A stretch of DNA of 64,000 nt from Microbacterium sp. TPD7012 (GTDB lineage: Bacteria > Actinomycetota > Actinomycetes > Actinomycetales > Microbacteriaceae), in the NCBI RefSeq assembly GCF_003075395.1, contig NZ_QDFV01000001.1, positions 717,543-781,542 of the forward strand, in the 5' to 3' direction. The position numbers were made by a program, and so were the translations under genes. Shown piece by piece: positions 1 through 64,000 of this stretch (its first letter is position 1; each line of letters opens with the position of its first letter). Under the pieces are notes generated by a model. It ran no database searches and was not told the origin of the DNA. It saw only the letters and a list, made by a program, of their open reading frames with translations.

Positions 1-530
1 AGGGCCACGCGATCGCGAAGCAGCTCGGCGTTCAGCTCATCTCGAACCAGCCCCAGTACTCGATGCTGTGGCGGGTCATCGAGGGCAAGGTCGTCCCGGC
101 ATCCGAAGAGCTCGGCATCTCGCAGATCGTCTGGTCGCCGATGGCGCAGGGGGTGCTCAGCGGCAAGTACCTCCCCGGTCAGCCGGTGCCCGAGGGATCG
201 CGCGCGACCGACCCGCACAGCGGTGCCGACTTCATCAAGAGCTTCCTGCAGGACGACATCCTCACCGCCGTGCAGCGGCTCAAGCCGATCGCCGACGAGG
301 CGGGCCTCTCGATGCCGCAGCTCGCGATCGCGTGGGTGCTGCAGAACCCGAACATCGCCGCGGCGCTGGTCGGAGCATCCCGTCCGGAGCAGCTCGCCGA
401 GACGGTCAAGGCCTCGGGCGTGAAGCTCGACGCCGACACGCTCGCGGCGATCGACACGGCACTCGGCGACGCGGTCAACCGCGACGCCGAGGCCACCTAC
501 TCGGTCTCGCCGAAGCACCGCCTGACCTGA
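1..530 (+). CDS. Aldo/keto reductase, C-terminal part (5' end outside window)
   Basis: The gene enters from the left edge; the reading frame is already open at base 3 and ends at a TGA at 528-530, giving about 175 residues. The visible part carries the C-terminal half of an NADPH-dependent aldo/keto reductase barrel: 'LISNQPQYSML', then 'VWSPMAQGVLSGKY' and the cofactor-binding stretch 'NIAAALVGASRPEQL'. The last motif, with its Ser/Arg pair, binds the 2'-phosphate and adenine of NADPH in the family. The substrate cannot be told from this fragment; the closest look is to the YghZ / potassium-channel beta-subunit group. A strong bidirectional terminator follows at 539-597, so it is transcribed separately from the ABC operon that converges on it. 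Confidence 0.85.
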   Translation, partial: GHAIAKQLGVQLISNQPQYSMLWRVIEGKVVPASEELGISQIVWSPMAQGVLSGKYLPGQPVPEGSRATDPHSGADFIKSFLQDDILTAVQRLKPIADEAGLSMPQLAIAWVLQNPNIAAALVGASRPEQLAETVKASGVKLDADTLAAIDTALGDAVNRDAEATYSVSPKHRLT

Positions 531-538
531 GCCTCGCG

Positions 539-597
539 TTCCGGTCGCGAAAACGGCTCCATCCGCATGTCAGATGGAGCCGTTTCTGCGACCGGAA
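539..597. terminator. Bidirectional intrinsic terminator between convergent genes
   Basis: The arms at 539-563 and 573-597 are inverted copies of 25 bases with two mismatches around a 9-base loop. A run of A on one side and T on the other sits inside the stem (AAAACGGCTCCATC / GATGGAGCCGTTT). It lies between the stop of the aldo/keto reductase and the stop of the opposite-strand permease, so it can serve both. Confidence 0.85.
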
Positions 598-606
598 CCG
601 GCTCGA

Positions 607-1512
607 TTACTCCTTCACGGCGCCGGCCGTCAGGCCCTGCACGATCCAGCGGCTCGCGAGCGCGAACATCGCCATGGTCGGCAGGATCGTCAAGACCGCT
701 GCGGCGCTCATCGAGCCCCAGTCGATGTTGAACGTCGAGATGAAGCCGTTCAGCGCCGAGGGGACCGTGCGGTTCTCGTCGGTGTTCATCAGCACGACCG
801 ACAGGAACAGCTCGTTCCAGCAGTTCACGAAGTTGAAGATGAACGCCGCGATGATGCCGGGCGTCATGACCGGCACGAGCACCCGGAACAGGGCGCCGAG
901 GCGGGAGCATCCGTCGATCATCGCCGCCTCCTCCAGCGCATCCGGCACGTTCTCGAAGAAGCCCCGCAGCATGACGGTCGAGAACGGGATGCAGATCGCG
1001 ATGTAGACGAGGATGAGGCCGGGCTTGGTGTCGACCAGACCCAGGTCGGTCATCATCGAGTACAGCGGTCCCAGGGCGATGAACGCCGGGATCATCTGGG
1101 TGAGCAGGAACGCGATCAGCACCGCGCCCTTCCCGCGGAACTCGAAGCGGGCGATCACGTAGGCGGAGAGCAATGCGATCAGCGTGGCCACCGCGCCGGC
1201 GACGATCGCCACCAGGGCCGAGTTGCCGAGGAACACCGCGAACGAGCTCTGCTGGAACAGGTTCACATAGTTCTCGAACGAGGGCTCGCTGGGCCAGTAC
1301 TCGATCGGGAACCGGTTGATCGTGCCCGGCGACTTGATCGACGTCAGCGCGATCCAGTAGAGCGGGAAGAGCGTGATCACCAGCCAGAGCCCGAGGCCGA
1401 CGACGCGCACCACGCCGCCCGGCGTCACCCGGCGCTTCGGACGCGGAGCCCTGGCCGGGTCGGGGACGGTGAGCCGCCTGGTCTCCGTCATGGTGATTCC
1501 GGTGATGGTCAT
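607..1512 (-). CDS. Carbohydrate ABC transporter permease, MalG type
   Basis: Integral membrane subunit (301 aa) of a binding-protein-dependent sugar importer. About six hydrophobic segments are visible, and the cytoplasmic EAA loop that docks on the ATPase reads 'EEAAMIDGCSRLGALFRVLVP', with the conserved G nine residues after EAA. The C-terminus 'SRWIVQGLTAGAVKE' is typical of MalG/CUT1 permeases. The ATG at 1512 is chosen because it overlaps the stop of the upstream permease in an ATGA arrangement; the same frame stays open far upstream but that extension is antisense to nothing sensible and runs through the neighbouring genes. No ATPase gene is present, as is common in actinobacteria where one MsiK-like ATPase serves many CUT1 importers. 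The substrate is unknown. Confidence 0.93.
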   Translation of the reverse strand: MTITGITMTETRRLTVPDPARAPRPKRRVTPGGVVRVVGLGLWLVITLFPLYWIALTSIKSPGTINRFPIEYWPSEPSFENYVNLFQQSSFAVFLGNSALVAIVAGAVATLIALLSAYVIARFEFRGKGAVLIAFLLTQMIPAFIALGPLYSMMTDLGLVDTKPGLILVYIAICIPFSTVMLRGFFENVPDALEEAAMIDGCSRLGALFRVLVPVMTPGIIAAFIFNFVNCWNELFLSVVLMNTDENRTVPSALNGFISTFNIDWGSMSAAAVLTILPTMAMFALASRWIVQGLTAGAVKE

Positions 1513-2471
1513 CGCTGGGCCCTCCGCATCGCCATCAGATAGAACGCGCAGAACACGAAAAGGAACGCGACGACGATGAGGCCGATCGCGCTCGCGATGC
1601 CGTAGTTGCCCTGCTGGGTGTAGTTGATCATCCAGGTCGTGATGATGTGGGTCTGGTTCGCGGGCCCGCCGTTGGTCATGGCGTAGATGATGTCCGGGAA
1701 GTTGAAGATCCAGATCACGCGCAGCAGGATCGTGAGCAGCAGCGTCACCGCGATGTACGGGATGATGATCGAGAACAGCTGTCGCACCTTGCCGGCGCCG
1801 TCGAGGCTCGCGGCCTCCAGCATCTCGTCCGGGACGGACTGGAGCGCGGCCAGGATCATGATCGCGAAGAACGTCACGCCGTACCAGATGTTGGCGACGA
1901 TCACGGCGATCATCGCGAGCTTCGGGTCGGCGAGCCAGGGCAGCGGGGCGTCGATCAGACCGGCCTTCATGAGCAGGTCGTTGACGACGCCGAACTCGGC
2001 GTTGAACATCCAGCGGAACAGCATCCCGATGAGGAATCCGGAGACCGCCCACGGGAAGAACACGAGGGCCTGGTAGAGCCCGCGGAAGCGGAACCGCTTG
2101 CGCAGGGCGAGGGCGATGAGGAAGCCGATCACCAGCTGCGGGACGAGGGAGCCGACCACCCAGAGGATCGAGTTCCACGCCACGACGGGGAACGCCGGAT
2201 CCTGGAACACCGCGACGAAGTTGTCGAAGCCGACGAACGGGGTCGACGTGAGGTCCCAGAGGTTCCAGTCGTGGAAGGCCATGCGGGCGCCCTGCAGCAT
2301 CGGCCAGTACGTGAACCAGCACACGAAGACGATCGCCGGGGCCATGAAGGCCAGGAGCGTCAGCGCGTGCCGGCCGCGGAACGGCCGGCGCCGGGGGCCG
2401 GGGGAGGCCCCGCCGGCGGCTTCTTTCGAAGCCGTGCCGACGGAACCTCCCTCGCGAGCGGTCAGGGCCAC
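1509..2471 (-). CDS. Carbohydrate ABC transporter permease, MalF type
   Basis: Second membrane subunit (320 aa) of the same importer. The N-terminal 30 residues are hydrophilic; the first membrane helix is near residues 37-57 ('LLAFMAPAIVFVCWFTYW'). The EAA loop reads 'LEAASLDGAGKVRQLFSIIIP', as expected for a CUT1 MalF-type permease. It ends with a 4-base overlap onto the MalG-type gene and begins 3 bases after the stop of the binding protein, so binding protein, MalF and MalG are translated from one message in that order. Confidence 0.93.
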   Translation of the reverse strand: MALTAREGGSVGTASKEAAGGASPGPRRRPFRGRHALTLLAFMAPAIVFVCWFTYWPMLQGARMAFHDWNLWDLTSTPFVGFDNFVAVFQDPAFPVVAWNSILWVVGSLVPQLVIGFLIALALRKRFRFRGLYQALVFFPWAVSGFLIGMLFRWMFNAEFGVVNDLLMKAGLIDAPLPWLADPKLAMIAVIVANIWYGVTFFAIMILAALQSVPDEMLEAASLDGAGKVRQLFSIIIPYIAVTLLLTILLRVIWIFNFPDIIYAMTNGGPANQTHIITTWMINYTQQGNYGIASAIGLIVVAFLFVFCAFYLMAMRRAQR

Positions 2472-2474
2472 GGG

Positions 2475-3785
2475 TCAGCCCTTCTCCGCGGCGTACTTCT
2501 CCGTCCAGAAGGCGTCCCAGGATGCCAGCAGATCGCTCGTCGACATGTTGCCGAGCAGCACGTTCTGCACATCCTGGTCGGACTTCTGGATCCACTCGGT
2601 CCACCAGCTGACGCCGCGCGGCTGGCGCACGTTGACGTAGGTGTCCGGGTCTTCCGTCATGGTGACGTAGCTCGTCCACGGGCCGGTGGAGTAGAAGTCG
2701 TCGTCCGCCGCTTCGGTGATGATCGGCACGAGGCTGTTCGCCTGCGCGAACTCGGTCGCGGGCTCGGCGGACGAGAGGAACTCGACGAGCTTCACCGCCG
2801 CCTCCTTGTTCTCGCTCGCCTCGGCGACGCCCCATCCGGCCACGGCCAGCGGCTGCGCGGCCTTGCCCGACGGGCCCACGAGGAGCGGAGCGGTGTCCCA
2901 CTGGTCCTCGGTGAGGTTCGAGTCCTGGACCGTCGCGATGACCTCGGGGTCCTGCAGCAGGAACGCCGTGGTGCCGTTCGTGAATCCGGCGACCATCTCG
3001 GGGTAGCCCCACGACACGGCCGAGGGCGGCGATGCCTTCTCGAAGAGGGCGAAGTAGTCGTCGACGGCGTCCTGCGCCTCGGGCGCCGCGAAGATCGTCG
3101 AGCCGTCCTTCATCAGGAAGGCGTCGTCGACGTTCAGATCGTCGATCGTGTACGCCTCGATGGCGGCGACCACGTTGCTGTTCGCGTTCGGGCCGCCGCG
3201 GAAGGCGTAGCCGTAGACGTTGTTCGACGGGTCCTGGATCGCGCTCGCCTGCTCGAGCAGGTCTTCCCAGCTCTTCGGCGGACCGTCGAAGCCGGCCTTC
3301 TCGACGAGGTCGGTGCGGTAGAACAGCGACAGGCCGTAGAAGCCGTACGGGACGAAGTAGCTGTTGCCGTCTTCTGCGACCGACGCGGACTTGGCGTTGT
3401 CGGTCAGGGCGTCCCAGCCGTCCCACTTCTCCAGGTCGTCGCCGAGGTCGTACAGCCAGCCGTTGTTGGCGAACGGTCCGACCGTGATGTCGCGCACCTC
3501 GAGGAGGTCGACGCCCTTGCCGGACTGCAGCATCTGCTGGATCTTCTGGTCGGCCTGCTCGGTGGGCGGCGAGACCAGGTTGACCTTGATCTTCGGGTTC
3601 TCCTTCTCGAACTCGTCGAGGAGTCCGCGGATGAGGTCGGTGCGCGCCGGGTTGGTCAGGCTCTCGACCATCTGCAGGGTGACGGTCCCGTCGGCGGACG
3701 GGCCGCCGCCGGCGGAGCAGCCGGTGAGCGCGAGGACGGCGACGGTGCCGACTCCCGCCGCTGTCGTCAAGATCTTGTTCTTCAC
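2475..3785 (-). CDS. Extracellular solute-binding protein (family 1), lipoprotein
   Basis: Surface lipoprotein (436 aa) that captures the substrate for the two permeases downstream. A signal peptide ends in the lipobox 'LTGC' with the lipidated Cys at residue 23, followed by a Gly/Ser linker. The body has the usual family 1 features, 'LLDEFEKENPKIKVNLV' near the start and a Trp-rich C-terminal end ('SWWTEWIQKSDQDV'). The start is a GTG preceded by GAGAGG. The substrate cannot be inferred; the aminotransferase gene directly upstream in the same orientation (33-base gap) hints at an amino-containing or aminated compound, but that is a guess. Confidence 0.9.
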   Translation of the reverse strand: MKNKILTTAAGVGTVAVLALTGCSAGGGPSADGTVTLQMVESLTNPARTDLIRGLLDEFEKENPKIKVNLVSPPTEQADQKIQQMLQSGKGVDLLEVRDITVGPFANNGWLYDLGDDLEKWDGWDALTDNAKSASVAEDGNSYFVPYGFYGLSLFYRTDLVEKAGFDGPPKSWEDLLEQASAIQDPSNNVYGYAFRGGPNANSNVVAAIEAYTIDDLNVDDAFLMKDGSTIFAAPEAQDAVDDYFALFEKASPPSAVSWGYPEMVAGFTNGTTAFLLQDPEVIATVQDSNLTEDQWDTAPLLVGPSGKAAQPLAVAGWGVAEASENKEAAVKLVEFLSSAEPATEFAQANSLVPIITEAADDDFYSTGPWTSYVTMTEDPDTYVNVRQPRGVSWWTEWIQKSDQDVQNVLLGNMSTSDLLASWDAFWTEKYAAEKG

Positions 3786-3818
3786 GATGTGCCTCTCAGT
3801 TGGTGTTTCGGGTGGGGG

Positions 3819-5054
3819 TCAGGGGATGATGACGGATGCCGCGGGCCGGATGCCGGCACGCTGGAGGATCTGCGGGATGCAGCGCTCCACGAACGCCTCG
3901 AAGTCGGATGCCTCGGAGTAGAGGTGCGCCGACAGGCGGAAGTAGCCGATGCCGCGGAAGCTGGTGAACGCGGTCTCGACCCCGGTCAGGTCGAGCAGGT
4001 CCATGCGCAGGGCGTCGGCCTCCTCCCGCGTGGCGCCGAGGCCGAGGGGGAGGCGGACGAGTCGCATCGACGGAACGGGTGAGGGGAGCGGGGTGAGGGG
4101 CTCCTCGTCGGCGTAGGGGCGGAAGCCCTCGGCGATGATCTCAGCGCCGGCATCCGCGAGCACCGCCATCGTCTCGCGCGCACGCTGCCAGCCGTACTCG
4201 CTCTCGACGAAGTCGATGGCGGCGGGGGTGGCGAGGTAGGTCGTCGCGTCGATCGTGCCCTGCGTGTCGAAGCGCGTCGGGTACGACTCCTGCGCCGCCC
4301 ACGAGTCGATCAGGGGCCAGAGCTCTTCGCGGTCGTGCGTCTCTGTCACGAGCAGCGCCGAGCCGCGCGGAGCGCAGGGCCACTTGTGCAGGTTGCCGAA
4401 CCACCAGTCGCCGCCGGCGACGGCTGCGGCATCCGCGACGAGGCCGGGGGCGTGGGCGCCGTCGACGAGCGTGCGCACTCCGCGGTCGGCTGCGAGTTCG
4501 GCGATGCGTCGGGTCGGCAGCAGCCGGGCGGTCGGGGAGGTGATCTGATCGACGACGATGAGCTTCGTGCGCGGGGTGAGGGCAGCGGCGAACAGCTCGA
4601 CGATCTCGTCGTCGGAGCCCAGCAGCGGGAGCTCGACGACCCGCACGGTCGCGCCGAAGCGGCGGGCGAGGCGCTGCGCCCCCATCGTGATCGCGCCGTA
4701 GCCCTGATCGGTGACGAGGATCTCGTCTCCGCTCTCGAGGCGGAGCGCGTTGTAGACGACGGTGGCAGCGGCGGAGGCGTTCGGCACGAAGGCACTGTCC
4801 TCGGGGCGAGCGCCCACGAACGGGGCGGTCAGCTCCCGGGCGGCGCGCACGCGCTCGGCGATGCGGGGGAACCACTCGACCGGGCTCAGATCCGCCTTGC
4901 GGCGCAGCGCGTCCTGCTGCTCGACGACGGCGGTGGGGACGGCGCCGAACGAGCCGTGGTTGAGGTGGATGATCGCCGGATCCAGGGGCCAGGCATCCCG
5001 CGCACGGTCGAACGACCTCAGTCGGAGCGGGGCGGGGAAACCGGTGGCCTGCAT
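3819..5054 (-). CDS. Class V aminotransferase-fold PLP enzyme (isopenicillin-N-epimerase-like)
   Basis: Fold-type I, PLP-dependent enzyme of 411 aa. The N-terminal signature 'HLNHGSFGAVP' (residues 30-40), the PLP-pyridine Asp in 'VDGAHAPG' (D198) and the Schiff-base Lys in 'NLHKWPCAPRG' (K224) are all present. This set is typical of the isopenicillin N epimerase / cysteine-desulfurase-like branch; those names cover many unrelated reactions, so no reaction is claimed. It is the first gene of a likely four-gene transcript with the sugar ABC importer and is divergent from a FadR-type regulator. A ribosome site (GAGGA) sits a few bases before the ATG at 5054. Confidence 0.85.
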   Translation of the reverse strand: MQATGFPAPLRLRSFDRARDAWPLDPAIIHLNHGSFGAVPTAVVEQQDALRRKADLSPVEWFPRIAERVRAARELTAPFVGARPEDSAFVPNASAAATVVYNALRLESGDEILVTDQGYGAITMGAQRLARRFGATVRVVELPLLGSDDEIVELFAAALTPRTKLIVVDQITSPTARLLPTRRIAELAADRGVRTLVDGAHAPGLVADAAAVAGGDWWFGNLHKWPCAPRGSALLVTETHDREELWPLIDSWAAQESYPTRFDTQGTIDATTYLATPAAIDFVESEYGWQRARETMAVLADAGAEIIAEGFRPYADEEPLTPLPSPVPSMRLVRLPLGLGATREEADALRMDLLDLTGVETAFTSFRGIGYFRLSAHLYSEASDFEAFVERCIPQILQRAGIRPAASVIIP

Positions 5055-5217
5055 GGGTCCTCTTCAACACGTCGGGGGGAGTTGTTGCACAACTTTGCCA
5101 CACAGGTCGATAGATCACCAGAAATCACGCACAATTTAATAAAGTCGTCATACAAGTTGGTTGCGCGATCGGCATCCGACAGACTCACAGGAGATCCGGG
5201 TGCCAGAGAGGAACACG
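5055..5217. promoter_or_regulatory. Divergent promoter region with AT-rich core
   Basis: The 163 bases between the aminotransferase and the FadR-type gene hold the only AT-rich stretch nearby (about 5125-5160). A small inverted repeat, GTTG-TTGCA-CAAC, is at 5081-5093. Either could be the operator of the adjacent regulator; no second copy is available here to test it. Confidence 0.4.
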
Positions 5218-5910
5218 ATGAGCGCGTTGGACAAAGCGCTGCACGGGCTGCGGGCGCTCATCGCCGACGGTGCCCTGCGGCCGGGGGACAGACTGCCCAG
5301 CGAGGGCGAGCTCTGCGAACGGCTCGGCGTCTCTCGCGGATCACTCCGCGAGGCGATCCGCACGCTCGGCGCCCTCGGCGTGCTGGAGACCCGGCACGGG
5401 TCCGGCAGCTACGTCAGCGAGCTGCGCGCCGCCGACCTCATCGGCAGCCTGTCGCTGACCGTGGGGCTTCTGCCCATGGCGGGAGTGCTCGAGCTCACCG
5501 AGCTGCGGCGCGTGCTCGAACCGCACGCTGCTGCGCTCGCCGCGGCGCGTATCGATGAAGAGACCGTGGAGAAGCTCGATGCGCTCCTCGGCGAGATCGA
5601 GGTCAGCGACGACTTCGAGGATCACTCGCGACTCGACCACGAGTTCCACATGACGATCTCGAAGGTCGCCAGCAACGACGCCCTCACCAGCCTGATCGAC
5701 GTGCTCCGGTCGCGCTCGCGCGCCTATCGGATCCACGATGTGCACGATGCGGCCGAGCTCAAGCTGCATTCGGATGCCGGGCACCGCGCGATCCTCCGCG
5801 GTCTCGCCGCGGCCGATCCGGTGGCGGCCTCTGCGGCGGCGTCATCGCATGTCGCGTACACCGAGTACTGGGTGCGCAAGTACACCGAGGTGGACGAGCA
5901 GGCTGAATGA
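5218..5910 (+). CDS. FadR-subfamily GntR transcriptional regulator
   Basis: DNA-binding repressor or activator of 230 aa. Residues 1-70 form a GntR winged helix-turn-helix ('PSEGELCERLGVSRGSLREAIRTL' core and the wing 'RHGSGSYV'), and the remainder is an all-helical FCD ligand-binding domain with 'ELRRVLEPHAAALAA' and a conserved 'DHEFHMTI' stretch that usually holds metal-binding Asp/His residues. I choose ATG 5218, which has GAGAGGA at a good distance; an upstream GTG at 5200 with CAGGAG is the alternative. Being divergent from the aminotransferase-importer operon it most likely controls that operon, probably in response to a carboxylate or sugar acid as is usual for FCD proteins. Confidence 0.9.
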   Translation: MSALDKALHGLRALIADGALRPGDRLPSEGELCERLGVSRGSLREAIRTLGALGVLETRHGSGSYVSELRAADLIGSLSLTVGLLPMAGVLELTELRRVLEPHAAALAAARIDEETVEKLDALLGEIEVSDDFEDHSRLDHEFHMTISKVASNDALTSLIDVLRSRSRAYRIHDVHDAAELKLHSDAGHRAILRGLAAADPVAASAAASSHVAYTEYWVRKYTEVDEQAE

Positions 5911-5919
5911 GACAGTCGA

Positions 5920-6006
5920 CGTCCCGATCTGCGGATGTCGTCCCGATCTGCGGAGGATTCTGACCGATCCGTGAGCTGATCGGGTCACGGTCAGCAGATC
6001 GGGACG
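5920..6006. repeat. Hairpin with direct and inverted copies of a 13-base word
   Basis: The word CGTCCCGATCTGC occurs at 5920-5932 and again at about 5939-5951; its inverse GCAGATCGGGACG is at 5994-6006. A second pairing inside (CTGACCG at about 5960 and CGGTCAG near 5988-5994) lengthens the stem. It lies between convergent genes and could act as a terminator for both, with a choice between the two left arms. Confidence 0.7.
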
Positions 6007-6013
6007 CAGGCGG

Positions 6014-6529
6014 TCAGGCGAGGGTGATGTCGACCTGGATCTCGGCGGCGATGCGCTCGAGGTCGGCGCGCAGCGCGTCGAGATCGACCGTCGCCGGAAC
6101 GCGCGCGGTGACGGATGCCTCGAACAGGCGACCGCCGGCCATCGCGGCATCCCGGGTCTCGGTCGCCAGCTCCTCGATGCTCAGGGCGTGCTGACTCAGC
6201 ACCGTCGAGATCTCGCGGACGATGCCGTGGCGGTCGTTGCCGAGCACCTGGATCGTCAGGAGCTGCTCGTCGTCGAGATCGGCGGCGGGGGTGCCCGTGA
6301 GCACGGCGAGGGTCAACAGGCCCTGGCCCTGCAGCGAGCGCAGCGCGGTCTGGAGCTCGGGCGCGCGGTCTTCGGCGACGGACACCTCGATCACGCCCGC
6401 AAACGTGCCGGCGAGTTCTGCCAGCGAGCTGTTCTCCCAGTTGCCGCCGTGCGCATCGACGACATCGGCGACAGCGGCCACGAGGCCCGGACGGTCTGCA
6501 CCCGCGACGGTGAGGATCAGAGTGGTCAT
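6014..6529 (-). CDS. Double ACT-domain protein (GcvR-like)
   Basis: Small cytosolic protein (171 aa) built of two ACT domains: one from about residue 3 ('LILTVAGADRPGLVAAVADVV') and one from about residue 90 ('LLTIQVLGNDRHGIVREISTVL'). ACT domains bind amino acids; the pair with no other domain is the architecture of GcvR, the glycine-cleavage regulator of enteric bacteria, but in actinobacteria the partner is unknown. It is a lone gene between convergent and same-strand neighbours, with a repeat element behind its start. Confidence 0.85.
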   Translation of the reverse strand: MTTLILTVAGADRPGLVAAVADVVDAHGGNWENSSLAELAGTFAGVIEVSVAEDRAPELQTALRSLQGQGLLTLAVLTGTPAADLDDEQLLTIQVLGNDRHGIVREISTVLSQHALSIEELATETRDAAMAGGRLFEASVTARVPATVDLDALRADLERIAAEIQVDITLA

Positions 6530-6567
6530 GCCGCCAGCGTAGCCCGATCGGCCATCGCCGAAGGGCT

Positions 6568-6612
6568 GGGTCGCTGAGCCTGCGCGGGCCCCTTCGACAA
6601 GCTCAGGGACCC
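6568..6612. repeat. Interspersed inverted-repeat element (copy 1)
   Basis: The pair GGGTCGCTGAGCCTG (6568-6582) and CTTCGACAAGCTCAGGGACCC (about 6592-6612) is a degenerate copy of an element seen again at 14343, 46123 and 60050. Two direct copies of CCAGGGGTGCGGGAG follow at 6611-6625 and 6634-6648. Confidence 0.75.
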
Positions 6613-6669
6613 AGGGGTGCGGGAGTCATGGCCCCAGGGGTGCGGGAGCCGGGGAGCCGGGGGTACGGG

Positions 6670-7728
6670 TCAGTCGGCCCAGACGCCCGTCTCGAGAAAG
6701 GCGTCCAGACGTGCGCGGTGTGGCGTGAGATCCCAGCCCTGGGCGGCGACCCACTCGTCGGAGTAGTAGGTGCCGGCGTAGCGGATGCCGCTGTCGCAGA
6801 TGAGTGTCACGACGCTGCCGGTCTCGCCGGCCGCCCGCATCCGGGCGATGAGCTGGAACGCGCCGTAGAGGTTGGTGCCCGTCGACCCGCCCGCCCAGTG
6901 CAGGGTGCGTGCGCGCAGCATCCGGATCGCGGCGATCGAACCCGCATCCGGCACCCGGATCATCTCGTCGATCACGCTCGGCACGAACGACGGCTCGACG
7001 CGGGGCCGTCCGATGCCCTCGATGCGGCTCGGTCGTCCGGCGGGGGCGTCGACGGTGCCGGCCCAGCCGTCGTAGAACGCCGAGCCCTCCGGGTCGACCA
7101 CGGCGATCTGCGTCTCGTGCCGACGGTACTTCACGTACCGTCCGAAGGTCGCACTCGTGCCGCCGGTGCCGGCGCCCACGACGATCCAGCGGGGGATCGG
7201 ATGCCTCTCCTGGGAGAGCTGGCTGAACACGCTCTCCGCGATGTTGTTGTTGCCGCGCCAGTCGGTCGCCCGCTCGGCGAACGTGAACTGGTCGAGGTAG
7301 TGGCCGTGGCAGTCCGAGGCGAGACGCTGAGCTTCGGGCGACATGTCCTCCGCGCGGTCGACGAAGTGGCACCGTCCGCCGTAGAACTCGATGAGGTCGA
7401 TCTTCTCCTGGCTGGTGGAACGCGGCACGACGGTGACGAACGGCAGTCCCAGCATCCGCGCGAAGTACGCCTCCGAGACCGCGGTCGACCCGCTCGACGA
7501 CTCGACGAGCGTCGTGTTCTCGTGGATGCGTCCGTTGACGAGCCCGTAGAGCAGGAGCGAGCGGGCCAGGCGGTGCTTGAGGGAACCGGTCGGATGCACC
7601 GACTCGTCCTTCAGATACAGATCGATGCCCCACTCCGGCGGCAGCGGGAACAGATGCAGGTGCGTGTCGGCGCTGCGATTGGCATCGGCTTCCAGCAGGG
7701 CGATCGCGGTGCTGGTCCAGGAGGTCAC
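6670..7728 (-). CDS. PLP-dependent cysteine synthase-fold enzyme, probable L-cysteine desulfhydrase (Cds1-like)
   Basis: Fold-type II PLP enzyme of 352 aa. The Schiff-base Lys is in '[11 protein letters not shown]' (K51), the Asn/Ser substrate loop is '[12 protein letters not shown]', and the phosphate-binding Gly loop is '[14 protein letters not shown]'. The overall pattern matches the cysteine synthase family member described as cysteine desulfhydrase Cds1 in mycobacteria, which splits cysteine to pyruvate, ammonia and sulfide; O-acetylserine sulfhydrylase cannot be excluded. The start is taken as GTG 7728 because a longer frame would run into the upstream gene; the protein then begins '[17 protein letters not shown]', which suits the family. 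Confidence 0.82.
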
Positions 7729-7750
7729 GGATCGAGCGTAACGCGCCCGC

Positions 7751-8521
7751 TCACTTGTCGGTGTAGCCGCCTTCGCCGGTCTCGCCGTCATAGGTGAAGA
7801 CCTTGTCCTCGAGGGTGATCTTTATGTCGTCGCCGAGCGGCTGCTGCGCGAGCAGGCGCTCCTCGAGCATTGCCATGCGTTCGTCGTACTCCTGCGCCTG
7901 CTGTTCGTCGATCCCCCAGATCGTCGCGACCTTCATGTCGGTCATCAGATACAGGAACGCCGAGACGGCGGTGCGGTTGTACTCGGTGTCGGGGATCGTC
8001 TGCCAGAGCGCGCCGGAGTCGCGCAGGCGCTTGTACTCATCGATCTTCGCCGCGAGCCGGTCCGCGATCCCCGAGGCGTCGGCGTCAGGGCCGGCAGGCT
8101 CGTCGTCGGACGGCTGGTCGTGGGAGGGGGCATCCGGCTCTTCGGCGAACGCGCTTGGGCTCGGTACCGGGATCGGCGGGGAAGCCTCGTCCGACCCGCG
8201 GACGAGGAACCCGACGAGCACGGCGACGCCGACGACCGCGAAGATGACGAGACCGCCGACCACGGCCAGCACGATGCCGAGGGTGTTCGAGGACTTCGCC
8301 GGGGCAGGTGCCGGGTACGCGGATGCGGGAGCGGATGCCGGGTGGCCGCCCGCGGTCGCGTAGGGCGGCAGAGGTGCGGCGGAGGGTCCGGGAGGAACGG
8401 GAGCGCTCACCGGTGGCGCGAGCGGGACGACGGGCGGGAAACTCGGAGCGCGGCCGCCGGCATCCACAGGTGGAGGCGGAATGACGTCGTCTGGTTCTGC
8501 CCCCGTCTGCGCGTCTGTCAT
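7751..8521 (-). CDS. Proline-rich single-pass membrane protein of unknown function
   Basis: A 256-aa protein with a disordered Pro/Ala-rich cytoplasmic head (residues 12-75, several PPP and PAP runs), one membrane helix at about residues 80-107 ('[20 protein letters not shown]'), an acidic Ser/Pro/Asp linker and a folded C-terminal part from about 150 ('[21 protein letters not shown]'). Such Pro-rich N-terminal heads followed by one helix are common in actinobacterial envelope proteins. No domain is recognised and no function is proposed. It shares its strand with the cysteine enzyme 22 bases downstream, which may be co-transcribed. Confidence 0.75.
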
Positions 8522-8776
8522 CGTTCTCCCCCTGGATCGAAAGCACCTGCCGGATGCCCTCTCCGAAAGGTAGTCGTTTCCGTCATCGACCGTGCGGGCA
8601 GATCTGCTCAGGTGGTCATGCTGTCGGGAGAATCTTCGCCACCATCCGCGACGTGCAGGAGAGATCGTCAGTCGTGCGCGGGCCGCTCGGGGCCCAGGGG
8701 CCTGCTGATTGCTCCCCGGCGGCGTCGTCTTGTCGCGCGGTTCGTCGGTACTCGGGATGACCGCGACAGACCCTCT

Positions 8777-9592
8777 TCAGCCGACCGTGCCCGCGGGAGA
8801 GGCACCGCCATCGCCGTCGACGTGCAGGAGAGACGCCTGCGACTGCTCCTGCTGCAGCTGGAACTCGAAGCGCGACCGATCGCCGCGGTGGTAGGCGATG
8901 AAGTACTCCATGGGGGCGCCGTCGGCGCTGCGGCTCACGCTGCGCAGCCGCAGCAGAGCCGAGCCCGCACTGACGCCGAGGAGCTGCGCCTGCTCGTGGG
9001 TCGCGACCGTGGCCTCCGCCGAGCGGACGCCGTGCGTCGCGACGACGCCGTTGTCGGCGAGGAGGCGGTACAGCGACGCCTCGGTCAGATCGGCGTCGAG
9101 GGTGACGGCGCCGACGGCATCCGGCATCCAGGTCGTGGAGAGCGACCACGGCTCGCCGTCCACATGACGCAGTCGCTCGAGGGCGACGACCGGTGACCCG
9201 ACGGGGATCTCCAGGGCGAGCGCGACCTCCTCATCGGCAGTCGTCCGCTCGTGCCGCAGCACGTCGCTGTGCACGTGGCCGCCGCGACGCTCCACGTCGT
9301 CGTACAGGCCGACGAGCGTGTGCACGAGGCTCTCGCTCGTGCGCGGTCGGGACACGAACGTTCCCTTGCCCTTGACCCGCTCGACCAGCCCTTCGTGCTC
9401 CAGCTGGGCGAGAGCCTGTCGCACGACGGTGCGCGAGATGCCGTAGCGCTCGCACAGGCGGTGCTCCCCGGGCAGCGGATCGCCGGGCTGCAGGCCGTCT
9501 CGCGCGATGCCGTCGATGATCAGCTGGCGCAGCTGGTCGTACATCGGAGCGGCGGAGTGCCGGTCGATCGTGTCCGCAACGGTGCCGGTCAT
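8777..9592 (-). CDS. GntR-family regulator, HutC/UTRA type, of the ribose operon
   Basis: Regulator of 271 aa. Residues about 15-80 are a GntR winged helix ('GEHRLCERYGISRTVVRQAL' and wing 'VKGKGTFVSRP'); residues 95-245 form a UTRA effector domain, with 'LERLRHVDGEPWSLSTTWMP' as the usual sugar-binding strand. The ATG at 9592 lies 1 base after the rbsD stop, so this gene is the third of an rbsK-rbsD-gntR transcript and likely autoregulates it. UTRA domains bind sugars or sugar phosphates; ribose or a ribose phosphate would fit. A palindrome upstream of the operon (11061-11078) is its best candidate operator. Confidence 0.9.
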   Translation of the reverse strand: MTGTVADTIDRHSAAPMYDQLRQLIIDGIARDGLQPGDPLPGEHRLCERYGISRTVVRQALAQLEHEGLVERVKGKGTFVSRPRTSESLVHTLVGLYDDVERRGGHVHSDVLRHERTTADEEVALALEIPVGSPVVALERLRHVDGEPWSLSTTWMPDAVGAVTLDADLTEASLYRLLADNGVVATHGVRSAEATVATHEQAQLLGVSAGSALLRLRSVSRSADGAPMEYFIAYHRGDRSRFEFQLQQEQSQASLLHVDGDGGASPAGTVG

Positions 9593-9593
9593 G

Positions 9594-9998
9594 TCAGTAC
9601 GCGACCCCCGCGTGCAGGATGACGTTCGCATAGGGCGTGAACTCGCCGGAGCGCACGAACGCCCGCGCGCCCTGCGTGAGCTTCTTGAACTCGACGTGCG
9701 GCACGAGCTCGATCTCGAATCCCATTCCGGCGAAGCGCTCGCGCAGAGCGTCGAGCACCTGCGGGCTCTTCTCGGCGACCTCGGCGGACACCGTCGCGCC
9801 CTCCACCACGAGCTCGGCCAGCACGGTGTCGAGCACATCGAGGAAGGCCGGTGCTCCGGGTCGATACGCCAGGTCGATGCGCTCCGAGCCGAGCGGGATC
9901 GGCAGGCCGGCATCGGTCACGACGAGCAGGTCGGTGTGCCCGGTCTCGCTGATCACCCGTGAGAGCGCGGGGTTGATCGTGGTCGCTGACTTGCGCAT
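9594..9998 (-). CDS. rbsD: D-ribose pyranase RbsD
   Basis: Interconverts the pyranose and furanose forms of D-ribose so that ribokinase receives its substrate. The 134-aa length, the catalytic His in 'SETGHTDLLVVTDAGLPIP' (H21) and the C-terminal 'TPYANVILHAGVAY' are diagnostic for RbsD, a decameric cytosolic enzyme. It lies between rbsK (12-base gap) and the GntR gene (1-base gap) on the same strand. Confidence 0.95.
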   Translation of the reverse strand: MRKSATTINPALSRVISETGHTDLLVVTDAGLPIPLGSERIDLAYRPGAPAFLDVLDTVLAELVVEGATVSAEVAEKSPQVLDALRERFAGMGFEIELVPHVEFKKLTQGARAFVRSGEFTPYANVILHAGVAY

Positions 9999-10009
9999 GG
10001 GGGTTCTCC

Positions 10010-10972
10010 TCAGTTCGTCGCGGTCGCGGATTCCCGCGCCTCGAGGAAGGCATCGACATCGGCACGGTGCGGCAGGCTCGGCGACGCGCCCTGCGTGGTC
10101 ACGGTCAGCGCTCCGGCCGCCGTGGCCAGGCGCACGGCTTCGCTCAGCGTGCTGCCGTTCGCGAGGGCGGCGCCGAGATAGCCGGCGTAGGCGTCGCCGG
10201 CCGCGGTCGTGTCGACCGCCTCGACCGGGAACGGCGGGACGATCGTCGCGCCCTCGGCCGTCACGACGCAGGACCCCTGCCCCGCGAGCGTGATGACCGC
10301 GGCGCCCACGCCCTGCTGCAGGAACCAGAGGCCGGCGCGCTCCGCCGACGCGGCATCCGTCACCTCGATCCCGCTGATCAGCGAGGCCTCGGTCTCGTTG
10401 GGGGTGACGATGTCGACGCTCCGCCAGATCTCGGCCGGGAGCTCGGCAGCGGGCGCCGGATCGAGGATCACGGTCATCCCGTGCTCGCGCCCCCGCGCCG
10501 TGATGTGGGCGGTGAGCGCGGACGGCGTCTCGAGCTGGGTCAGGAGGACGGATGTCGTCGACGCCAGCGCACCGAGCGCGGCGTCGATCTGCTCGGTGCT
10601 CAGGGCGGCGTTGGCGAGCGGGACCATCACGATGTCGTTCTGCGCGGAGGCGTCGACGCGGATGTGCGCGATGCCGGTCGGGCCCGGGACCGTGCGCAGG
10701 TGCGTGAGGTCGACTCCCGCGTCGCCGAGTCCGTCGACGACGAGGTCGTGGAACAGGTCGTCGCCGACGCAGCCCACGAAGCTGGTGCGGGCGCCGGAGC
10801 GCCCGGCGGCGACCGCCTGGTTGGCGCCCTTGCCGCCGAGCATGAGCGTGAACTCGTCGCCGAGGATCGTCTCGCCCCGGGCGGGGAGGCGCCGTGAGAA
10901 GGTGGTCACGTCGGCGGTCACGCTGCCGACGATGACGACGCCGGAGCGATCGCCGGGAAGTGCGGGGGACAT
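10010..10972 (-). CDS. rbsK: Ribokinase RbsK
   Basis: PfkB-family kinase (320 aa) that phosphorylates D-ribose at O5. Both PfkB signatures are visible: the N-terminal 'MLGGKGANQAVAAGRSG' and the C-terminal 'VDTTAAGDAYAGYLGAAL', whose Asp is the catalytic base and whose Gly-rich part forms the anion hole. The start is taken as ATG 10972, preceded by AGGAG at 5 bases; an in-frame GTG at 10999 is possible but has no ribosome site. It opens the rbsK-rbsD-gntR operon. No ribose importer is adjacent; the RbsABC-type set at 20031-23655 is one candidate. Confidence 0.93.
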   Translation of the reverse strand: MSPALPGDRSGVVIVGSVTADVTTFSRRLPARGETILGDEFTLMLGGKGANQAVAAGRSGARTSFVGCVGDDLFHDLVVDGLGDAGVDLTHLRTVPGPTGIAHIRVDASAQNDIVMVPLANAALSTEQIDAALGALASTTSVLLTQLETPSALTAHITARGREHGMTVILDPAPAAELPAEIWRSVDIVTPNETEASLISGIEVTDAASAERAGLWFLQQGVGAAVITLAGQGSCVVTAEGATIVPPFPVEAVDTTAAGDAYAGYLGAALANGSTLSEAVRLATAAGALTVTTQGASPSLPHRADVDAFLEARESATATN

Positions 10973-11019
10973 CTCGCTCCTGATCCTCTTCGACAGCACG
11001 CTCGGCCGCGTCGGCGTCT

Positions 11020-11049
11020 TTGACAGACGTCGGCGGCTGTCATTACATT
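11020..11049 (+). promoter_or_regulatory. Predicted promoter of the transaldolase-like gene
   Basis: TTGACA at 11020-11025 and TACATT at 11044-11049, 18-base spacing. It places the start of transcription near 11056, just before the palindrome at 11061, so a bound repressor would block elongation. The coding start at 11097 has GGAG at a proper distance. Confidence 0.55.
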
Positions 11050-11060
11050 AGCCGAATCCG

Positions 11061-11078
11061 AACCTGTAACGACAGGTT
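11061..11078. promoter_or_regulatory. Operator palindrome AACCTGT-AACG-ACAGGTT
   Basis: A perfect 7-base inverted repeat with a 4-base centre, AACCTGTAACGACAGGTT, between rbsK and the transaldolase-like gene. Near-identical sites lie at 29436-29453 and 29459-29476, so it is a true regulator site and not chance. The UTRA-type regulator of the rbs operon is the leading candidate; the nearby FadR-type protein is the alternative. Confidence 0.8.
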
Positions 11079-11096
11079 CCTCTGTCTGGAGCTCCG

Positions 11097-11780
11097 ATGA
11101 CTGCGATCGCCCCCCGCCTCTACGTCGACAGCGCCGACGTCGACCGCATCTCCCGGCTGCTCGCCGCCGGCGTCGTGCACGGCGTGACGACCAATCCGAC
11201 CATCCTCGAGCGCGGCGACAGGACGGCCGCGGACATCCCGGAGCTGTATGCGCGGTGGGCGGGCGAGGGTGCGCAGGAGATCTTCTTCCAGACGTGGGGA
11301 GGTGACACGGCGTCCTTCCTGCGCAACGCCGAGGGCATCCGCGCTCTGGGCGACCGCGTGGTCGTGAAGGTGCCGGCCACGGCCGACGGCTTCGCCGCGG
11401 CATCCGCTCTCGTCCGCGACGGCGCGACCGTGCTCGTGACGGCCGTGTACTCCGTGGCGCAGGCACTCGTGGCCGCGAGCATCGGCGTGCGGTACATCGC
11501 CCCGTACCTCGGACGGATGAGGGATGCCGCCGCCGAGACCGGCTTCTCCGGGCCCGGCGCAGAAGACGTCATCGCCCGCATGCAGGAGGTCTGCGTCGGC
11601 AGCGGCACCGATGTTCTGGCGGCGTCGCTGCGCTCGCCGGAGGACATCGTCGGTCTGCGGATGCTGGGCGTGCCCTACTTCACCGCCGCCCCGGACGTGA
11701 TCGAGCGGATGCTCCTCCACGACGTGAGCGACAGCTCGGCTGTGGAGTTCGACTCGGCCATGGAGCGACTCGGGGCCTGA
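11097..11780 (+). CDS. Transaldolase / fructose-6-phosphate-aldolase family protein
   Basis: Class I aldolase of 227 aa, the short form of the family (fructose-6-phosphate aldolase is about 220 aa, full transaldolase about 320 or more). The N-terminal 'LYVDSADVDRI' and 'GVTTNPTILERG' (residues 29-40) hold the conserved Asp and Thr-Asn, and the Schiff-base Lys is in 'DRVVVKVPATADG' (K91). The exact donor and acceptor are not clear. It is divergent from rbsK and carries the shared operator just in front of it, so it is likely induced by the same sugar as the rbs operon and may feed or drain pentose phosphates. Confidence 0.85.
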   Translation: MTAIAPRLYVDSADVDRISRLLAAGVVHGVTTNPTILERGDRTAADIPELYARWAGEGAQEIFFQTWGGDTASFLRNAEGIRALGDRVVVKVPATADGFAAASALVRDGATVLVTAVYSVAQALVAASIGVRYIAPYLGRMRDAAAETGFSGPGAEDVIARMQEVCVGSGTDVLAASLRSPEDIVGLRMLGVPYFTAAPDVIERMLLHDVSDSSAVEFDSAMERLGA

Positions 11781-11827
11781 CCCGGGTCGATTCGGGCTGC
11801 AGCTTCTGCGCACGCTGCGCGTCGGGA

Positions 11828-12505
11828 TCAGGCGGATGCCGCCTGGCGCAGCCACCGTTCGACACCGGCGATGTGCGCCGTGGTCAGCGAGGTCGCGAGA
11901 GCGGAATCGTGCTGCGCGATGGCCTCGGCGATCGCGCGGTGCTCGGAGAGCGTGCGCTCGACCGCGCCGCCCTCGGTGAGACCGCGCCACACACGCGCGC
12001 GCACGGTCTGGCTGCTGAGGTGCTCGATCAGGCTCGCGAGGTACGCGTTGCCCGCCATCCGGACGATCTCCCGGTGGAAGCGGATGTCGTGCTCCACCAG
12101 CTCCTCGATCGTCACGGAGGCGTCGATCCCGTCGATCTCGGCCGCCAGCTCGGCGATCGCCTCGTCGGTGCCCAGGTTCGCGGCGAGGCCGGTCGCCTGC
12201 GACTCCAGCATCCGCCGCACCGCGAAGATCTCGAGCATCGAGTCGTCGTCGTGCATGTCGACGACGAACGAGATGGCCTCGAGCAGGAGATGCGGTTCGA
12301 GGCTCGTCACATAGGTGCCGTCGCCGCGGCGCACATCGAGCACGCGGATGACCTCGAGTGCCTTGACCGCCTCGCGCATCGAGTTGCGGGACAGGCCGAG
12401 GCGTTCGGACAGCTCCTTCTCGGGAGGGAGTCGATCGCCGGGGGACAGCTCGCCCGACACGATCATCGCCTTGATCTTCTCGATCGCCTCATCCGTGACA
12501 GCCAT
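11828..12505 (-). CDS. FadR-subfamily GntR regulator, likely of the L-fucose genes
   Basis: Regulator of 225 aa: GntR winged helix at residues 8-75 ('PPEKELSERLGLSRNSMREAVKALEVI', wing 'RRGDGTYV') and FCD domain after it ('AVRRMLESQATGLAA', 'EHDIRFHREIVRMAGN' with the metal-site Asp/His). It is divergent from the fuconolactonase gene with only 46 bases between, so it almost certainly controls the L-fucose set. The half-palindrome at 12525-12535 in that gap recurs upstream of the fuconate dehydratase gene. Confidence 0.9.
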   Translation of the reverse strand: MAVTDEAIEKIKAMIVSGELSPGDRLPPEKELSERLGLSRNSMREAVKALEVIRVLDVRRGDGTYVTSLEPHLLLEAISFVVDMHDDDSMLEIFAVRRMLESQATGLAANLGTDEAIAELAAEIDGIDASVTIEELVEHDIRFHREIVRMAGNAYLASLIEHLSSQTVRARVWRGLTEGGAVERTLSEHRAIAEAIAQHDSALATSLTTAHIAGVERWLRQAASA

Positions 12506-12524
12506 GGCGTCATCCTAGCGATTG

Positions 12525-12535
12525 ATCGGATGTCT
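12525..12535. promoter_or_regulatory. Candidate FadR-type operator (half of the fucose motif)
   Basis: ATCGGATGTCT between the divergent regulator and fuconolactonase genes is the reverse complement of part of AGACATCCGATGTTTA at 15283-15298 (11 matching bases). Its core ACATC-SGATGT is palindromic in the full site. Confidence 0.55.
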
Positions 12536-12551
12536 GGGGCAGGATGGGGGC

Positions 12552-13520
12552 ATGCGCGTCATCGATTCACATCTGCACCTGTGGGATCCGGAGCTGCTCG
12601 AGTACACCTGGCTCGAGGGGCCGTACGATTTCCGGTTCGCCGAGATCGAGCTGGAGCACGCGCGGCTGGGCGCCGCGGCGGACGAGAAGGCGGTGTTCGT
12701 GCAGGCCGAGACCGCCGACGACCGCTTCCTCGACGAGGTGCGCTGGGTCGAGAGCCTCGCCGAGCGCGTCGGGGTGATCGGCATCGTGGCGGGCGTGCGC
12801 CTCGACCACGGAGTCGACACGACCACGCACCTCGACGAGCTCGCCGCGCAGACGCTCGTGGTCGGCGTGCGGCACAACCTGCAGAACGAGCCGGACGGCC
12901 TCGCGGTGTCGACGGCGTTCGTGACGGGAGCGCGCGAGGTCGCGGCGCGCGGATGGACCTTCGACGCCTGCGTCCGCGCGAACCAGCTGCCTGACATCGC
13001 CCGTCTCGCCGGTGCCATCCCGGAGCTGCGCATGGTGCTCGACCACCTCGGCAAGCCCGAGGTCGGCACGGCGGATGCCCCGCGGACGCCGTCTGTGGAG
13101 TGGGTGCGCGATCTCGACGAGCTGGCACGGCATCCGAACGTCTTCTGCAAGCTGTCGGGCCTGCCGGCGGAGTCGGCGGGGAACTGGAGCAGAGAGCAGC
13201 TCGAGCCGTTCCTGGACGTCGCCGCCGACGCGTTCGGCGAGGAGCGTCTCATGTGGGGCAGCGACTGGCCCGTCTCAGCGATCGGACCGGCGGAGTCGGG
13301 CGACCCGCATGCCCCGGAAGACGGCTCCGCGACCTACCAGGCGACCGCGCGCACACGCTGGCTCGAGGTCGTCGTGGCCTGGGCCGAGGCGCGCGGCCAC
13401 GACGTCGACGCGATCCTCTGGTCCAATGCCGAGCGCTTCTACGGGGTGGGGGACGCGCGGCAGCCGGAGGCGCCGGAGTCTCCGCGCCGCGGCATCCTCG
13501 GCTGGCTGCGCGGGGAGTAG
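12552..13520 (+). CDS. Amidohydrolase family 2, probable L-fuconolactonase
   Basis: TIM-barrel hydrolase of 322 aa that opens L-fucono-lactone to L-fuconate. It begins with the metal-binding strand 'VIDSHLHLWDPELL'; the conserved Arg/His segment 'TLVVGVRHNLQNEP' and the C-terminal 'RLMWGSDWPVS' (the catalytic Asp) follow. This layout is that of COG3618 lactonases. The start ATG at 12552 places 'MRVIDSHLH' at the N-terminus and has AGGATGGGG in front. The assignment to fucose rests on the neighbours: fuconate dehydratase, SDR, FAH-family hydrolase and an aldo/keto reductase. Confidence 0.88.
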   Translation: MRVIDSHLHLWDPELLEYTWLEGPYDFRFAEIELEHARLGAAADEKAVFVQAETADDRFLDEVRWVESLAERVGVIGIVAGVRLDHGVDTTTHLDELAAQTLVVGVRHNLQNEPDGLAVSTAFVTGAREVAARGWTFDACVRANQLPDIARLAGAIPELRMVLDHLGKPEVGTADAPRTPSVEWVRDLDELARHPNVFCKLSGLPAESAGNWSREQLEPFLDVAADAFGEERLMWGSDWPVSAIGPAESGDPHAPEDGSATYQATARTRWLEVVVAWAEARGHDVDAILWSNAERFYGVGDARQPEAPESPRRGILGWLRGE

Positions 13521-13536
13521 GAAGCTCCCGTCGCAG

Positions 13537-13572
13537 AAAGGCACCGATCCCCGCTCGGGATCGGTGCCTTTT
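13537..13572. terminator. Bidirectional intrinsic terminator
   Basis: AAAGGCACCGATCCC (13537-13551) pairs with GGGATCGGTGCCTTTT (13557-13572) over a short loop, with A and T runs at the ends. It separates the convergent fuconolactonase and SDR genes. Confidence 0.9.
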
Positions 13573-13595
13573 CGCGACCGGGGCGGTGACCGGGG

Positions 13596-14369
13596 CTACT
13601 CGGTGCGCAGACGCAGCTGCGCCATGCCGCCGTCGACCTCGATCGCTGTGCCGGTCGTCGAACCGGCGGACGGGCCGACCAGGTACGCGACGGCTGCGGC
13701 GACTTCGTCGGCGCTCACCAGTCGGCCGTGCGGCTGCCGCGCCTCGAGAGCCGCGCGCTCCGCGGCGGGGTCGGATGCCGAGTCCAGCAGTCGACTGACC
13801 CACGGGGTGTCGGCGGTGCCGGGGTTGACGGCGTTCACGCGGATGCCCTCGCGCAGATGATCTGCAGCCATGGCGCGGGTGAGCGCGGCGACCGCACCCT
13901 TCGACGCGGTGTAGAGCGCGCGCTGCTGCAGGCCGGTCGTCGAGGCGATGGATGCCGTGTTGCAGACCGCCGCCGACGGCGACTTCCGCAGCCAGGGGAG
14001 CGCGGCCGAGGTCACGCGGGCGATGCCGGTGACGTTGATCGACAGCACGCGGGCCCACTCGTCGTCGTCGTTCGCGGTGATGTCGCCCGTCGCGCCGATC
14101 CCGGCGTTGTTCACCAGGATGTCGATGCGGCCGAACCGCTCGGCGACCGCGGCGACCGCCGCGTCGACGCTCGCGCGATCCGACACGTCGGCCGTGAAGG
14201 CCGCGAAGGCGGGATCTGCGGCGGAGGTGTCGCGATCGAGCACGGCGATCTGCGCCCCGTCGGCGTGCAGGCGCTGCGCGATCGCCGCGCCGATGCCGGA
14301 TGCTCCGCCGGTGACGATCGCGACCAGTCCGTCCAGTGCGGTGGGTCCCTGAGCGTGTCGAAGGGTCAC
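13596..14369 (-). CDS. Short-chain dehydrogenase, probable 2-keto-3-deoxy-L-fuconate dehydrogenase
   Basis: Classical SDR of 257 aa: NAD-binding 'VTGGASGIGAAIAQ', 'DILVNNAGIGATG', catalytic Ser in 'CNTASIAS', and 'YTASK' for the Tyr-Lys pair. In the L-fucose route it oxidises 2-keto-3-deoxy-L-fuconate at C4 with NAD. The start is GTG 14369, in a GTGA overlap with the stop of the FAH gene, so the two are coupled. Oddly, the first dozen residues ('VTLRHAQGPTAL') are encoded by a copy of the interspersed repeat at 14343-14365; the conserved fold starts only at about residue 14. Confidence 0.87.
   Translation of the reverse strand: MTLRHAQGPTALDGLVAIVTGGASGIGAAIAQRLHADGAQIAVLDRDTSAADPAFAAFTADVSDRASVDAAVAAVAERFGRIDILVNNAGIGATGDITANDDDEWARVLSINVTGIARVTSAALPWLRKSPSAAVCNTASIASTTGLQQRALYTASKGAVAALTRAMAADHLREGIRVNAVNPGTADTPWVSRLLDSASDPAAERAALEARQPHGRLVSADEVAAAVAYLVGPSAGSTTGTAIEVDGGMAQLRLRTE
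14343..14365. repeat. Interspersed repeat, single arm, inside the SDR 5' end (copy 2)
   Basis: GGGTCCCTGAGCGTGTCGAAGGG is one arm of the element found as inverted pairs at 46123 and 60050 (one mismatch in the CTGAGCCTGTCGAAG core). Here it lies in coding sequence, four bases from the start codon of the SDR gene. Confidence 0.8.
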
Positions 14370-15226
14370 TTCTGCGCCTCCCATGCCACGAACTCCTGAC
14401 GCTGTCGGCCCAGGCCGTCGATCTCGATCTCGACGACGTCGCCGGCGGCGAGGTACGGGAAGTTGCCTGAGAGCGCGACGCCCTGCGGGGTGCCGGTGAG
14501 GATCAGGTCGCCCGGCTCGAGGGTCACGTATTGCGACAGGTGGTGCACGATGTGCTCGACCGAGAAGATCATGTCGCTGGTGTTCGAATCCTGGCGCGGC
14601 TCGCCGTTGACGAAGCTGCGCAGTCCGAGGGCATGGTGATCGACCTCGTCGGGGGTGACCAGCCACGGACCGGTCGGGTTGAAGCCCGGAGCGATCTTGC
14701 CCTTCGACCACTGGCCGCCGGACACCTCGATCTGGAACGAGCGCTCGGAGACGTCGTTCGCCGTCACGAAGCCGGCGACGTGCGCCATCGACTCCTCGGG
14801 GGAGTCGAGATAGGCGGTGCGGGCGCCGATGACGATGCCGAGCTCGACCTCCCAGTCGGTCTTCTCGCTGCTGCGGGGGATCGTGACGGTGTCGTTCGGG
14901 CCGACCACGGTGTTCGGGGTCTTCAGGAAGATGATCGGGATGGTCGGCGGCTGCGAGCCCGACTCGGCCGCGTGGGCGGCGTAATTCATGCCGACGCAGA
15001 TCACGGCGCTGGGCCGGGCGATCGGGGCGCCGATGCGGAGGGACGCGGCATCCGTCAGCTCGGGGAGCTCACCGGCATCACGCGCCGCGGCGACGCGGGC
15101 GCGGAAGTCGCCGGCGAGGAAATCCCCGTTCACATCGGATGTCACGGGACGGAGGTCGAGGTAGCGGTCGCCCTCCACGAGGACGGGGATCTCGGTCCCT
15201 GGGGCGCCAAGCCGCGCGAACTTCAT
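14366..15226 (-). CDS. Fumarylacetoacetate hydrolase family protein, probable 2,4-diketo-3-deoxy-L-fuconate hydrolase
   Basis: FAH-fold, metal-dependent C-C hydrolase (286 aa). 'VICVGMNYAAHAAESG' and the metal ligands in 'DWEVELGIVIG' are present, with 'GFNPTGPWLVTPDE' and 'EPGDLILTGTPQGV' at the C-terminal side. In the oxidative L-fucose route this enzyme cleaves 2,4-diketo-3-deoxy-L-fuconate to pyruvate and L-lactate. It is transcribed with the SDR (4-base overlap) and divergent from fuconate dehydratase. Other FAH proteins hydrolyse acylpyruvates, but the gene set argues for the fucose step. Confidence 0.88.
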   Translation of the reverse strand: MKFARLGAPGTEIPVLVEGDRYLDLRPVTSDVNGDFLAGDFRARVAAARDAGELPELTDAASLRIGAPIARPSAVICVGMNYAAHAAESGSQPPTIPIIFLKTPNTVVGPNDTVTIPRSSEKTDWEVELGIVIGARTAYLDSPEESMAHVAGFVTANDVSERSFQIEVSGGQWSKGKIAPGFNPTGPWLVTPDEVDHHALGLRSFVNGEPRQDSNTSDMIFSVEHIVHHLSQYVTLEPGDLILTGTPQGVALSGNFPYLAAGDVVEIEIDGLGRQRQEFVAWEAQK

Positions 15227-15282
15227 GATTCTCCTGATCGGTCGGTGGGCCGCGTCGGTGCGGCCGGTCTCGTTGACAGTAT

Positions 15283-15298
15283 AGACATCCGATGTTTA
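15283..15298. promoter_or_regulatory. Candidate FadR-type operator AGACATCCGATGTTTA
   Basis: Partly palindromic site (ACATC-CGATGT core) in the divergent promoter between the FAH and fuconate dehydratase genes. Shares 11 bases with the inverse-orientation site at 12525-12535 and the 12-base word ATCCGATGTTTA with 19964-19975. It lies about 65 bases before the dehydratase start. Confidence 0.65.
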
Positions 15299-15351
15299 CA
15301 CTCCAAGAGATCCGCGCGAAGAAAACCGCTCGCGCATGGAGAGGAAACCCT

Positions 15352-16647
15352 GTGAGCCGCATCGTCGCCCTCGACACCACCGACATCCGCTTCCCCACGT
15401 CGCTCAGCCTCGACGGCTCGGATGCGATGAATCCCGACCCCGACTACTCGGCTGCCTACGTGATCGTGCGGACGGATGCCGACGACGACATCGAGGGTCA
15501 CGCCTTCGTGTTCACGATCGGCCGCGGCAACGACGTGCAGGTCGCGGCGATCGACGCGCTCGCCGGGCATCTGGTCGGCCGCGAGCTCGAGCCGCTCCTC
15601 GATGACATGGGCGGCACGTTCCGCGCGATCATCGGCGACTCGCAGCTGCGCTGGCTCGGCCCCGAGAAGGGGGTCATGCACATGGCGATCGGCGCGGTCA
15701 TCAACGCGCTGTGGGACATCAAGGCCAAGCGCGCCGGGCTCCCGCTCTGGCAGCTGCTGGCAAGGATGACGCCCGAGGAGCTCGTCGACCTCGTCGACTT
15801 CCGCTACCTCACCAACGCCCTCACCCGCGAGGACGCGCTCGAGATCCTGCGCGCCGCCGAGCCCGGTCGCGCCGAGCGCGAGCAGCAGCTGCTCGCCACC
15901 GGCTATCCGGGCTACACCACGAGCCCCGGCTGGCTCGGCTACTCCGACGAGAAGCTCGAGCGCCTGGCCCGTGAGGCCATGGCCGACGGTTTCACCCAGA
16001 TCAAGCTCAAGGTCGGCGCCGACCTCGACGACGACATCCGCCGGTTCCGCAAGGCGCGCGAGGTGTGCGGACCCGACTTCCCGATCGCGATCGACGCGAA
16101 CCAGCGCTGGGAGGTGTCCGAGGCGATCGAGTGGGTGAACGCGCTCGCCGAGTTCCACCCGGCCTGGATCGAGGAGCCGACCAGCCCCGACGACGTGCTC
16201 GGTCACGCCGAGATCGCGCGGGGGGTGGCGCCCATCCGCGTCGCGACCGGCGAGCACGCGCAGAACCGCGTGATCTTCAAGCAGCTGCTGCAGGCCGAGG
16301 CGATCTCGGTCATGCAGATCGACGCGGTGCGGGTCGCCGGCGTGAACGAGAACATCGCGAACCTGCTGCTCGCGGCGAAGTTCGGGGTGCCGGTGTGCCC
16401 GCATGCCGGCGGTGTGGGCCTCTGCGAGGCCGTGCAGCACCTGTCGATGTTCGACTTCGTGGCCGTCACGGGCACGCGCGAGGGCCGCATGATCGAGTTC
16501 GTCGATCACCTGCACGAGCACTTCGTGGTGCCGACCGACATCCAGGGCGGTTCGTACATGGCGCCGACCGCTCCCGGTGCCGGCATGGAGATGAAGGCCG
16601 ACAGCATCGCGACCTACACCTGGACGGGTGCGCATGTCGGGGCCTGA
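15352..16647 (+). CDS. L-fuconate dehydratase
   Basis: Enolase-superfamily enzyme (431 aa) that dehydrates L-fuconate to 2-keto-3-deoxy-L-fuconate with Mg2+. The N-terminal '[17 protein letters not shown]' and '[17 protein letters not shown]' and the capping-domain '[18 protein letters not shown]' are characteristic of fuconate dehydratase and not of rhamnonate or galactonate dehydratases. Barrel motifs: base Lys in 'IKLKVGAD', metal ligands in 'AIDANQRW' and '[10 protein letters not shown]', 'ATGEHAQN', and the catalytic His in '[13 protein letters not shown]'. The start is GTG 15352 with GAGAGGA in front; an upstream ATG at 15292 would add 20 unrelated residues. It is followed by an overlapping aldo/keto reductase. 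Confidence 0.95.
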
Positions 16648-17644
16648 GCGGCGGGTTTCCACGTCGGCGGACACCGGGGAGCGCGGGCACGCCCTCACGG
16701 GCATCCCCGCCCTCGGCTACGGCGCCGCGAACGTCGGGAACCTGTTCCGCGCGCTCTCCGACGACGATGCGTGGGCCGTGCTGGATGCCGCGTGGGAGAG
16801 CGGCATCCGGTACTACGACACCGCGCCGCACTACGGACTCGGCCTGTCCGAGCGTCGCCTCGGCGCGTTCCTCCAGACGAAGCCGCGCGACGAGTACGTG
16901 CTGTCGACGAAGGCCGGGCGGCTGCTGCGCCCGAACCCCGAGTTCTCCGGCGGCCTCGACACGGCGAACGACTTCCACGTGCCCGACGACCTGCAGCGGG
17001 TGTGGGACTTCTCGGCAGAGGGCATCCGTCGGAGCCTCGACGAATCGCGCGAACGCCTCGGCATCGAGCGCATCGACCTGCTCTACCTGCACGACCCGGA
17101 GCGCAACGACCTGGATCTCGCGCTCGCCGAGGCCTTCCCCGCCCTCGAGCAGCTGCGTGCCGAGGGTGAGGTCGCGGCGATCGGCATCGGGTCGATGGTC
17201 TCGGATGCACTGGCCGCCGCCGTCCGCAGCGCCGACCTCGACCTGATCATGATCGCCGGTCGGTACACGCTGCTCGAGCAGCCCGCCGCCGTCGACGTGC
17301 TCCCGGCCTGTCGGGAGCGGGGGACCGGGATCGTCGCGGCATCCGTCTTCAACTCCGGCCTGCTCGCCTCGAGCGAGCCGCGCCGCGACGGGCGCTACGA
17401 GTACGGACAGCTGCCGGACGAGCTGTGGGAGCGGCTGCTGCGGATCGCCGCGGTCTGCGCCGACCACGACGTGCCGCTGCCTGCAGCCGCCGTGCAGTTC
17501 CCGCTGCAGGCGTCGGGCGTGCGCTCGGTGGTCGTGGGCGGGAGTCGCCCCGAGCAGCTGCGCCAGAACGCGGAGTATGCGGCCCGGCCGATCCCCGAGG
17601 AGCTCTGGGAGAACCTGGCAGCCGACGGCCTCATCCCGGCGTGA
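16634..17644 (+). CDS. Aldo/keto reductase, probable L-fucose dehydrogenase
   Basis: NAD(P)-dependent oxidoreductase of 336 aa of the pyridoxal 4-dehydrogenase / L-fucose dehydrogenase branch of aldo/keto reductases. The catalytic Asp and Tyr are in '[21 protein letters not shown]', the Lys in '[13 protein letters not shown]', and the His in '[12 protein letters not shown]'. It would oxidise L-fucose to the lactone, the first step of the pathway. The start overlaps the dehydratase stop by 14 bases (ATG 16634; GTG 16628 is equally possible). The N-terminus before '[10 protein letters not shown]' is somewhat longer than usual. Confidence 0.85.
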
Positions 17645-17666
17645 GCGCGGGTGGTGCACGCCGCGT

Positions 17667-17752
17667 GTTCACATTTCAGCAAGAACGTACGGAGATCGCC
17701 CGGATCGCGTCCGATTCCTCAGGGAGCACGACGGATTTGCTGAATCGTGAAC
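17667..17752. repeat. Large inverted-repeat element, copy A (TTCAGCAAGAAC type)
   Basis: The left arm GTTCACATTTCAGCAAGAAC (17667-17686) and right arm TTGCTGAATCGTGAAC (17737-17752) face each other over about 50 bases. A second element with the same arms but a different centre is at 62084-62181. It sits between convergent genes. Confidence 0.8.
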
Positions 17753-17777
17753 GCCGACGCAGTGAGACGAGACCGCC

Positions 17778-18779
17778 TCAGCGTCCGATCGTCGACTCGC
17801 GCACGATGAGTTCGGCGGGGAACGGGGTCGTGGCGGGTGGCGGAGCGCCGGGGTCGGCCAGCTGCTGGAGCAGCGCTGCGCCTGCCGCACGGCCGATCTC
17901 GTAGCCCGGCTGCCGCACGCTCGTCAGCGGCACGACCCCCTGGTGCGCCTGGTCGACGTCGTCGAAACCGACGAGCGCGATCTCCTCGGGAACGCGGATG
18001 CCGTGCCGCAGCAGCTGGGTGAGCACGCCCAGCGCCACCATGTCGTTCGCGGCGAAGACGGCATCCGGGCGCTCGGTGGCAGGGAGGGCGATGAGCTGCT
18101 CGGCGGCCCGCAGCCCGTCTTCGGTCGCGAGATGCGGCACGTCGACGACCGTGATGGTCGCAGCGGTGCCCGCGACCGCGTCCTGGAGGCCGGCCAGGCG
18201 GTCGTTCGACTGGCTGACCGCGGGATTCCCGAGGAAGAGGATGCGGCTGCGGCCGAGCGACAGCAGATGCTCGCCCGCGAGCCTGCCCCCGCCTCGATCG
18301 TCGAAGAGCACGGACGCGACGGTGTCGGATGAGCGGATGGGGCCGACGACCACCGAGCGGATGCCGCGTTCGGCCAGGAGCTCCAGACGCGGCACGACAT
18401 CGCCGAGCGGATAGATCACGATGCCCTGCACCCGGTGCGCCTCGAACATGTCGATGTTGCGGCGCTCCTGCGCGCCGTCGCGGTTGCTGTTGCTGAAGAA
18501 GAGCGACCAGCCGCCCTCGCGGGTCACGTCCTCGACCCCGCGGGACAGCTCGTTGAAGTAGGGCAGCCACGCGTCGAGCAAGATCAGCGCGAGCGCCTTG
18601 CTCGACCCTGCGCGCAGCTGCCGCGCCGACTCGTTCGGCACGAACCCGAGCTGCTCGATCGCGTCCCGGACGCGCTCCCGGCTCGATGCGCCGAGCACGT
18701 GCGGGTGATTGAGGTAGTTCGAGACCGTGGAGGACGAGACCCCGGCGAGAGCGGCGACGTCCTTGACGCTCGCGGGCAT
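17778..18779 (-). CDS. LacI-family transcriptional repressor
   Basis: Repressor of 333 aa. The N-terminal helix-turn-helix reads 'VKDVAALAGVSSSTVSNYLN' and the hinge region 'ARQLRAGSSKALALIL'; the rest is a periplasmic-binding-protein-like sugar domain with 'VFAANDMVALGVLTQL' and 'ALVGFDDVD'. The ATG at 18779 gives the normal LacI N-terminus; the longer frame is upstream noise. Two perfect palindromes TTGGCACGTGCCAA surround the promoter of the divergent 3-epimerase gene, and are its obvious operators. Confidence 0.93.
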   Translation of the reverse strand: MPASVKDVAALAGVSSSTVSNYLNHPHVLGASSRERVRDAIEQLGFVPNESARQLRAGSSKALALILLDAWLPYFNELSRGVEDVTREGGWSLFFSNSNRDGAQERRNIDMFEAHRVQGIVIYPLGDVVPRLELLAERGIRSVVVGPIRSSDTVASVLFDDRGGGRLAGEHLLSLGRSRILFLGNPAVSQSNDRLAGLQDAVAGTAATITVVDVPHLATEDGLRAAEQLIALPATERPDAVFAANDMVALGVLTQLLRHGIRVPEEIALVGFDDVDQAHQGVVPLTSVRQPGYEIGRAAGAALLQQLADPGAPPPATTPFPAELIVRESTIGR

Positions 18780-18848
18780 GGATACTCCTCGTTGTCGTGC
18801 CCCGATCACGGCAGCGGGCGGGGCGGCGACCCTCAGCGTAGCGGAGGA

Positions 18849-18864
18849 CTTGGCACGTGCCAAG
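18849..18864. promoter_or_regulatory. LacI operator O1, CTTGGCACGTGCCAAG
   Basis: Perfect 16-base palindrome with the central CG step typical of LacI-family operators. It lies just upstream of the predicted -35 (TTGACT, 18872-18877) of the epimerase gene and also within the regulator's own promoter region. Confidence 0.9.
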
Positions 18865-18871
18865 AAATGTC

Positions 18872-18900
18872 TTGACTTCGCCTCGCCACCACCGTAGCGT
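18872..18900 (+). promoter_or_regulatory. Predicted promoter of the 3-epimerase gene
   Basis: TTGACT (18872-18877), 17-base spacer, TAGCGT (18895-18900). Flanked by the two palindromic operators, which fits tight repression. Confidence 0.6.
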
Positions 18901-18916
18901 GACTCGAACGTCAGGA

Positions 18917-18930
18917 TTGGCACGTGCCAA
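18917..18930. promoter_or_regulatory. LacI operator O2, TTGGCACGTGCCAA
   Basis: Identical 14-base core to the site at 18849-18864, with centres 67 bases apart. It is downstream of the predicted transcription start and before the ATG at 18974. Confidence 0.9.
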
Positions 18931-18973
18931 CCGGCGAGGCGACGGTGCCGGACACCCGCCTGCGAGAGGCCTC

Positions 18974-19843
18974 ATGAACATCGGCTGCCACGGGCTCGTC
19001 TGGACCGGGAACTTCGATGCCGACGGCATCCGTCTCGCTGTGGAGAAGACGAAAGCGGCGGGGTTCGATCTCATCGAGTTCCCCCTCATGGATCCGTTCT
19101 CGTTCGACGTGGCGGCCGCGAAGGACGCGCTCGAGGAGCACGACCTCGCGGTGAGCGCATCGCTCGGGCTGTCCGAGGCGACGGACGTCACGAGCTCCGA
19201 CCCCGCGATCGTCGCGGCGGGCGAGGCGCTGCTGATCCGCGCGGTCGACGTGCTCGCCGAGCTGGGCGGCGAGCACTTCTGCGGGGTGATCTACAGCGCC
19301 ATGAAGAAGTACATGGAGCCCGTGACGCCCGAAGGACTCGCGAGCAGTCGCGCCGCCATCGCGCGGGTCGCCGACCACGCCGCCGAGCGCGGGGTGTCGG
19401 TGTCGCTCGAGGTGGTCAACCGCTACGAGACCAACGTGCTGAACACGGCCCGTCAGGCGCTCGGCTACCTGGCGGAGGTCGACCGGCCCAACGTCGGGAT
19501 CCACCTCGACACGTACCACATGAACATCGAGGAATCGGATATGTTCGCGCCGGTCCTCGACGCCGCTCCCGCCCTGCGCTACGTGCACATCGGCGAGAGC
19601 CATCGGGGCTACCTCGGCACCGGGACGGTCGACTTCGACACCTTCTTCAAGGCGCTCGGCCGCATCGGGTACGACGGTCCGATTGTCTTCGAGTCGTTCT
19701 CGTCGGCCGTGGTCGCTCCTGATCTCAGTCGGATGCTGGGCATCTGGCGGAACCTCTGGACAGACAACGACGAACTGGGCGCCCACGCCAACGCGTACAT
19801 CCGCGACAAGCTCGTGGCGGTCGAATCGATCCGCCTGCACTGA
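18974..19843 (+). CDS. Sugar isomerase/epimerase, ketose 3-epimerase-like (TIM barrel)
   Basis: AP-endonuclease-2-fold enzyme of 289 aa close to the D-tagatose / D-allulose 3-epimerases. The metal-binding and catalytic residues are in 'SLEVVNRYETN' (first Glu), 'GIHLDTYHMNIEE' (Asp, His), 'YVHIGESHRGYLG' (His, Glu, Arg) and 'PIVFESFSS' (second Glu). These four motifs are those of the ketose 3-epimerases, which use Mn2+ or Co2+; L-ribulose 3-epimerase activity is another option. It sits under two LacI operators and is followed by an ABC importer. Confidence 0.85.
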   Translation: MNIGCHGLVWTGNFDADGIRLAVEKTKAAGFDLIEFPLMDPFSFDVAAAKDALEEHDLAVSASLGLSEATDVTSSDPAIVAAGEALLIRAVDVLAELGGEHFCGVIYSAMKKYMEPVTPEGLASSRAAIARVADHAAERGVSVSLEVVNRYETNVLNTARQALGYLAEVDRPNVGIHLDTYHMNIEESDMFAPVLDAAPALRYVHIGESHRGYLGTGTVDFDTFFKALGRIGYDGPIVFESFSSAVVAPDLSRMLGIWRNLWTDNDELGAHANAYIRDKLVAVESIRLH

Positions 19844-19963
19844 GGAGGGCAGCCGGATCCAGCGGCGGGAAGATCAAGATGTTATTACAGGCCTTCCCCA
19901 TCCGTGCTCCGTTAGATACATTCAGATACAACTTGCGCGGAAGAGGCGCAGGCCGCAGAATTG

Positions 19964-19975
19964 ATCCGATGTTTA
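19964..19975. promoter_or_regulatory. ATCCGATGTTTA, shared with the fuconate dehydratase promoter
   Basis: This 12-base word is identical to part of the candidate operator at 15287-15298 and lies at almost the same distance from the next start codon (67 versus 65 bases). A direct repeat AGATACA at 19914-19920 and 19924-19930 is just upstream. Confidence 0.5.
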
Positions 19976-20030
19976 CTGCGGCCCGCATCGCCGGACTCGC
20001 AACATGACCTTCAAGGAAGCAGGTGAGCAC

Positions 20031-21533
20031 ATGAGTGAGCCCATTCTCAGAGTGGAGGGGATCAGCAAGGGATTCCCCGGTGTGCAGGCGCTGAAAGACG
20101 TGCACCTGGAGGTGCGTGCCGGCGAGGTGCTGGTGCTGGTGGGAGAGAACGGCGCCGGCAAGTCGACGCTGATGAAGATCCTCTCCGGGATCTACACCAA
20201 GGACGAGGGCACCATCACGTTCGAGGGTCAGGAGGTCGAGCTCACCAGCCCGCTGCAGGCCCAGGAGCTCGGCATCACGATCATCCATCAGGAGCTCAAC
20301 CTGATGCCGGATCTGACCGTCGCGCAGAACATCTTCGTAGGCCGTGAGCCGACTTCCGGCCCCTTCCTCTCCGAGAGGAAGCTCAACACGCAGACCGCTG
20401 AGCTGCTCAAGCGGATCGAGATCCGCCTCGACCCGCGCCAGCTCGTCGGCGAGCTGACGGTCGCCGAGCAGCAGATGGTCGAGATCGCCAAGGCCCTGTC
20501 GTTCAACGCCAAGGTCCTGATCATGGACGAGCCGACATCGGCCCTCACCGACACCGAGGTCGAGACGCTGTTCGTGCTGATCGAGCAGCTCAAGGCCAGC
20601 GGCACCGGCATCGTCTACATCTCGCACCGCATGGACGAGCTCCGCCGACTCGCCGATCGGGTGACCGTGCTGCGCGACGGCACATACATCGGATCACTCG
20701 ACCGGGCCGACGTCACGATCCCGACGATCATCGAGATGATGGTTGGCCGCGTGATCGACGAGGGCACCCGGCCCCAGGCGCGCGAGCACATCAACGATCC
20801 GATCGTCCTCGACGTGCAGGGCCTCTCGACGAGGAACCTGCTCAAGGACGTGTCGTTCCAACTGCACAAGGGCGAGATCCTCGGCTTCGCCGGGCTCATG
20901 GGCGCCGGCCGCACCGAGACCGCGCGCGCCGTCATCGGCGCCGACCACCGCGACGGCGGCACGATCTCGATCAGCGGACGTCCGGTGCGCATCGGCCAGC
21001 CGGCGGATGCCGTGAAGCACGGCCTCGGCTACCTCTCCGAGGACCGGAAGCTGCTCGGGCTCATGCTCGAGCAGGACGTCACGTTCAACACGGTGCTCGC
21101 CTCGCTCGGCTCGTACGCCAACGGCATCGGCTGGATGGGCGACAGCAAGGCGAAGAACCGCACCAAGGAGTACGTGCAGCAGCTGCGGGTGAAGACGCCC
21201 TCGGTCAACCAGGTCGTCAAGCTCCTCTCCGGAGGGAACCAGCAGAAGGTCGTCATCGCCCGGTGGCTGATGCGCGACTGCGACATCCTCATCTTCGACG
21301 AGCCGACCCGAGGGATCGACGTCGGCGCGAAGGAGGAGATCTACCGCCTCATGCAGCAGCTCGCTGACCAAGGCAAGTCCATCATCGTCATCTCATCGGA
21401 GCTCCCGGAGATCCTTCGCGTCGCGAACCGCATCGCGGTCTTCGCGAACGGTCGCATCACCGGGACGCTCCGCAACGAGGAAGCCAGCCAGGAGAAGATC
21501 ATGCAACTCGCAGCCCACGGGGAGGAAGACTGA
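20031..21533 (+). CDS. Sugar ABC transporter ATP-binding protein, RbsA/MglA type
   Basis: Tandem-domain ATPase (500 aa) of a CUT2 sugar importer. The first domain has Walker A 'GENGAGKST', the signature-like 'LTVAEQQMVEIAKAL' and Walker B 'VLIMDEPTSAL'; the second lacks a standard Walker A as is usual in the family but has 'LLSGGNQQKVVIARWL' and 'ILIFDEPTRGID'. The start ATG at 20031 has an AAGGAAG-type site; an in-frame ATG at 20004 would add 9 residues. The next gene overlaps the stop by one base. The gene order ATPase-permease-binding protein matches ribose/xylose-type importers. The upstream motif suggests membership of the fucose regulon. Confidence 0.93.
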   Translation: MSEPILRVEGISKGFPGVQALKDVHLEVRAGEVLVLVGENGAGKSTLMKILSGIYTKDEGTITFEGQEVELTSPLQAQELGITIIHQELNLMPDLTVAQNIFVGREPTSGPFLSERKLNTQTAELLKRIEIRLDPRQLVGELTVAEQQMVEIAKALSFNAKVLIMDEPTSALTDTEVETLFVLIEQLKASGTGIVYISHRMDELRRLADRVTVLRDGTYIGSLDRADVTIPTIIEMMVGRVIDEGTRPQAREHINDPIVLDVQGLSTRNLLKDVSFQLHKGEILGFAGLMGAGRTETARAVIGADHRDGGTISISGRPVRIGQPADAVKHGLGYLSEDRKLLGLMLEQDVTFNTVLASLGSYANGIGWMGDSKAKNRTKEYVQQLRVKTPSVNQVVKLLSGGNQQKVVIARWLMRDCDILIFDEPTRGIDVGAKEEIYRLMQQLADQGKSIIVISSELPEILRVANRIAVFANGRITGTLRNEEASQEKIMQLAAHGEED

Positions 21534-22567
21534 TGAGCACCCCACAGCAGCCCGGATCGTCGACGACGACGGTCATCCAGACGGCGGTGAACGAGAACAC
21601 CGACAAGCGCGACGTCGGAGCGTTCCTGAAGCGCCAGCTCCAGCAGTCGCTGGCATTCGGCACCCTCATCGTCCTGGTGATCTTCTTCACGATCGCCAGC
21701 CCGAACTTCTTCACCTTCAGCAACATCGCCACGGTCCTCCTCTCGACCGCGGTCATCGGCATCCTCGCCCTCGGCACGACGTTCGTCATCATCACCGGCG
21801 GCATCGACCTGTCGATCGGCACCGGCATGGCGCTCTGCGCCGTGATGACCGGTGTGTTCGTGACCAACATGGGCCTCCCGGTCTGGGTCGGCGTGATCGG
21901 CGGCGTGCTGACCGGTGTGCTGATGGGCCTGGTGAACGGCGTGAACATCACGTTCCTCCGGCTTCCTCCGTTCATCGCCACGCTCGCGATGATGATGATC
22001 GCGGGCGGTCTCGCCCTCGTCATCTCCAACGTCTCGCCGATCTACTTCTCCACCTCGGCGCCGGACTTCAAGAAGATCGCGCTCGGCGTGATCATCCCCG
22101 GCATCCCGAACGCCGTGCTCATCACGGCCGTCGTCGCGATCATCGCGTGGCTGGTCCTGTCGAAGACGCTCCTCGGCCGCTACACCTTCGCGATCGGCTC
22201 CAACGAGGAGGCCACGCGTCTCTCGGGTGTCAACACCCGTCGCTGGACGATCCTCATCTACATGTTCGCCGGCGCCTTCACCGGCATCGCGGGCATCGTG
22301 ATCGCCGCTCGCCTCGACTCGGCCCAGCCGCAGATCGGCATGGGGTACGAGCTGCAGGCGATCGCCGCGGTCATCATCGGCGGCACCTCGCTGCTGGGCG
22401 GCCGCGGATCCATCCTCGGCACCGTGATCGGCGCGCTCATCATGAGCGTGCTCGTCAACGGCCTGCGCATCCTGTCGATCCAGCCCGAATGGCAGAACAT
22501 CGTCGTCGGCGTCGTCGTGCTGCTGGCCGTGTTCCTCGACTCGCTGCGCAACCGCCAGCGGACCTGA
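21533..22567 (+). CDS. Sugar ABC transporter permease, RbsC type
   Basis: Membrane subunit of the importer (344 aa). After a 40-residue cytoplasmic head come about ten hydrophobic segments, with the CUT2 signatures 'ITGGIDLSIGTGMAL' and 'GSNEEATRLSGVNTRR' and the loop 'IIGGTSLLGGRGSILG'. The ATG overlaps the ATPase stop (TGATG), a sign of translational coupling. Confidence 0.93.
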   Translation: MSTPQQPGSSTTTVIQTAVNENTDKRDVGAFLKRQLQQSLAFGTLIVLVIFFTIASPNFFTFSNIATVLLSTAVIGILALGTTFVIITGGIDLSIGTGMALCAVMTGVFVTNMGLPVWVGVIGGVLTGVLMGLVNGVNITFLRLPPFIATLAMMMIAGGLALVISNVSPIYFSTSAPDFKKIALGVIIPGIPNAVLITAVVAIIAWLVLSKTLLGRYTFAIGSNEEATRLSGVNTRRWTILIYMFAGAFTGIAGIVIAARLDSAQPQIGMGYELQAIAAVIIGGTSLLGGRGSILGTVIGALIMSVLVNGLRILSIQPEWQNIVVGVVVLLAVFLDSLRNRQRT

Positions 22568-22653
22568 AGCAGTTCGACCCGACTCAACTGAATAGCACCA
22601 CGCAGTCCACCGTCGGCCCCCGGCCGGCAATCACAGAGAACAATGGAGTTTCC

Positions 22654-23655
22654 ATGAAATTCGGCAAGAAGACCGCATTCGCGGCACTCGTGGCAGCATC
22701 CGCGCTGGTGTTCGCCGGCTGCGCCGGCGGCGGAGACGTGATCGAAGAAGGCAGCGGCGGAGGCAGTGGCTCAGGCGACGGCGAGATGTACATCGCCCTC
22801 GTCTCGAAGGGCTTCCAGCACCAGTTCTGGCAGGCCGTGAAGAAGGGCGCGGAGCAGAAGGCGGAAGAGCTCGGCGTCAAGATCACGTTCGAAGGCCCCG
22901 CGGCCGAGACCGAGATCGCGGGCCAGCTCGAGATGCTGACCGCCGCGATCGACAAGAACCCGGATGCCATCGCCTACGCGGCGCTGGACCCCGAGGCCTG
23001 TGTCGCCCCGCTCGAGCAGGCGAAGTCGAAGGACATCCCTGTCGTCTACTTCGACGCTCCCTGCAACGGCGACGTCGGGCTCAGCCTGTCGGCGACCGAC
23101 AGCAAGGTCGCGGGCGCGCTCGCCGCAGAGCACATGGCCGAGCTGATCGGTGGTGAGGGCCAGGTCGCGATCGTGGGCCACTCGCAGATCAACTCGACCG
23201 GTGTCGAGCGTCGTGACGGCTTCGTCGAGAAGATCGAGGCCGACTACCCCGACATCGAGATCGTCGACATCCAGTACGGCGACGGCGACCACCTGAAGTC
23301 GGCCGACATCGCGAAGACGCTGATCGCGGCGCACCCCGACCTCAAGGGCATCTACGGCACCAACGAGGGCTCGGCCATCGGCGTCGTGAACGCCGTGAAC
23401 GAGCTCGGCCTGGAGAAGGGCAAGATCACGATCGTCGGCTTCGACTCCGGAGCGGCGCAGATCAACGCCATCAAGGACGGCACCATGGCCGGCGCCATCA
23501 CGCAGGACCCGATCGGCATCGGCGAGCAGGTCGTGCAGGCCGCCTACGACGCGGCCAACGGCAAGGAGGTCGACGAGTTCTACGACACCGGTTCCTACTG
23601 GTACGACAAGACCAACATCGAAGACCCGAAGATCGCCGCAGTCCTCTACGAGTGA
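22654..23655 (+). CDS. Sugar-binding lipoprotein, RbsB type
   Basis: Periplasmic-binding-protein-like lipoprotein (333 aa) that delivers sugar to the adjacent CUT2 importer. The lipobox 'VFAGC' puts the lipid on Cys23, followed by an acidic Gly/Ser linker. The fold is marked by 'ALVSKGFQHQFWQAVKKGA', 'AAIDKNPDAIAYAALDPEA', 'GTNEGSAIGVVNAVNE' and 'TIVGFDSGAAQINAI'. The start ATG 22654 is the only sensible one. Ribose, allulose and fucose are all possible ligands; sequence alone does not tell. A terminator follows. Confidence 0.92.
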   Translation: MKFGKKTAFAALVAASALVFAGCAGGGDVIEEGSGGGSGSGDGEMYIALVSKGFQHQFWQAVKKGAEQKAEELGVKITFEGPAAETEIAGQLEMLTAAIDKNPDAIAYAALDPEACVAPLEQAKSKDIPVVYFDAPCNGDVGLSLSATDSKVAGALAAEHMAELIGGEGQVAIVGHSQINSTGVERRDGFVEKIEADYPDIEIVDIQYGDGDHLKSADIAKTLIAAHPDLKGIYGTNEGSAIGVVNAVNELGLEKGKITIVGFDSGAAQINAIKDGTMAGAITQDPIGIGEQVVQAAYDAANGKEVDEFYDTGSYWYDKTNIEDPKIAAVLYE

Positions 23656-23673
23656 CCTCGGCGGATCCACGGG

Positions 23674-23703
23674 AGCCCCTCACCTTCGGGTGGGGGGCTT
23701 CTT
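23674..23703 (+). terminator. Intrinsic terminator of the importer operon
   Basis: AGCCCCTCACC (23674-23684) pairs with GGTGGGGGGCTT (23689-23700) around a TTCG loop, followed by TTCTTC. Confidence 0.85.
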
Positions 23704-23775
23704 CGTGCGCCCGGCGAATGAGGACAGGATCCGTCCGCGGCGAATGTCACGCTGTGATCGACGAAAGGATGCACC

Positions 23776-24324
23776 ATGACCCCCACCCCCGCGCGACCTG
23801 ACGGCTCCAACACCGTCAACCCCTTCCTCATGACCGACGACGCCGCACGGATCATCGACTTCCTCACGCGCGTCTTCGGCGCGATCGACGTGCCCGAGGC
23901 GCGGACGCTCGACACCGACGGACTGATCCTGCACTCCGAGCTGCGCATCGGAGACTCCCTGATCACGGTGGCGGATCGCAAGCCGGACTGGCCGTTCACG
24001 CCCGGCTTCCTCCAGGTCTACGTCGACGACGTCGAAGCGACGCTGGAACGCGCGGTCGCGCTCGGTGCGCGCATCGTGACCCGCCCGACGGACTTCTTCG
24101 GCGACACGTTCTCGCGCTTCACCGACCCGTCCGGCAATCTGTGGTGGGTGTATCGGCACGAGCCGCAGGAAGCGGCCTGGGATGCCGCGCCGGCTGTGGA
24201 CGCCGGAACGACCGATGCCGACGCCGAGGACTGGTCCAGCTTCACCTCTCCGGAGCTCGAGTACATCCACGAGAGCCTGGTCGAGGCGATGACATCATTG
24301 CAGGATCCGCGGATCGCGAACTGA
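23776..24324 (+). CDS. VOC-superfamily (glyoxalase/bleomycin-resistance-fold) protein, PhnB-like
   Basis: A 182-aa protein with one paired beta-alpha-beta-beta-beta module set: 'VNPFLMTDDAARIIDFLTRVFGAID' at the start and 'PGFLQVYVDDVEATLERAVALGA' and 'FGDTFSRFTDPSGNLWWVYRH' at residues 75-130, as in PhnB/YdeG-type VOC proteins. A poorly conserved acidic tail of about 50 residues follows. Substrate unknown. It is flanked by a terminator upstream and a convergent operon downstream, so it stands alone. Confidence 0.85.
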   Translation: MTPTPARPDGSNTVNPFLMTDDAARIIDFLTRVFGAIDVPEARTLDTDGLILHSELRIGDSLITVADRKPDWPFTPGFLQVYVDDVEATLERAVALGARIVTRPTDFFGDTFSRFTDPSGNLWWVYRHEPQEAAWDAAPAVDAGTTDADAEDWSSFTSPELEYIHESLVEAMTSLQDPRIAN

Positions 24325-24435
24325 GGCGCCTGGTCGGGCGGAGATCTCACATTCGGGAGTTGGATCTGAGCCTCAGACTCCTCCCGTCGCGGAGAACTCC
24401 GCCCGAACAGCTGTCAGATGACGCAGCGCCGCGAC

Positions 24436-25404
24436 TCACGCCGAGAGCGTGAGCAGGCGCGCCGGGTTGGCGATCAGCATCCGGTCCACGGCGTCATCGC
24501 CGATCAGCGCGCGGAGACGCGGGACGTAGCGCTCGCCGAGGTAGCCGAGGCCCGGTACGCCGCCGTAGGCGAAGTAGCGGGTGCGTCGCGCGACGTCTCC
24601 GCCGAGCACCACACGATCGCCCGCTCCACGCTCGACGACGGATGCGGTCAGCGCCAGCAGCTCGGCATCGGACCGCGTGCGCGGCCGCGCGAATCCGTCG
24701 TACCCGAGGTAGGCGCCGCGTTCGGTGAGGGAGACGTGCAGCCCCGGATCCGGATCGCGGTCGGCGTGCGCGAGCACCACACGATCGGATGCCACGCCCT
24801 CGGCCGCGAGCAGATCGAGGACCTCATGGGCTGCGGTGCAGAACTCCAGGTGCACCATCACCGGCGCACCGGTCTCGCGGTGCGCGGCGGCGACGGCGAG
24901 GATGGTCGTGCGTTCGAAGGGGCTGATGCGCCAGTAGTCGATGCCGGCCTTCAGCAGCCCGGCGCGCACCGGCTCGCCGTGGGTGGTCGCGGCGAGTGGG
25001 ACCTCCGGCGTCTCGAACACCGCGGTGTCGGCATCCGGCATCCCGCGGGTGAGGTCGGAGCGGAACAGCGCGGCCAGGCGGTCGACCGTCCAGACCTGCA
25101 TCGGATGGTCCGCTCCGTAGTGCGCCTCGCGATGCCGGCCCGTCGTCGCGACGATGTGCAGGCCGGTCGTCGCACTGATCCGCGCCAGCGCCGCGGGGTC
25201 GCGGGCGAGGCCGAACGGGGTCGCATCGACCATCGACTCGAAGCCGCTCGCCTTCAGCAGCCCCGCTTCCGCGCCCGACGCGCGCTCGTCGTCGAGCTCA
25301 TCACCCGGCAGCAGAGGCGACACCTGGAACAGATGCTCGTGATAGTCCACGCGCCCGAGCGCGGCCGGTTCGACATCGCCGAGCACCGTCCGGACGACCG
25401 GCAT
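24436..25404 (-). CDS. Phosphotriesterase-family hydrolase, possible sugar lactonase
   Basis: Amidohydrolase-superfamily barrel (322 aa) of the COG1735 type. The first metal pair is 'VDYHEHLFQ' (H22, H24); 'PVMVHLEFC' and 'VVLAHADRDPDPG' carry the later His residues and 'VVLGGDVARRTR' the metal Asp. Members of COG1735 include sugar-lactone-phosphate hydrolases, which suits a position behind a sugar kinase and two dehydrogenases. The ATG at 25404 shares a base with the upstream stop (TGATG), so it is the last gene of the five-gene operon. Organophosphate hydrolysis is not implied. Confidence 0.82.
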   Translation of the reverse strand: MPVVRTVLGDVEPAALGRVDYHEHLFQVSPLLPGDELDDERASGAEAGLLKASGFESMVDATPFGLARDPAALARISATTGLHIVATTGRHREAHYGADHPMQVWTVDRLAALFRSDLTRGMPDADTAVFETPEVPLAATTHGEPVRAGLLKAGIDYWRISPFERTTILAVAAAHRETGAPVMVHLEFCTAAHEVLDLLAAEGVASDRVVLAHADRDPDPGLHVSLTERGAYLGYDGFARPRTRSDAELLALTASVVERGAGDRVVLGGDVARRTRYFAYGGVPGLGYLGERYVPRLRALIGDDAVDRMLIANPARLLTLSA

Positions 25405-26363
25405 CAGCGCACCGACTCCGCCGCCTCGGCGAGCCGCTCGACGGTCTCGGGGGTGAGGTCGAGCTCGAACACGTCGGCCACGACCTGCGACCAGCCGTGG
25501 ATGAAGTAGCGCCAGCCGTCGACCACGTGCAGCGACCGGGCGGTCTCCTGCGCGTGGGCCTGGTGCAGGAACTCGAGCGAGCCGCGGTAGTTGAACTCCC
25601 ACGCGTACGCGCCCTCGGGGAACACGACCGCGTCGGTCAGCGGAGAGCCGGGGCGATCCTTGCCGAGTCCCGTGGCGTTCGCGATCACCGAGCCCAGGGG
25701 AGCGGCGGCCACGACCGCGTCGGCCTCGTCGGGGGTGGCCGTGACGATGTAGTCGATCAGCCCGTCGCGGGTGCCGTGCTGGCGGTGCACCTCGCGGAGA
25801 TGGTCGAGCTTGTCCTGCGAGCGGGCCGTCACCGTGACGCGAGCGGGAGCATCGGCGCGCTCCGCGAGCGCCCAGCTGAGCGCCGTGCCCGAGCCGCCGG
25901 CTCCGAGGATCACGACCTCCGCTCCGGTGCGGGCGAAGTGGTCGGCGGGGAGGAAGTCGTTCAGCGCCAGGTCGACCGTGATCGGATCCTTCGCGCGGCC
26001 CGACAGCAGCGCGCCGCGCTTGGAGATGCTCGAGATCTCGGCGCACGACACCGCGAAAGGATCGAGCTCGTCGAACAGATCGGATGCCGCGGCGTACACG
26101 TTCATCTTGTGCGTGGTGACGAGGGCGCCGCGGTGGTGCGGGTCGTCGCGGATCTGCTCGACCATCGCCCGGTACTGCGCCGGATCGGCATCCATCGGCA
26201 GGTCGTGGCCGATCAGCGTGCGGGTCGGGAGGCCCAGGATGTCGGCCCAGAGCGGGAACACCTTCATGATCGACGACGACGCCGTCGTCACGCCGACGAA
26301 GCCCATGTAGTTCGACGGCACGGTCTCGATCGTCTCCGGATCGGTGGTGAGGGACGAGGTCAT
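25404..26363 (-). CDS. Shikimate-dehydrogenase-like oxidoreductase in a sugar operon
   Basis: AroE-fold protein of 319 aa. The N-terminal substrate domain has 'VGVTTASSSIMKVFPLWADILG' and 'ALVTTHKMNVYAA', where K86 matches the catalytic Lys; the partner Asp motif of true AroE (GxNTD) is not evident. The NAD(P) loop is 'VILGAGGSGTALSWAL'. It is about 45 residues longer than AroE and the context is sugar catabolic, so it is likely not a shikimate enzyme. It begins 9 bases after the hydroxyacid dehydrogenase stop. No reaction is assigned. Confidence 0.8.
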   Translation of the reverse strand: MTSSLTTDPETIETVPSNYMGFVGVTTASSSIMKVFPLWADILGLPTRTLIGHDLPMDADPAQYRAMVEQIRDDPHHRGALVTTHKMNVYAAASDLFDELDPFAVSCAEISSISKRGALLSGRAKDPITVDLALNDFLPADHFARTGAEVVILGAGGSGTALSWALAERADAPARVTVTARSQDKLDHLREVHRQHGTRDGLIDYIVTATPDEADAVVAAAPLGSVIANATGLGKDRPGSPLTDAVVFPEGAYAWEFNYRGSLEFLHQAHAQETARSLHVVDGWRYFIHGWSQVVADVFELDLTPETVERLAEAAESVR

Positions 26364-26372
26364 CGGAGGCTC

Positions 26373-27326
26373 CTAGCGGGCGGTCACGGGGTGGGCGGGC
26401 TCTGCGCCCCTGAGCACGGCGAGGACGTCGTCGAGCGAGATCGAGCCCATGTTGTCCACGGCCTGGGTGGTCTGCGCCCCGAGATGAGGAGTCACGATCA
26501 CCCGGTCCGCGAGGGCCGGATCGAGCAGAGGGCTGGCCTGGGCGGCGGTGTCGCCGTCGAGCGTGTCGGCGGCGTAGGCGGACAGGATGCCGTCGCGCAG
26601 CGCCTCGGCGACGGCGGTCTCGTCGACGAGGTCGCCGCGCGCCGTGTTCACCAGCACGGTGCCTCGTCGAATATGGGCGAGCCGTCCGGCGTCGACGAGC
26701 AGCTGACCGCCCGGGGCGTGCAGCGTGATCACGTCGGCGACGCGGAACAGCTCGTCGAGGTCGATCGGCTCGGCGCCGTTCGCCCGGATCAGGTCGGCGG
26801 ACAGGAAGGGGTCGGCGGCGACGACGCGCGGCCCGAAGCCGCTCAGGCGCCTCGCCACGCCCTGGCCGATGCGGCCGAAGCCGACGATCCCCACGACGGC
26901 CGCCCCCAGCTCGCGTCCGCGTCGCACGCTCCAGTCGCCCTCGCGCACCCGGCGGTCGCCGTCCGGCACGGACCGCAGCGCGGCCAGCATGAGACCTGTG
27001 GCGTGGTCGGCGACGGCATCCGCATTGGCGCCGGGGGTGTTGGTGACGGGGATGCCTCGGCGACGGGCCGCCTCCAGATCGACGGCCTCCGTGCCGACGC
27101 CGTAGCGGGCGATGACCTTGAGGCGCGGCCCCGCGTCGAAGTGCTCGTCGGTGACGGCACCCGTGCCGGCGATCCAGGCATCCGCGCCATGCAGCAGCGG
27201 ACGCAGCTCGTCGAGGTCGTGGTGGGCGGGACCGCGCAGGATGCGGTGACCGGCCTGTGCCGCCCGACCGACGAGGTCGAGGTCGCCGTCCGAGAACGAG
27301 CGGCTGGTGACGAGGATCACGCCCAT
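26373..27326 (-). CDS. D-2-hydroxyacid dehydrogenase (phosphoglycerate-dehydrogenase-like)
   Basis: NAD-dependent dehydrogenase of 317 aa. 'ARYGVGTEAVDLEAARRRG' and 'NTPGANADAVADHATGLML' are the conserved catalytic-domain motifs, 'GIVGFGRIGQGVARRL' is the Rossmann loop, and the catalytic Arg, Glu and His are in 'VLVNTARGDLVDE' , the following Asp/Glu stretch and 'IVTPHLGAQT'. There is no C-terminal ACT domain, so it is not a standard SerA. The ATG at 27326 shares a base with the stop of the kinase gene. The very long open frame upstream in this register is an artefact of GC content. Confidence 0.87.
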   Translation of the reverse strand: MGVILVTSRSFSDGDLDLVGRAAQAGHRILRGPAHHDLDELRPLLHGADAWIAGTGAVTDEHFDAGPRLKVIARYGVGTEAVDLEAARRRGIPVTNTPGANADAVADHATGLMLAALRSVPDGDRRVREGDWSVRRGRELGAAVVGIVGFGRIGQGVARRLSGFGPRVVAADPFLSADLIRANGAEPIDLDELFRVADVITLHAPGGQLLVDAGRLAHIRRGTVLVNTARGDLVDETAVAEALRDGILSAYAADTLDGDTAAQASPLLDPALADRVIVTPHLGAQTTQAVDNMGSISLDDVLAVLRGAEPAHPVTAR

Positions 27327-28816
27327 CAGCTCGGCCGTCCTGCGAACCAGGGCGCGAGAGCCGAGTAGGCCTCGGCGAAGCGGGCGTGGCGCTCGACATA
27401 GACCGCGTGACGCCCGGCATCCGGGGTGAACTCGGCGGTCACCTCGCTCAGCGCGCGCGCCGCGGCGAAGTCGGCGAGGCCGAGACCGACCGCGCCCGTG
27501 ACCGCGGCGCCGAGGCTGTTCGCCTCTTCGACGATCGTGCGTCGGCGCACCGGCACACCCCAGACATCGGCGAGGACGGACAGGTACACGTCGCTCTGCG
27601 CTCCGCCGCCGACCGCATCGATGCGGTCGATCACGGCGCCCGAATCCCGGAACGCCTGGATGCACGTGAGCAGGTTGAAGGCGGTGCCCTCGAGCACCGC
27701 GCGCATGAGGTGAGCGCGCTGATGATGGCGTGCGAGGCCGACGAAGGCGCCACGGGCATCGGGGTCCCAGAGCGGGGAACGCTCGCCGAGGAGGTACGGG
27801 AGGAAGTAGAGGTCGTCGGTGTCGACGTCGCCGGAGGCCTCGGCGATGAGCCGACCGGTCTGCGGGTGCGCGGCATCGGGGGAGAGGGCTTCGGCGATCC
27901 ACTGCACGGATGCTCCGCCGGCCTGCATCGTCGCGGTCGGGACGAACGACCCCGGCACGACGTTGTCGAACGTGAAGGTGCGCATCGCCGGATCGTGCAG
28001 CGGCTGATCCGCGGCGAACGAGATCCACGACGACGTGCCGAGGCAGACGTACGCGCCGTCCTCGGGTGCGACCACGCCGGACCCGACGGCGGCCATCGGG
28101 CCGTCCCCGCCGCCCATGACCACGGGGACGCCGGCAGGCAGCCCGAGCGCCTGGGCCGCGGCATCCGTCAGTCCGCCGGCGATCGCGGTCGAGTCGAGGA
28201 TCTCGGGGAACAGGGCGGGGTCGAGGCGCGCAGCCTGCAGCACCTCGTCGGACCAGGTACCGGTGCGCTGGTCGTACGCGTTCGTTCCCGAGGCATCGGA
28301 GCGGTCGGTCGCCAGGCGTCCGGTGAGGCGCAGCACGATGAAGTCCTTGGCGACGCAGACGCGGCGCACGCGCGACCAGATGTCTGGCTCGTGGTCGCGC
28401 ACCCACATGACCTTCTCGAGGGAGTAGGTCGGATTGAGGCGATGACCGAGGATCGCGTAGGCGTGCTCGGCGCCGAGGGCGGCTTCGAGCTCGCGCTGCT
28501 GCGCCCCCGCACGGGTGTCGGCCCAGATGATCGCCGGACGCGCCGGCTCGCCGTCGGCGTCGAGAAGCACGGCGCCCATCATCTGCCCGCTCACGACGAG
28601 GCCGGCGATGGCGGCAGGGGCCGTCTCGGTGCGGGCGAGCAGATCGCGGGTCGCGGCGACGACCGCGTTCCACCAGTCGGCCGGTTCCTGCTCGGCGATG
28701 CCACCCGCGGCGAAGTGCGCCGGGTAGGGCACGGTGACCGCGGCGACCAGTCGGCCGTCGTCGTGATGCAGGGACGCCTTGTTCCCCGTGGTCCCCAGGT
28801 CGTGCGCGATGAGCAT
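27326..28816 (-). CDS. FGGY-family carbohydrate kinase (xylulokinase-like)
   Basis: Sugar kinase of 496 aa with the two-domain actin-like fold. The N-terminal phosphate loop is 'LIAHDLGTTGNKASLH'; the second ATP site motif 'GAYVCLGTSSWISFAA' and 'DRIDAVGGGAQSDVYLSVLADV' with 'EANSLGAAVTGAVGLG' at the C-terminus follow. The substrate-loop 'SGQMMGAVLLDADGEPARPAIIWAD' resembles xylulokinase. The catalytic Asp is in 'VMGGGDGPMAAVG'. Which sugar it takes is unknown. It is the second gene of the operon, nine bases after the cupin gene. Confidence 0.9.
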   Translation of the reverse strand: MLIAHDLGTTGNKASLHHDDGRLVAAVTVPYPAHFAAGGIAEQEPADWWNAVVAATRDLLARTETAPAAIAGLVVSGQMMGAVLLDADGEPARPAIIWADTRAGAQQRELEAALGAEHAYAILGHRLNPTYSLEKVMWVRDHEPDIWSRVRRVCVAKDFIVLRLTGRLATDRSDASGTNAYDQRTGTWSDEVLQAARLDPALFPEILDSTAIAGGLTDAAAQALGLPAGVPVVMGGGDGPMAAVGSGVVAPEDGAYVCLGTSSWISFAADQPLHDPAMRTFTFDNVVPGSFVPTATMQAGGASVQWIAEALSPDAAHPQTGRLIAEASGDVDTDDLYFLPYLLGERSPLWDPDARGAFVGLARHHQRAHLMRAVLEGTAFNLLTCIQAFRDSGAVIDRIDAVGGGAQSDVYLSVLADVWGVPVRRRTIVEEANSLGAAVTGAVGLGLADFAAARALSEVTAEFTPDAGRHAVYVERHARFAEAYSALAPWFAGRPS

Positions 28817-28825
28817 GGCCGCGGC

Positions 28826-29401
28826 CTATCCCGCGTAGGGACGCAGGTCGACGCCGTCGGCCGCACGGTAGGCGCGCGAGCCCATGCCGTGCTCGAGCAC
28901 CCAGCCGTAGTCGTGGCCGGCGCCGCCCGGATACACGGCGAGGAACGCGTAGGGCTCGTCGCCGGTGTTGACCGAGCGATGCGCCCACCCCGGCGGGATG
29001 TAGCCGATGGTACCGGGGAGCATGTCGAGCCATTCGGTGCGCTCGCCGTCGAACATGAGGAGTCCGCCGCGTCCCTTCAGCGCGAGGTAGATCTCGCCCT
29101 GGTGGTTCGGATGCTGGTGCCCCTTGGTCATCCACAGCTCGCCGGACGTGTCGCCGGGCATGATCGTGGTGATCGACTGGGGGAGCTCGCGGTCGATCTC
29201 GGGGACAGGGGAGCTGACGACGGTGTAGACGACCGGGTCGTCGCCCGCGGATGCCGCGGCCCAGGCGTCGGCGTCGAGGAAGAGGCCCTCGAGATCGGAC
29301 ATCCGCCTGGTGAGGGTCGGTCCTTCGGGGGAGAGCGTCAGGTTCTCGGCATCGAAGGCGATCGCCATCGGGGAGATCGGCGGGGTGTGGAACTCGGGCA
29401 T
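28826..29401 (-). CDS. Cupin-type glucose-6-phosphate-isomerase-like protein
   Basis: Single-domain cupin of 191 aa related to the archaeal-type phosphoglucose isomerases. The metal motif is 'TKGHQHPNHQGEIYLALKG' (two His, Glu) with a further His in 'YIPPGWAHRSVNTG', then 'FLAVYPGGAGHDYGWV'. As the first gene of the five-gene operon it may be an isomerase of the unknown sugar or its phosphate. The start ATG 29401 has AAGGAG in front and lies below a promoter with two operators. Confidence 0.83.
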   Translation of the reverse strand: MPEFHTPPISPMAIAFDAENLTLSPEGPTLTRRMSDLEGLFLDADAWAAASAGDDPVVYTVVSSPVPEIDRELPQSITTIMPGDTSGELWMTKGHQHPNHQGEIYLALKGRGGLLMFDGERTEWLDMLPGTIGYIPPGWAHRSVNTGDEPYAFLAVYPGGAGHDYGWVLEHGMGSRAYRAADGVDLRPYAG

Positions 29402-29435
29402 CGGTGCTCCTTGCGAGGATGCTGCGGCGCTGCGC

Positions 29436-29453
29436 AACCTGTAATGACAAGTT
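29436..29453. promoter_or_regulatory. Operator, proximal copy (AACCTGTAATGACAAGTT)
   Basis: Imperfect palindrome differing in two bases from AACCTGTAACGACAGGTT at 11061-11078. It lies 34 bases before the first gene of the cupin-kinase operon, downstream of the predicted -10. Confidence 0.75.
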
Positions 29454-29454
29454 G

Positions 29455-29484
29455 AGTGTACCTGTGATGACAGGTTCGCGTCCA
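29455..29484 (-). promoter_or_regulatory. Predicted promoter of the five-gene operon
   Basis: On the minus strand TGGACG (29484-29479) and TACACT (29460-29455) are 18 bases apart. The -10 lies between the two operator copies and the spacer overlaps the distal copy. Confidence 0.5.
29459..29476. promoter_or_regulatory. Operator, distal copy (TACCTGTGATGACAGGTT)
   Basis: Second copy of the motif, with its centre 23 bases from the proximal one. The 14-base core CCTGTGATGACAGG is palindromic apart from the centre. Confidence 0.78.
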
Positions 29485-29510
29485 GGCGCAGTGCTCATCC
29501 GCGCGGCCCC

Positions 29511-29548
29511 GGTCGCTGAGCGAGCGCAGCGAGACGAAACGCAGCGAG
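29511..29548. repeat. Interspersed repeat, GGTCGCTGAGCGAGC family
   Basis: GGTCGCTGAGCGAGCGCAGC plus GAGACGAAACGCAGCGAG lies between divergently placed operons. Related copies are at 31921-31980 and 34544-34611. Confidence 0.7.
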
Positions 29549-29577
29549 GGGCTCGGTGAGGTGGCGCGGCGGCCTAG

Positions 29578-30114
29578 TCAGGCGTCGGCGCGGCGGGCGC
29601 GGTACGCGGCGACGGCGTTGCGGTTGGCGCAGGTCGCCGAGCAGTAGCGCTTCGAGCGGTTGCGCGAGAGGTCGAGGGCGAGGGCCTCGCAGGTGTCGTC
29701 GTCGCAGACTGTGATGCGTGACCCCTCGTCGGTGCGGATGACGTCGATCAGGGCCATCGCCGTCTCGATGAGCACGCGCTCGGCGAGCGGTCGTTCGTCA
29801 TCGACGGCGTGCAGGTGCCAGTCGGTGCCGTCGTGCCGCACGAGGTGCGGCGTGAGCGTGCTCTCGTCGAGGGCGGCGTTCACCCGCTCGACCATGTCGT
29901 CGCGCGGGGCCAGCAGCATCGATCGCAGACGCGGTCGAAGCTGCTGCAGGGACGCGAGTTCCGCGTCGTCGCGATTGAGCCGACCGGTGTAGGGGAACTC
30001 CACCAGGAATGCCGCGTAGTCGTGGAGGTCGGCGAGCGTCTCCGGGTCCTCCGCGGAGTTCACGAGCCAGACCGCCGAGCGGAGAGCCTCGGCCGTGTCA
30101 TTCGTGAAGATCAT
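29578..30114 (-). CDS. CGNR zinc-finger protein, putative stress-responsive regulator
   Basis: A 178-aa protein with the ABATE N-terminal domain ('LVNSAEDPETLADLHDYAAFLVE') and a C-terminal CGNR zinc finger: 'VCDDDTCEALALDLSRN' followed by 'YCSATCANRNAVAAYRAR', giving four Cys ligands. Such proteins are presumed DNA-binding regulators, function otherwise unknown. It is divergent from the EamA transporter with 39 bases between the two starts, so it may control that gene. Confidence 0.88.
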   Translation of the reverse strand: MIFTNDTAEALRSAVWLVNSAEDPETLADLHDYAAFLVEFPYTGRLNRDDAELASLQQLRPRLRSMLLAPRDDMVERVNAALDESTLTPHLVRHDGTDWHLHAVDDERPLAERVLIETAMALIDVIRTDEGSRITVCDDDTCEALALDLSRNRSKRYCSATCANRNAVAAYRARRADA

Positions 30115-30115
30115 G

Positions 30116-30145
30116 TTGACATCTTACATCGGGGACCCGTAACGT
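30116..30145 (+). promoter_or_regulatory. Predicted promoter of the EamA gene, leaderless arrangement
   Basis: TTGACA (30116-30121) and TAACGT (30140-30145), 18-base spacer. The start ATG at 30154 is 8 bases after the -10, so transcription would start at or next to the initiation codon. Confidence 0.6.
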
Positions 30146-30153
30146 CACATCCT

Positions 30154-31137
30154 ATGAGCGCTATGGCGAATGACACCGTCGGCACGGCTGCGTCCGGCGT
30201 GCGTCTCGGCCTGCCGCTGGCGATCGGCGCAGCGTTCGCCTTCGGCATGTCCGGCGGCTGGGCGCGGGGTCTCATGGATGCCGGGTGGACCCCCGGTGCC
30301 GCGGTGACGGCGCGCATCTGGATCGCCGCGCTGGTGCTGCTGATCCCGACGGTCCTGTCCCTGCGAGGACGATGGAATCTGCTCCGACGCAATCTCGGCA
30401 TGATCGCGGCGTACGGCCTGCTCGCGGTGGCGGCCACGCAGCTCTTCTACTTCCAGGCTGTTGCCGTGATGGATGTCGGCATCGCGCTGCTCATCGAGTA
30501 CACGGCGCCGATCGCCGTCATCCTCTGGCTGTGGCTCCGCCGCGGGGAGCGGCCGAGCAGACGCAGCATCCTCGGTGCGCTGATCGCGTTCGTCGGCCTC
30601 GTGCTCATGCTCGACATCGTGACCGGTGCCGAGGTGAACGCTGCCGGCATCCTGTGGGCGCTCGGGGCGATGGTCGGTGCCGCGACCTACTTCCTGCTCT
30701 CGGCCAAGGCCGACACGGGTCTGCCGCCGGTCGCGCTCGCCGGGAGCGGCCTGCTGCTCGGGGCGCTCGGTCTGACCGTCGCCGGCGCCGTCGGCGTCCT
30801 GCCCATCGCGTGGAGCACCGACGACATCGCCTACCGCTTCGGCACGGTTCCGTGGTTCGTGCCGGTGCTGGCGATGGGCGTGCTCGCGACGGCGCTGGCC
30901 TATCTGCTCGGCATCGCCTCGACGCGGATGCTGGGCTCGCGACTCGCCTCGTTCGTCGCACTGGCCGAGGTCGTGGCTGCGCTGCTCTTCGGCTGGCTCC
31001 TGCTCGGACAGCTGCCCGATCTTCTCCAGGCCCTCGGCGGCGTGCTCGTGCTGGCGGGTGTCGTGATCGTGAAGCTCGGGGAGCCGGTGCCGGCGGAGTT
31101 CGTCGAGCCCGAGCCCGTACCCGAGCCGCGTCGCTGA
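30154..31137 (+). CDS. EamA/DMT-family transporter
   Basis: Membrane protein of 327 aa with about ten hydrophobic segments and two EamA repeats, the first from residue 17 ('LGLPLAIGAAFAFGMSGGWA') and the second from about 160 ('GILWALGAMVGAATYFLLSA'). The glutamate in 'IALLIEYTAPIAVILWLWLRR' near the end of the first repeat is conserved in the RhaT/EamA group. It should export a small metabolite, which cannot be named. A charged Glu/Pro tail closes the protein. Confidence 0.88.
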   Translation: MSAMANDTVGTAASGVRLGLPLAIGAAFAFGMSGGWARGLMDAGWTPGAAVTARIWIAALVLLIPTVLSLRGRWNLLRRNLGMIAAYGLLAVAATQLFYFQAVAVMDVGIALLIEYTAPIAVILWLWLRRGERPSRRSILGALIAFVGLVLMLDIVTGAEVNAAGILWALGAMVGAATYFLLSAKADTGLPPVALAGSGLLLGALGLTVAGAVGVLPIAWSTDDIAYRFGTVPWFVPVLAMGVLATALAYLLGIASTRMLGSRLASFVALAEVVAALLFGWLLLGQLPDLLQALGGVLVLAGVVIVKLGEPVPAEFVEPEPVPEPRR

Positions 31138-31199
31138 CTGCTTTCCTCGCCGAGAAGGTGGCTCGACAGGCATTCTCGACGGCGCGACAGTGAGGCGAA

Positions 31200-31207
31200 T
31201 GTATACG
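31200..31207. promoter_or_regulatory. TGTATACG, distal GntR half of a pair
   Basis: One mismatch from the palindrome TGTATACA at 31252-31259; centres are 52 bases apart, close to five helical turns. This suits looping or cooperative binding by the adjacent GntR protein. Confidence 0.5.
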
Positions 31208-31251
31208 AGAGGTGCATGAATGGGGAGATGCGCCCGGGAGTAGCTCGTTTA

Positions 31252-31259
31252 TGTATACA
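31252..31259. promoter_or_regulatory. TGTATACA operator overlapping the -10 of the prp operon
   Basis: Perfect 8-base palindrome. TATACA within it (31254-31259) would be the -10 of the regulator gene, whose ATG is at 31268, so the transcript would be leaderless and repression would be direct. Confidence 0.6.
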
Positions 31260-31267
31260 CTGAGGGC

Positions 31268-31996
31268 ATGACCCTCTCCGTCGAGCGCACGTCCGCGAGC
31301 GATCGCGCGTATGCGGCTCTGCTCGACGGCATCCAGTCCGGAGCCCTCGCAGCGGGCGTCGTCCTGGGCGAGGTCGAGCAGGCGGAGCGTCTCGGCGTGA
31401 GCCGCACCCCGATGCGCGAAGCGCTGCGCCGCCTGATCGCCGACGGCCTCGTCGTGCAGCAGTCGCCGCGGGTCACCGTCGTCGCGGACCTGGATGCCGA
31501 CGACATCCGCTCGCTCTTCGAGATCCGCCGTGCTCTGGAGGAGACCTCCGCCCGGCTCGCGGCGACCAGAGGAGACGCGCGGCTCTTCGCCGCCCTCGCC
31601 GACGAGTTCGCCCACGTCGACCTCGCCGCCGCCGAGGGGCGCGACGCCTACTACGCCCTCATCGCCCGCTTCGACGCCGCCCTCGATGCGGCCGTCGCCA
31701 ACGACTACATCGCCTCGGCACTGCGCACCGTGCGCACGCACCTCGTGCGGGTGCGGCGGATGGCGCGCGACAACCCGGCGCGACTCGCGGCATCCGCCTC
31801 CGAGCACCGGACGATCGCCGAGGCCCTCGCCGCGCGCGACGGCGACCTCGCCGCCCACGCCACGCACGTCCACCTGCACAACGCGCTCACCGGCATCCTC
31901 GATTCGCTACCTGAACACGTTTCGTCACTTCGACTCGCTCCGCTCGCTCAGTACAACGCTCGCTCCGCTCGCTCAACGACCGAAAGAGTCTCATGA
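31268..31996 (+). CDS. GntR-family (FCD) regulator of the methylcitrate operon
   Basis: Regulator of 242 aa with a GntR winged helix at residues 12-72 ('[20 protein letters not shown]', 'QQSPRVTVV') and an FCD domain ('[20 protein letters not shown]'). It is the first gene of a GntR-prpD-prpB-prpC unit and its stop overlaps the prpD ATG (ATGA). The last 22 residues from 'SLRLAPLAQ' are encoded by an interspersed repeat and not by a conserved part of the domain. It likely represses the operon in the absence of a propionyl-CoA-derived signal. Confidence 0.9.
31921..31980. repeat. Interspersed repeat inside the GntR 3' end
   Basis: Two tandem copies of a CGCTCGCTCCGCTCGCTCA-like word with a lead of TTCGTCACTTCGACTCG. 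It has the same word set (in inverse) as the elements at 29511 and 34544. Confidence 0.7.
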
Positions 31997-33519
31997 CCGT
32001 CACCCACCACGTCCGTGTCCACCGCAGTGACGAGAACCTCGCGCGCGAGGACCAGCTCGCCTGGAAGATCGCCGAGGTCGCCGCCGACCCGGTCGAGGTC
32101 GAGCAGGACGTCGTCGACATGATCATCAACCGCATCATCGACAACGCGTCGGTCGCCGCGGCATCCCTCACCCGTGCGCCGATCAACGCGGCACGCGCGC
32201 AGGCGTTCAGCCACCCGGTCTCGACCGGAGGAGCGGGCGCGAACCTCTTCGGTGCCGCCCTCGACCGTCGCACGAGCCCCGAGTGGGCGGCGTGGGCCAA
32301 TGGCGTGGCCGTGCGCGAGCTCGACTACCACGACACGTTCCTCGCGGCGGAGTACTCGCACCCCGGCGACAACATCCCGCCGATCCTCGCCGTCGCGCAG
32401 CACGCCGGCAAGGACGGCCGGGCGCTCGTGCGCGGCATCGCGACCGGATACGAGATCCAGATGGACCTCGTGCGCGCGATCTGCCTGCACAAGCACAAGA
32501 TCGATCACGTCGCCCACCTCGGCCCGTCGGCCGCGGCTGGCATCGGCACCCTGCTCGGCCTCGACGTCGAGACGATCTACCAGGCCGTCGGCCAGGGGCT
32601 GCACACCACCACCGCCACCCGGCAGAGCCGCAAGGGCGAGATCTCGACCTGGAAGGCGCACGCCCCGGCCTTCGCCGGAAAGATGGCCGTCGAGGCGGTC
32701 GACCGGGCGATGCGCGGGCAGACGAGCCCCGCCCCGATCTACGAGGGCGAGGACGGCGTGATCGCCTGGATGCTCGACGGCAAGGATGCCGCCTACGAGG
32801 TGCCGCTGCCCGCCGCCGGCGAGCCGAAGCGCGCGATCCTCGACTCGTACACGAAGGAGCACTCGGCCGAGTACCAGGCACAGGCGTGGATCGACCTCGC
32901 TCGCAAGCTCGGCACCGAGAACCCGGCGCTCCGCGACCCCGCGAACATCGCCTCGATCGTGCTGCACACCAGCCACCACACGCACTACGTGATCGGCTCG
33001 GGCGCGAACGACCCGCAGAAGTACGACCCGACGGCATCCCGCGAGACGCTCGACCACTCGATCCCGTACATCTTCGCGGTGGCACTGAAGGACGGCGGCT
33101 GGCACCACGTCGACTCCTACGCGCCTTCTCGCGCCGGCCGGGAGGACACCGTCGCACTGTGGCACAAGATCACCACGGCCGAGGATGCCGAGTGGACCCG
33201 CCGGTACCACTCCGAAGACCCCGACGTGAAGGCGTTCGGCGGACGCGTCGAGTTCCTGCTCACCGACGGCACGACCGTGGTCGACGAGATCGCGGTCGCC
33301 GACGCGCACCCGCTCGGCGCCCGTCCGTTCGCCCGCGACAACTACATCGCGAAGTTCCGCCTGCTCGCCGAGCCCGTGCTCGAGCCCGCCGAGATCGAGC
33401 GCTTCCTCGAGCTCGTGCAGCGCCTGCCCGAGCTCACCGCCGCCGAGGTCGGCGAGCTCTCGATCGTCGCGAAGGCCGGGCTGCTCGACGGCGCCGACGC
33501 GCCGAAGGGGCTGTTCTGA
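31993..33519 (+). CDS. prpD: 2-Methylcitrate dehydratase PrpD
   Basis: MmgE/PrpD-family enzyme of 508 aa that dehydrates 2-methylcitrate to 2-methyl-cis-aconitate without an iron-sulfur cluster. '[27 protein letters not shown]' holds the conserved active-site Asp and His; '[27 protein letters not shown]' , '[24 protein letters not shown]' and '[18 protein letters not shown]' are also family hallmarks. Here each is cited only in short form because of length. Full family length (about 480-510 aa). It is coupled to the GntR gene by an overlap and followed by a 124-base gap with a long hairpin before prpB. Confidence 0.95.
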
Positions 33520-33530
33520 TGCTGTCCGCC

Positions 33531-33611
33531 CACACGACTTCGGAGATCGAGGGCGACATGCCGGCACCGGCATCCGTCCGCCGGCATGTCGCGTCGGATC
33601 TCCGAAGTTGT
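33531..33611. repeat. Long intergenic hairpin between prpD and prpB
   Basis: Two nested pairings: CACACGACTTCGGAGATC (33531-33548) with GATCTCCGAAGTTGTG (about 33596-33611), and GCGACATGCCGGC (33553-33565) with GCCGGCATGTCGC (33580-33592). The loop is about 14 bases and has no T-tract, so it may be an mRNA processing or attenuation element or a repeat insertion. Confidence 0.8.
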
Positions 33612-33643
33612 GCGCCGACCGGCCGAAACGGAAGGACCTGCTG

Positions 33644-34552
33644 ATGCTGTACTCCACGACCACCCCGGCCGAGAAGCGGCGGCTGTTCCGGGAACGGCTC
33701 CGCTCCGGCGAACTGCTGCGCTTCCCGGGAGCCTTCAACCCGCTGAGCGCCCGGCTCATCGAGCAGAAGGGCTTCGACGGGGTCTACATCTCCGGTGCGG
33801 TGCTCGCCGCCGATCTCGGGCTCCCCGACATCGGCCTCACGACGCTCACCGAGGTCGCCGGTCGGGCGAAGCAGATCGCCCGCATGACGGAGCTCCCCGC
33901 GATCGTCGATGCCGACACCGGATTCGGCGAGCCGATGAACGTCGCCCGCACGATCCAGGAGCTCGAGGATGCCGGACTCGCCGGCACGCACATCGAGGAC
34001 CAGATCAACCCGAAGCGCTGCGGTCACCTCGACGGGAAGAGCGTCGTCGACGAGAGCACGGCGATCAAGCGCATCCGCGCCGCCGCCGACGCGCGTCGCG
34101 ATGAGAACTTCCTCATCATGGCGCGCACCGACATCCGCGCGATCGAGGGACTGGATGCCGCGATCGACCGCGCCAAGGCGCTGGTGGATGCCGGAGCGGA
34201 TGCCGTGTTCCCCGAGGCGATGCGGACCCTCGCGGAGTTCGAGGCGATGGCGAAGGCGCTGGACGTGCCGATCCTCGCGAACATGACCGAGTTCGGCAAG
34301 AGCGAGCTGTTCTCCACGGACCAGCTGCGCGACGCCGGGGTCGCCCTCGTCATCTGGCCTGTGTCGCTCCTTCGCATCTCGATGGGGGCATCCGGGCGTG
34401 CACTGGATACTCTGAACGACGAGGGGCATCTGACCTCGAAGCTCGGCGAGATGCAGCACCGCGCCGATCTCTACGACCTCATCGACTACGAGTCGTACAA
34501 CCACTTCGACTCGGGCGTCTTCAACTTCACAGTCGACAACACCGGTCGCTGA
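33644..34552 (+). CDS. prpB: 2-Methylisocitrate lyase PrpB
   Basis: Isocitrate-lyase-superfamily enzyme (302 aa) that splits 2-methylisocitrate to pyruvate and succinate. It has 'AIVDADTGFGEPMNVART' with the Mg-binding Asp residues, 'HIEDQINPKRCGHLDGK' with the catalytic Cys in the flexible KRCGH loop, and 'FLIMARTDIRAIEGLD'. The start ATG 33644 has GGAAGGA in front. Its last codon and stop lie in the first bases of the repeat at 34544. Confidence 0.95.
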   Translation: MLYSTTTPAEKRRLFRERLRSGELLRFPGAFNPLSARLIEQKGFDGVYISGAVLAADLGLPDIGLTTLTEVAGRAKQIARMTELPAIVDADTGFGEPMNVARTIQELEDAGLAGTHIEDQINPKRCGHLDGKSVVDESTAIKRIRAAADARRDENFLIMARTDIRAIEGLDAAIDRAKALVDAGADAVFPEAMRTLAEFEAMAKALDVPILANMTEFGKSELFSTDQLRDAGVALVIWPVSLLRISMGASGRALDTLNDEGHLTSKLGEMQHRADLYDLIDYESYNHFDSGVFNFTVDNTGR

Positions 34553-34611
34553 GCAAAGCGAAGCGGACATCCGACACGGTTGCCGAGCGAGCAGCGAAGC
34601 GACGAGTCGAA
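34544..34611. repeat. Interspersed repeat overlapping the prpB stop codon
   Basis: Begins with GGTCGCTGAGCAAAGCGAAG and has a second block TTGCCGAGCGAGCAGCGAAG; both are of the GGTCGCTGAGCGAGC family. It fills the gap to prpC apart from the ribosome site (GAAGGAG). Confidence 0.65.
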
Positions 34612-34628
34612 GTACACGAAGGAGTGAC

Positions 34629-35819
34629 ATGACCGAGCCGGACATCAAGAAGGGCCTCGCGGGGGTCGTGGTCGACACGACCGCGATCTCGAAGGTCAAT
34701 CCCGAGACGAACAGCCTGCTCTACCGGGGATACCCGGTGCAGGAGCTGGCCGCGACGCAGCCCTTCGAGGCGGTCGCGTACCTCCTCTGGAACGGGGAGC
34801 TGCCCACGGCCGAGGAGCTGGCGGCGTTCCGCGTCACCGAGCGCTCGAACCGCGCGCTCTCGCCGGTGGTCAAGGACGCGATCGACCGGCTGCCGCTGGA
34901 CTCGCATCCGATGGACGAGGTGCGCACGGCGGTGAGCGTCATCGGCGCCATCGAGACCGCGGGCATCGCCAACGTCCTCGACGCGGTCGGAACTCCGGAG
35001 GAGAACCTGGAGCGCAGCCTGACCCTGTTCGCCGAGCTTCCCGCGATCGTGTCGTACGGTCAGCGTCGTCGCCGGGGCCTGGAGCCGCTCGAACCGCGCG
35101 ATGACCTCGACTACGCGGCGAACTTCCTCTGGCTCACGTTCGGCGAAGAGCCCGAGCCGGCCGTCGTCGACGCGTTCAACCGCTCGATGATCCTCTACGC
35201 GGAGCACTCCTTCAACGCCTCCACGTTCACGGCACGGGTGATCACCTCCACGCTGAGCGACCTGTACTCCGCGGTCGTCGGCGCCATCGGCGCGCTCAAG
35301 GGGCCGCTGCACGGCGGGGCGAACGAGGCGGTCATGCACATCTTCGACGAGATCGGCACCGCCGACCGGGTCGGGGGGTGGCTCGACGCCGCGCTGGCCG
35401 AGAAGCGCAAGATCATGGGCTTCGGGCACCGCGTGTACAAGCGCGGCGACTCGCGGGTGCCGACCATGAAGGCGGCGCTCGACTCCCTCGTCGCGCACTA
35501 CGACCGGCCGGATGTCGCCGAGCTGTACGAGACGCTGGAGAGCGAGTTCGTCTCCCGCAAGGGCATCTACCCGAACCTCGACTACCCCTCGGGTCCCGCG
35601 TACAACCTCATCGGGTTCGACACCCTGACGTTCACGCCGCTCTTCGTCGCCGCTCGCATCACCGGCTGGACCGCGCACATCATCGAGCAGCAGTCGTCGA
35701 ACGCGCTGATCCGTCCGCTGTCGGCCTACGACGGCCCGGATGAGCGCCACATCGAGGAGTACGTGCCCGACACCGCGGCGATCGACGTGCTCGAGCGTCC
35801 GGAGGAAGCCGCCGGCTGA
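34629..35819 (+). CDS. prpC: 2-Methylcitrate synthase / citrate synthase PrpC
   Basis: Citrate-synthase-family enzyme (396 aa) that condenses propionyl-CoA with oxaloacetate. The catalytic His residues are in 'GPLHGGANEAVM' and 'IMGFGHRVYKRGDSR'; 'LLYRGYPVQELAA' at the N-terminus is the short form seen in type-I-like PrpC/CitA proteins of Gram-positives. The C-terminal Arg for substrate binding lies in 'RITGWTAHIIEQQSSNALIRP'-like sequence (cited in part). Position after prpD and prpB makes methylcitrate synthase the likely activity, with citrate as a side reaction. Confidence 0.92.
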   Translation: MTEPDIKKGLAGVVVDTTAISKVNPETNSLLYRGYPVQELAATQPFEAVAYLLWNGELPTAEELAAFRVTERSNRALSPVVKDAIDRLPLDSHPMDEVRTAVSVIGAIETAGIANVLDAVGTPEENLERSLTLFAELPAIVSYGQRRRRGLEPLEPRDDLDYAANFLWLTFGEEPEPAVVDAFNRSMILYAEHSFNASTFTARVITSTLSDLYSAVVGAIGALKGPLHGGANEAVMHIFDEIGTADRVGGWLDAALAEKRKIMGFGHRVYKRGDSRVPTMKAALDSLVAHYDRPDVAELYETLESEFVSRKGIYPNLDYPSGPAYNLIGFDTLTFTPLFVAARITGWTAHIIEQQSSNALIRPLSAYDGPDERHIEEYVPDTAAIDVLERPEEAAG

Positions 35820-35838
35820 CCCTGTCGAAGCGAGGCTC

Positions 35839-36273
35839 TCAGTCCGCGCGGTTGAGCTCGCCGACCCTCGTGCCTGCCGCGTTCATCGCGACCAGCACAT
35901 CGCCGTCGATCTCGGCGGAGCGCACGCTGCGCAGCCAGTCGTCGACTCCCTCGCACGCCTTCAGGGTCGACGCGAAGGGCGCCAGGGAGATGCGGCCGCC
36001 GTCGACCGTGTACGTCGTCGTGATGCCGTTGCACCCGTCGCTGCCGTGCACCTCGCCGTCCGCCGTGAACTCCAGGTGCGGCTCACCCGACGCGTCCTGA
36101 CCCCAGAGTCCGACGACCTCGGAGGCGACGGCATCCGGTGCTGCCGCATCGGTCGGGGTCGAAGTGGGCGCGGCGGACTCGCCGGACGTGCATCCGGTGC
36201 CGACCAGCGCGAGGAGGCCGAGCGCCGCGAGGCCGACCAGGGAACGTGTTCGGGTTCGGCTCATGCCCGTCAT
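35839..36273 (-). CDS. META-domain lipoprotein
   Basis: Exported lipoprotein of 144 aa. The signal 'SLVGLAALGLLALVGTGC' ends at the lipidated Cys28, followed by a Ser/Thr/Pro linker and one META domain: 'VVGLWGQDASGEPHLEFTADG', 'GSDGCNGITTTYTVDGG' and 'ISLAPFASTLKACEGVDDW'. The domain's conserved Cys pair is present. META (HslJ-like) domains are found in heat-shock and cell-surface proteins; the role here is unknown. The start ATG at 36273 has GAGGAGG eight bases in front, better than the ATG at 36264. Confidence 0.85.
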   Translation of the reverse strand: MTGMSRTRTRSLVGLAALGLLALVGTGCTSGESAAPTSTPTDAAAPDAVASEVVGLWGQDASGEPHLEFTADGEVHGSDGCNGITTTYTVDGGRISLAPFASTLKACEGVDDWLRSVRSAEIDGDVLVAMNAAGTRVGELNRAD

Positions 36274-36392
36274 GCTAGCCGCCTCCTCGTCGAACCCGCC
36301 GATATCTCCAGTCATTGGAACAAAGCGCGCACACTTTCGCCCACCTTATGAATTCCTCATGAACGCAGCCGGTTTCCTGTGTGTTCGCTGAG

Positions 36393-36554
36393 TAGTATTT
36401 CGGTTATCCCTCGCCATGACGGCGAGGGACTCTGCTGCTCGGGGGACCAGCGTCGCACTTCGCGCCCCGTCCGGGACGCAGACCGGCCGTGCGTGAGCAC
36501 GAGGCCGCAGTCCAGAGTGAATGACGATCCGCGACCAGCAAGGACATACATCAC
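36393..36554 (+). promoter_or_regulatory. Promoter and structured 5' leader of the protease gene
   Basis: A -10-like TAGTAT (36393-36398) would start transcription near 36405. The transcript then opens with a perfect hairpin TCCCTCGCC-ATGAC-GGCGAGGGA (36407-36429). A second hairpin (GTGC-GTGA-GCAC with flanking GGCC/GGCC, about 36486-36508) follows, and ACTCTG near 36429 can pair with CAGAGT near 36515. The leader is about 150 bases, long for this window. Confidence 0.5.
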
Positions 36555-38756
36555 ATGAAGCACAGAGGGACAGGACGGCGCCCACTGGCGTTTACCGCCG
36601 CAGCGACGATCGCCCTGTCGGGGCTCTTCATCAGCGCACCGGCCTTCGCCGAAGACGGGGCTGACCTGCCCGCCGACCCGTCGGCGACGACGTCGGAGAC
36701 GGCGGCGCCGGAGGCCCCCGCGACCGAGGCGCCCGCGACCGAGGCTCCTGCGGAAGAGCAGCCGCCTGCCGCGGAGGAGCCGCCGGCCGAGCTCGTCGAG
36801 ACCTTCGAGGCTGCGGCCGCGAGCGACATCGACGCGGTCGCCTACGGCCAGAACGCCAACGACGAGTGGGTGTTCCTCGTCACCGAGGCCACGACCGCGA
36901 GCGACCAGGAGATCCAGGACTTCGCCGACTCGAAGAGCCTCCCGGTCGACGTCGTCGCGAAGGTGGACGCCGCTCCCACCGCCTGGGCGGACGGCGACTT
37001 CGTCGGCGGTCAGGGCTATCTCGTCGTGCACCCCGACGACAACGTCTCCGCCTGCTCCGTCGGCTTCGCGGCCTTCGCACCCGACGGATCGGACGCCTTC
37101 CTGAGCGCCGGTCACTGCGCGTTCAACGCCCAGGGCGCCAAGCTCTCGGCCACGACGCTGAGCATCCCGAACCAGGAGCCCGCCGTCGGCGGCCCGGGCT
37201 TCGAGGTGCCGAACCCTCCCGTTCTGCTCGGCACCTTCGGGTTCGCGCAGTTCGGCAGCACGGGCAACGCCGCAGGTTCCAACGGCGACACCAACGCCAC
37301 CGACATCTCGGTGATCGATGTCGTCGAGGCCAACGGCTGGAACCCCCTTCCCTCCGTGACCGACTGGACGACCGCCGGCCCCGCTCTCGACTCGCTCGCC
37401 GCGAGCACCTTCCCGGTCAAGGCCGTGGGCTCTGCGGTTCCCGGTTCCGTCTCGAAGAGCGGTCGTACGACCGGATTCACGACCGGCACGATCGACGGCG
37501 ACGACATCATCGACGGCTGGGCGAACATCGACGGCCGCTTCGTGCAGGGCTTCTCCAGCAACACCGTCGCCGGCCCCGGAGACTCCGGCGGCTCGGTCAT
37601 CCAGGGCACCACGGCAGTGGGCCTCATCAGCGGCGGTACCGAAGCCGACCCTGGAGCCGGCATCGAGCAGTGGACCTGGGCGGCGTCGCTCACCACCGCT
37701 CTTCCGAAGACCGGTGGCTACGAGGTCGCGCTCGACCTCGACGCCCCCGCGATCGCGAGCCCGACCAACGGCGCCAGCGTCACCCCCGGCCAGACCGTCA
37801 GCGGCACCGCCCCTGGCGCCACCTCTGTCATCGTGAACCTGGGTGGCGGCGACCAGGAGGTCCCGGTCTCGAACGGCGCGTTCTCCTTCGCGGGTCCCGT
37901 CGCGCTCGGCGCCGCCTCGATCTCGGTGACCTCGGCGAACGGCTTCAGCCGCTCGGACACGACGACCATCGCCGTCGAGGTGAAGCAGGCTCCGCTCGCG
38001 GCACCGGTCATCACCTCGCCGACCAGCGGCACGACGCTCACCGCGGCCGTCACGGCGATCAGCGGCACGGGTCGCCCGGCCGCGGACATCACGGTCGTCG
38101 ACGGCGAGGGCAACACGCTCGGCACGGCAGTGGTCGGCGGAACCGGCACCTGGACCGTCGACGGGCTGAACCTCGGATACGGCTCGCACACGGTCGTCGT
38201 GACGCAGGCCAGCGCAGGTGAGGTGTCCCCGGAGGCCACGGCCTCCTTCTCGGTCGTGCCGGTCGCCCCGGGTGTGACGTCGATCGCGGGCGGCTCTGCC
38301 TTCCCGCATGACGGCGGGCCCTCGTCTCTCTCCGGCACGGGTATCGACGGAGCCACGGTCACCGTGGTGCTCACCGGCGTCGACGCGCCCGCGGCGAAGG
38401 CGGATGCCGGTGCCCTCGCGGCGCTGAGCGGCGTCTACACCACGACCGTCGCAGGCGGCACGTGGACCGTGACCTTCCCCGAGGTCCTGATGACCGGTTC
38501 GTACACGGTCTCCGCGAGGCAGACCGTCTCCGGCTTCGTCTCTTCGGCGACGCTGGTCTCGTTCTCGGTTCTCGGCGTGCCGGCACCGGGTGGCGGCGCG
38601 GTCGCTCCGGGCGGCGGCGGCGGAACGGGCGACGGCAACCTCGCCGCGACGGGTGCGGACGCACTGGTCCCGATGGGTGCCGCGGCCGTCGCGCTCGCGC
38701 TGCTCTCGGGCGGGCTGCTGCTGATGGCACGTCGTCGTCGGACGATCGAGACCTGA
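36555..38756 (+). CDS. Cell-wall-anchored trypsin-like serine protease with Ig-like repeats (LAATG sortase signal)
   Basis: Secreted 733-aa protein. A signal peptide ends at AFA (residue 32). An acidic Pro/Ala/Glu-rich stretch (33-80) and a short pro-like region precede the chymotrypsin-fold domain (about 150-385) with His187 in 'LSAGHC', Asp250 in 'ATDISVID' and Ser344 in 'GPGDSGGS'; Cys167 and Cys188 may form the disulfide. Three beta-sandwich repeats (about 390-680; 'APAIASPTNGASVTPGQTV', 'APVITSPTSGTTLTAAVTA' and a weaker third) follow, then a Gly-rich linker, LAATG (696-700), a membrane helix and RRRR. LAxTG is the class E sortase signal. Its substrate is unknown. Confidence 0.92.
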   Translation: MKHRGTGRRPLAFTAAATIALSGLFISAPAFAEDGADLPADPSATTSETAAPEAPATEAPATEAPAEEQPPAAEEPPAELVETFEAAAASDIDAVAYGQNANDEWVFLVTEATTASDQEIQDFADSKSLPVDVVAKVDAAPTAWADGDFVGGQGYLVVHPDDNVSACSVGFAAFAPDGSDAFLSAGHCAFNAQGAKLSATTLSIPNQEPAVGGPGFEVPNPPVLLGTFGFAQFGSTGNAAGSNGDTNATDISVIDVVEANGWNPLPSVTDWTTAGPALDSLAASTFPVKAVGSAVPGSVSKSGRTTGFTTGTIDGDDIIDGWANIDGRFVQGFSSNTVAGPGDSGGSVIQGTTAVGLISGGTEADPGAGIEQWTWAASLTTALPKTGGYEVALDLDAPAIASPTNGASVTPGQTVSGTAPGATSVIVNLGGGDQEVPVSNGAFSFAGPVALGAASISVTSANGFSRSDTTTIAVEVKQAPLAAPVITSPTSGTTLTAAVTAISGTGRPAADITVVDGEGNTLGTAVVGGTGTWTVDGLNLGYGSHTVVVTQASAGEVSPEATASFSVVPVAPGVTSIAGGSAFPHDGGPSSLSGTGIDGATVTVVLTGVDAPAAKADAGALAALSGVYTTTVAGGTWTVTFPEVLMTGSYTVSARQTVSGFVSSATLVSFSVLGVPAPGGGAVAPGGGGGTGDGNLAATGADALVPMGAAAVALALLSGGLLLMARRRRTIET

Positions 38757-38805
38757 CCGCACTGATCGGAACCTGATCCGACACGACCTCGGTCGCCGTC
38801 GGACG

Positions 38806-38845
38806 ACGCAGAAGCCCGGTATCGGAGGATACCGGGCTTCTGCGT
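38806..38845. terminator. Bidirectional intrinsic terminator
   Basis: ACGCAGAAGCCCGGTATC (38806-38823) pairs perfectly with GATACCGGGCTTCTGCGT (38828-38845) across GGAG, between the convergent protease and GH51 genes. Confidence 0.92.
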
Positions 38846-38858
38846 TCTCGAGGAGGGG

Positions 38859-40394
38859 TCAGGCGCGGGTCACGTCCAGCTCGATGACCGACCAGGACAG
38901 CGGCGGGAGAGCCGCGCGCACGGCCCCGTCGACGACCTCGGCGCGTGCGAGCGGCACCATGTGCACCGTGTCGGGTGCGGTCTCGAGGTTCGCCGTGTGG
39001 CGGTCGCCGCCCTCGGGGATCGTGAGGGTCTCGGCCTGGCGCACGTGCAGGTCGCCGAGTCCGTGCAGGTCGATCGTGAGGTCGCTCTCCTCATCGAGCG
39101 AGCGGTTCGCGACGAAGACGACCAGGCGTCCGGTCGTCTCGTCCCAGGTCGCGGCCGCGTCGACCGCGTCGACTCCGCCGTAGCGCGTGGTCTCGATCTG
39201 CGGCGCCGACACCGCGAGACGCAGGATGCGGCCCTTGGCGAGGCGCGCCATGCGCTCGAACGGCCAGAAGCTCGTCTGCCGCCATGCGGCACCGCCCTCC
39301 TCCGACCGGATCGGGGCGATCACGTTCACGAGCTGCGCCTGGTTGGCGATCTTCACCCGGTCGCCGTGCCGCAGCAGGCTGTTGAGCAGGGTGCCGACGA
39401 CGACGGCATCCGTCACGTTGTACGTGTCCTCGATCAGGCGCGGATGCTGCTTCCATCCGGCCTTCGCGATCTCCCCGGCTTCGACGTCGTTGTACTTGAC
39501 CTGGTCCCACACGTTCCACTCGTCGAACGAGATGTCGACCTGCTTGGTGTGCTTGCCGGCGGCCTTGACCGCGTCGACCGTCGCGATGACGCCCTCGATG
39601 AAGGCATCCATGTCGACGGACTCCGCCAGGAACGACTCGGCGTCGCCGTCGTGCTCCTGGTAGTACGCATGCATCGAGACGAAGTCGACCTCGTCGTACG
39701 CGTGGCTCAGCACGGTGTGCTCCCAGGTGCCGAACGTCGGCATCGAGCGGCCCGACGAGCCGACCGCGACGAGCTCGATGGACGGGTCCACGAGGCGCAT
39801 GGCCTTCGCCGCCTCCTGGGCGAGGCGGCCGTACTCGGTCGCGGTCTTGCCGCCGATCTGCCACGGCCCGTCGAGCTCGTTGCCGAGGCACCAGAGCTTG
39901 ATGTCGAAGGGCTGCTCCGCACCGTTCTTCCGGCGCAGGTCCGACCAGTAGGTGCCGCCGGGGTGGTTCGCGTACTCGACGAGTGCGCGAGCCTCCTCGA
40001 CGCCGCGCGTGCCGAGGTTGATGGCCTCCATGACCTCGACGTCGGCCTCCTTCGCCCAGTCCATGAACTCGTGCAGGCCGAACGCGTTGGTCTCGATCGT
40101 GTGCCACGCCCCGTCGATGCGCACGGGGCGGTCCTCGACGGGGCCGACGCCGTCTTCCCACCGGTACCCGGAGACGAAGTTGCCGCCGGGGTAGCGGATG
40201 ACGGTCGGTCCCATCTCCTTGACCAGCGCCAGCACGTCCTGGCGGAATCCGCGCTCGTCGGCCTGGGGGTGGCCGGGCTCGTAGATGCCGGTGTAGACGC
40301 AGCGCCCCATGTGCTCGACGAACGAGCCGAAGAGCCTCCGGGGGACGTCGGCGATCGTGAAGTCGCGGTCGATGGTGATGCGGGCCTGAGACAT
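38859..40394 (-). CDS. Alpha-L-arabinofuranosidase, GH51
   Basis: Intracellular glycosidase (511 aa; no signal peptide) that releases L-arabinose from arabino-oligosaccharides. The acid/base Glu is in 'LWCLGNELDGPWQ' (E173) and the nucleophile Glu in 'VDISFDEWNVW' (E292); 'VIRYPGGNFVSGYRWEDG' and 'FGSFVEHMGRCVYTG' are GH51 hallmarks. The barrel is followed by a C-terminal beta-sandwich from about residue 385. It is the last gene of an operon with an ABC importer (38 bases after the MalG-type permease stop), so imported oligosaccharides are cut in the cytosol. Confidence 0.95.
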   Translation of the reverse strand: MSQARITIDRDFTIADVPRRLFGSFVEHMGRCVYTGIYEPGHPQADERGFRQDVLALVKEMGPTVIRYPGGNFVSGYRWEDGVGPVEDRPVRIDGAWHTIETNAFGLHEFMDWAKEADVEVMEAINLGTRGVEEARALVEYANHPGGTYWSDLRRKNGAEQPFDIKLWCLGNELDGPWQIGGKTATEYGRLAQEAAKAMRLVDPSIELVAVGSSGRSMPTFGTWEHTVLSHAYDEVDFVSMHAYYQEHDGDAESFLAESVDMDAFIEGVIATVDAVKAAGKHTKQVDISFDEWNVWDQVKYNDVEAGEIAKAGWKQHPRLIEDTYNVTDAVVVGTLLNSLLRHGDRVKIANQAQLVNVIAPIRSEEGGAAWRQTSFWPFERMARLAKGRILRLAVSAPQIETTRYGGVDAVDAAATWDETTGRLVVFVANRSLDEESDLTIDLHGLGDLHVRQAETLTIPEGGDRHTANLETAPDTVHMVPLARAEVVDGAVRAALPPLSWSVIELDVTRA

Positions 40395-40432
40395 TGCTCT
40401 CCTTGTGTCTGGCTCTGTGGCCGGGTGGGGGA

Positions 40433-41356
40433 CTACTGACCGCCGAAGCCGCTCGTCGCGACTCCCTTGACGATCTGCTTCTGGAAGATGAGGAACACGA
40501 CGATGAGGGGCAGCGCCGCGAGCACGGCCTGCGCCATGACCTGGGCGTACTGCACGCCGTAGGCGCTGATCACCGTCTGGAGACCGACCGGCAGCGTCAT
40601 CAGGGTGGTGTCGTTGATGACGAGGAACGGCCAGAGGAAGTTGTTCCACGCGGCGATGAAGACGAAGATGCCGACGGATGCCATGATCGGCCGCGACAGG
40701 GGCAGCACGATCGACCAGAAGATGCGCAGGCGACCGGCGCCGTCGACGCGGGCGGCGTCTTCGAGCTCGATCGGGATCGCGTCGAAGAACCGCTTCAGGA
40801 TGAACACCATCGCGGGGGCCACGACCTGCGGCAGGATCAGGCCCCAGTACGTGTCGATCAGGTTGAACGCGAGCATCTCGTAGAACAGCGGGATGATCAG
40901 CACCTGCGGCGGCACGACGATCGAGGCGATGATGACGACGAACAGCCACTTGCGTCCGGTGAAGTCCAGCCGTGAGAAGGCGTACGCGGCCAGTGCCGAG
41001 ATCGTCAGCGTGATCAGGGTGATCGCGACCGAGGTCCAGAGGCTGTTGAACGCCCAGGTGTAGACGTTGCCCTGCGACAGGATCGCGGTGAACGCGTCGA
41101 TCGTGGGGCCGGCGGCTCCGATCCAGCCGGGGTCGCCGGATGCGGCATCCGTCTCGGTCTTGAACGCGGTGGCGACGGCCCACAGGAAGGGCAGCAGCCA
41201 GCCGATCGCGAGGAGCAGCAGCACGACGAAGGCGGTGATCCGCAGCGGCCCGAACGGCTTCTGGCCGGGCAGGTGCGCGCGGCGGGGCTTCCGCGTCTCG
41301 GCGGTGGTGATCGCCTCGGTGCGGGTGGCGGTGACGGTGGCGGTGGCGGTGGACAT
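40433..41356 (-). CDS. Carbohydrate ABC transporter permease, MalG type (arabino-oligosaccharide importer)
   Basis: Membrane subunit (307 aa). After a Thr/Ala-rich cytoplasmic head of about 37 residues come six hydrophobic segments, with the EAA loop 'LEDAARVDGAGRLRIFWSIVLP'. Here the loop has D for the second acidic position, as in many CUT1 MalG proteins. The ATG at 41356 shares a base with the stop of the MalF-type gene (TGATG). Confidence 0.92.
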   Translation of the reverse strand: MSTATATVTATRTEAITTAETRKPRRAHLPGQKPFGPLRITAFVVLLLLAIGWLLPFLWAVATAFKTETDAASGDPGWIGAAGPTIDAFTAILSQGNVYTWAFNSLWTSVAITLITLTISALAAYAFSRLDFTGRKWLFVVIIASIVVPPQVLIIPLFYEMLAFNLIDTYWGLILPQVVAPAMVFILKRFFDAIPIELEDAARVDGAGRLRIFWSIVLPLSRPIMASVGIFVFIAAWNNFLWPFLVINDTTLMTLPVGLQTVISAYGVQYAQVMAQAVLAALPLIVVFLIFQKQIVKGVATSGFGGQ

Positions 41357-42303
41357 CAGAACTGCTCCTTCCGGCGGCGCGTGATGAGGGCCTGCACGAC
41401 GCCGAGGATGACGATGAGAGCGAAGAACACGTAGGAGATGGCGGCCGAGTAGCCGAACCGGTAGCTGACGAATCCGGCCTCGTAGATGTACTGCACGATC
41501 GAGCGGGTGGTGTCGCTCGCGACCCCGCCGAGCATCTGGTACGCCTGATCGAACAGCTTGAGCGAGGCCAGGATCTGCAGGATCAGGATCAGCACGGTCG
41601 CCGGTCCCAGCTGGGGGAGCGTGATCGACCAGAACTGCCGCCACGCGCCGGCGCCGTCGAGGGATGCGGCCTCGTACTGCTGCGGCGGGATGTTCTGCAT
41701 CGCCGCCAGGTACAGCAGGAAGTTGAAGCCGACCGTCCACCACACGGTGGCGATCACGATCGACAGCATGTTCGTGTCGGGGTTCTGCAGCCAGGCGAGC
41801 GGCTCGAGTCCGAAGAACTCCAGGATGTTGTTGGCCGCGCCGACCTGCGGGTTGAAGATCCAGACCCAGATCTGCGAGATCACGGTCGAGGCCAGCAGGA
41901 ACGGCATGAAGAACGACAGCCGCCAGAGCCACTGACCCGGGATGCCGCGGTCGACGAGTGCCGCCATGACCAGGGCGATCACGACGAGCGGCACGGTGGA
42001 GAGCAGCGTGAACCACACCGTGTTCCCCATCGACTGCCACATCTTCGGGTCGCCGAGCGCCTCGACGTAGTTGGCGAAGCCGACGAACGCGCCGCCGGCC
42101 CCGGTGAGGGACTGGTCGGTGAAGCTGAGGATGATGCCGTGCACGATGGGCCAGGCGAGGAACAGGACGAACGCGACCAGGAACGGGGCGAGGAACGCCC
42201 AGCTGATGAGCTGCTCGCGGTTGCGGGCTCCGGCGCGACGCGGCGGGGTTCCGGTCTTCGATCCGGTGACGATGGTGCGGGTGGAATCGGTTGCGGTCGT
42301 CAT
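41356..42303 (-). CDS. Carbohydrate ABC transporter permease, MalF type (arabino-oligosaccharide importer)
   Basis: Membrane subunit (315 aa) with six hydrophobic segments from residue 30 and the docking loop 'YEAASLDGAGAWRQFWSITLP'. It starts with a 4-base overlap with the binding-protein gene and ends one base into the MalG-type gene, so all three transporter genes are coupled. Confidence 0.92.
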   Translation of the reverse strand: MTTATDSTRTIVTGSKTGTPPRRAGARNREQLISWAFLAPFLVAFVLFLAWPIVHGIILSFTDQSLTGAGGAFVGFANYVEALGDPKMWQSMGNTVWFTLLSTVPLVVIALVMAALVDRGIPGQWLWRLSFFMPFLLASTVISQIWVWIFNPQVGAANNILEFFGLEPLAWLQNPDTNMLSIVIATVWWTVGFNFLLYLAAMQNIPPQQYEAASLDGAGAWRQFWSITLPQLGPATVLILILQILASLKLFDQAYQMLGGVASDTTRSIVQYIYEAGFVSYRFGYSAAISYVFFALIVILGVVQALITRRRKEQF

Positions 42304-43637
42304 GATCCGAACGTCCCTTCGGGGTCAGCCGGGTTGGGCTGTCGGAGCAGGGTGTTCACCCGTGCCTCGAAGCGGTCGATCGCGGCAGCGGGGTCGTCGC
42401 CCGAGAGGAGCACACCCTGCACGGCGGCGCCGAACTCGGACTGGAAGTTCGATCCGGATCCGGTGAACCACGCGGTCGGGTCGTAGACGACGTGCTGCGC
42501 GGCCTCGGCGTAGTGCGCCTGCGGGATGAGGTCGTCGTAGTCGGGGGACTCCGTGACCGGCAGGAAGGCCGGGATGTGCCCGGCCTCGGCCCACCCGAAT
42601 GATCCCTTCAGCATGTCGGCGACGAACTGATAGGTCAGGTCGCGGCGGACGGGGTCGGCGTTCGTCTGATGCGGGAGCACGAAGGAGTGCGAGTCGGCGT
42701 AGACGGCCGGAGTGCCGAACAGGGTGGGGATCATGGTCGCGTCGAAGGGCAGCGACGCCGCCTGCATGGTGCGCAGCTCCCAGACGCCGGTGAAGAGCAT
42801 GCCGCTCTTGCCGGTCGCGAACTCGGCGACCGCGCTGCCGTAGTCGGCCTGCGCGAGGGCGATCTCGCCGTCGAGGAGGGTGCGCATCAGCGACAGCGAC
42901 TCGACGGCGACGTCTTTGTCGATCACGGCAGGGCCGCCGGGCGGGAGCTCGATGGCGCCGCCGTGCTGCGAGTAGAACGTGTAGAACAGGCGCCACATCT
43001 GCGCGCCGTCGCCGAGGTAGCCGTAGGACAGCGCGTGGCCCTCGGCCTGGCCGCCCACTTCGCGCAGCTGGTCGAGGAACTCCTCGGGCGAGGAGGTCTC
43101 CTGGAGCTTCCCGTCGCTGTCGAGCACTCCGGCCGCATCGCAGATGTCGGTGTTGAACATCATCACGAACGGGTGGGCGTCGAGCGCGATGCTGTACATG
43201 CCCTCGCCGACGAAGCCCTTCTCCCAGATCGGCTTCGGGAAGGTCGAACTGTCGATGCCGAGAGAGGCGAGCTTGTCGACATCCCAGCGGTCGAGCAGCC
43301 CGCCCGGCGCCCAGCCGACGGTGCGGGTGGCGTGCATGATCGCGACGTCGGGTGCGCGACCGCCGGCTCCCGCCATCGCGAGCTTCGTGTAGTACGGCGT
43401 GCCCCAGGCGAGCACGGTGGGGCGGATGCGGAACGCGCTCTGCGCGCCGTTCACGTCATCGAGCAGCTGCGACATGGTGACACCGTCGCCTCCGGAGAGC
43501 AGGTGCCAGAACTGCAGGGTCTGGGTTCCCGAGCCGGGGACCGCGCCGGGTGCGCAGCCGGCGAGCAGAGCCGTGCCGGCGGCCACCGAGGCGGCGGTCA
43601 GGAACTGCCTGCGGGACAGATCGAGTGGGGGCGTCAT
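42300..43637 (-). CDS. Extracellular sugar-binding lipoprotein with Tat-type signal
   Basis: Family 1 binding protein (445 aa). The N-terminus 'LSRRQFLTAASVAAGTALLAG' has a twin-Arg motif (R9, R10) and ends at the lipobox Cys28, so it is probably exported folded through Tat and then lipidated. The body has 'TLQFWHLLSGGDGVTMSQLL' early and the ligand-cleft Trp/Tyr residues 'AEAAQHVVYDPTAWFTGSG' late. The start ATG 43637 has GAAGGAG in front. With GH51 at the end of the same operon the ligand is likely an arabinose-containing oligosaccharide. Confidence 0.9.
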   Translation of the reverse strand: MTPPLDLSRRQFLTAASVAAGTALLAGCAPGAVPGSGTQTLQFWHLLSGGDGVTMSQLLDDVNGAQSAFRIRPTVLAWGTPYYTKLAMAGAGGRAPDVAIMHATRTVGWAPGGLLDRWDVDKLASLGIDSSTFPKPIWEKGFVGEGMYSIALDAHPFVMMFNTDICDAAGVLDSDGKLQETSSPEEFLDQLREVGGQAEGHALSYGYLGDGAQMWRLFYTFYSQHGGAIELPPGGPAVIDKDVAVESLSLMRTLLDGEIALAQADYGSAVAEFATGKSGMLFTGVWELRTMQAASLPFDATMIPTLFGTPAVYADSHSFVLPHQTNADPVRRDLTYQFVADMLKGSFGWAEAGHIPAFLPVTESPDYDDLIPQAHYAEAAQHVVYDPTAWFTGSGSNFQSEFGAAVQGVLLSGDDPAAAIDRFEARVNTLLRQPNPADPEGTFGS

Positions 43638-43674
43638 CGTCACTCCTTCGTGACCGGTGGGTGGACGACTCATC

Positions 43675-43690
43675 ATTACATCGATGTAAT
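43675..43690. promoter_or_regulatory. LacI operator ATTACATCGATGTAAT
   Basis: Perfect 16-base palindrome with central CG, 38 bases before the binding-protein start. On the minus strand it overlaps the spacer and -10 region of a plausible promoter (TTGCGC, then TAATGA). A looser copy (TACAACGATGTA, 44815-44826) lies before the LacI gene. Confidence 0.85.
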
Positions 43691-43730
43691 CGACGCGCAA
43701 GAAGCAGTTCGGACGATTCGCACGAGGGAG

Positions 43731-44777
43731 TCAGGGGCGGTAGCCCGCGGGGCGTCCGGCGGTGCTCGCGCGCTCGAGCAGATGGTGCGACAGCGTCAGG
43801 GATCGCGGCGGCGTGCTGCGGTCGTCCATGCGCGACTCGAGCAGACCGAGCGCTGCCTCGGCGAACGCGCGACGGTCGAAGGCCACCGAGGTGAGCGCCG
43901 GCGACGTGTACTTCGAGAACTCGACGTCGTCGAAGCCCGTGACGATCACGTCGTCGGGAACGCGGATGCCGTGATCGTGCAGGGTGTGCAGCGCCCCGAG
44001 GGCGAGGGAGTCGGTGAAGGCCACGATCGCGTCGAACGCGACTCCGCGGGCGAGCAGCGTGCGCGCGGCATCCGCTCCACCCGACATCGACCAGGGCAGC
44101 CGGTTGACCTCGAGCGCCGGGTCCCGCGGGATGCCGGCTTCGCGCAGCGCGTCGTGCACGCCCTCGAGACGCAGTCGACTCGTCGCCGTCGCGACGGACG
44201 GGTCGTCGTCGGCGCCGACCACCGCGATCCGCCTGGCGCCGCGCGAGAGCACGTGCCGCGTCGCATCCGCGGCCGCCATCCGGCTGTCGATGCGCACGTG
44301 GTCGGCCCTGTTCTGCTCGACCTCGCCGATCACGACGAGGGGCGGCAGACGATCGGAGTACTTGATGACGCTGTCCTCGAGGCGGATGGGGTTGAGGATC
44401 AGCCCGTCGACGAGGTGCGCCCTGGCGCGCGAGACGAGCTCCTTCTCGCGCTCGGGCACCGACGCGGTCTCCTCGATCTGCACGGCCAGGCCGCGATCGT
44501 GTGCGGCCTCGACGATGCGGTGCAGCAGTTCGGCCGAGAACGCGGTCGCGAGATCGGGGAGGGCGACGGCGATGATGCCGGACCGCCCCTTGCGGAGCCC
44601 GCGTGCGCTGAGGTTCGGGACGAAGTCGAGCTGCGTCATCGCGGATTCGACCTTGGCGCGCGTCTCCTCGCGCACGGCCACGGTGCCGGTGACGACGTTG
44701 GAGACGGTCTTGATCGACACCCCGGCGAGGGCGGCGACGTCTCTCATCGTCGCGCGTGGCGGTGGCGTCGCTGTCAT
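43731..44777 (-). CDS. LacI-family repressor of the GH51 operon
   Basis: Repressor of 348 aa: helix-turn-helix 'MRDVAALAGVSIKTVSNVVT' at residues 11-30, hinge 'SARGLRKGRSGIIAVAL', sugar-binding domain with 'DAIVAFTDSLALGALHTL' and 'VIVTGFDDVEFSKY'. It lies directly upstream of the transporter-GH51 operon in the same direction (93-base gap with the palindrome), so it probably controls that operon and itself. ATG 44747 (residue 11) is an alternative start. Confidence 0.92.
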   Translation of the reverse strand: MTATPPPRATMRDVAALAGVSIKTVSNVVTGTVAVREETRAKVESAMTQLDFVPNLSARGLRKGRSGIIAVALPDLATAFSAELLHRIVEAAHDRGLAVQIEETASVPEREKELVSRARAHLVDGLILNPIRLEDSVIKYSDRLPPLVVIGEVEQNRADHVRIDSRMAAADATRHVLSRGARRIAVVGADDDPSVATATSRLRLEGVHDALREAGIPRDPALEVNRLPWSMSGGADAARTLLARGVAFDAIVAFTDSLALGALHTLHDHGIRVPDDVIVTGFDDVEFSKYTSPALTSVAFDRRAFAEAALGLLESRMDDRSTPPRSLTLSHHLLERASTAGRPAGYRP

Positions 44778-44855
44778 CCGGTCAGCCTAGTGGGGACCGC
44801 CTCCGGCGGGGGAGTACAACGATGTAGCCGAGCCGTTCGTGGCTATCATGGCGCC

Positions 44856-46115
44856 ATGGGCATCGAACGCAACTGGGCGGGCAACCTCACGTATCGCGCA
44901 TCACGCGTGGAGCACCCGTCGTCGACCGACGAGCTGGCCGCGCTTCTCGCGCAGGGCGTCCCGGTGCGGATGCTGGGATCACGCCACAGCTTCAACGACC
45001 TCGCCGACACCGACGGCCTGCTCGTGGCCCTCGACGCGCTGCCCGCGGTGTTCGAGGTGAACCAGGCGCGCGACGCCGTCCGCGTCTCGGGTGGGCTGCG
45101 CTACGGCGACATCGCCCCGCGTCTGCTGGCGGAGGGGCTCGCGCTCGCGAACCTCGCCTCGCTCCCGCACATCTCGGTGGCGGGCGCGGTCATCACCGGC
45201 ACGCACGGCTCGGGCGACGCGATCGGCTCGCTCGCGAGCGCGGTGCGTGCGCTCACGATCATCACGCCGACGGGGGAGATCCGCACACTCCGCCGCGGCG
45301 ACGACGACTTCGACGGCGCGGTGGTGAATCTCGGCGCGCTCGGAGCGGTCGTCGACCTGACCCTCGACGTCGAGCCGACCTACGAGGTCGCTCAGCACGT
45401 GTTCGAGCATCCGGACTGGGACGCGATCCTCGCCGACCTCGACGACGTGACCGGCGCCGGCACCAGCGTGAGCATCTTCTCGACCTGGCAGCGGACCGAC
45501 ATCGCCGACCAGATCTGGGTGAAGCAGCGGCTGCCCGAGGCGCACGAGGCCGCGCGGGAGTCGCTGTTCGAGCGTCTCGGCGCCGCGGCCGCCGTGAGCA
45601 AGCGGCATCCCATCCTCGGTGTGGACCCGGTCGCCTGCACGGACCAGCTGGGCGTTCCCGGGCCCTGGTCCGAACGGCTGGCCCACTTCAAGCTCGAGTT
45701 CACGCCCTCGGCCGGGGCCGAGATCCAGAGCGAGTACCTCGTGCCGCGCGCCGACGCCGTCGCCGCGATCCAGGCCGTGCGCACGCTCGCCGGCCAGATC
45801 GCCCCGCTGCTGCTGGTCAACGAGATCCGCACGGTGCGGGCCGACAGCCTCTGGCTGAGCTCGTCGTACGAGACGGATGCCGTGGGCATCCACTTCACGT
45901 GGAAGCCCGAGGAGGCCGCGGTTCGGGCGCTCCTCCCGACGATCGAGGCGGCGCTGCCGCCGACGGCCCGTCCGCACTGGGGCAAGGTGTTCGAGCTCGA
46001 CGGCGCCGAGGTGCGCTCGCGGTACCCGCGCTTCGACGACTTCGCGGCGCTCGCCGCGCGCTTCGACCCCGATCGTCGGCTGGTGAACCCGTACCTGGAG
46101 CGCCTGGGACTGTAG
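44856..46115 (+). CDS. Alditol oxidase (FAD-linked, VAO family)
   Basis: Flavoenzyme of 419 aa that oxidises the C1 hydroxyl of alditols such as xylitol or sorbitol with O2, forming H2O2 and the aldose. 'NWAGNLTYRASRV' and 'VRMLGSRHSFNDLADT' (H44, the likely covalent FAD site), 'NLASLPHISVAGAVITGTHGSG', and 'LLLVNEIRTVRADSLWLS' and 'RPHWGKVFEL' (catalytic Glu/Arg and Lys) match the Streptomyces AldO pattern, as does the length. The start codon is about 7 bases after TATCAT (44844-44849), which points to a leaderless transcript. D-arabinono-lactone oxidase is the other family reading. Confidence 0.87.
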   Translation: MGIERNWAGNLTYRASRVEHPSSTDELAALLAQGVPVRMLGSRHSFNDLADTDGLLVALDALPAVFEVNQARDAVRVSGGLRYGDIAPRLLAEGLALANLASLPHISVAGAVITGTHGSGDAIGSLASAVRALTIITPTGEIRTLRRGDDDFDGAVVNLGALGAVVDLTLDVEPTYEVAQHVFEHPDWDAILADLDDVTGAGTSVSIFSTWQRTDIADQIWVKQRLPEAHEAARESLFERLGAAAAVSKRHPILGVDPVACTDQLGVPGPWSERLAHFKLEFTPSAGAEIQSEYLVPRADAVAAIQAVRTLAGQIAPLLLVNEIRTVRADSLWLSSSYETDAVGIHFTWKPEEAAVRALLPTIEAALPPTARPHWGKVFELDGAEVRSRYPRFDDFAALAARFDPDRRLVNPYLERLGL

Positions 46116-46122
46116 ATCGGCC

Positions 46123-46170
46123 CTTCGACAGGCTCAGGGACCCAGAGGTGGGTTGCTGAGCCTGTCGAAG
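46123..46170. repeat. Interspersed inverted-repeat element (copy 3)
   Basis: CTTCGACAGGCTCAG (46123-46137) and CTGAGCCTGTCGAAG (46156-46170) are a perfect inverted pair around GGGACCC...GGGTTG. It lies just after the alditol oxidase stop and may double as its terminator. Confidence 0.85.
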
Positions 46171-46196
46171 CACCTCTCCCGTTGCACCCGTTGGGT

Positions 46197-46210
46197 TGTT
46201 CTCGGTAACA
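46197..46210. promoter_or_regulatory. LacI operator TGTTCTCGGTAACA
   Basis: Near-palindrome in front of the LacI gene; related to TGTTCCCGGTAACA at 48867 (the flanks TTG and TCRCCG also match, 19 of 21 bases) and TGTGATCGGTAACA at 48797. Confidence 0.8.
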
Positions 46211-46237
46211 TCACCGGAGCAGCCGACGGAGGTGCGC

Positions 46238-47257
46238 ATGGTGAACGTCGGCTCGGACAAGCCCAACATCCGGCAGGTGGCGACGATCGCCGGGGTCTCG
46301 CACATGACCGTCTCCCGGGTGCTCAACGATCATCCGAACATCAAGCCCGACACCCGGCGGCGCGTGCTCGAGGCGATCGAGGAGCTCGACTACCGCCCGA
46401 ATCTCGTCGCGCGCGCGCTCGCGACTCAACGCACACGGCGGATCGGAGTGATCGTCGAGAGTGCCGTCGCGCACGGCCCGACCAGCATCCTGCGGGCGAT
46501 CGAGCTCTCGGCGCGCGCGGCCGGCTATTCCGTCACACCCATCGCACTGCACGAGGGCGATGCCCTCTCGCCCCAGGAGGCCGTCGACAACCTGGTCACG
46601 CAGGGCGTCGACGCGCTCTGCGTGATCGCCCCGCGGTCGTCGTCGGTGGCCGCGCTGCGCCGTATCGCGATCACCGTCCCCATGCTCGTCGTCAAGGCGG
46701 ATGCCGATCCGACGTTCCTGACGGTGTCGATCGACCAGCACGCCGGGACGACCCTCGTGGTCGATCACCTCGTCGCCCTCGGGCACCGCGACATCCTGCA
46801 CATGTCCGGCCCTCTGGACTGGCTCGACGCGCGCGCCAGGGAGCGGGCCTTCCACTCGCGGGCGAAATCATGGGGCATCCGCGAACGGCCGATCGTCGTC
46901 GGGGACTGGACGGCCGACTTCGCGTACGACTTCGCCATGGGCCTCCAGCGGCTTCCCGACTACACGGCCATCTTCGCGGCCAACGACGACATGGCGATCG
47001 GTCTCATCCACGGTCTGCACGACAAGGGTTTCGATGTGCCCCACGACCTCAGCGTCGTCGGCTTCGACGACGTGCCGCTGGCCAAGCACTTCCTGCCGCC
47101 TCTGACCACGGTGCGCCAGGACTTCGGGGCACTGGGAATCGCCGTGGTCGAGATGCTCCGCGCCGCGATCGAAGGCAGAGAGATCCCGCCGCTCACCCGC
47201 ATCCCGACCGAGCTGGTCGCCCGCGCGTCATCCGCCGCGCCCCGGGAGATGCGGTGA
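46238..47257 (+). CDS. LacI-family repressor of the furanose importer
   Basis: Repressor of 339 aa: 'IRQVATIAGVSHMTVSRVLN' helix-turn-helix at residues 10-29, 'VARALATQRTRRIGVIVES' hinge and a sugar domain with 'AIFAANDDMAIGLIHGL' and 'SVVGFDDVPLAKHFLPPLTTV'. ATG 46238 has GGAGG in front. Its stop overlaps the GTG of the ATPase gene by GTGA. Three copies of a TGTTnnCGGTAACA palindrome (its own promoter, and two before the binding-protein gene) are its likely operators. Confidence 0.92.
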   Translation: MVNVGSDKPNIRQVATIAGVSHMTVSRVLNDHPNIKPDTRRRVLEAIEELDYRPNLVARALATQRTRRIGVIVESAVAHGPTSILRAIELSARAAGYSVTPIALHEGDALSPQEAVDNLVTQGVDALCVIAPRSSSVAALRRIAITVPMLVVKADADPTFLTVSIDQHAGTTLVVDHLVALGHRDILHMSGPLDWLDARARERAFHSRAKSWGIRERPIVVGDWTADFAYDFAMGLQRLPDYTAIFAANDDMAIGLIHGLHDKGFDVPHDLSVVGFDDVPLAKHFLPPLTTVRQDFGALGIAVVEMLRAAIEGREIPPLTRIPTELVARASSAAPREMR

Positions 47258-48801
47258 CCGTCCCACCCGCACGCGAGCCGCTCATCCGGCTGGAGGGGAT
47301 CACGGTCGACTACCCCGGTGCGCGGGCCCTCGACGGGGTCGACTTCCGGATGTTCCCGGGTGAGGTGCACGCCGTGATGGGGGAGAATGCCGCGGGCAAG
47401 TCGACGCTGGTGGCCGTGCTCACCGGCACGCGAGCGCCCGATGCCGGGACCGTCGTGGTCGACGGAGAGCCGCGCCGGTTCGGCGGTGTCGCGGACAGCC
47501 GTGCCGCGGGAATCGCCACGGTGTTCCAGGAGACGCAGCTGAGTCCGAACCTCAGTGTCGCCGAGAACGTCATGCTGGGGCGCGAGCGTCGTGGGCGCCT
47601 CGGCATCGACTGGAAGCGGACGCGAGCGGCCGCCGCCGAGGCGCTCGGCAGACTCGGTCTCGACGATCTCGATCCGAAGACCCCGTTGTCGATGCTGACG
47701 CCCGCGCAGAAGCAGCTCGTCGCCCTGGCGCGGGCCGTCGTCGACGATCCGCGGGTCCTGGTGCTCGACGAGCCGACCTCGAGTCTCGACCAGGCCGAGG
47801 TCGCGACGCTCATGCGCGTGATCCGCGGTCTTCGCCAGCGCGGAGTCGCGATCCTCTTCGTCTCCCACTTCCTCGAGCAGGCGTTCGCGATCAGCGACCG
47901 CATGACGGTGCTGCGCGGCGGAAGGCGCATCGGCGAGTACGCGACACGTGATCTGGAACGAGCGGACCTCATCTCCAAGATGCTCGGCAAGGACATCGAC
48001 GGGCTGAGGGCGCTGGGCTCCGAGCGGAAGGCCCACCACTATGTGTCGGACGGCGAGCCGGCGATGCGCGCGACGGACTTCGGCCGCCGCGGGGCGCTCG
48101 AGCGGACGGATCTCGACGTGCAGCGCGGGGAGATCGTCGGGCTCGCGGGTCTCCGTGGATCCGGGCGCTCCGAGCTCGCCTCGCTGCTGAGCGGATCGGT
48201 GCGCGCCGACAGCGGCGAGCTGTGGGTCGACGGCGAGCGCGTGGAGCTGCGGAGCCCGTCGGCCGCTCTCCGTCATCGCATCGCCCTGTCGGCGGAGAGT
48301 CGGCGCACGCAGGGGATCATCGGCGACCTGACCGCCCGGGAGAACATGATCCTCTCCCTCCAGGCGCTGCGCGGCTGGACGCGTCCGCTCTCGGCGGCGG
48401 AGGAGGCGGCGCTCGTCGACACCTATGTCGAGGCCCTGCATCTCGCGCCGTCCGATCTCGACCGCCCCGTCCGGATGCTGTCCGGCGGAACGCAGCAGAA
48501 GGTGCTGCTGGCCCGTGCGCTCGCCGTCCGTCCGCACGTGCTCATCCTCGATGAGCCGACGCGGGGGATCGACATCGCGGCGAAGCTGGAGGTGCAGCGC
48601 CGCATCAGCCAGCTCGCGGGCGACGGGGTGGCCGTCGTGTTCATCTCCTCCGAGCTGGAGGAGGTCGTGCGCCTGAGCGACCGCATCATCGTGCTCAAGG
48701 ACCGCGAGAAGATCGGCGAACTCAGCAACGGCCCCGGTGTGACGGTCGACACGGTCGTGGAGATGATCGCCGCGGATCCCGGTCCTGATGCCGATATGTG
48801 A
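47254..48801 (+). CDS. Second RbsA/YtfR-type sugar ABC ATPase (paralogue)
   Basis: Tandem-domain ATPase of 515 aa. Domain 1 has 'GENAAGKST' (Ala where the family has Gly), a weak signature 'LTPAQKQLVALARAV' and 'VLVLDEPTSSLD'; domain 2 has 'MLSGGTQQKVLLARAL' and 'VLILDEPTRGIDIAAKLEV'. It is plainly a paralogue of the ATPase at 50066: both share 'IGDLT.REN.IL..QA.RGW.RP' in domain 2. It is coupled to the LacI gene by overlap, but no permease follows it directly; the ytfQ-type gene comes after 177 bases with operators. It may be an alternative ATPase for the same or another importer. Confidence 0.9.
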   Translation: MTVPPAREPLIRLEGITVDYPGARALDGVDFRMFPGEVHAVMGENAAGKSTLVAVLTGTRAPDAGTVVVDGEPRRFGGVADSRAAGIATVFQETQLSPNLSVAENVMLGRERRGRLGIDWKRTRAAAAEALGRLGLDDLDPKTPLSMLTPAQKQLVALARAVVDDPRVLVLDEPTSSLDQAEVATLMRVIRGLRQRGVAILFVSHFLEQAFAISDRMTVLRGGRRIGEYATRDLERADLISKMLGKDIDGLRALGSERKAHHYVSDGEPAMRATDFGRRGALERTDLDVQRGEIVGLAGLRGSGRSELASLLSGSVRADSGELWVDGERVELRSPSAALRHRIALSAESRRTQGIIGDLTARENMILSLQALRGWTRPLSAAEEAALVDTYVEALHLAPSDLDRPVRMLSGGTQQKVLLARALAVRPHVLILDEPTRGIDIAAKLEVQRRISQLAGDGVAVVFISSELEEVVRLSDRIIVLKDREKIGELSNGPGVTVDTVVEMIAADPGPDADM

Positions 48802-48810
48802 TCGGTAACA
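48797..48810. promoter_or_regulatory. LacI operator TGTGATCGGTAACA
   Basis: Lies across the stop codon of the preceding ATPase gene. Right half is identical to the other two copies; the left half is degenerate. Confidence 0.6.
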
Positions 48811-48866
48811 AGAAATCCGCTCTGGAACATTCTTGATTTTTGGAACATTGCTTGTGTTCCAGAAAT

Positions 48867-48880
48867 TGTTCCCGGTAACA
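48867..48880. promoter_or_regulatory. LacI operator TGTTCCCGGTAACA
   Basis: Best palindrome of the three copies. It is preceded by direct repeats TGGAACATT (48823-48831, 48841-48849) and an inverse TGTTCCA (48855-48861) in an AT-rich promoter region before the binding-protein gene. Confidence 0.85.
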
Positions 48881-48978
48881 TCGCCGCAGGTCACGAGGAC
48901 AGTGACCTGCAATCACGCAAGGGACCACGTCAGGTCCACCGTTGCCGGGCTGACTTCCGGCGTCTCAAGGAGGAGAAC

Positions 48979-49983
48979 ATGTCCGCGAAGAAGCGCATCC
49001 GCGTCGCGATCGGTCTGGCAGCAGCCGGCGCACTCACCATCGGCCTTGCGGCCTGCTCGACCGGCGGTTCCGGCGGTTCCGGGGGCGATGCCGGCGGCTC
49101 CGACGAGCTCACCACCGTGGGCTTCGTCGCCGTGGGCCCCGAGGGCGCGTGGCGGGAGGCCAACGAGCAGAACATCCAGGACACCTTCACGGAGGAGGCG
49201 GGGTACGAGCTGAAGTACGCCCCGGCCACGAACCTCGACCAGAAGTCGCAGATCGACGCGTTCACGTCGTTCGTCGACGAGGGCGTCGACGTGATCCTGC
49301 TGTCGGCGACGGAGGCCTCCGGCTGGGAGGACTCGCTCAAGCGCGCACAGGAGGCCGAGATCCCGGTGATCCTGCTCGACCGCGGCATCGAGCCCGACGA
49401 CGACAGCCTGTACGTGACCCGCATCGCCCCCGACAACGTCGAGGTCGCGAAGGAGGTCGGCACCTGGGCTGCGGCCACCTTCCCGGACGGCGGCAACTAC
49501 GTCGTCCTCGAGGGGCCGGCCGGTGTCGGCGTCGTCAACGAGCGCAACGAGGGCTTCGACGAGGGCCTCGGCGACTCGTCGCTCACCAAGCTCGACGCGC
49601 AGACCGCGAACTGGTCCGCGGAGGAGGGCAAGAGCGTCTTCGAGACGATGCTCAAGTCGGCGAACAACGACATCCAGCTCGTGTTCGCACAGAACGACGA
49701 GATGGGTCTCGGAGCCGCGCAGGCCGCGGAGGAGGCCGGCCTCGTCGTGGGCACAGACGTGAAGATCGCCACGATCGACGGCACCAAGAACGCCATGCAG
49801 GCGCTCGCCGACGGTCAGCTCAGCTACGTGCACGAGTACAACCCGCTGTTCGGCGAGACCGCGCTCGAGGTCGTCGAGAAGGCGCTCGCCGGCGAAGAGG
49901 TCGAGTCGTACATCGTCGTGCCGAGCGAGGCCTTCGATTCGGCCGAGGCGGCCAAGGCCGTGCTCGCCGACCGCAAGTACTGA
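48979..49983 (+). CDS. ytfQ: Sugar-binding lipoprotein, YtfQ type (galactofuranose / furanose sugars)
   Basis: CUT2 binding lipoprotein of 334 aa; lipobox 'GLAAC' with Cys26. The mature part starts 'TVGFVAVGPEGAWREANEQN' and has 'QIDAFTSFVDEGVDVILLSA', 'GWEDSLKRAQEAEIPVILLDR' and 'FAQNDEMGLGAAQAAEEAG', which line up with YtfQ motif by motif (Trp-Arg after the first strand, Gly-Trp in the cleft, 'PVxLLDR'). YtfQ binds furanose forms of galactose and arabinose. It opens the ytfQ-ytfR-ytfT-yjfF order and is followed by two stable hairpins. Confidence 0.88.
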   Translation: MSAKKRIRVAIGLAAAGALTIGLAACSTGGSGGSGGDAGGSDELTTVGFVAVGPEGAWREANEQNIQDTFTEEAGYELKYAPATNLDQKSQIDAFTSFVDEGVDVILLSATEASGWEDSLKRAQEAEIPVILLDRGIEPDDDSLYVTRIAPDNVEVAKEVGTWAAATFPDGGNYVVLEGPAGVGVVNERNEGFDEGLGDSSLTKLDAQTANWSAEEGKSVFETMLKSANNDIQLVFAQNDEMGLGAAQAAEEAGLVVGTDVKIATIDGTKNAMQALADGQLSYVHEYNPLFGETALEVVEKALAGEEVESYIVVPSEAFDSAEAAKAVLADRKY

Positions 49984-49990
49984 TCCATCC

Positions 49991-50045
49991 GCCGGAGCGA
50001 TCCGGCGACCGGCCCGGGTGGCGCGCTCGTCGCGCCGCCCGGGCC
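49991..50045 (+). other. Two hairpins between ytfQ and ytfR
   Basis: GCCGGA-GCGA-TCCGGC (49991-50006) is a perfect stem; GGCCCGGGTGGCGCG (50011-50025) with CGCGCCGCCCGGGCC (50031-50045) is a 15-base stem with one mismatch. There is no T-tract. Stems in this place usually protect the binding-protein mRNA and lower downstream expression. Confidence 0.75.
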
Positions 50046-50065
50046 GTGCAGACGGGAAGACAGCG

Positions 50066-51673
50066 ATGAACGAAGAACTCCCCCTCGTCGAGATGCGCGG
50101 GATCACGATCGAGTTCCCCGGGGTGAAGGCCCTCGACGAAGTCGGCTTCCGCCTCTTCCCCGGCGAGGTCCATGCCCTCATGGGTGAGAACGGCGCCGGG
50201 AAGTCGACGCTGATCAAGGCTCTGACCGGCGTCTACCGGATCGACTCCGGATCGATCGCGGTCGCGGGTCTCGAGCGCAGCTTCAGCGGTGCGGGCGACG
50301 CGCAGGATGCCGGGATCTCGACCGTGTATCAGGAGGTCAACCTCGCGCCGAATCTCTCGATCGGGGAGAACGTGATGCTCGGCCACGAGGTCCGCGGCGT
50401 GCTCGGCATCAACTGGGCGGCGACCCATCGGTCCGCCACCGAGGCCCTCACCCGCCTCGGCCTCGGCCACCTCGACACCCGCAAACCGCTCTCCACCCTG
50501 TCGATCGCCCTGCAGCAGCTCGTCGCGATCAGTCGGGCGATGGCGATCAAGGCCAAGGTGCTGATCCTCGACGAGCCCACGTCGAGCCTCGATGCCGCAG
50601 AGGTCGACGGGCTCTTCGCCGTGATCCGCTCTCTTCGCGACCAGGGCGTGGCCATCCTCTTCGTCTCGCACTTCCTCGACCAGATCTATGCGATCAGCGA
50701 CCGGCTCACTGTCCTCCGCAACGGCCAGTACGTCGGCGAGTACCTGACGCGCGACCTCGACAGGCACGCTCTGATCTCGAAGATGATCGGCAAGGACCTC
50801 GACGCCTTGAAGTCGCTCGGCGGCAACCGACGTCGGGCCCCCCGTGACGCGGGCGAGAAGCCGTTGCTCTCGGCATCCGGCATCGCCAGGCGCGGCGCGG
50901 TCGAGGCGACCGACCTCGACATCCGTCCGGGAGAGATCGTCGGGTTCGCGGGGCTCCTCGGCTCGGGCCGCACCGAGCTCGCCCGCCTGCTCTACGGAGC
51001 CGACCGCGCCGACGAGGGCGCGATCGAGCTCCACGGGCACCGTGTCGACCTGCGCTCGCCTGCGGATGCCCTCCCGCGGCGCATCGCGTTCTCGACCGAG
51101 AATCGGCGCGACGAGGGGATCATCGGCGACCTCACCGTGCGCGAGAACATCATCCTCGCCGTCCAGGCGGAGCGCGGATGGGCCAGACCCATGTCGCGCA
51201 AGGAGCAGGACGCGATCGTGGAGAAGTACATCGCCGAGCTCAACGTCCGTCCGGCCGATCCCGAGCGGATGATCAAGAACCTCTCCGGCGGGAACCAGCA
51301 GAAGGTGCTCCTCGGGCGCTGGCTGGCCACGAAGCCCGAACTGCTCATCCTGGACGAGCCCACGCGCGGCATCGACGTCGGCGCCAAGGCCGAGATCCAG
51401 GAGGCCGTCGCCGAGCTCGCCGAGGAAGGCGTCGCCGTGGTCTTCATCTCGTCCGAGCTCGAGGAGGTGGTGCGACTCTCCGAGCGCATCGTCGTCCTCA
51501 AGGACCACCGCAAGATCGGCGAGCTCCAGAACGGACCGGATGTCACGGCGCAGGCGATCGTCGACGTGATCGCCGCGCACGGCGTGGACGCCGCGGCCGA
51601 GACCCTCGACGACGCCGACGGCGTCCTGCCGGATAGCATCGCCCTCACGACCGACAAGGAGGCAGCGCGATGA
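50066..51673 (+). CDS. ytfR: Sugar ABC transporter ATP-binding protein, YtfR type
   Basis: Tandem-domain CUT2 ATPase of 535 aa: 'GENGAGKSTLIKALTGVY', 'LSIALQQLVAISRAMA' and 'VLILDEPTSSLD' in domain 1; 'NLSGGNQQKVLLGRWL' and 'LLILDEPTRGIDVGAKAEI' in domain 2. It energises the YtfT/YjfF permease pair. The ATG at 50066 has GGGAAGA in front; the frame remains open upstream but without a better start. The C-terminal 30 residues (Asp/Ala-rich) are an extension. The next gene's ATG overlaps its stop. Confidence 0.9.
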   Translation: MNEELPLVEMRGITIEFPGVKALDEVGFRLFPGEVHALMGENGAGKSTLIKALTGVYRIDSGSIAVAGLERSFSGAGDAQDAGISTVYQEVNLAPNLSIGENVMLGHEVRGVLGINWAATHRSATEALTRLGLGHLDTRKPLSTLSIALQQLVAISRAMAIKAKVLILDEPTSSLDAAEVDGLFAVIRSLRDQGVAILFVSHFLDQIYAISDRLTVLRNGQYVGEYLTRDLDRHALISKMIGKDLDALKSLGGNRRRAPRDAGEKPLLSASGIARRGAVEATDLDIRPGEIVGFAGLLGSGRTELARLLYGADRADEGAIELHGHRVDLRSPADALPRRIAFSTENRRDEGIIGDLTVRENIILAVQAERGWARPMSRKEQDAIVEKYIAELNVRPADPERMIKNLSGGNQQKVLLGRWLATKPELLILDEPTRGIDVGAKAEIQEAVAELAEEGVAVVFISSELEEVVRLSERIVVLKDHRKIGELQNGPDVTAQAIVDVIAAHGVDAAAETLDDADGVLPDSIALTTDKEAAR

Positions 51674-52743
51674 CCGCCGCAGCCGGCACCAGCTTCTGGC
51701 GCGATCTGATCCACAAGCCCTTCTTCTGGGGGATCGTGGCGATCGTCGCACTCCTCGCGTTGAACGTGCTCAAGGACCCGACGTACCTGGCCCTCACGAT
51801 CAACCCGAACAACGGCAACCTCGTCGGCAACCTCATCGACATCCTGCGCCAGGCGGCACCGGTGATGATGATCGCGATCGGCATGTCCCTCGTGATCGCC
51901 ACCGGCGGCATCGATCTCTCGGTCGGATCACTGATGGCGGTCTCCGGCGCGGTGGCGATGGAGTTCCTCAGCGCCGCCGGCGACTCCGGCAGCGTCGGTG
52001 CGGCGCTCGGTGCGATCGGGCTCGCGCTCGTGATCACCGGCATCCTCGGGGCGGTCAACGGCATCCTCGTCGCCTATGTCGGACTGCAGCCCTTCATCGC
52101 GACCCTCGTGCTGATGCTGGCAGGACGCGGCATCGCCAAGGTGATCACCGGGGGACAGAACACCACCGCGTCGAACGACCCGTTCCGCTGGATCGCGAAC
52201 GGCTTCGTGATCGGCATCCCTGTGGTGTTCATCCTCGCGGTGCTGCTCGTGCTCGTCGTCGGCTGGGTCGTGCGCAGGAGCGCCCTCGGTCTCATGATCG
52301 AGGCGATCGGCATCAACCCGAGGGCGAGCAGGATGGCGGGCATCAAGCCCAAGGGTCTGCTGCTCACCACCTACATCCTCAGCGGCATCCTCGCCGGGAT
52401 CGCGGGCATCATGTCGGTCGGCAGCGTCATGACCGTCGACATCTCCCGCACCGGCTATCAGCTGGAGCTCGATGCGATCCTCGCCGTCGTCATCGGCGGA
52501 GCGTCGCTCGCCGGCGGCAAGTTCTCCCTGAGCGGCGCGTTCGTCGGGGCCCTGCTCATCGCGACGCTCGACAAGACCGTGCTGTACCTCGGCGTCTCGT
52601 CGTCGGCGACCCCGGCGTTCAAGGCCGTCGTGATCGTCGTGCTGTGCCTGCTGCAGTCCGAGCGCGTGCGGAGCTGGTTCCGCCGTCGACGCCGCGTCGC
52701 GCCACCCGAACAGCTCTCCGTGAAAGAGGAGGTGGCGGCATGA
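51670..52743 (+). CDS. ytfT: Sugar ABC transporter permease, YtfT type
   Basis: Membrane subunit of 357 aa with CUT2 motifs 'IATGGIDLSVGSLMAVSG', 'GLQPFIATLVLMLAGRGIA' and 'AIGINPRASRMAGIKPKG'. The N-terminal 20 residues are cytoplasmic. The segment 'TGGQNTTASNDPFRWIANG' between helices fits YtfT, where an outside loop differs from RbsC. It overlaps both neighbours by 4 bases (ATGA). Confidence 0.88.
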   Translation: MTAAAGTSFWRDLIHKPFFWGIVAIVALLALNVLKDPTYLALTINPNNGNLVGNLIDILRQAAPVMMIAIGMSLVIATGGIDLSVGSLMAVSGAVAMEFLSAAGDSGSVGAALGAIGLALVITGILGAVNGILVAYVGLQPFIATLVLMLAGRGIAKVITGGQNTTASNDPFRWIANGFVIGIPVVFILAVLLVLVVGWVVRRSALGLMIEAIGINPRASRMAGIKPKGLLLTTYILSGILAGIAGIMSVGSVMTVDISRTGYQLELDAILAVVIGGASLAGGKFSLSGAFVGALLIATLDKTVLYLGVSSSATPAFKAVVIVVLCLLQSERVRSWFRRRRRVAPPEQLSVKEEVAA

Positions 52744-53777
52744 GCGTCGTGACGGCGGCTCCCGCTCCGCAGACCCAGGACACCGTGCTCGATCGGATCC
52801 GTCGGATGATCCGGGCCAACCCCTCGGTGCTGCCGACCATCGCCTCGGTGGTCATCTTCGTCGGCATGGTCGTGTTCGGCGAGGTCGCGTACGGCCGGAT
52901 CCTGCAGGCCAACACCCTGTCGAATCTGCTGATCAACAACGCGCACCTCATCGTGCTCGCGGTGGCTCTGACGTTCGTCATCCTCACCGGAGGCATCGAT
53001 CTGTCGGTCGGCTCGATCATCGCGCTGTCCTCGGTCGCCGGCGTGATGCTCTCCAACGCCGGATGGAACGCCTTCGCGGTGATCGTCGCGATGATCGGCA
53101 TCGGAGCCCTCTTCGGCGTGGTGTCGGGAGTGCTGATCCGGTACTTCAACGTGCAGCCGTTCATCGCGACCCTCGCGATGATGTTCCTCGGGCGGGGGCT
53201 CGCCTCGCTCCTCAGCACCAAGCCGGAGCGGCTCGGTGAGGACTCGCCGATCCGCTGGATCGGAGTGCAGCTCAAGATCGTCGACGGCCCGAAGGTGAAC
53301 GACCTCGTGATCACCCCGGCGGTGCTGATCGCCGTGATCGTCGTCGCCGCGGCGTTCTTCGTGCTGCACCGCACGCGTACCGGTCGCACGGTCTACGCGA
53401 TCGGCGGCTCCGAGAGCTCGGCCCTGCTGATGGGGCTCCCGGTGCACCGCACGAAGGTGCTCGTCTACGTGATCAGCGGCTCGCTCGCCGGCCTCGCGGC
53501 CGTGCTCTACACGGCCCGGCTCGGCACGGCGCAGAACATCACCGGGATCGGGTGGGAGCTCGACGCGATCGCCGCAGCGGTCATCGGCGGGACGGTGCTG
53601 ACCGGCGCCTACGGCTATGTGCTCGGCTCGGTGATCGGTGCGCTGGTGCTGGGGCTGATGAACGTGCTGATCACGCGCGACGGCGGTATCCCGCCGGAGA
53701 TGACGACCATCATCACCGGCGGCATCCTGCTCGTGTTCGTGCTGCTGCAGCGGGCGGTGACCCGCAAACGGGAGTAG
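52740..53777 (+). CDS. yjfF: Sugar ABC transporter permease, YjfF type
   Basis: Second membrane subunit (345 aa), forming a heterodimer with YtfT; most CUT2 importers have only one permease gene, so the pair is the mark of the YtfQRT-YjfF system. Motifs: 'ILTGGIDLSVGSIIALSS', 'NVQPFIATLAMMFLGRGLA', 'AIGGSESSALLMGLPVHR' and 'VIGGTVLTGAYGYVLG'. The start ATG 52740 is in an ATGA overlap; upstream in-frame codons lie inside ytfT. Confidence 0.88.
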   Translation: MSVVTAAPAPQTQDTVLDRIRRMIRANPSVLPTIASVVIFVGMVVFGEVAYGRILQANTLSNLLINNAHLIVLAVALTFVILTGGIDLSVGSIIALSSVAGVMLSNAGWNAFAVIVAMIGIGALFGVVSGVLIRYFNVQPFIATLAMMFLGRGLASLLSTKPERLGEDSPIRWIGVQLKIVDGPKVNDLVITPAVLIAVIVVAAAFFVLHRTRTGRTVYAIGGSESSALLMGLPVHRTKVLVYVISGSLAGLAAVLYTARLGTAQNITGIGWELDAIAAAVIGGTVLTGAYGYVLGSVIGALVLGLMNVLITRDGGIPPEMTTIITGGILLVFVLLQRAVTRKRE

Positions 53778-53794
53778 CCGGGAGCGGGGCCGAC

Positions 53795-55663
53795 TCAGTT
53801 CGTCGGGATCCAGACCCGCATGGTCGACGGCCCGCGCTGCGCCCAGTCGTGGTACGGCACCAGCACGGCATCCGCGACCTCGTCGGACGCGCGGTGCCGC
53901 AGCGGCAGGCGCACCTGCCCGCCCGATTCGACCGGTTCCCCGGCGACGACCGCGTCCACGATGTCGGCACCGAAGTCGATCGACTCCAGTGCGAGCACCT
54001 CGGGGCCGCGCTCGACGACGACGGATCCGCGCACGGCATCCACTCGAGGATCGGCGCTGCTCACCCGGGCGACCAGCGGCAGGGTCAGCTCGACGACGTC
54101 GCCGGCGCGGAAGGGACGACGCACCTCGACCCTGCCGGGAGCGGCCGCCTCCTCCGTGACCTCGCCGTCGGCTTCCACGCGCACCGTCGCCCCCTCGGCC
54201 CACGCCGGCACCCGCAGCGTCAGGGTGAACTCGGCATCCTCGGCGATCGACACGCGGATGCCGCCGTCGACCGGGTAGCCCGTCTCGACGTCGAGCGCGA
54301 CGACCCTCCCGTCGGGGAGCGTCGTGCGCACGGATGCCGGCGCGTACTGGTGCAGCTGCACGCCCTCGGCGTCTGAGGTCGCGAGGTAGGCGGCGAGGCT
54401 CGCGAACGTGCGCGCCACGTTGGGCGGGCAGCACGAGACCTCGAACCAGGGTGCGCGCAGCGAGGACGACGCCCGCTTCGACGTGCCATCGGGATCGGCC
54501 TCGACCCCCGGCATCCGCTGGTGGAGCGTGTTGGCGTAGTAGAACGCGCGCCCGTCGGGAGCGGGCGAGGTGGCGACGACGTTGAACAGCGTGCGCTCGA
54601 TGAGGTCGGCGTGCTGCGTCCCGCCCGTCGCGAGCAGCAGGCGCCACGAGAACATGATCGACCCCACGCCGGCGCAGGTCTCGGAGTAGGCGCGATCGCT
54701 CGGCAGCTCCCAGTCGGCGCCGAACGCCTCGTCCTGGTGGTGCGAGCCCTGTCCCCCGGTCACGTAGGTGCGGCGTTCCGTCGTGCGGTGCCACTGGGCG
54801 CGCAGGGCATCGAGCAGACCGTCGTCGGAGAGCTCCACGGCGACGTCGGTCGCCCCGGAGGCGAGGTAGTTCGCCCGCACGGCGTGTCCGCGCAGCGCCT
54901 CGGCCTCGCGCACCGGCACGTCGTCCTGGAAGTACTCCTGCCCCCATTCGATCTCGGCGAGGGTCCCGCGTCCGTGCCGCTCGACGAACAAGGCGGCCTG
55001 ATCGATGAAGCGCTGCTCGCCGAGCGCCCGTCCGAGCTCCGCGAGACCGACCTCGACCTCGGCATGGCCGCAGACCGCGTCGCGTCCGGCGGGCCCGAAC
55101 TCGCGGATGACCAGCTCTGCCGCGCGTCGCGCGATCTCGATCAGCCCGTCGTCGGAATCGGGGCGGGTGCGATGACGCGCGACCGCCGCCTGGAACAGGT
55201 GCCCGAGGCAGTACAGCTCATGCCCCCACTCCAGGTCCGACCAGCGGTCGCCCTGGCCGGGGCGACCGAACCGCGTGTTCAGGTAGCCGTCGGCCTCCTG
55301 CGCGGCCGCGACGCGTGCCACGACCGACCGGAACCGCTGCTCGAGCGCGGCGTCTGCCGCGGCATCCGTCCGTCCGATCTCCCAGGCGAGCGCCTCGAGG
55401 TACTTGTAGACCTCGGAGTCGGCGAACTCCCGGCCCCGACGTCCCGCGGGCAGCGCGCCGGCGGCGGCGAGATCGAAGTTCGGCAGCCAGCCCTCGGACT
55501 CGAGACGAGAGGCGATGTGATCGAGCGTCGCCGTGCCGTTGATCTCCTGGCGCTCGCCCCAGAACCCTCCGGTGATGCGCACTTCGGAGAGGCCGAGCGG
55601 GCGCAGGCGACCGCGCGTGGGGACCACCGGCGCCGCCGGTGCAGTGGTGGCGTACATGGTCAT
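53795..55663 (-). CDS. Beta-L-arabinofuranosidase, GH127 family
   Basis: Cytosolic glycosidase (622 aa, formerly DUF1680). The zinc-cysteine active site is intact: E328 and C330 in 'RAYSETCAGVGS' and C411-C412 in 'EVSCCPPNVAR', C411 being the expected nucleophile; 'GGFWGERQEINGTATLDHI' and 'HELYCLGHLFQAAVA' are also family hallmarks. It removes beta-linked L-arabinofuranose, as found on extensin-type glycoproteins and arabinan side chains. It starts in a 4-base overlap with the MalG-type permease and closes an importer operon. Confidence 0.93.
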   Translation of the reverse strand: MTMYATTAPAAPVVPTRGRLRPLGLSEVRITGGFWGERQEINGTATLDHIASRLESEGWLPNFDLAAAGALPAGRRGREFADSEVYKYLEALAWEIGRTDAAADAALEQRFRSVVARVAAAQEADGYLNTRFGRPGQGDRWSDLEWGHELYCLGHLFQAAVARHRTRPDSDDGLIEIARRAAELVIREFGPAGRDAVCGHAEVEVGLAELGRALGEQRFIDQAALFVERHGRGTLAEIEWGQEYFQDDVPVREAEALRGHAVRANYLASGATDVAVELSDDGLLDALRAQWHRTTERRTYVTGGQGSHHQDEAFGADWELPSDRAYSETCAGVGSIMFSWRLLLATGGTQHADLIERTLFNVVATSPAPDGRAFYYANTLHQRMPGVEADPDGTSKRASSSLRAPWFEVSCCPPNVARTFASLAAYLATSDAEGVQLHQYAPASVRTTLPDGRVVALDVETGYPVDGGIRVSIAEDAEFTLTLRVPAWAEGATVRVEADGEVTEEAAAPGRVEVRRPFRAGDVVELTLPLVARVSSADPRVDAVRGSVVVERGPEVLALESIDFGADIVDAVVAGEPVESGGQVRLPLRHRASDEVADAVLVPYHDWAQRGPSTMRVWIPTN

Positions 55664-56550
55664 CCCTTGAAGGCGCCGGACATGAAGCCGCGCACGTAGT
55701 GTCGTTGGAGGATCAGGAAGAGAAGGATGCAGGGGAGCGCCAGCACGACCACCCCGGCCTCGGTCGCGCCGTAGTCGACCACGCCCTGCACCTGCCCGCG
55801 GAGGTTCGCGACCGCGAGCGGCAGCGTCATCCGGTTGGAGTCGTTGATGAGGATCAGCGGGGCCATGAAGTCGTTCCACGCCGTGAGGAAGGCGAAGAGC
55901 CCGACGGTCACGAGCCCCGGCTTGACCGCCGGCAGCAGCACCCGCCACAGGGCGCCCCAGCTGGAGCATCCGTCGACCATGGCGGCCTCGTCCATCTCGC
56001 GCGGGATCGACTCGAACGAGATCCGCATCATGAACATCGAGAACGGCAGCTGGAACATCGTGATCACGAGCGCGACGCCCACGAGCGAGTTCTGCAGGCC
56101 GACCGCGTTGAGGATCACGTAGAGCGGGATCAGCAGGGTCGCATACGGCACCATGAGGATCGCGAGCGTCACCAGGAACAGCGCGTTCTTGCCGGGGAAC
56201 GAGAACCGGGCGAAGGCGTAGCCGCCCAGCAGCGAGATGAACAGGGTGAGGGCGACCGTGAGCACCGAGACGAACAGCGAGTTGCCCAGGTACACCCAGA
56301 TGCCCGCCTGGTAGTCGGCGAGGGCGATGTAGTTGCCGAAGCCCCAGCCGTCGGTCTGGCTCGTACCGGCCACCGGGCTGAGCGAGGAGACGCCGGTCCA
56401 GATGAGCGGATAGAGGAAGATCACCGCGAGGGCGGTCGTGAACACCCAGTAGGGGATGCCGAAGACGATGCGCGCCGCTCTCGAGCGGTACCGCGGAGCG
56501 GCGGGCTGATGGTTCGGGGCGATGATCGTGCGCGTGAGTGTCTGGGACAT
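55660..56550 (-). CDS. Carbohydrate ABC transporter permease, MalG type (GH127 operon)
   Basis: Membrane subunit (296 aa from this start) with six hydrophobic segments and EAA loop 'MDEAAMVDGCSSWGALWRVLLP'. I use ATG 56550, four bases after the upstream stop; an in-frame ATG at 56565 would overlap the upstream gene by 11 bases and add five residues. It is followed by GH127 in a 4-base overlap. Confidence 0.9.
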   Translation of the reverse strand: MSQTLTRTIIAPNHQPAAPRYRSRAARIVFGIPYWVFTTALAVIFLYPLIWTGVSSLSPVAGTSQTDGWGFGNYIALADYQAGIWVYLGNSLFVSVLTVALTLFISLLGGYAFARFSFPGKNALFLVTLAILMVPYATLLIPLYVILNAVGLQNSLVGVALVITMFQLPFSMFMMRISFESIPREMDEAAMVDGCSSWGALWRVLLPAVKPGLVTVGLFAFLTAWNDFMAPLILINDSNRMTLPLAVANLRGQVQGVVDYGATEAGVVVLALPCILLFLILQRHYVRGFMSGAFKG

Positions 56551-56554
56551 GGCT

Positions 56555-57460
56555 TCAGCTCTCATCCGGACGCCGGAAGGCGCGCAACTGGAAGACGTTG
56601 ATGACGATGAGCGCGAGCAGCACGATCACCGAGAGGGCGCCGGCGATGCCGAGGCTGTTCTGACCCTGGAAGGCCACGTTGTAGATGAGCTGCACGACCG
56701 TCATGGTGCTGTTGTCGGGGCCGCCCTTGGTGAGGATGTAGAACTGCTCGAACGCGAGCAGCGAGCCGGTCACGCACATGACGGTGGTGAGCGCGAAGGT
56801 CGGCTTGAGGAGGGGCACCGTGATGTAGCGGAACGTCTGCCAGCGGCTCGAGCCGTCGATGCGCGCGGCTTCGTAGATGTCATCCGGGATGCCCTGCAGG
56901 CCCACGAGCATCAGCAGCATGTAGAAGCCGGCGAAGCGCCACACGATGAGGAAGATCGTCGACCAGAGGGCGCCGTCGGGGGTGCCGAGGAACGTGATGC
57001 CCCACGACTTCATCAGACCGGCGAAGGGGCCGGCGATGGGGGAGTACAGCACGTAGAACAGCAGAGACGCGGAGGCCAGGCCGAGGGCGCTCGGGATGAG
57101 GAAGGCCGTGCGCAGGAGGCCCTTCCACCGGGTCGACTCCTGCACGAGGAGGGCGAGGCCGAGGCCCAGGCCGATCAGGATCACGGTCGTGATCAGGGTG
57201 TACAGCAGGGTGAAGCGGATGCTGTCCCAGAAGAGCCGGTGGCTGACGGCATCCACGTAGTTCTCGGGGAAGTTCGGGCCGCGGTTGCCGCTGAGCAGCG
57301 GCCAGTCGGACCCGGACATCTGCAGCACGAGCACCAGCGGCACCACGAACAGCAGGGCCACGAAGATCGCGGTCGGTGCGGCGTAGAGCCAGCCCTGCAC
57401 GGGCCCGCCGAATCCGGTGCGCACGCGGCGGCGGCGCAGCGGGGATGCGGTCGAGGTCAT
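56555..57460 (-). CDS. Carbohydrate ABC transporter permease, MalF type (GH127 operon)
   Basis: Membrane subunit (301 aa) with six hydrophobic segments from about residue 20 and EAA loop 'YEAARIDGSSRWQTFRYITVP'. It lies 67 bases after the binding-protein stop, and a perfect GC-rich hairpin (57493-57520) fills that gap. The C-terminal 'VIVLLALIVINVFQLRAFRR' is a standard last helix. Confidence 0.92.
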   Translation of the reverse strand: MTSTASPLRRRRVRTGFGGPVQGWLYAAPTAIFVALLFVVPLVLVLQMSGSDWPLLSGNRGPNFPENYVDAVSHRLFWDSIRFTLLYTLITTVILIGLGLGLALLVQESTRWKGLLRTAFLIPSALGLASASLLFYVLYSPIAGPFAGLMKSWGITFLGTPDGALWSTIFLIVWRFAGFYMLLMLVGLQGIPDDIYEAARIDGSSRWQTFRYITVPLLKPTFALTTVMCVTGSLLAFEQFYILTKGGPDNSTMTVVQLIYNVAFQGQNSLGIAGALSVIVLLALIVINVFQLRAFRRPDES

Positions 57461-57492
57461 CTCAGTCTCTTTCGATCGGGGCGAGCGGGCGC

Positions 57493-57520
57493 TGGGGCGG
57501 CGCGGTCGTGCGCCGCCCCA
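57493..57520 (-). other. Hairpin between binding-protein and permease genes
   Basis: TGGGGCGGCGC (57493-57503) and GCGCCGCCCCA (57510-57520) form a perfect 11-bp stem with a 6-base loop and no T-tract, in the same place relative to the binding-protein gene as the hairpins at 49991-50045. Confidence 0.75.
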
Positions 57521-57527
57521 CCGGAGG

Positions 57528-58823
57528 TCACTGCGAGAGGATCGCGGTGATCTCCTCGTTGTCGGCCTCGACGGCGTCCTCGCCGTTCAGGACCCGGTTG
57601 CGCACCAGCGCGAGCCACGGACTGCCCGGCGCGTTGAACGCCTGCTGGAAGTTCAGGGCGACGGGTGTGCTGCCCTGTGCTGCGACCTCGTTGATCGTGA
57701 CCAGGCGCGGGTCGGCGGCCGCGTACTCGTTGTCGGCGAGATCGCCGCGGGAGACGGCGTTGCCGTCCTTGGCGAGCACCTCGACCTGGGCCTCCTCGGA
57801 CATCATCCAGTTGAGGAAGTTCCAGGCCTGCGCGGACTGCTTCGAGTCCTTCGAGATTCCGATGCCGTCACCGCCCACGAACGTGGAGACGCCGCCGTCG
57901 ACACCGGGGATGCCGGCGACTCCCGCGTCGAACTCGAGAGAGGGCAGCAGCGTGGCCGGGAACGGCATGACGCCGACCTTGCCTTCGCTGAACGCCGCGG
58001 TCCAGGTGGGACCGGCCTCGTCGGTGGAGCTGGGCAGCACGGCGCCGGCCTTCTCGAGCTCCGCCCAGGTGTCGTACACCGCCTGCGCGGCATCGCCGTC
58101 GAGCAGCGCCTCGGCGCCGTCGTCGGTCATGACCTCTTCGCCGGATGCCCAGACCGAGGGGAACCACGTGAAGACGAGGCATCCGCCGCAGTTCAGGCCC
58201 GTGGCGGTGCCGTAGGTGTCGGGCTTGTTCAGGGCCTGCACGGCCTGCGCCGCCTCGGAGAACTCCGCGAGCGTGGCCGGAGCCTTCTCGGGGTCGAGTC
58301 CGGCTTCGGCGAACAGCTCCTTGTTCCAGAACAGCATCGAGAGGTCGAGGGCGAACGGCAGCACGTACTCCTTGTCGTCGACCGTGCCGGCGGAGAGGTG
58401 GCCCTGGTTGATGTCGTCCTTGAAGTCGAGGCCGTCGATCTGCTCGGAGATGTCGGCGAACAACCCCTGCTGCGCCCAGTTGGGCACGTAGACGATGTCG
58501 GCGGCGAAGAGGTCGGGGAGTCCTCCGGAGCCGGCGGCCGCGCCGACCTTGGCGACGTAGTCGTCGTTCGGGACGACCGTGAGCTCGACCTGGTTCTCGT
58601 GCGACTCGTTGTACGCGTCGACGAGCAGCTTGGCCTGCCGCTCGATGGGTGCGCGCGTCCAGAGGGTCAGGGTCGACCCGTCGTCGACGCCTTCGGCGGT
58701 GATCGGCTCGTCGGACGCGACTTCGCCGCCGGATGCGCAGGCGGCGAGAGGGGCGGCGAGCAGGGCGGTCGCCGCGAGGGCGGTGACGGTGCGTCGGAGC
58801 GCACGGCGTCGGGTGGTGTGCAT
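57528..58823 (-). CDS. Extracellular sugar-binding lipoprotein (GH127 operon)
   Basis: Family 1 binding protein of 431 aa. The signal peptide starts 'MHTTRRRALRRTVTALAATAL' and ends at the lipobox 'LAAC' (Cys29). 'TLWTRAPIERQAKLLVDAYNE' and 'GNAVSRGDLADNEYAAADPR' are typical early and late elements of the family, and two Cys in 'GLNCGGCLVF' may form a disulfide. Its ligand is probably a beta-linked arabino-oligosaccharide by context. The ATG at 58823 replaces a longer spurious frame. Confidence 0.9.
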   Translation of the reverse strand: MHTTRRRALRRTVTALAATALLAAPLAACASGGEVASDEPITAEGVDDGSTLTLWTRAPIERQAKLLVDAYNESHENQVELTVVPNDDYVAKVGAAAGSGGLPDLFAADIVYVPNWAQQGLFADISEQIDGLDFKDDINQGHLSAGTVDDKEYVLPFALDLSMLFWNKELFAEAGLDPEKAPATLAEFSEAAQAVQALNKPDTYGTATGLNCGGCLVFTWFPSVWASGEEVMTDDGAEALLDGDAAQAVYDTWAELEKAGAVLPSSTDEAGPTWTAAFSEGKVGVMPFPATLLPSLEFDAGVAGIPGVDGGVSTFVGGDGIGISKDSKQSAQAWNFLNWMMSEEAQVEVLAKDGNAVSRGDLADNEYAAADPRLVTINEVAAQGSTPVALNFQQAFNAPGSPWLALVRNRVLNGEDAVEADNEEITAILSQ

Positions 58824-58910
58824 GGGATGGCCTCCAGGACTCTTCGGTGAGCGGATGCTGTCGTCGGGCGACGGCGCTGACTTGCGTTGGCGGGCGAGTT
58901 CGAAAATCTC

Positions 58911-58924
58911 CGAAACCGCTTTCG
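58911..58924. promoter_or_regulatory. LacI operator CGAAACCGCTTTCG
   Basis: One base from the palindrome CGAAAnCGnTTTCG common for LacI-family proteins. It is in the divergent promoter between the binding-protein gene and the LacI gene. A partial copy (TTCGAAAATCTCCG) is directly upstream at about 58899-58912. Confidence 0.8.
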
Positions 58925-59014
58925 AAAAGGTATATCGTGAATGTGGCGCAGCGGTCAAGGACTGCTCCGATAACCTTTCAGCAGCGTTCGGTTCAGTGCG
59001 GTTCAGGGGGCGAG

Positions 59015-60040
59015 ATGGCAAACGGCGAATCCGTGGGCAAGGCGGCGACGCTCAGCGATGTGGCCCGTCTCGCTGGCGTGTCGATCGCGACGGCATCCAA
59101 GGCGCTCAACGACCGCGGGGATGTCGCCGCGGCGACGCGAGCCCGTGTGCTCGCGGTCGCCGACGAGCTCTCCTTCACCCCGAACGCGATGGCGCGCGGG
59201 CTGCTGGCCGGCCGCACCGGCACCGTGGGCCTGCTCACGAGCGACCTCGAGGGCCGCTTCATGATCCCGATCCTGATGGGGGCGGAGGATGCCTTCGGCG
59301 CCGGCCGCATCAACGTGTTCCTGTGCGACGCCCGCGGCGACGCGATCCGCGAGCAGCATCACCTGAAGGAGCTCCTCAGCCGCAGGGTCGACGGCATCAT
59401 CGTGGTCGGACGTCAGACCGACCCGCGCCCGTCGCTCGGACAGGACCTTCCCGTGCCGGTCGTCTACGCGTACGCGCCGTCGGATGACCCGCGCGACCTG
59501 TCGCTCACCCCCGACAACTACGCCGGCGGGCGCCTCGCGATCGAGCACCTGCTCGCGTGCGGGCGCCGGCGCATCGCCCACATCTCGGGCGACCCCTCGT
59601 ACGCCGCGGCCCAGGATCGTCTCGCCGGAGCACGGGCCGCGCTCGGCGAGGCCGGACTCGAGCTCGTCGGAGAGCCGATGTTCTCGGAGTGGACCGAGCA
59701 CTGGGGCAGAGACGCCGCCGCGATGCTCCTGCAGCGGCATCCCGACATCGACGCGGTGTTCTGCGGCTCCGATCAGATCGCGCGCGGCGTGCTCGACTCG
59801 GCGCGGGACCTCGGACGCTCGGTGCCCGACGACCTCGCGGTGATCGGCTACGACAACTGGGAGGTGCTCGCGACCAACGCCCGCCCCGAGCTCACCAGCA
59901 TCGACGCGAACCTGCAGCAGCTCGGGCGACAGGCCGCTCAGCGCGTGTTCGATGCGATCGACGGCGTCGACATCGGCGAGGGCTCGCACCATCTGCCCGT
60001 GCGCCTGGTGATCCGCGGCTCGACCATCGCCCGGCGGTAG
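59015..60040 (+). CDS. LacI-family repressor of the GH127 operon
   Basis: Repressor of 341 aa with helix-turn-helix 'LSDVARLAGVSIATASKALN' at about residues 13-32, hinge 'MARGLLAGRTGTVGLLTSD' and sugar-binding domain 'AVFCGSDQIARGVLDSAR', 'LAVIGYDNWEVLATNARPEL'. Divergent from the binding-protein gene of the GH127 importer, with the CGAAACCGCTTTCG operator between. ATG 59015 is chosen; the frame remains open upstream through the promoter. Confidence 0.92.
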   Translation: MANGESVGKAATLSDVARLAGVSIATASKALNDRGDVAAATRARVLAVADELSFTPNAMARGLLAGRTGTVGLLTSDLEGRFMIPILMGAEDAFGAGRINVFLCDARGDAIREQHHLKELLSRRVDGIIVVGRQTDPRPSLGQDLPVPVVYAYAPSDDPRDLSLTPDNYAGGRLAIEHLLACGRRRIAHISGDPSYAAAQDRLAGARAALGEAGLELVGEPMFSEWTEHWGRDAAAMLLQRHPDIDAVFCGSDQIARGVLDSARDLGRSVPDDLAVIGYDNWEVLATNARPELTSIDANLQQLGRQAAQRVFDAIDGVDIGEGSHHLPVRLVIRGSTIARR

Positions 60041-60049
60041 CCCGGGGTG

Positions 60050-60099
60050 CTTCGACAGGCTCAGCAACCCAGGTGCCTGGGTCCCTGAGCCTGTCGAAG
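60050..60099. repeat. Interspersed inverted-repeat element (copy 4)
   Basis: CTTCGACAGGCTCAG (60050-60064) and CTGAGCCTGTCGAAG (60085-60099) with an inner CCCAGG-TG-CCTGGG. It is a 50-base hairpin between convergent genes and likely works as their terminator. Confidence 0.88.
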
Positions 60100-60119
60100 G
60101 GCCGGCCGAGAGGGGCCCG

Positions 60120-60965
60120 TCAGACGTGGTCGCGCCAGGAGTGCTGCGGGTCGAACCCCAGCACGCGCCGCGCCCTGTCGATCGAGAGCAGCGTCTCGTT
60201 CGGCCCGAACTCGCCCCTGACCGGCACGTCGGGGAACACCTCGGCGAGCAGCTCGGCGTTCGGTCGTGTCATGACCGTGTCGGCGGCCGCGATGATGAAG
60301 CGGTCGAATCCGGGAGCGGCGACCTCGAGCGCGCGCTGCACGGCCTGCGCCCCGTCGCGGGCGTCGATGTAGCCCCAGAGGTTCCACTTGCGCAGCAGCG
60401 CATCGGCGTCGAACGACGGGAAGGCCGCGTAGTCCTCGGGGTCCATCACGTTCGAGAACCGCAGCGCCGTGATCGACAGATCGGGGTGCCAGCGGACGAG
60501 CTCGGTCGCCAGCTGCTCCTCGAGCGTCTTCACCAGCGAGTACACCGACTCCGGGCGCGCCGGATAGTCCTCGTCGACCGGCACATAGGGCGGCGGAACG
60601 TCGAACGGCAGGCCGAGAACCGTCTCGCTCGACGCGTAGACGATACGACGGATGCCGAGCCGCACGGCCGCCCAGAACACGTTGAACGTGGCCGGCATGT
60701 TGTTGTGGAAGGTCGCGACATCGCTGCGGATGCCGGGCGCCGGGATCGCGCCGAGATGCACGACCGCGTCGATGCCGTCGTGCCGATCGCCGACCGCGGT
60801 GAAGGCGTCGACGACCTGGCCGTAGTCGGTGAGATCGACCTGCACGAAATCGGGTCCGCGGACGCCCGCGACATCCATGCCGATGACGTCGTAGCCGTTC
60901 GCGCGCAGTTCGCGAGCGACGACGCGGCCGAGCTTGCCCGATGATCCCGTGAGAGCGATGCGCAT
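60120..60965 (-). CDS. NAD-dependent epimerase/dehydratase family protein (possible uronate or sugar dehydrogenase)
   Basis: Extended-SDR fold of 281 aa: 'MRIALTGSSGKLGRVVAREL' for NAD binding, 'DAVVHLGAIPAPG', Ser in 'VYASSETVLG' and the catalytic pair in 'SVYSLVKTLEEQL' (Tyr, Lys). It resembles uronate dehydrogenase-like and nucleotide-sugar epimerase proteins, but no substrate is assigned. It is divergent from a LacI gene with 57 bases between. Confidence 0.82.
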   Translation of the reverse strand: MRIALTGSSGKLGRVVARELRANGYDVIGMDVAGVRGPDFVQVDLTDYGQVVDAFTAVGDRHDGIDAVVHLGAIPAPGIRSDVATFHNNMPATFNVFWAAVRLGIRRIVYASSETVLGLPFDVPPPYVPVDEDYPARPESVYSLVKTLEEQLATELVRWHPDLSITALRFSNVMDPEDYAAFPSFDADALLRKWNLWGYIDARDGAQAVQRALEVAAPGFDRFIIAAADTVMTRPNAELLAEVFPDVPVRGEFGPNETLLSIDRARRVLGFDPQHSWRDHV

Positions 60966-61009
60966 GTCTCCAGAGTGGCACGGCTGCGAGCGGCGCGGGT
61001 CGGGCGTCG

Positions 61010-61022
61010 TACACTCGTCGGC
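61010..61022 (+). promoter_or_regulatory. -10 element directly before a GTG start (leaderless)
   Basis: TACACT at 61010-61015 is seven bases before GTG 61023, so transcription would begin at or next to the start codon. No ribosome site is visible. Confidence 0.55.
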
Positions 61023-62033
61023 GTGAGTGAGTCCCCCAGCGCGTCGAATCGCACGGTCGGCGTCCGCGACGTCGCGGCGCTCGCCGGGGTGTCCCGGCAG
61101 ACCGTCTCGCGAGTGCTCAACGATCACCCCGATGTCGCCCCCGAGACCCAGCTGCGCGTGCAGGCGGCCATGGCCGAGCTCGGGTACCGGATGAACAACG
61201 CCGCCCGCGCGCTGGGCACCCGCCGGTCCCGCACGCTGGGCGTGCTGGCCTCCGACGCCCTGCAGTACGGTCCCTCGCGCAGCATCGCCGCGCTCGAGGC
61301 GTCCGCTCGGGCGGCGGGCTACTGGGTCAGTGCGGCCTTCGCCGATGCGGGAGACGCCGCAGCGGTCGTCGCGGCCGTCGATCACCTCATCACCCAGGGC
61401 GTCGAGGGCATCGTGGTCGTCGCTCCACACGCCCGCACGCTCGAGGCGCTCGACGCCCTCTCGATCGGCGTTCCCGTCGTCACCCTGCATTCCGCGGGGC
61501 GCGGCGCTCACGGACTCTCCGTCGATCAGGCGGCCGGCGCGCGCATGGCCGTCGCCGCCCTCGCGGATGCCGGGCACACCCGCATCGTCCATCTCGCGGG
61601 TCCCGCCGACTGGCTCGAAGCGGAGTCGCGCGCGGAGGGCTTCGCCGCGGAGCTGGCCGCACGGGGTCTCCCGGCCGGACCCGTGATCGCAGGGGACTGG
61701 TCGGCGGGATCGGGGTATGCCGCCGTCGCCGCGGTCCGTGCCGCGGGTGCGACCGCCGTCTTCGCCGCGAACGACCAGATGGCGCTCGGGCTGCTCGGCG
61801 GACTGCACGAGGCCGGGCTCGCGGTCCCCGCCGACATCAGCGTGGTCGGCTTCGACGACATCCCGGACGCCGCGTACTACTGGCCGAAGCTCACGACCGT
61901 GCGGCAGGACTTCGACGAGCTCGCGCGCCGCGCGGTCGCTGCGGCGGTCGGCGGCGCCGAGGCCGAGGCGGCGCATCTGGCCCCGGTCGCCCCGGTGCTG
62001 ATCCCGCGCGACTCGGTCGCCCCGCCGCGCTGA
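61023..62033 (+). CDS. LacI-family repressor of the arabinose genes
   Basis: Repressor of 336 aa with 'VRDVAALAGVSRQTVSRVLN' at about residues 13-32, 'AARALGTRRSRTLGVLASD', 'AVFAANDQMALGLLGGL' and 'SVVGFDDIPDAAYYWPKLTTV'. It lies just before araD and the FGGY kinase and has a perfect palindrome TGTGACCGGTCACA before araD, its likely operator. It resembles the LacI protein at 46238 in the C-terminal half ('VGFDDIP' and 'LTTVRQDF'). Confidence 0.92.
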   Translation: MSESPSASNRTVGVRDVAALAGVSRQTVSRVLNDHPDVAPETQLRVQAAMAELGYRMNNAARALGTRRSRTLGVLASDALQYGPSRSIAALEASARAAGYWVSAAFADAGDAAAVVAAVDHLITQGVEGIVVVAPHARTLEALDALSIGVPVVTLHSAGRGAHGLSVDQAAGARMAVAALADAGHTRIVHLAGPADWLEAESRAEGFAAELAARGLPAGPVIAGDWSAGSGYAAVAAVRAAGATAVFAANDQMALGLLGGLHEAGLAVPADISVVGFDDIPDAAYYWPKLTTVRQDFDELARRAVAAAVGGAEAEAAHLAPVAPVLIPRDSVAPPR

Positions 62034-62040
62034 CCCTCGG

Positions 62041-62067
62041 CCCGTCGAGCCCCGTCGAGCCCCGTCG
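62041..62067. repeat. Short tandem repeat CCCGTCGAGC
   Basis: Two full and one partial copies of a 10-base unit right after the LacI stop. Confidence 0.75.
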
Positions 62068-62083
62068 TTCCGGCCGGAGTGGC

Positions 62084-62181
62084 GTTCGCAATTCAGCAAG
62101 AGTTCGGACGCGCGGGGCTCCTTGCCTCGGAATTCCGGGGGCCGTGCTCAGGGCGCAGGGAGTTCTTGCTGAATTGTGAAC
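62084..62181. repeat. Large inverted-repeat element, copy B (TTCAGCAAGA type)
   Basis: Left arm GTTCGCAATTCAGCAAGA (62084-62101) and right arm TCTTGCTGAATTGTGAAC (62164-62181) match the arms at 17667-17752; the centre differs. Confidence 0.82.
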
Positions 62182-62236
62182 GGCCGACCGCCGAGCCCCG
62201 TCCTCTTGACGACCCGCGCGACCCGTGACACACTTC

Positions 62237-62250
62237 TGTGACCGGTCACA
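62237..62250. promoter_or_regulatory. LacI operator TGTGACCGGTCACA
   Basis: Perfect 14-base palindrome with central CG, 28 bases before the araD start. The upstream LacI gene is the obvious partner. Confidence 0.88.
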
Positions 62251-62277
62251 GTGGCCGGTTCGAGCACTCGAGGTCCC

Positions 62278-62997
62278 GTGAGCAACGAAGCCCCTGCCTT
62301 CTCCGACGAGGTCGAAGCAGCCATCGCCACCGTCCGCGCCGACGTCGCCCGACTCCACGGCGAGCTGGTCCGCTACGGACTCGTCGTCTGGACCGGCGGC
62401 AACGTCTCCGGCCGGGTTCCCGGCGCCGATCTGTTCGTGATCAAGCCGTCCGGCGTCTCCTACGACCACCTCGCACCCGACAACATGATCCTGTGCGACC
62501 TCGACGGGAACGTCATCCCCGGCACACCCGGCAGCGATCGCTCCCCGTCGAGCGACACCGCCGCGCACGCCTACGTGTACCGCAACATGCCGGCGGTCGG
62601 CGGCGTCGTGCACACGCACTCGACCTACGCCGTCGCCTGGGCCGCCCGCGGCGAGGAGATCCCCTGCGTGATCACCGCCATGGCCGACGAGTTCGGCGGA
62701 CCGATCCCGATCGGCCCCTTCGCGATCATCGGCGACGACTCGATCGGACGCGGCATCGTCGAGACCCTCAGCGGACACCGCTCGCGGGCGGTGCTCATGC
62801 AGAACCACGGCCCGTTCACGATCGGCGTCGACGCGAAGGATGCTGTGAAGGCGGCGGTCATGGTCGAGGACGTGGCGCGCACCGTGCACCTCGCCCGCGA
62901 GGCCGGTCCGCTGGTCCCGATCCCGCAGGCGGCGATCGACAGCCTCTTCGACCGCTACCAGAACGTGTACGGCCAGAGTCAGGACGCCCGCCGATGA
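62278..62997 (+). CDS. araD: L-ribulose-5-phosphate 4-epimerase
   Basis: Class II aldolase-fold, zinc-dependent enzyme of 239 aa that turns L-ribulose 5-phosphate to D-xylulose 5-phosphate. '[24 protein letters not shown]' (phosphate site), '[14 protein letters not shown]' (zinc His 112 and 114), '[15 protein letters not shown]' and '[12 protein letters not shown]' (third His) match AraD closely. The start is GTG 62278. The kinase follows in an ATGA overlap. L-fuculose-phosphate aldolase is a related fold but is shorter and lacks the 'GGPIPIGPF' loop. Confidence 0.92.
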
Positions 62998-64000
62998 CCT
63001 CTCCGACCGCGGCGTCCGGCGCCGATGACATCCGCGCCGGCCGGACGAGCCTCGGCATCGAGCTGGGTTCCACGCGCATCAAGGCCTGCCTGATCGGCTC
63101 CGACCCCACCGAGGTGCTCGCCACCGGCTCCTTCACGTGGGAGAACCGGCTCGAGGACGGGCTCTGGACCTACGCGATCGACGAGGTCTGGACGGGGCTG
63201 CAGGCCGCCTATGCCGCGCTCGTCGCCGACGCGGAGCGGCAGCACGGCATCCGTCCCTCATCGTTCGGAGCGATCGGCGTCTCGGCCATGATGCACGGCT
63301 ACCTCGCGTTCGACGAGGCCGGCGAGCTGCTCGTGCCGTTCCGCACCTGGCGCAACACCAACACCGGCGCGGCATCCGCCGAGCTGACCGAGCTGCTGGG
63401 AGTCAACATCCCGCTGCGCTGGTCGATCGCCCACCTGCACCAGGCCGTCATCGACGGCGAGGCGCATGTGTCCCGGATCGCCGGCGTGAACACGCTCGCC
63501 GGCTATGTGCACCACAAGCTCACCGGTCGGCGCGTGCTCGGCGTCGGCGACGCCTCGGGCATGTTCCCGATCGACTCCTCCACCCGCGACTACGACGAGC
63601 GGATGCTGCGCGCCTACGACGCCCACGCCGCCGGCCGTCTGCCTCGCCCGCTCGCCGAGATCCTGCCGGCCGCGCTCTCCGCCGGTGCGGATGCCGGTGC
63701 CCTCACGGCCGAGGGAGCTGCGCTGCTCGACCCGAGCGGTGCTCTGCAGCCCGGCATCCGGCTGTGCCCGCCCGAGGGCGACGCGGGCACCGGCATGGTC
63801 GCGACGAACTCGGTCGCGCCGCGCACCGGCAACGTCTCTGCGGGCACCAGCATCTTCGCGATGGTCGTGCTCGAGCGTCCGCTGACGGAGGTGCATCACG
63901 AACTCGACCTCGTGACCACCCCCGCGGGCGACGCCGTCGCGATGGTGCACTGCAACAACGGCGCGAGCGAGCTCGCGGCCTGGGCGGGTCTGTTCACCCG
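62994..64000 (+). CDS. FGGY-family sugar kinase, probable L-ribulokinase (3' end outside window)
   Basis: Open to the right edge; 335 codons are visible. The N-terminal phosphate loop is '[19 protein letters not shown]', followed by '[20 protein letters not shown]' and '[22 protein letters not shown]', and the second ATP-site motif '[17 protein letters not shown]'. '[14 protein letters not shown]' holds the catalytic Asp. This branch of FGGY kinases is often found next to araD and araA in actinobacteria and is thought to be the ribulokinase there; xylulokinase is possible. araA (arabinose isomerase) would be expected just past the window. Confidence 0.85.

Follow-up and report, generated by a model that had tools for sequence, protein, structure and literature searches.

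A conserved five-gene operon of Microbacterium, probably the core of a monosaccharide catabolic regulon, and a possible Entner–Doudoroff-like route for it

In the Entner–Doudoroff pathway (Zwf, Pgl, Edd, Eda), a sugar phosphate is converted to a lactone, the lactone is opened and the chain undergoes KDPG-type aldol cleavage, a logic that we infer here for an operon of the soil-type bacterium Microbacterium sp. TPD7012 whose dehydrogenase and lactonase nevertheless come from other families, which has its own kinase, isomerase and operator, and which contains a 2-hydroxyacid dehydrogenase and no recurring dehydratase. Its enzymes and their substitutes resemble those of other systems: the phospho-furanose lactonases of COG1735, among them 3pnz (presumably Lmo2620) and two from Mycoplasma that we take to be kin of the lactonase described below; 5-ketofructose reductase and the quinate/shikimate dehydrogenases; and UlaG, the L-ascorbate-6-phosphate lactonase. 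The galactitol/D-altritol catabolism of Agrobacterium C58, reportedly described by Wichelecki in 2015 (cited in PMC12193009), is comparable in its ABC importer and SDR alditol dehydrogenases, such as are annotated beside rhizobial copies of the core, and that system is not known to have an AroE/lactonase/KDPG core. The first-pass annotation knew of no described pathway with the five-gene set, and we likewise found no published assignment in the open-access literature searched (titles, abstract openings and some passages).

The operon spans 24436–29401 of the window (the whole 64,000-nt stretch analysed) as five minus-strand genes spaced by at most 9 nt, and the coordinates and families first given for the five ORFs were all correct (PF02126, PF02826, FGGY and PF06560 scores). 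The genes and the operator copies ahead of them are as follows.

24436–25404, minus strand: PTE/COG1735-type lactonase (PTE; PF02126, nearest solved structure 3pnz)
25404–26363, minus strand: AroE-like dehydrogenase of a distinct subfamily (AlphaFold2 model with AroE fold, K86 and D126 invariant)
26373–27326, minus strand: D-2-hydroxyacid dehydrogenase (HADH; PF02826)
27326–28816, minus strand: FGGY sugar kinase, XylB-like (KIN; TIGR01312)
28826–29401, minus strand: cupin-type phosphoglucose-isomerase-like protein, operon gene 1 (CUP; PF06560)
29437–29452: operator copy ACCTGTAATGACAAGT (motif search)
29460–29475: operator copy ACCTGTGATGACAGGT (motif search)

TGATG, with a 1-nt overlap, stands at both the AroE/PTE and the kinase/HADH junction, bearing out the tight coupling proposed earlier, and the remaining two gaps are of 9 nt. 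The operator is a 16-bp palindrome, the copy at 29437–29452 being 35 nt from the CUP ATG (29401). The data support a single operon with a common operator. As to an operator-flanked promoter, the operators are there, as two palindromes upstream of CUP, but the promoter itself stays putative because a scan of 24300–29600 gave none of sigma-70 type; a terminator scan of the same interval gave none with a T-tail, and the window had no Rfam matches at gathering scores.

With up to two mismatches the operator occurs three times in the window, against 0.08 expected, and it has five sites genome-wide, against none for the backwards control. At the same tolerance of two mismatches it lies upstream of CUP in 49 of 64 relatives and upstream of prpD in none of 21, control palindromes scoring 3, 1 and 0 in such upstream counts. 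The operator survey of Microbacterium genomes was made without locus L050, and four extra operator sites in relatives' genomes were opened. The operator also precedes an aldo-keto reductase and a divergent pair (ribokinase/RbsD/GntR on one side, transaldolase on the other), the latter among the following features of the window.

8777–9631, minus strand: GntR regulator, HutC/PhnF-type (all profile matches below cut-offs)
9594–9998, minus strand: RbsD-type sugar pyranase (PRK11797, 148 bits, cut-off 93)
10010–10999, minus strand: ribokinase-like PfkB kinase (TIGR02152, 288.6 bits, slightly under the cut-off of 299.65)
11062–11077: operator copy ACCTGTAACGACAGGT, in the interval from which the ribokinase-like and the transaldolase-like gene diverge (motif search)
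11097–11780, plus strand: fructose-6-phosphate aldolase/transaldolase-like protein (TIGR00875, 125.1 bits, under the cut-off of 245.95)
18974–19843, plus strand: ketose 3-epimerase (5zfs, 526.7 bits across all 289 residues)
20004–21533, plus strand: sugar ABC transporter ATPase (homology)
21587–22567, plus strand: sugar ABC transporter permease (homology cluster, labelled by eye)
22654–23655, plus strand: ABC transporter sugar-binding protein (homology; model pLDDT 93.6)

The same 16 letters as in ACCTGTAACGACAGGT were found in the genomes of 10 of 14 relatives. A GntR orthologue stands directly ahead of CUP in 16 loci, and the GntR protein at 8777–9631 is, judging from such gene positions, the likely regulator of the gene set. 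The ketose 3-epimerase is closely related to a D-allulose 3-epimerase of solved structure (5zfs), scores under the NCBIfam cut-off for D-psicose 3-epimerase (167 against 300 bits) and is only weakly tied to the regulon, with an operator in 5 of 49 relatives.

Carbon–carbon cleavage was missed when the five genes were first read as a pathway with phosphorylation and lactone opening: a KDPG-type aldolase gene lies ~32 kb from the operon in this genome, directly behind the same operator. Its product exceeds the TIGR01182 (eda) cut-off (184.4 against 156.05 bits), and E50 and K139 (L086 numbering) are kept in at least 95% of 30 relatives. Before the aldolase, 14 Microbacterium genomes (13 named relatives plus TPD7012, the Leucobacter genome G695 standing outside this count) carry either the operator (7) or a copy with 3–4 mismatches (7), at 38–82 bp from the matched aldolase stretch; in the seven with the degenerate copy, four control palindromes need 5–7 mismatches. 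The five-gene set is apparently switched on jointly with this distant gene. The gene set, its conservation, the common operators and the place of an aldolase among the operator-bearing genes can be read directly from the sequence; linkage and regulon are well supported, and the operon is probably the core of a catabolic regulon for a monosaccharide, run by the GntR protein.

The co-occurrence of the five genes is not chance, as counts across 80 named loci make plain: at no more than 8 kb from the AroE-like gene we identified PTE in 75, HADH in 74, the kinase in 68 and the cupin in 64. These are 80 of 178 relatives, several of them truncated where a contig stops and L092 lacking an AroE call; genes were called by our own codon-frame scorer, so that starts are approximate and some orientations provisional, including that of the cupin, called on the opposite strand in more than 12 Microbacterium loci. 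The first-pass annotation had proposed collecting homologous operons for extra genes such as a transporter. This brought out the aldolase (inside the same 8-kb limit in 30 of the 80 loci, adjoining both HADH and AroE in 27) and the importer (operator at up to two mismatches upstream of the ATPase in 30 of 65 readable relatives), but the window's own importer operon (20004–23655) has only a 3-mismatch site, at 19877. In Plantactinospora (L087) the operon itself includes a binding-protein gene.

The set recurs across Actinomycetota, on alphaproteobacterial plasmids and in at least one Chloroflexota locus; a laboratory strain of Sinorhizobium is among the carriers of the core. In the six plasmid loci opened (of 15 plasmid matches), five with an annotated aldolase, an MBL-fold hydrolase replaces PTE, and the one scanned (L115) is UlaG-like. 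Two unrelated folds thereby occupy the lactonase slot, and the swap coincides with one deep split of AroE into two clades, the substrates of which could differ. For the MBL proteins of L115 and the AroE paralogue locus L034, UlaG is the second and last NCBIfam match, but at only 36 and 42 bits (cut-off 306), the first being the metal-dependent hydrolase PRK00685 (48 and 69 against 144). L034 also has a split transketolase and a kinase that scores over the cut-off for glycerol kinase; we recognised no aldolase at this locus. P0002 gave no phage match.

CUP scores 69.9 bits against the cupin GPI family PF06560 (cut-off 20.7), its nearest solved chains carry the name glucose-6-phosphate isomerase, and H95, H97, E103 and H141, which we take to be metal ligands, are kept in at least 95% of 62 aligned proteins. 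KIN matches the FGGY families (197 and 125 bits) and the xylulokinase equivalog TIGR01312 (396 bits, cut-off 380.25), and its nearest solved structure is the xylulose kinase 2itm; the scores class it as xylulokinase-type, its specificity being predicted. HADH scores 148 bits against PF02826, and its top NCBIfam match is PGDH (210.8 bits, under the cut-off of 454), the substrate of which is a phosphorylated 2-hydroxy acid; because it also scores well against glyoxylate reductase (165.2 bits), it might act as a keto-acid reductase. PTE (PF02126, 137 bits) shares with the phospho-furanose lactonases (3pnz, Mycoplasma) the metal ligands, presumably H22, H24, K152, H185, H213 and D270 (four His, Lys and Asp; at least 95% of 76 aligned), and the loops H-DR-DP and GD-AR-T-Y-YG-PGL-Y-VPR. 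These ligand-side loops of 3pnz, missing from 4if2, suggest that PTE may hydrolyse phosphorylated furanolactones. With the MBL-fold hydrolase in the same slot elsewhere, this favours the phosphorylative route with COG1735 lactone opening first suggested for the operon. PTE is, however, only ~30% identical to the Listeria homologues and falls below the equivalog cut-off (NF045706, 97.5 bits against 630). The conservation alignments cover proteins with fewer than 80 residues of difference from the copy in the window.

The AroE-like dehydrogenase gave only weak AroE profile matches (best 36.6 bits, cut-off 252; TIGR00507, 28.8 against 200.2), but its AlphaFold2 model (pLDDT 91.5) places it in the AroE fold, superposing on 2nlo, of quinate/shikimate dehydrogenase fold, with Z 28.1 and rmsd 3.0 over 274 residues. 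The usual Asp motif, held at first to be lost, is retained in its Asp: A124-K125-D126 aligns to the N-T-D of the same-genome AroE homologue, and all 32 of the AroE-like proteins aligned have D126. K86, also invariant and just beyond the block aligned with that homologue, may be the catalytic Lys of AroE, matched by eye. Fold and Asp position, and by eye perhaps Lys, are those of 5-ketofructose reductase and the quinate/shikimate dehydrogenases, but identity to members of the AroE superfamily is 16–24% (structure alignment), and the subfamily has invariant residues of its own (H85, K235, D236, N258-Y-R-G261, DGW). Of 297 genomes from the same order, 14 carry this subfamily (E below 1e-70). The alignments among AroE-like proteins were made without L103 (stop codon in range), and that for residue invariance also without L006.

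For the operon we propose, at about an even chance, a phosphorylative oxidative route of Entner–Doudoroff type, for which we infer substrate, reaction order and cleavage products. The ABC importer would take up the sugar, and the ketose 3-epimerase may funnel related ketoses into the route. The FGGY kinase would phosphorylate the terminal hydroxyl of the ketose, and the cupin isomerase would convert the ketose phosphate to an aldose phosphate. The AroE-like enzyme, assigned by elimination, would oxidise the aldose phosphate in its ring form, giving an aldonolactone phosphate that the PTE-type lactonase (the UlaG-like one in alphaproteobacteria) would open to the aldonate phosphate. Oxidation at C2 by the PGDH-like dehydrogenase would give a 2-keto acid phosphate, and the KDPG-type aldolase would split this into a keto acid of three carbons and an aldehyde phosphate; from a six-carbon sugar the latter would be glyceraldehyde-3-phosphate. 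The whole would amount to an Entner–Doudoroff pathway of unrelated enzymes with a second dehydrogenase in the dehydratase position. The order first suggested (kinase, lactone, opening, 2-hydroxyacid step) is still the most workable, though unproven. Counting against the lactone-forming step, we found no precedent for an AroE-fold enzyme forming an aldonolactone; many Microbacterium operons without an aldolase count against the route as a whole. An AroE-fold enzyme acting on a sugar does exist, as passages on 5-ketofructose reductase describe (7cok/7col; PMC7954740), its substrate being the free sugar.

More tentatively, the scheme may represent a widespread 'dehydrogenase-type' Entner–Doudoroff pathway, in which AroE-fold oxidation, PTE- or UlaG-like opening and SerA/PdxB-type formation of a 2-keto acid without dehydration would lead a KDPG-family aldolase to yield hydroxypyruvate, not pyruvate, serving rare ketoses or alditols from which such ketoses arise. 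A changed aldolase residue was considered as a sign of hydroxypyruvate use and dropped, similar changes occurring in ordinary relatives.

The usual substrates of KDPG-type aldolases are 3-deoxy acids, and a hidden dehydration (by the cupin, through lactone chemistry or by an outside enzyme) could instead give a 2-keto-3-deoxy acid phosphate that the aldolase would cleave to pyruvate, HADH or the AroE-like enzyme serving a side oxidation or reduction. We put this at roughly one chance in four: the eda score and the retained E50 and K139 fit it, as do PTE–aldolase pairs without adjoining AroE or HADH. Among four PTE-homologue neighbourhoods opened, those of Deinococcus and Listeria show a KDPG-type aldolase beside PTE, which speaks for the proposed route as well, and the other two none, which speaks against it; the Listeria copies, unlike the operon, adjoin PTS genes, and neither AroE nor HADH lies in the 7 kb around them. 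One plasmid core (L117) also has an annotated dihydroxyacid/phosphogluconate dehydratase beside it, on the other strand. Yet the core has no recurrent dehydratase cluster among the neighbouring genes identified, the operon contains no Edd, the genome's two ILVD/EDD-family genes (C3:403903 and C1:104290) lie elsewhere, away from all five operator sites, and on this reading one of the dehydrogenases would have no function.

Equally improbable on balance is a five-carbon version, in which KIN, scoring above the XylB equivalog cut-off, would be an ordinary pentulose kinase and the route would run through pentose-5-phosphates and pentono-1,4-lactone-5-phosphates; aldol cleavage would then give an acid of three carbons and an aldehyde phosphate of two, to be handled by HAD phosphatases. 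HAD genes do lie near the core at L089, L115, L117 and L119. Pentulose-5-phosphates, however, enter the pentose phosphate pathway directly, so that such a detour would need a reason, and the cupin and aldolase resemble C6-phosphate enzymes. In its favour, passages of PMC10971088 describe two Mycoplasma lactonases acting on pentono-1,4-lactone-5-phosphates.

A smaller chance, about one in eight, attaches to an epimerising detour, in which the two dehydrogenases would invert a carbon to reach an ordinary intermediate such as 6-phosphogluconate, the aldolase belonging to another branch. Relatives of HADH reduce 2-keto-6-phosphogluconate in other pathways, and 50 of the 80 loci have no aldolase nearby, but the aldolase carries the operator or its degenerate copy in all 14 Microbacterium genomes. 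Least of all do we favour assigning the operon to the adjoining L-fucose-type oxidative gene set (12522–17644), a reading we consider very improbable: many Microbacteriaceae, and Arthrobacter at two loci, have both sets and the ABC importer side by side, but no operator precedes the fucose-type genes scored in relatives (FucD 0/27, fucose-cluster AKR 0/40, FAH 0/21, FucU 0/22), and the core occurs without them in the fetched stretches of Actinomadura, Plantactinospora, Saccharopolyspora, Streptomyces, Nocardioides and alphaproteobacterial plasmids.

If correct, the Entner–Doudoroff-like route would add a means of sugar breakdown shared by Actinomycetota and Alphaproteobacteria and represented at one Chloroflexota locus or more, and a separate AroE subfamily would gain a part in catabolism. 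D-allulose 3-epimerases are of commercial interest, and a relative beside the regulon hints at the natural role of such enzymes. With operator and gene list in hand, the substrate is directly testable through induction and growth. The nearest folds to the sugar-binding protein (22654–23655) are 4rxt, 5dkv, 3g1w and 4wut. Near solved sugar-binding proteins are 4rxt, 5dkv, 4wut and 4kqc, with 4ry9 for the rhizobial protein, their ligands presumably including D-arabinose, D-tagatose, D-fucose and a talitol; the attempt to read off the substrate from these relatives was dropped. In several public plasmid records the AroE-like dehydrogenase is annotated as 'shikimate dehydrogenase'.

The five genes at 24436–29401 that the first-pass annotation had grouped as a sugar operon form a real and conserved catabolic unit, apparently co-regulated, for which we found no description in the literature as far as our searches reached; phosphorylative oxidative sugar breakdown is itself a known type of pathway, and the unit would be a variant of it. 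The annotated coordinates were borne out in the 4.08-Mb genome (17 contigs), whose nearest named relatives belong to Microbacterium. All five genes are minus-strand, with the cupin first, followed by the kinase, the 2-hydroxyacid dehydrogenase (HADH), AroE-like and PTE; two 1-nt TGATG overlaps are present as claimed and the remaining two gaps are of 9 nt each. Family matches were to PF06560 (cupin), FGGY (kinase, scoring above the XylB equivalog cut-off), D-2-HADH and PF02126 (PTE), and the AroE-like protein matched AroE models only weakly. The relevant features of the window are:

8777–9631, minus strand: GntR gene
11062–11077: operator copy
11097–11780: transaldolase-like gene
12522–17644: oxidative L-fucose-like gene set (lactonase-like, SDR, FAH-type hydrolase, dehydratase-like, AKR), labelled by eye
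18974–19843: ketose 3-epimerase
20004–23655: ABC importer
24330–24410: 30-nt imperfect inverted repeat (77%)
24436–29401, minus strand: five-gene operon
29437–29452 and 29460–29475: operator copies
31268–35819: GntR and prpD-, prpB- and citrate-synthase-like genes, labelled by eye

The operon and a VOC-type gene converge, and the inverted repeat, which sits between their ends, is possibly a two-way terminator without a T-run. The epimerase matched the solved D-allulose 3-epimerase 5zfs at 526.7 bits over all 289 residues; the native neighbourhood of this 5zfs-like enzyme is the ABC transporter plus the five-gene operon. The genes at 31268–35819 are probably a methylcitrate (propionate) cluster, and in 21 further loci relatives of prpB, prpD and GntR are found close to the operon.

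Scanning named genomes with the AroE-like protein yielded 178 relatives, and in the best 80 of these 178 we counted locus contents up to 8 kb from the AroE-like gene, using in-house gene calls and homology clusters. PTE was present in 75/80, HADH in 74, the kinase in 68 and the cupin in 64, and an additional conserved transporter, of the kind envisaged in the first-pass annotation, was found near the homologous operons, several ABC importer genes each occurring in 57 to 66 of the 80 loci. The gene set occurs in Microbacteriaceae, Arthrobacter, Actinomadura, Plantactinospora, Saccharopolyspora, Streptomyces and Nocardioides, and partially in Longilinea (Chloroflexota, locus L110), together with a fucose-isomerase-like gene, another FGGY kinase, a distant PTE and a D-psicose 3-epimerase scoring over its cut-off. 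The AroE-like subfamily is patchy, occurring in 14/297 genomes of the order (E below 1e-70) and 11/396 of a phylum sample (at least 85 bits, three matches partial), the studied genome included in both; remaining matches in these scans were far weaker. Two Nocardioides loci add a DeoC-type aldolase gene to the core (over the deoC cut-off in L105, by eye in L109), and such a gene is annotated with the core in Sinorhizobium L118.

A KDPG-type aldolase gene, absent from the window, lies no more than 8 kb from the AroE-like gene in 30/80 loci and is immediately flanked by HADH and AroE-like in 27 of them. Its orthologue in the studied genome (contig C1, 709602–710174) is separated from the nearer operon end by ~32 kb, exceeds the eda cut-off and shares 80.7% identity over 197 residues with the aldolase of locus L070. 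All 13 Microbacterium relatives searched have it (77–83% identity); the best match in a Leucobacter genome reached only 50%.

Two copies of a palindrome, ACCTGTNATNACAGGT or a near copy, lie upstream of the cupin gene. With up to one mismatch, ACCTGTNATNACARGT has five sites in the whole genome (the backwards-read pattern, 0): these two, one before the orphan aldolase, one at window 11062 between ribokinase-RbsD-GntR genes and the transaldolase-like gene, and one 14 nt upstream of a DkgA-like aldo-keto reductase (contig C12, L161:7116–7952; 354 bits, cut-off 425), where by our gene calls it overlaps the end of the gene before. Of the relatives whose genomes hold a further site, four were opened (Microbacterium, L162–L165), and in each the site lies 14 nt before the same reductase. 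Fourteen relatives (13 Microbacterium, one Leucobacter) have 1 to 6 sites per genome versus 0 or 1 for the control. Counting the studied genome, 14 Microbacterium genomes were compared at the aldolase: in seven the operator lies no more than 150 bp upstream of it, and the other seven have a copy with 3–4 mismatches there, where four control palindromes need 5–7. Among readable loci of the 80, at up to two mismatches, the operator precedes the cupin in 49/64, the ABC ATPase in 30/65, the kinase in 15/69, the epimerase in 5/49, the transaldolase-like gene in 2/14, ribokinase in 2/16 and EamA in 1/22, and fucose-type, propionate-type and LacI genes in 0 of 21 to 40 each; the four controls pooled gave 3, 1, 1 and otherwise 0. 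At up to one mismatch, the 80 loci hold 78 sites, and none of eight shuffled palindromes has any. The window's own ABC operon has only a 3-mismatch operator-like site, and the operator is absent before the scored members of the set at 12522–17644. A GntR orthologue immediately precedes the cupin in 16 loci, suggesting that the GntR protein is likely the regulator of the operator-bearing genes.

Gene content, linkage and operators were read directly from the genomes, and each reaction is that predicted from protein family. Since a kinase, isomerase, lactonase and aldolase are available with just two redox enzymes, an economical order would be ketose (C5 or C6), ketose phosphate, aldose phosphate, lactone phosphate, aldonate phosphate, 2-keto acid phosphate and aldol cleavage, which would release pyruvate or hydroxypyruvate depending on whether C3 is deoxygenated or not.

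The AroE-like model (pLDDT 91.5) has a quinate/shikimate dehydrogenase fold (Z 28.1). Contrary to the first-pass annotation, which held the Asp motif to be lost, D126 lines up with the NTD-motif Asp; K86 is invariant, and the likewise invariant H85, K235, D236 and R260 are candidate phosphate-binding features. Two other AroE homologues in this genome score higher (139 and 134.5 bits, both below the cut-off of 200.2), which makes it improbable that the present protein serves as the shikimate enzyme. That the superfamily can act on free sugars is shown by 5-ketofructose reductase, which superposes on the model with Z 26.0 (3.7 Å over 273). PMC7954740 describes such a reductase as related to shikimate dehydrogenases and reports a putative shikimate dehydrogenase as inactive on 5-ketofructose. 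Two further AroE-like copies lie on contig C4: one (97687, L033) comes after an ABC transporter, an SDR and two ADH-like genes, and the other (114914, L034) is beside an MBL lactonase, with a split transketolase, a 2-HADH and a kinase over the glycerol-kinase cut-off nearby. A cluster resembling the latter directly adjoins the five-gene operon in locus L063.

PTE keeps all metal ligands, its alignment with 3pnz (Lmo2620) spans the ligand loops, and two Mycoplasma lactonases are presumably its relatives. Both hydrolyse pentono-1,4-lactone-5-phosphates, according to PMC10971088. On alphaproteobacterial plasmids, an MBL-fold hydrolase replaces PTE in the same core in all six loci opened of 15 matches, five of them with an annotated KDPG-type aldolase; in one scanned plasmid locus (L115), the hydrolase matched PRK00685 and UlaG, both below cut-off. 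The AroE tree splits into a PTE-associated and an MBL-associated clade, and under midpoint rooting Longilinea falls on the side of the latter, which argues for one deep switch of lactonase, not many. Among neighbourhoods of other PTE homologues, two of the four opened have an aldolase beside PTE and the other two have none. In Listeria (L147, 4898–10178), ascorbate-type PTS, PTE, creatininase-family, KDGP aldolase and sugar-isomerase genes form a single run, an apparent PTE-plus-aldolase pathway without AroE.
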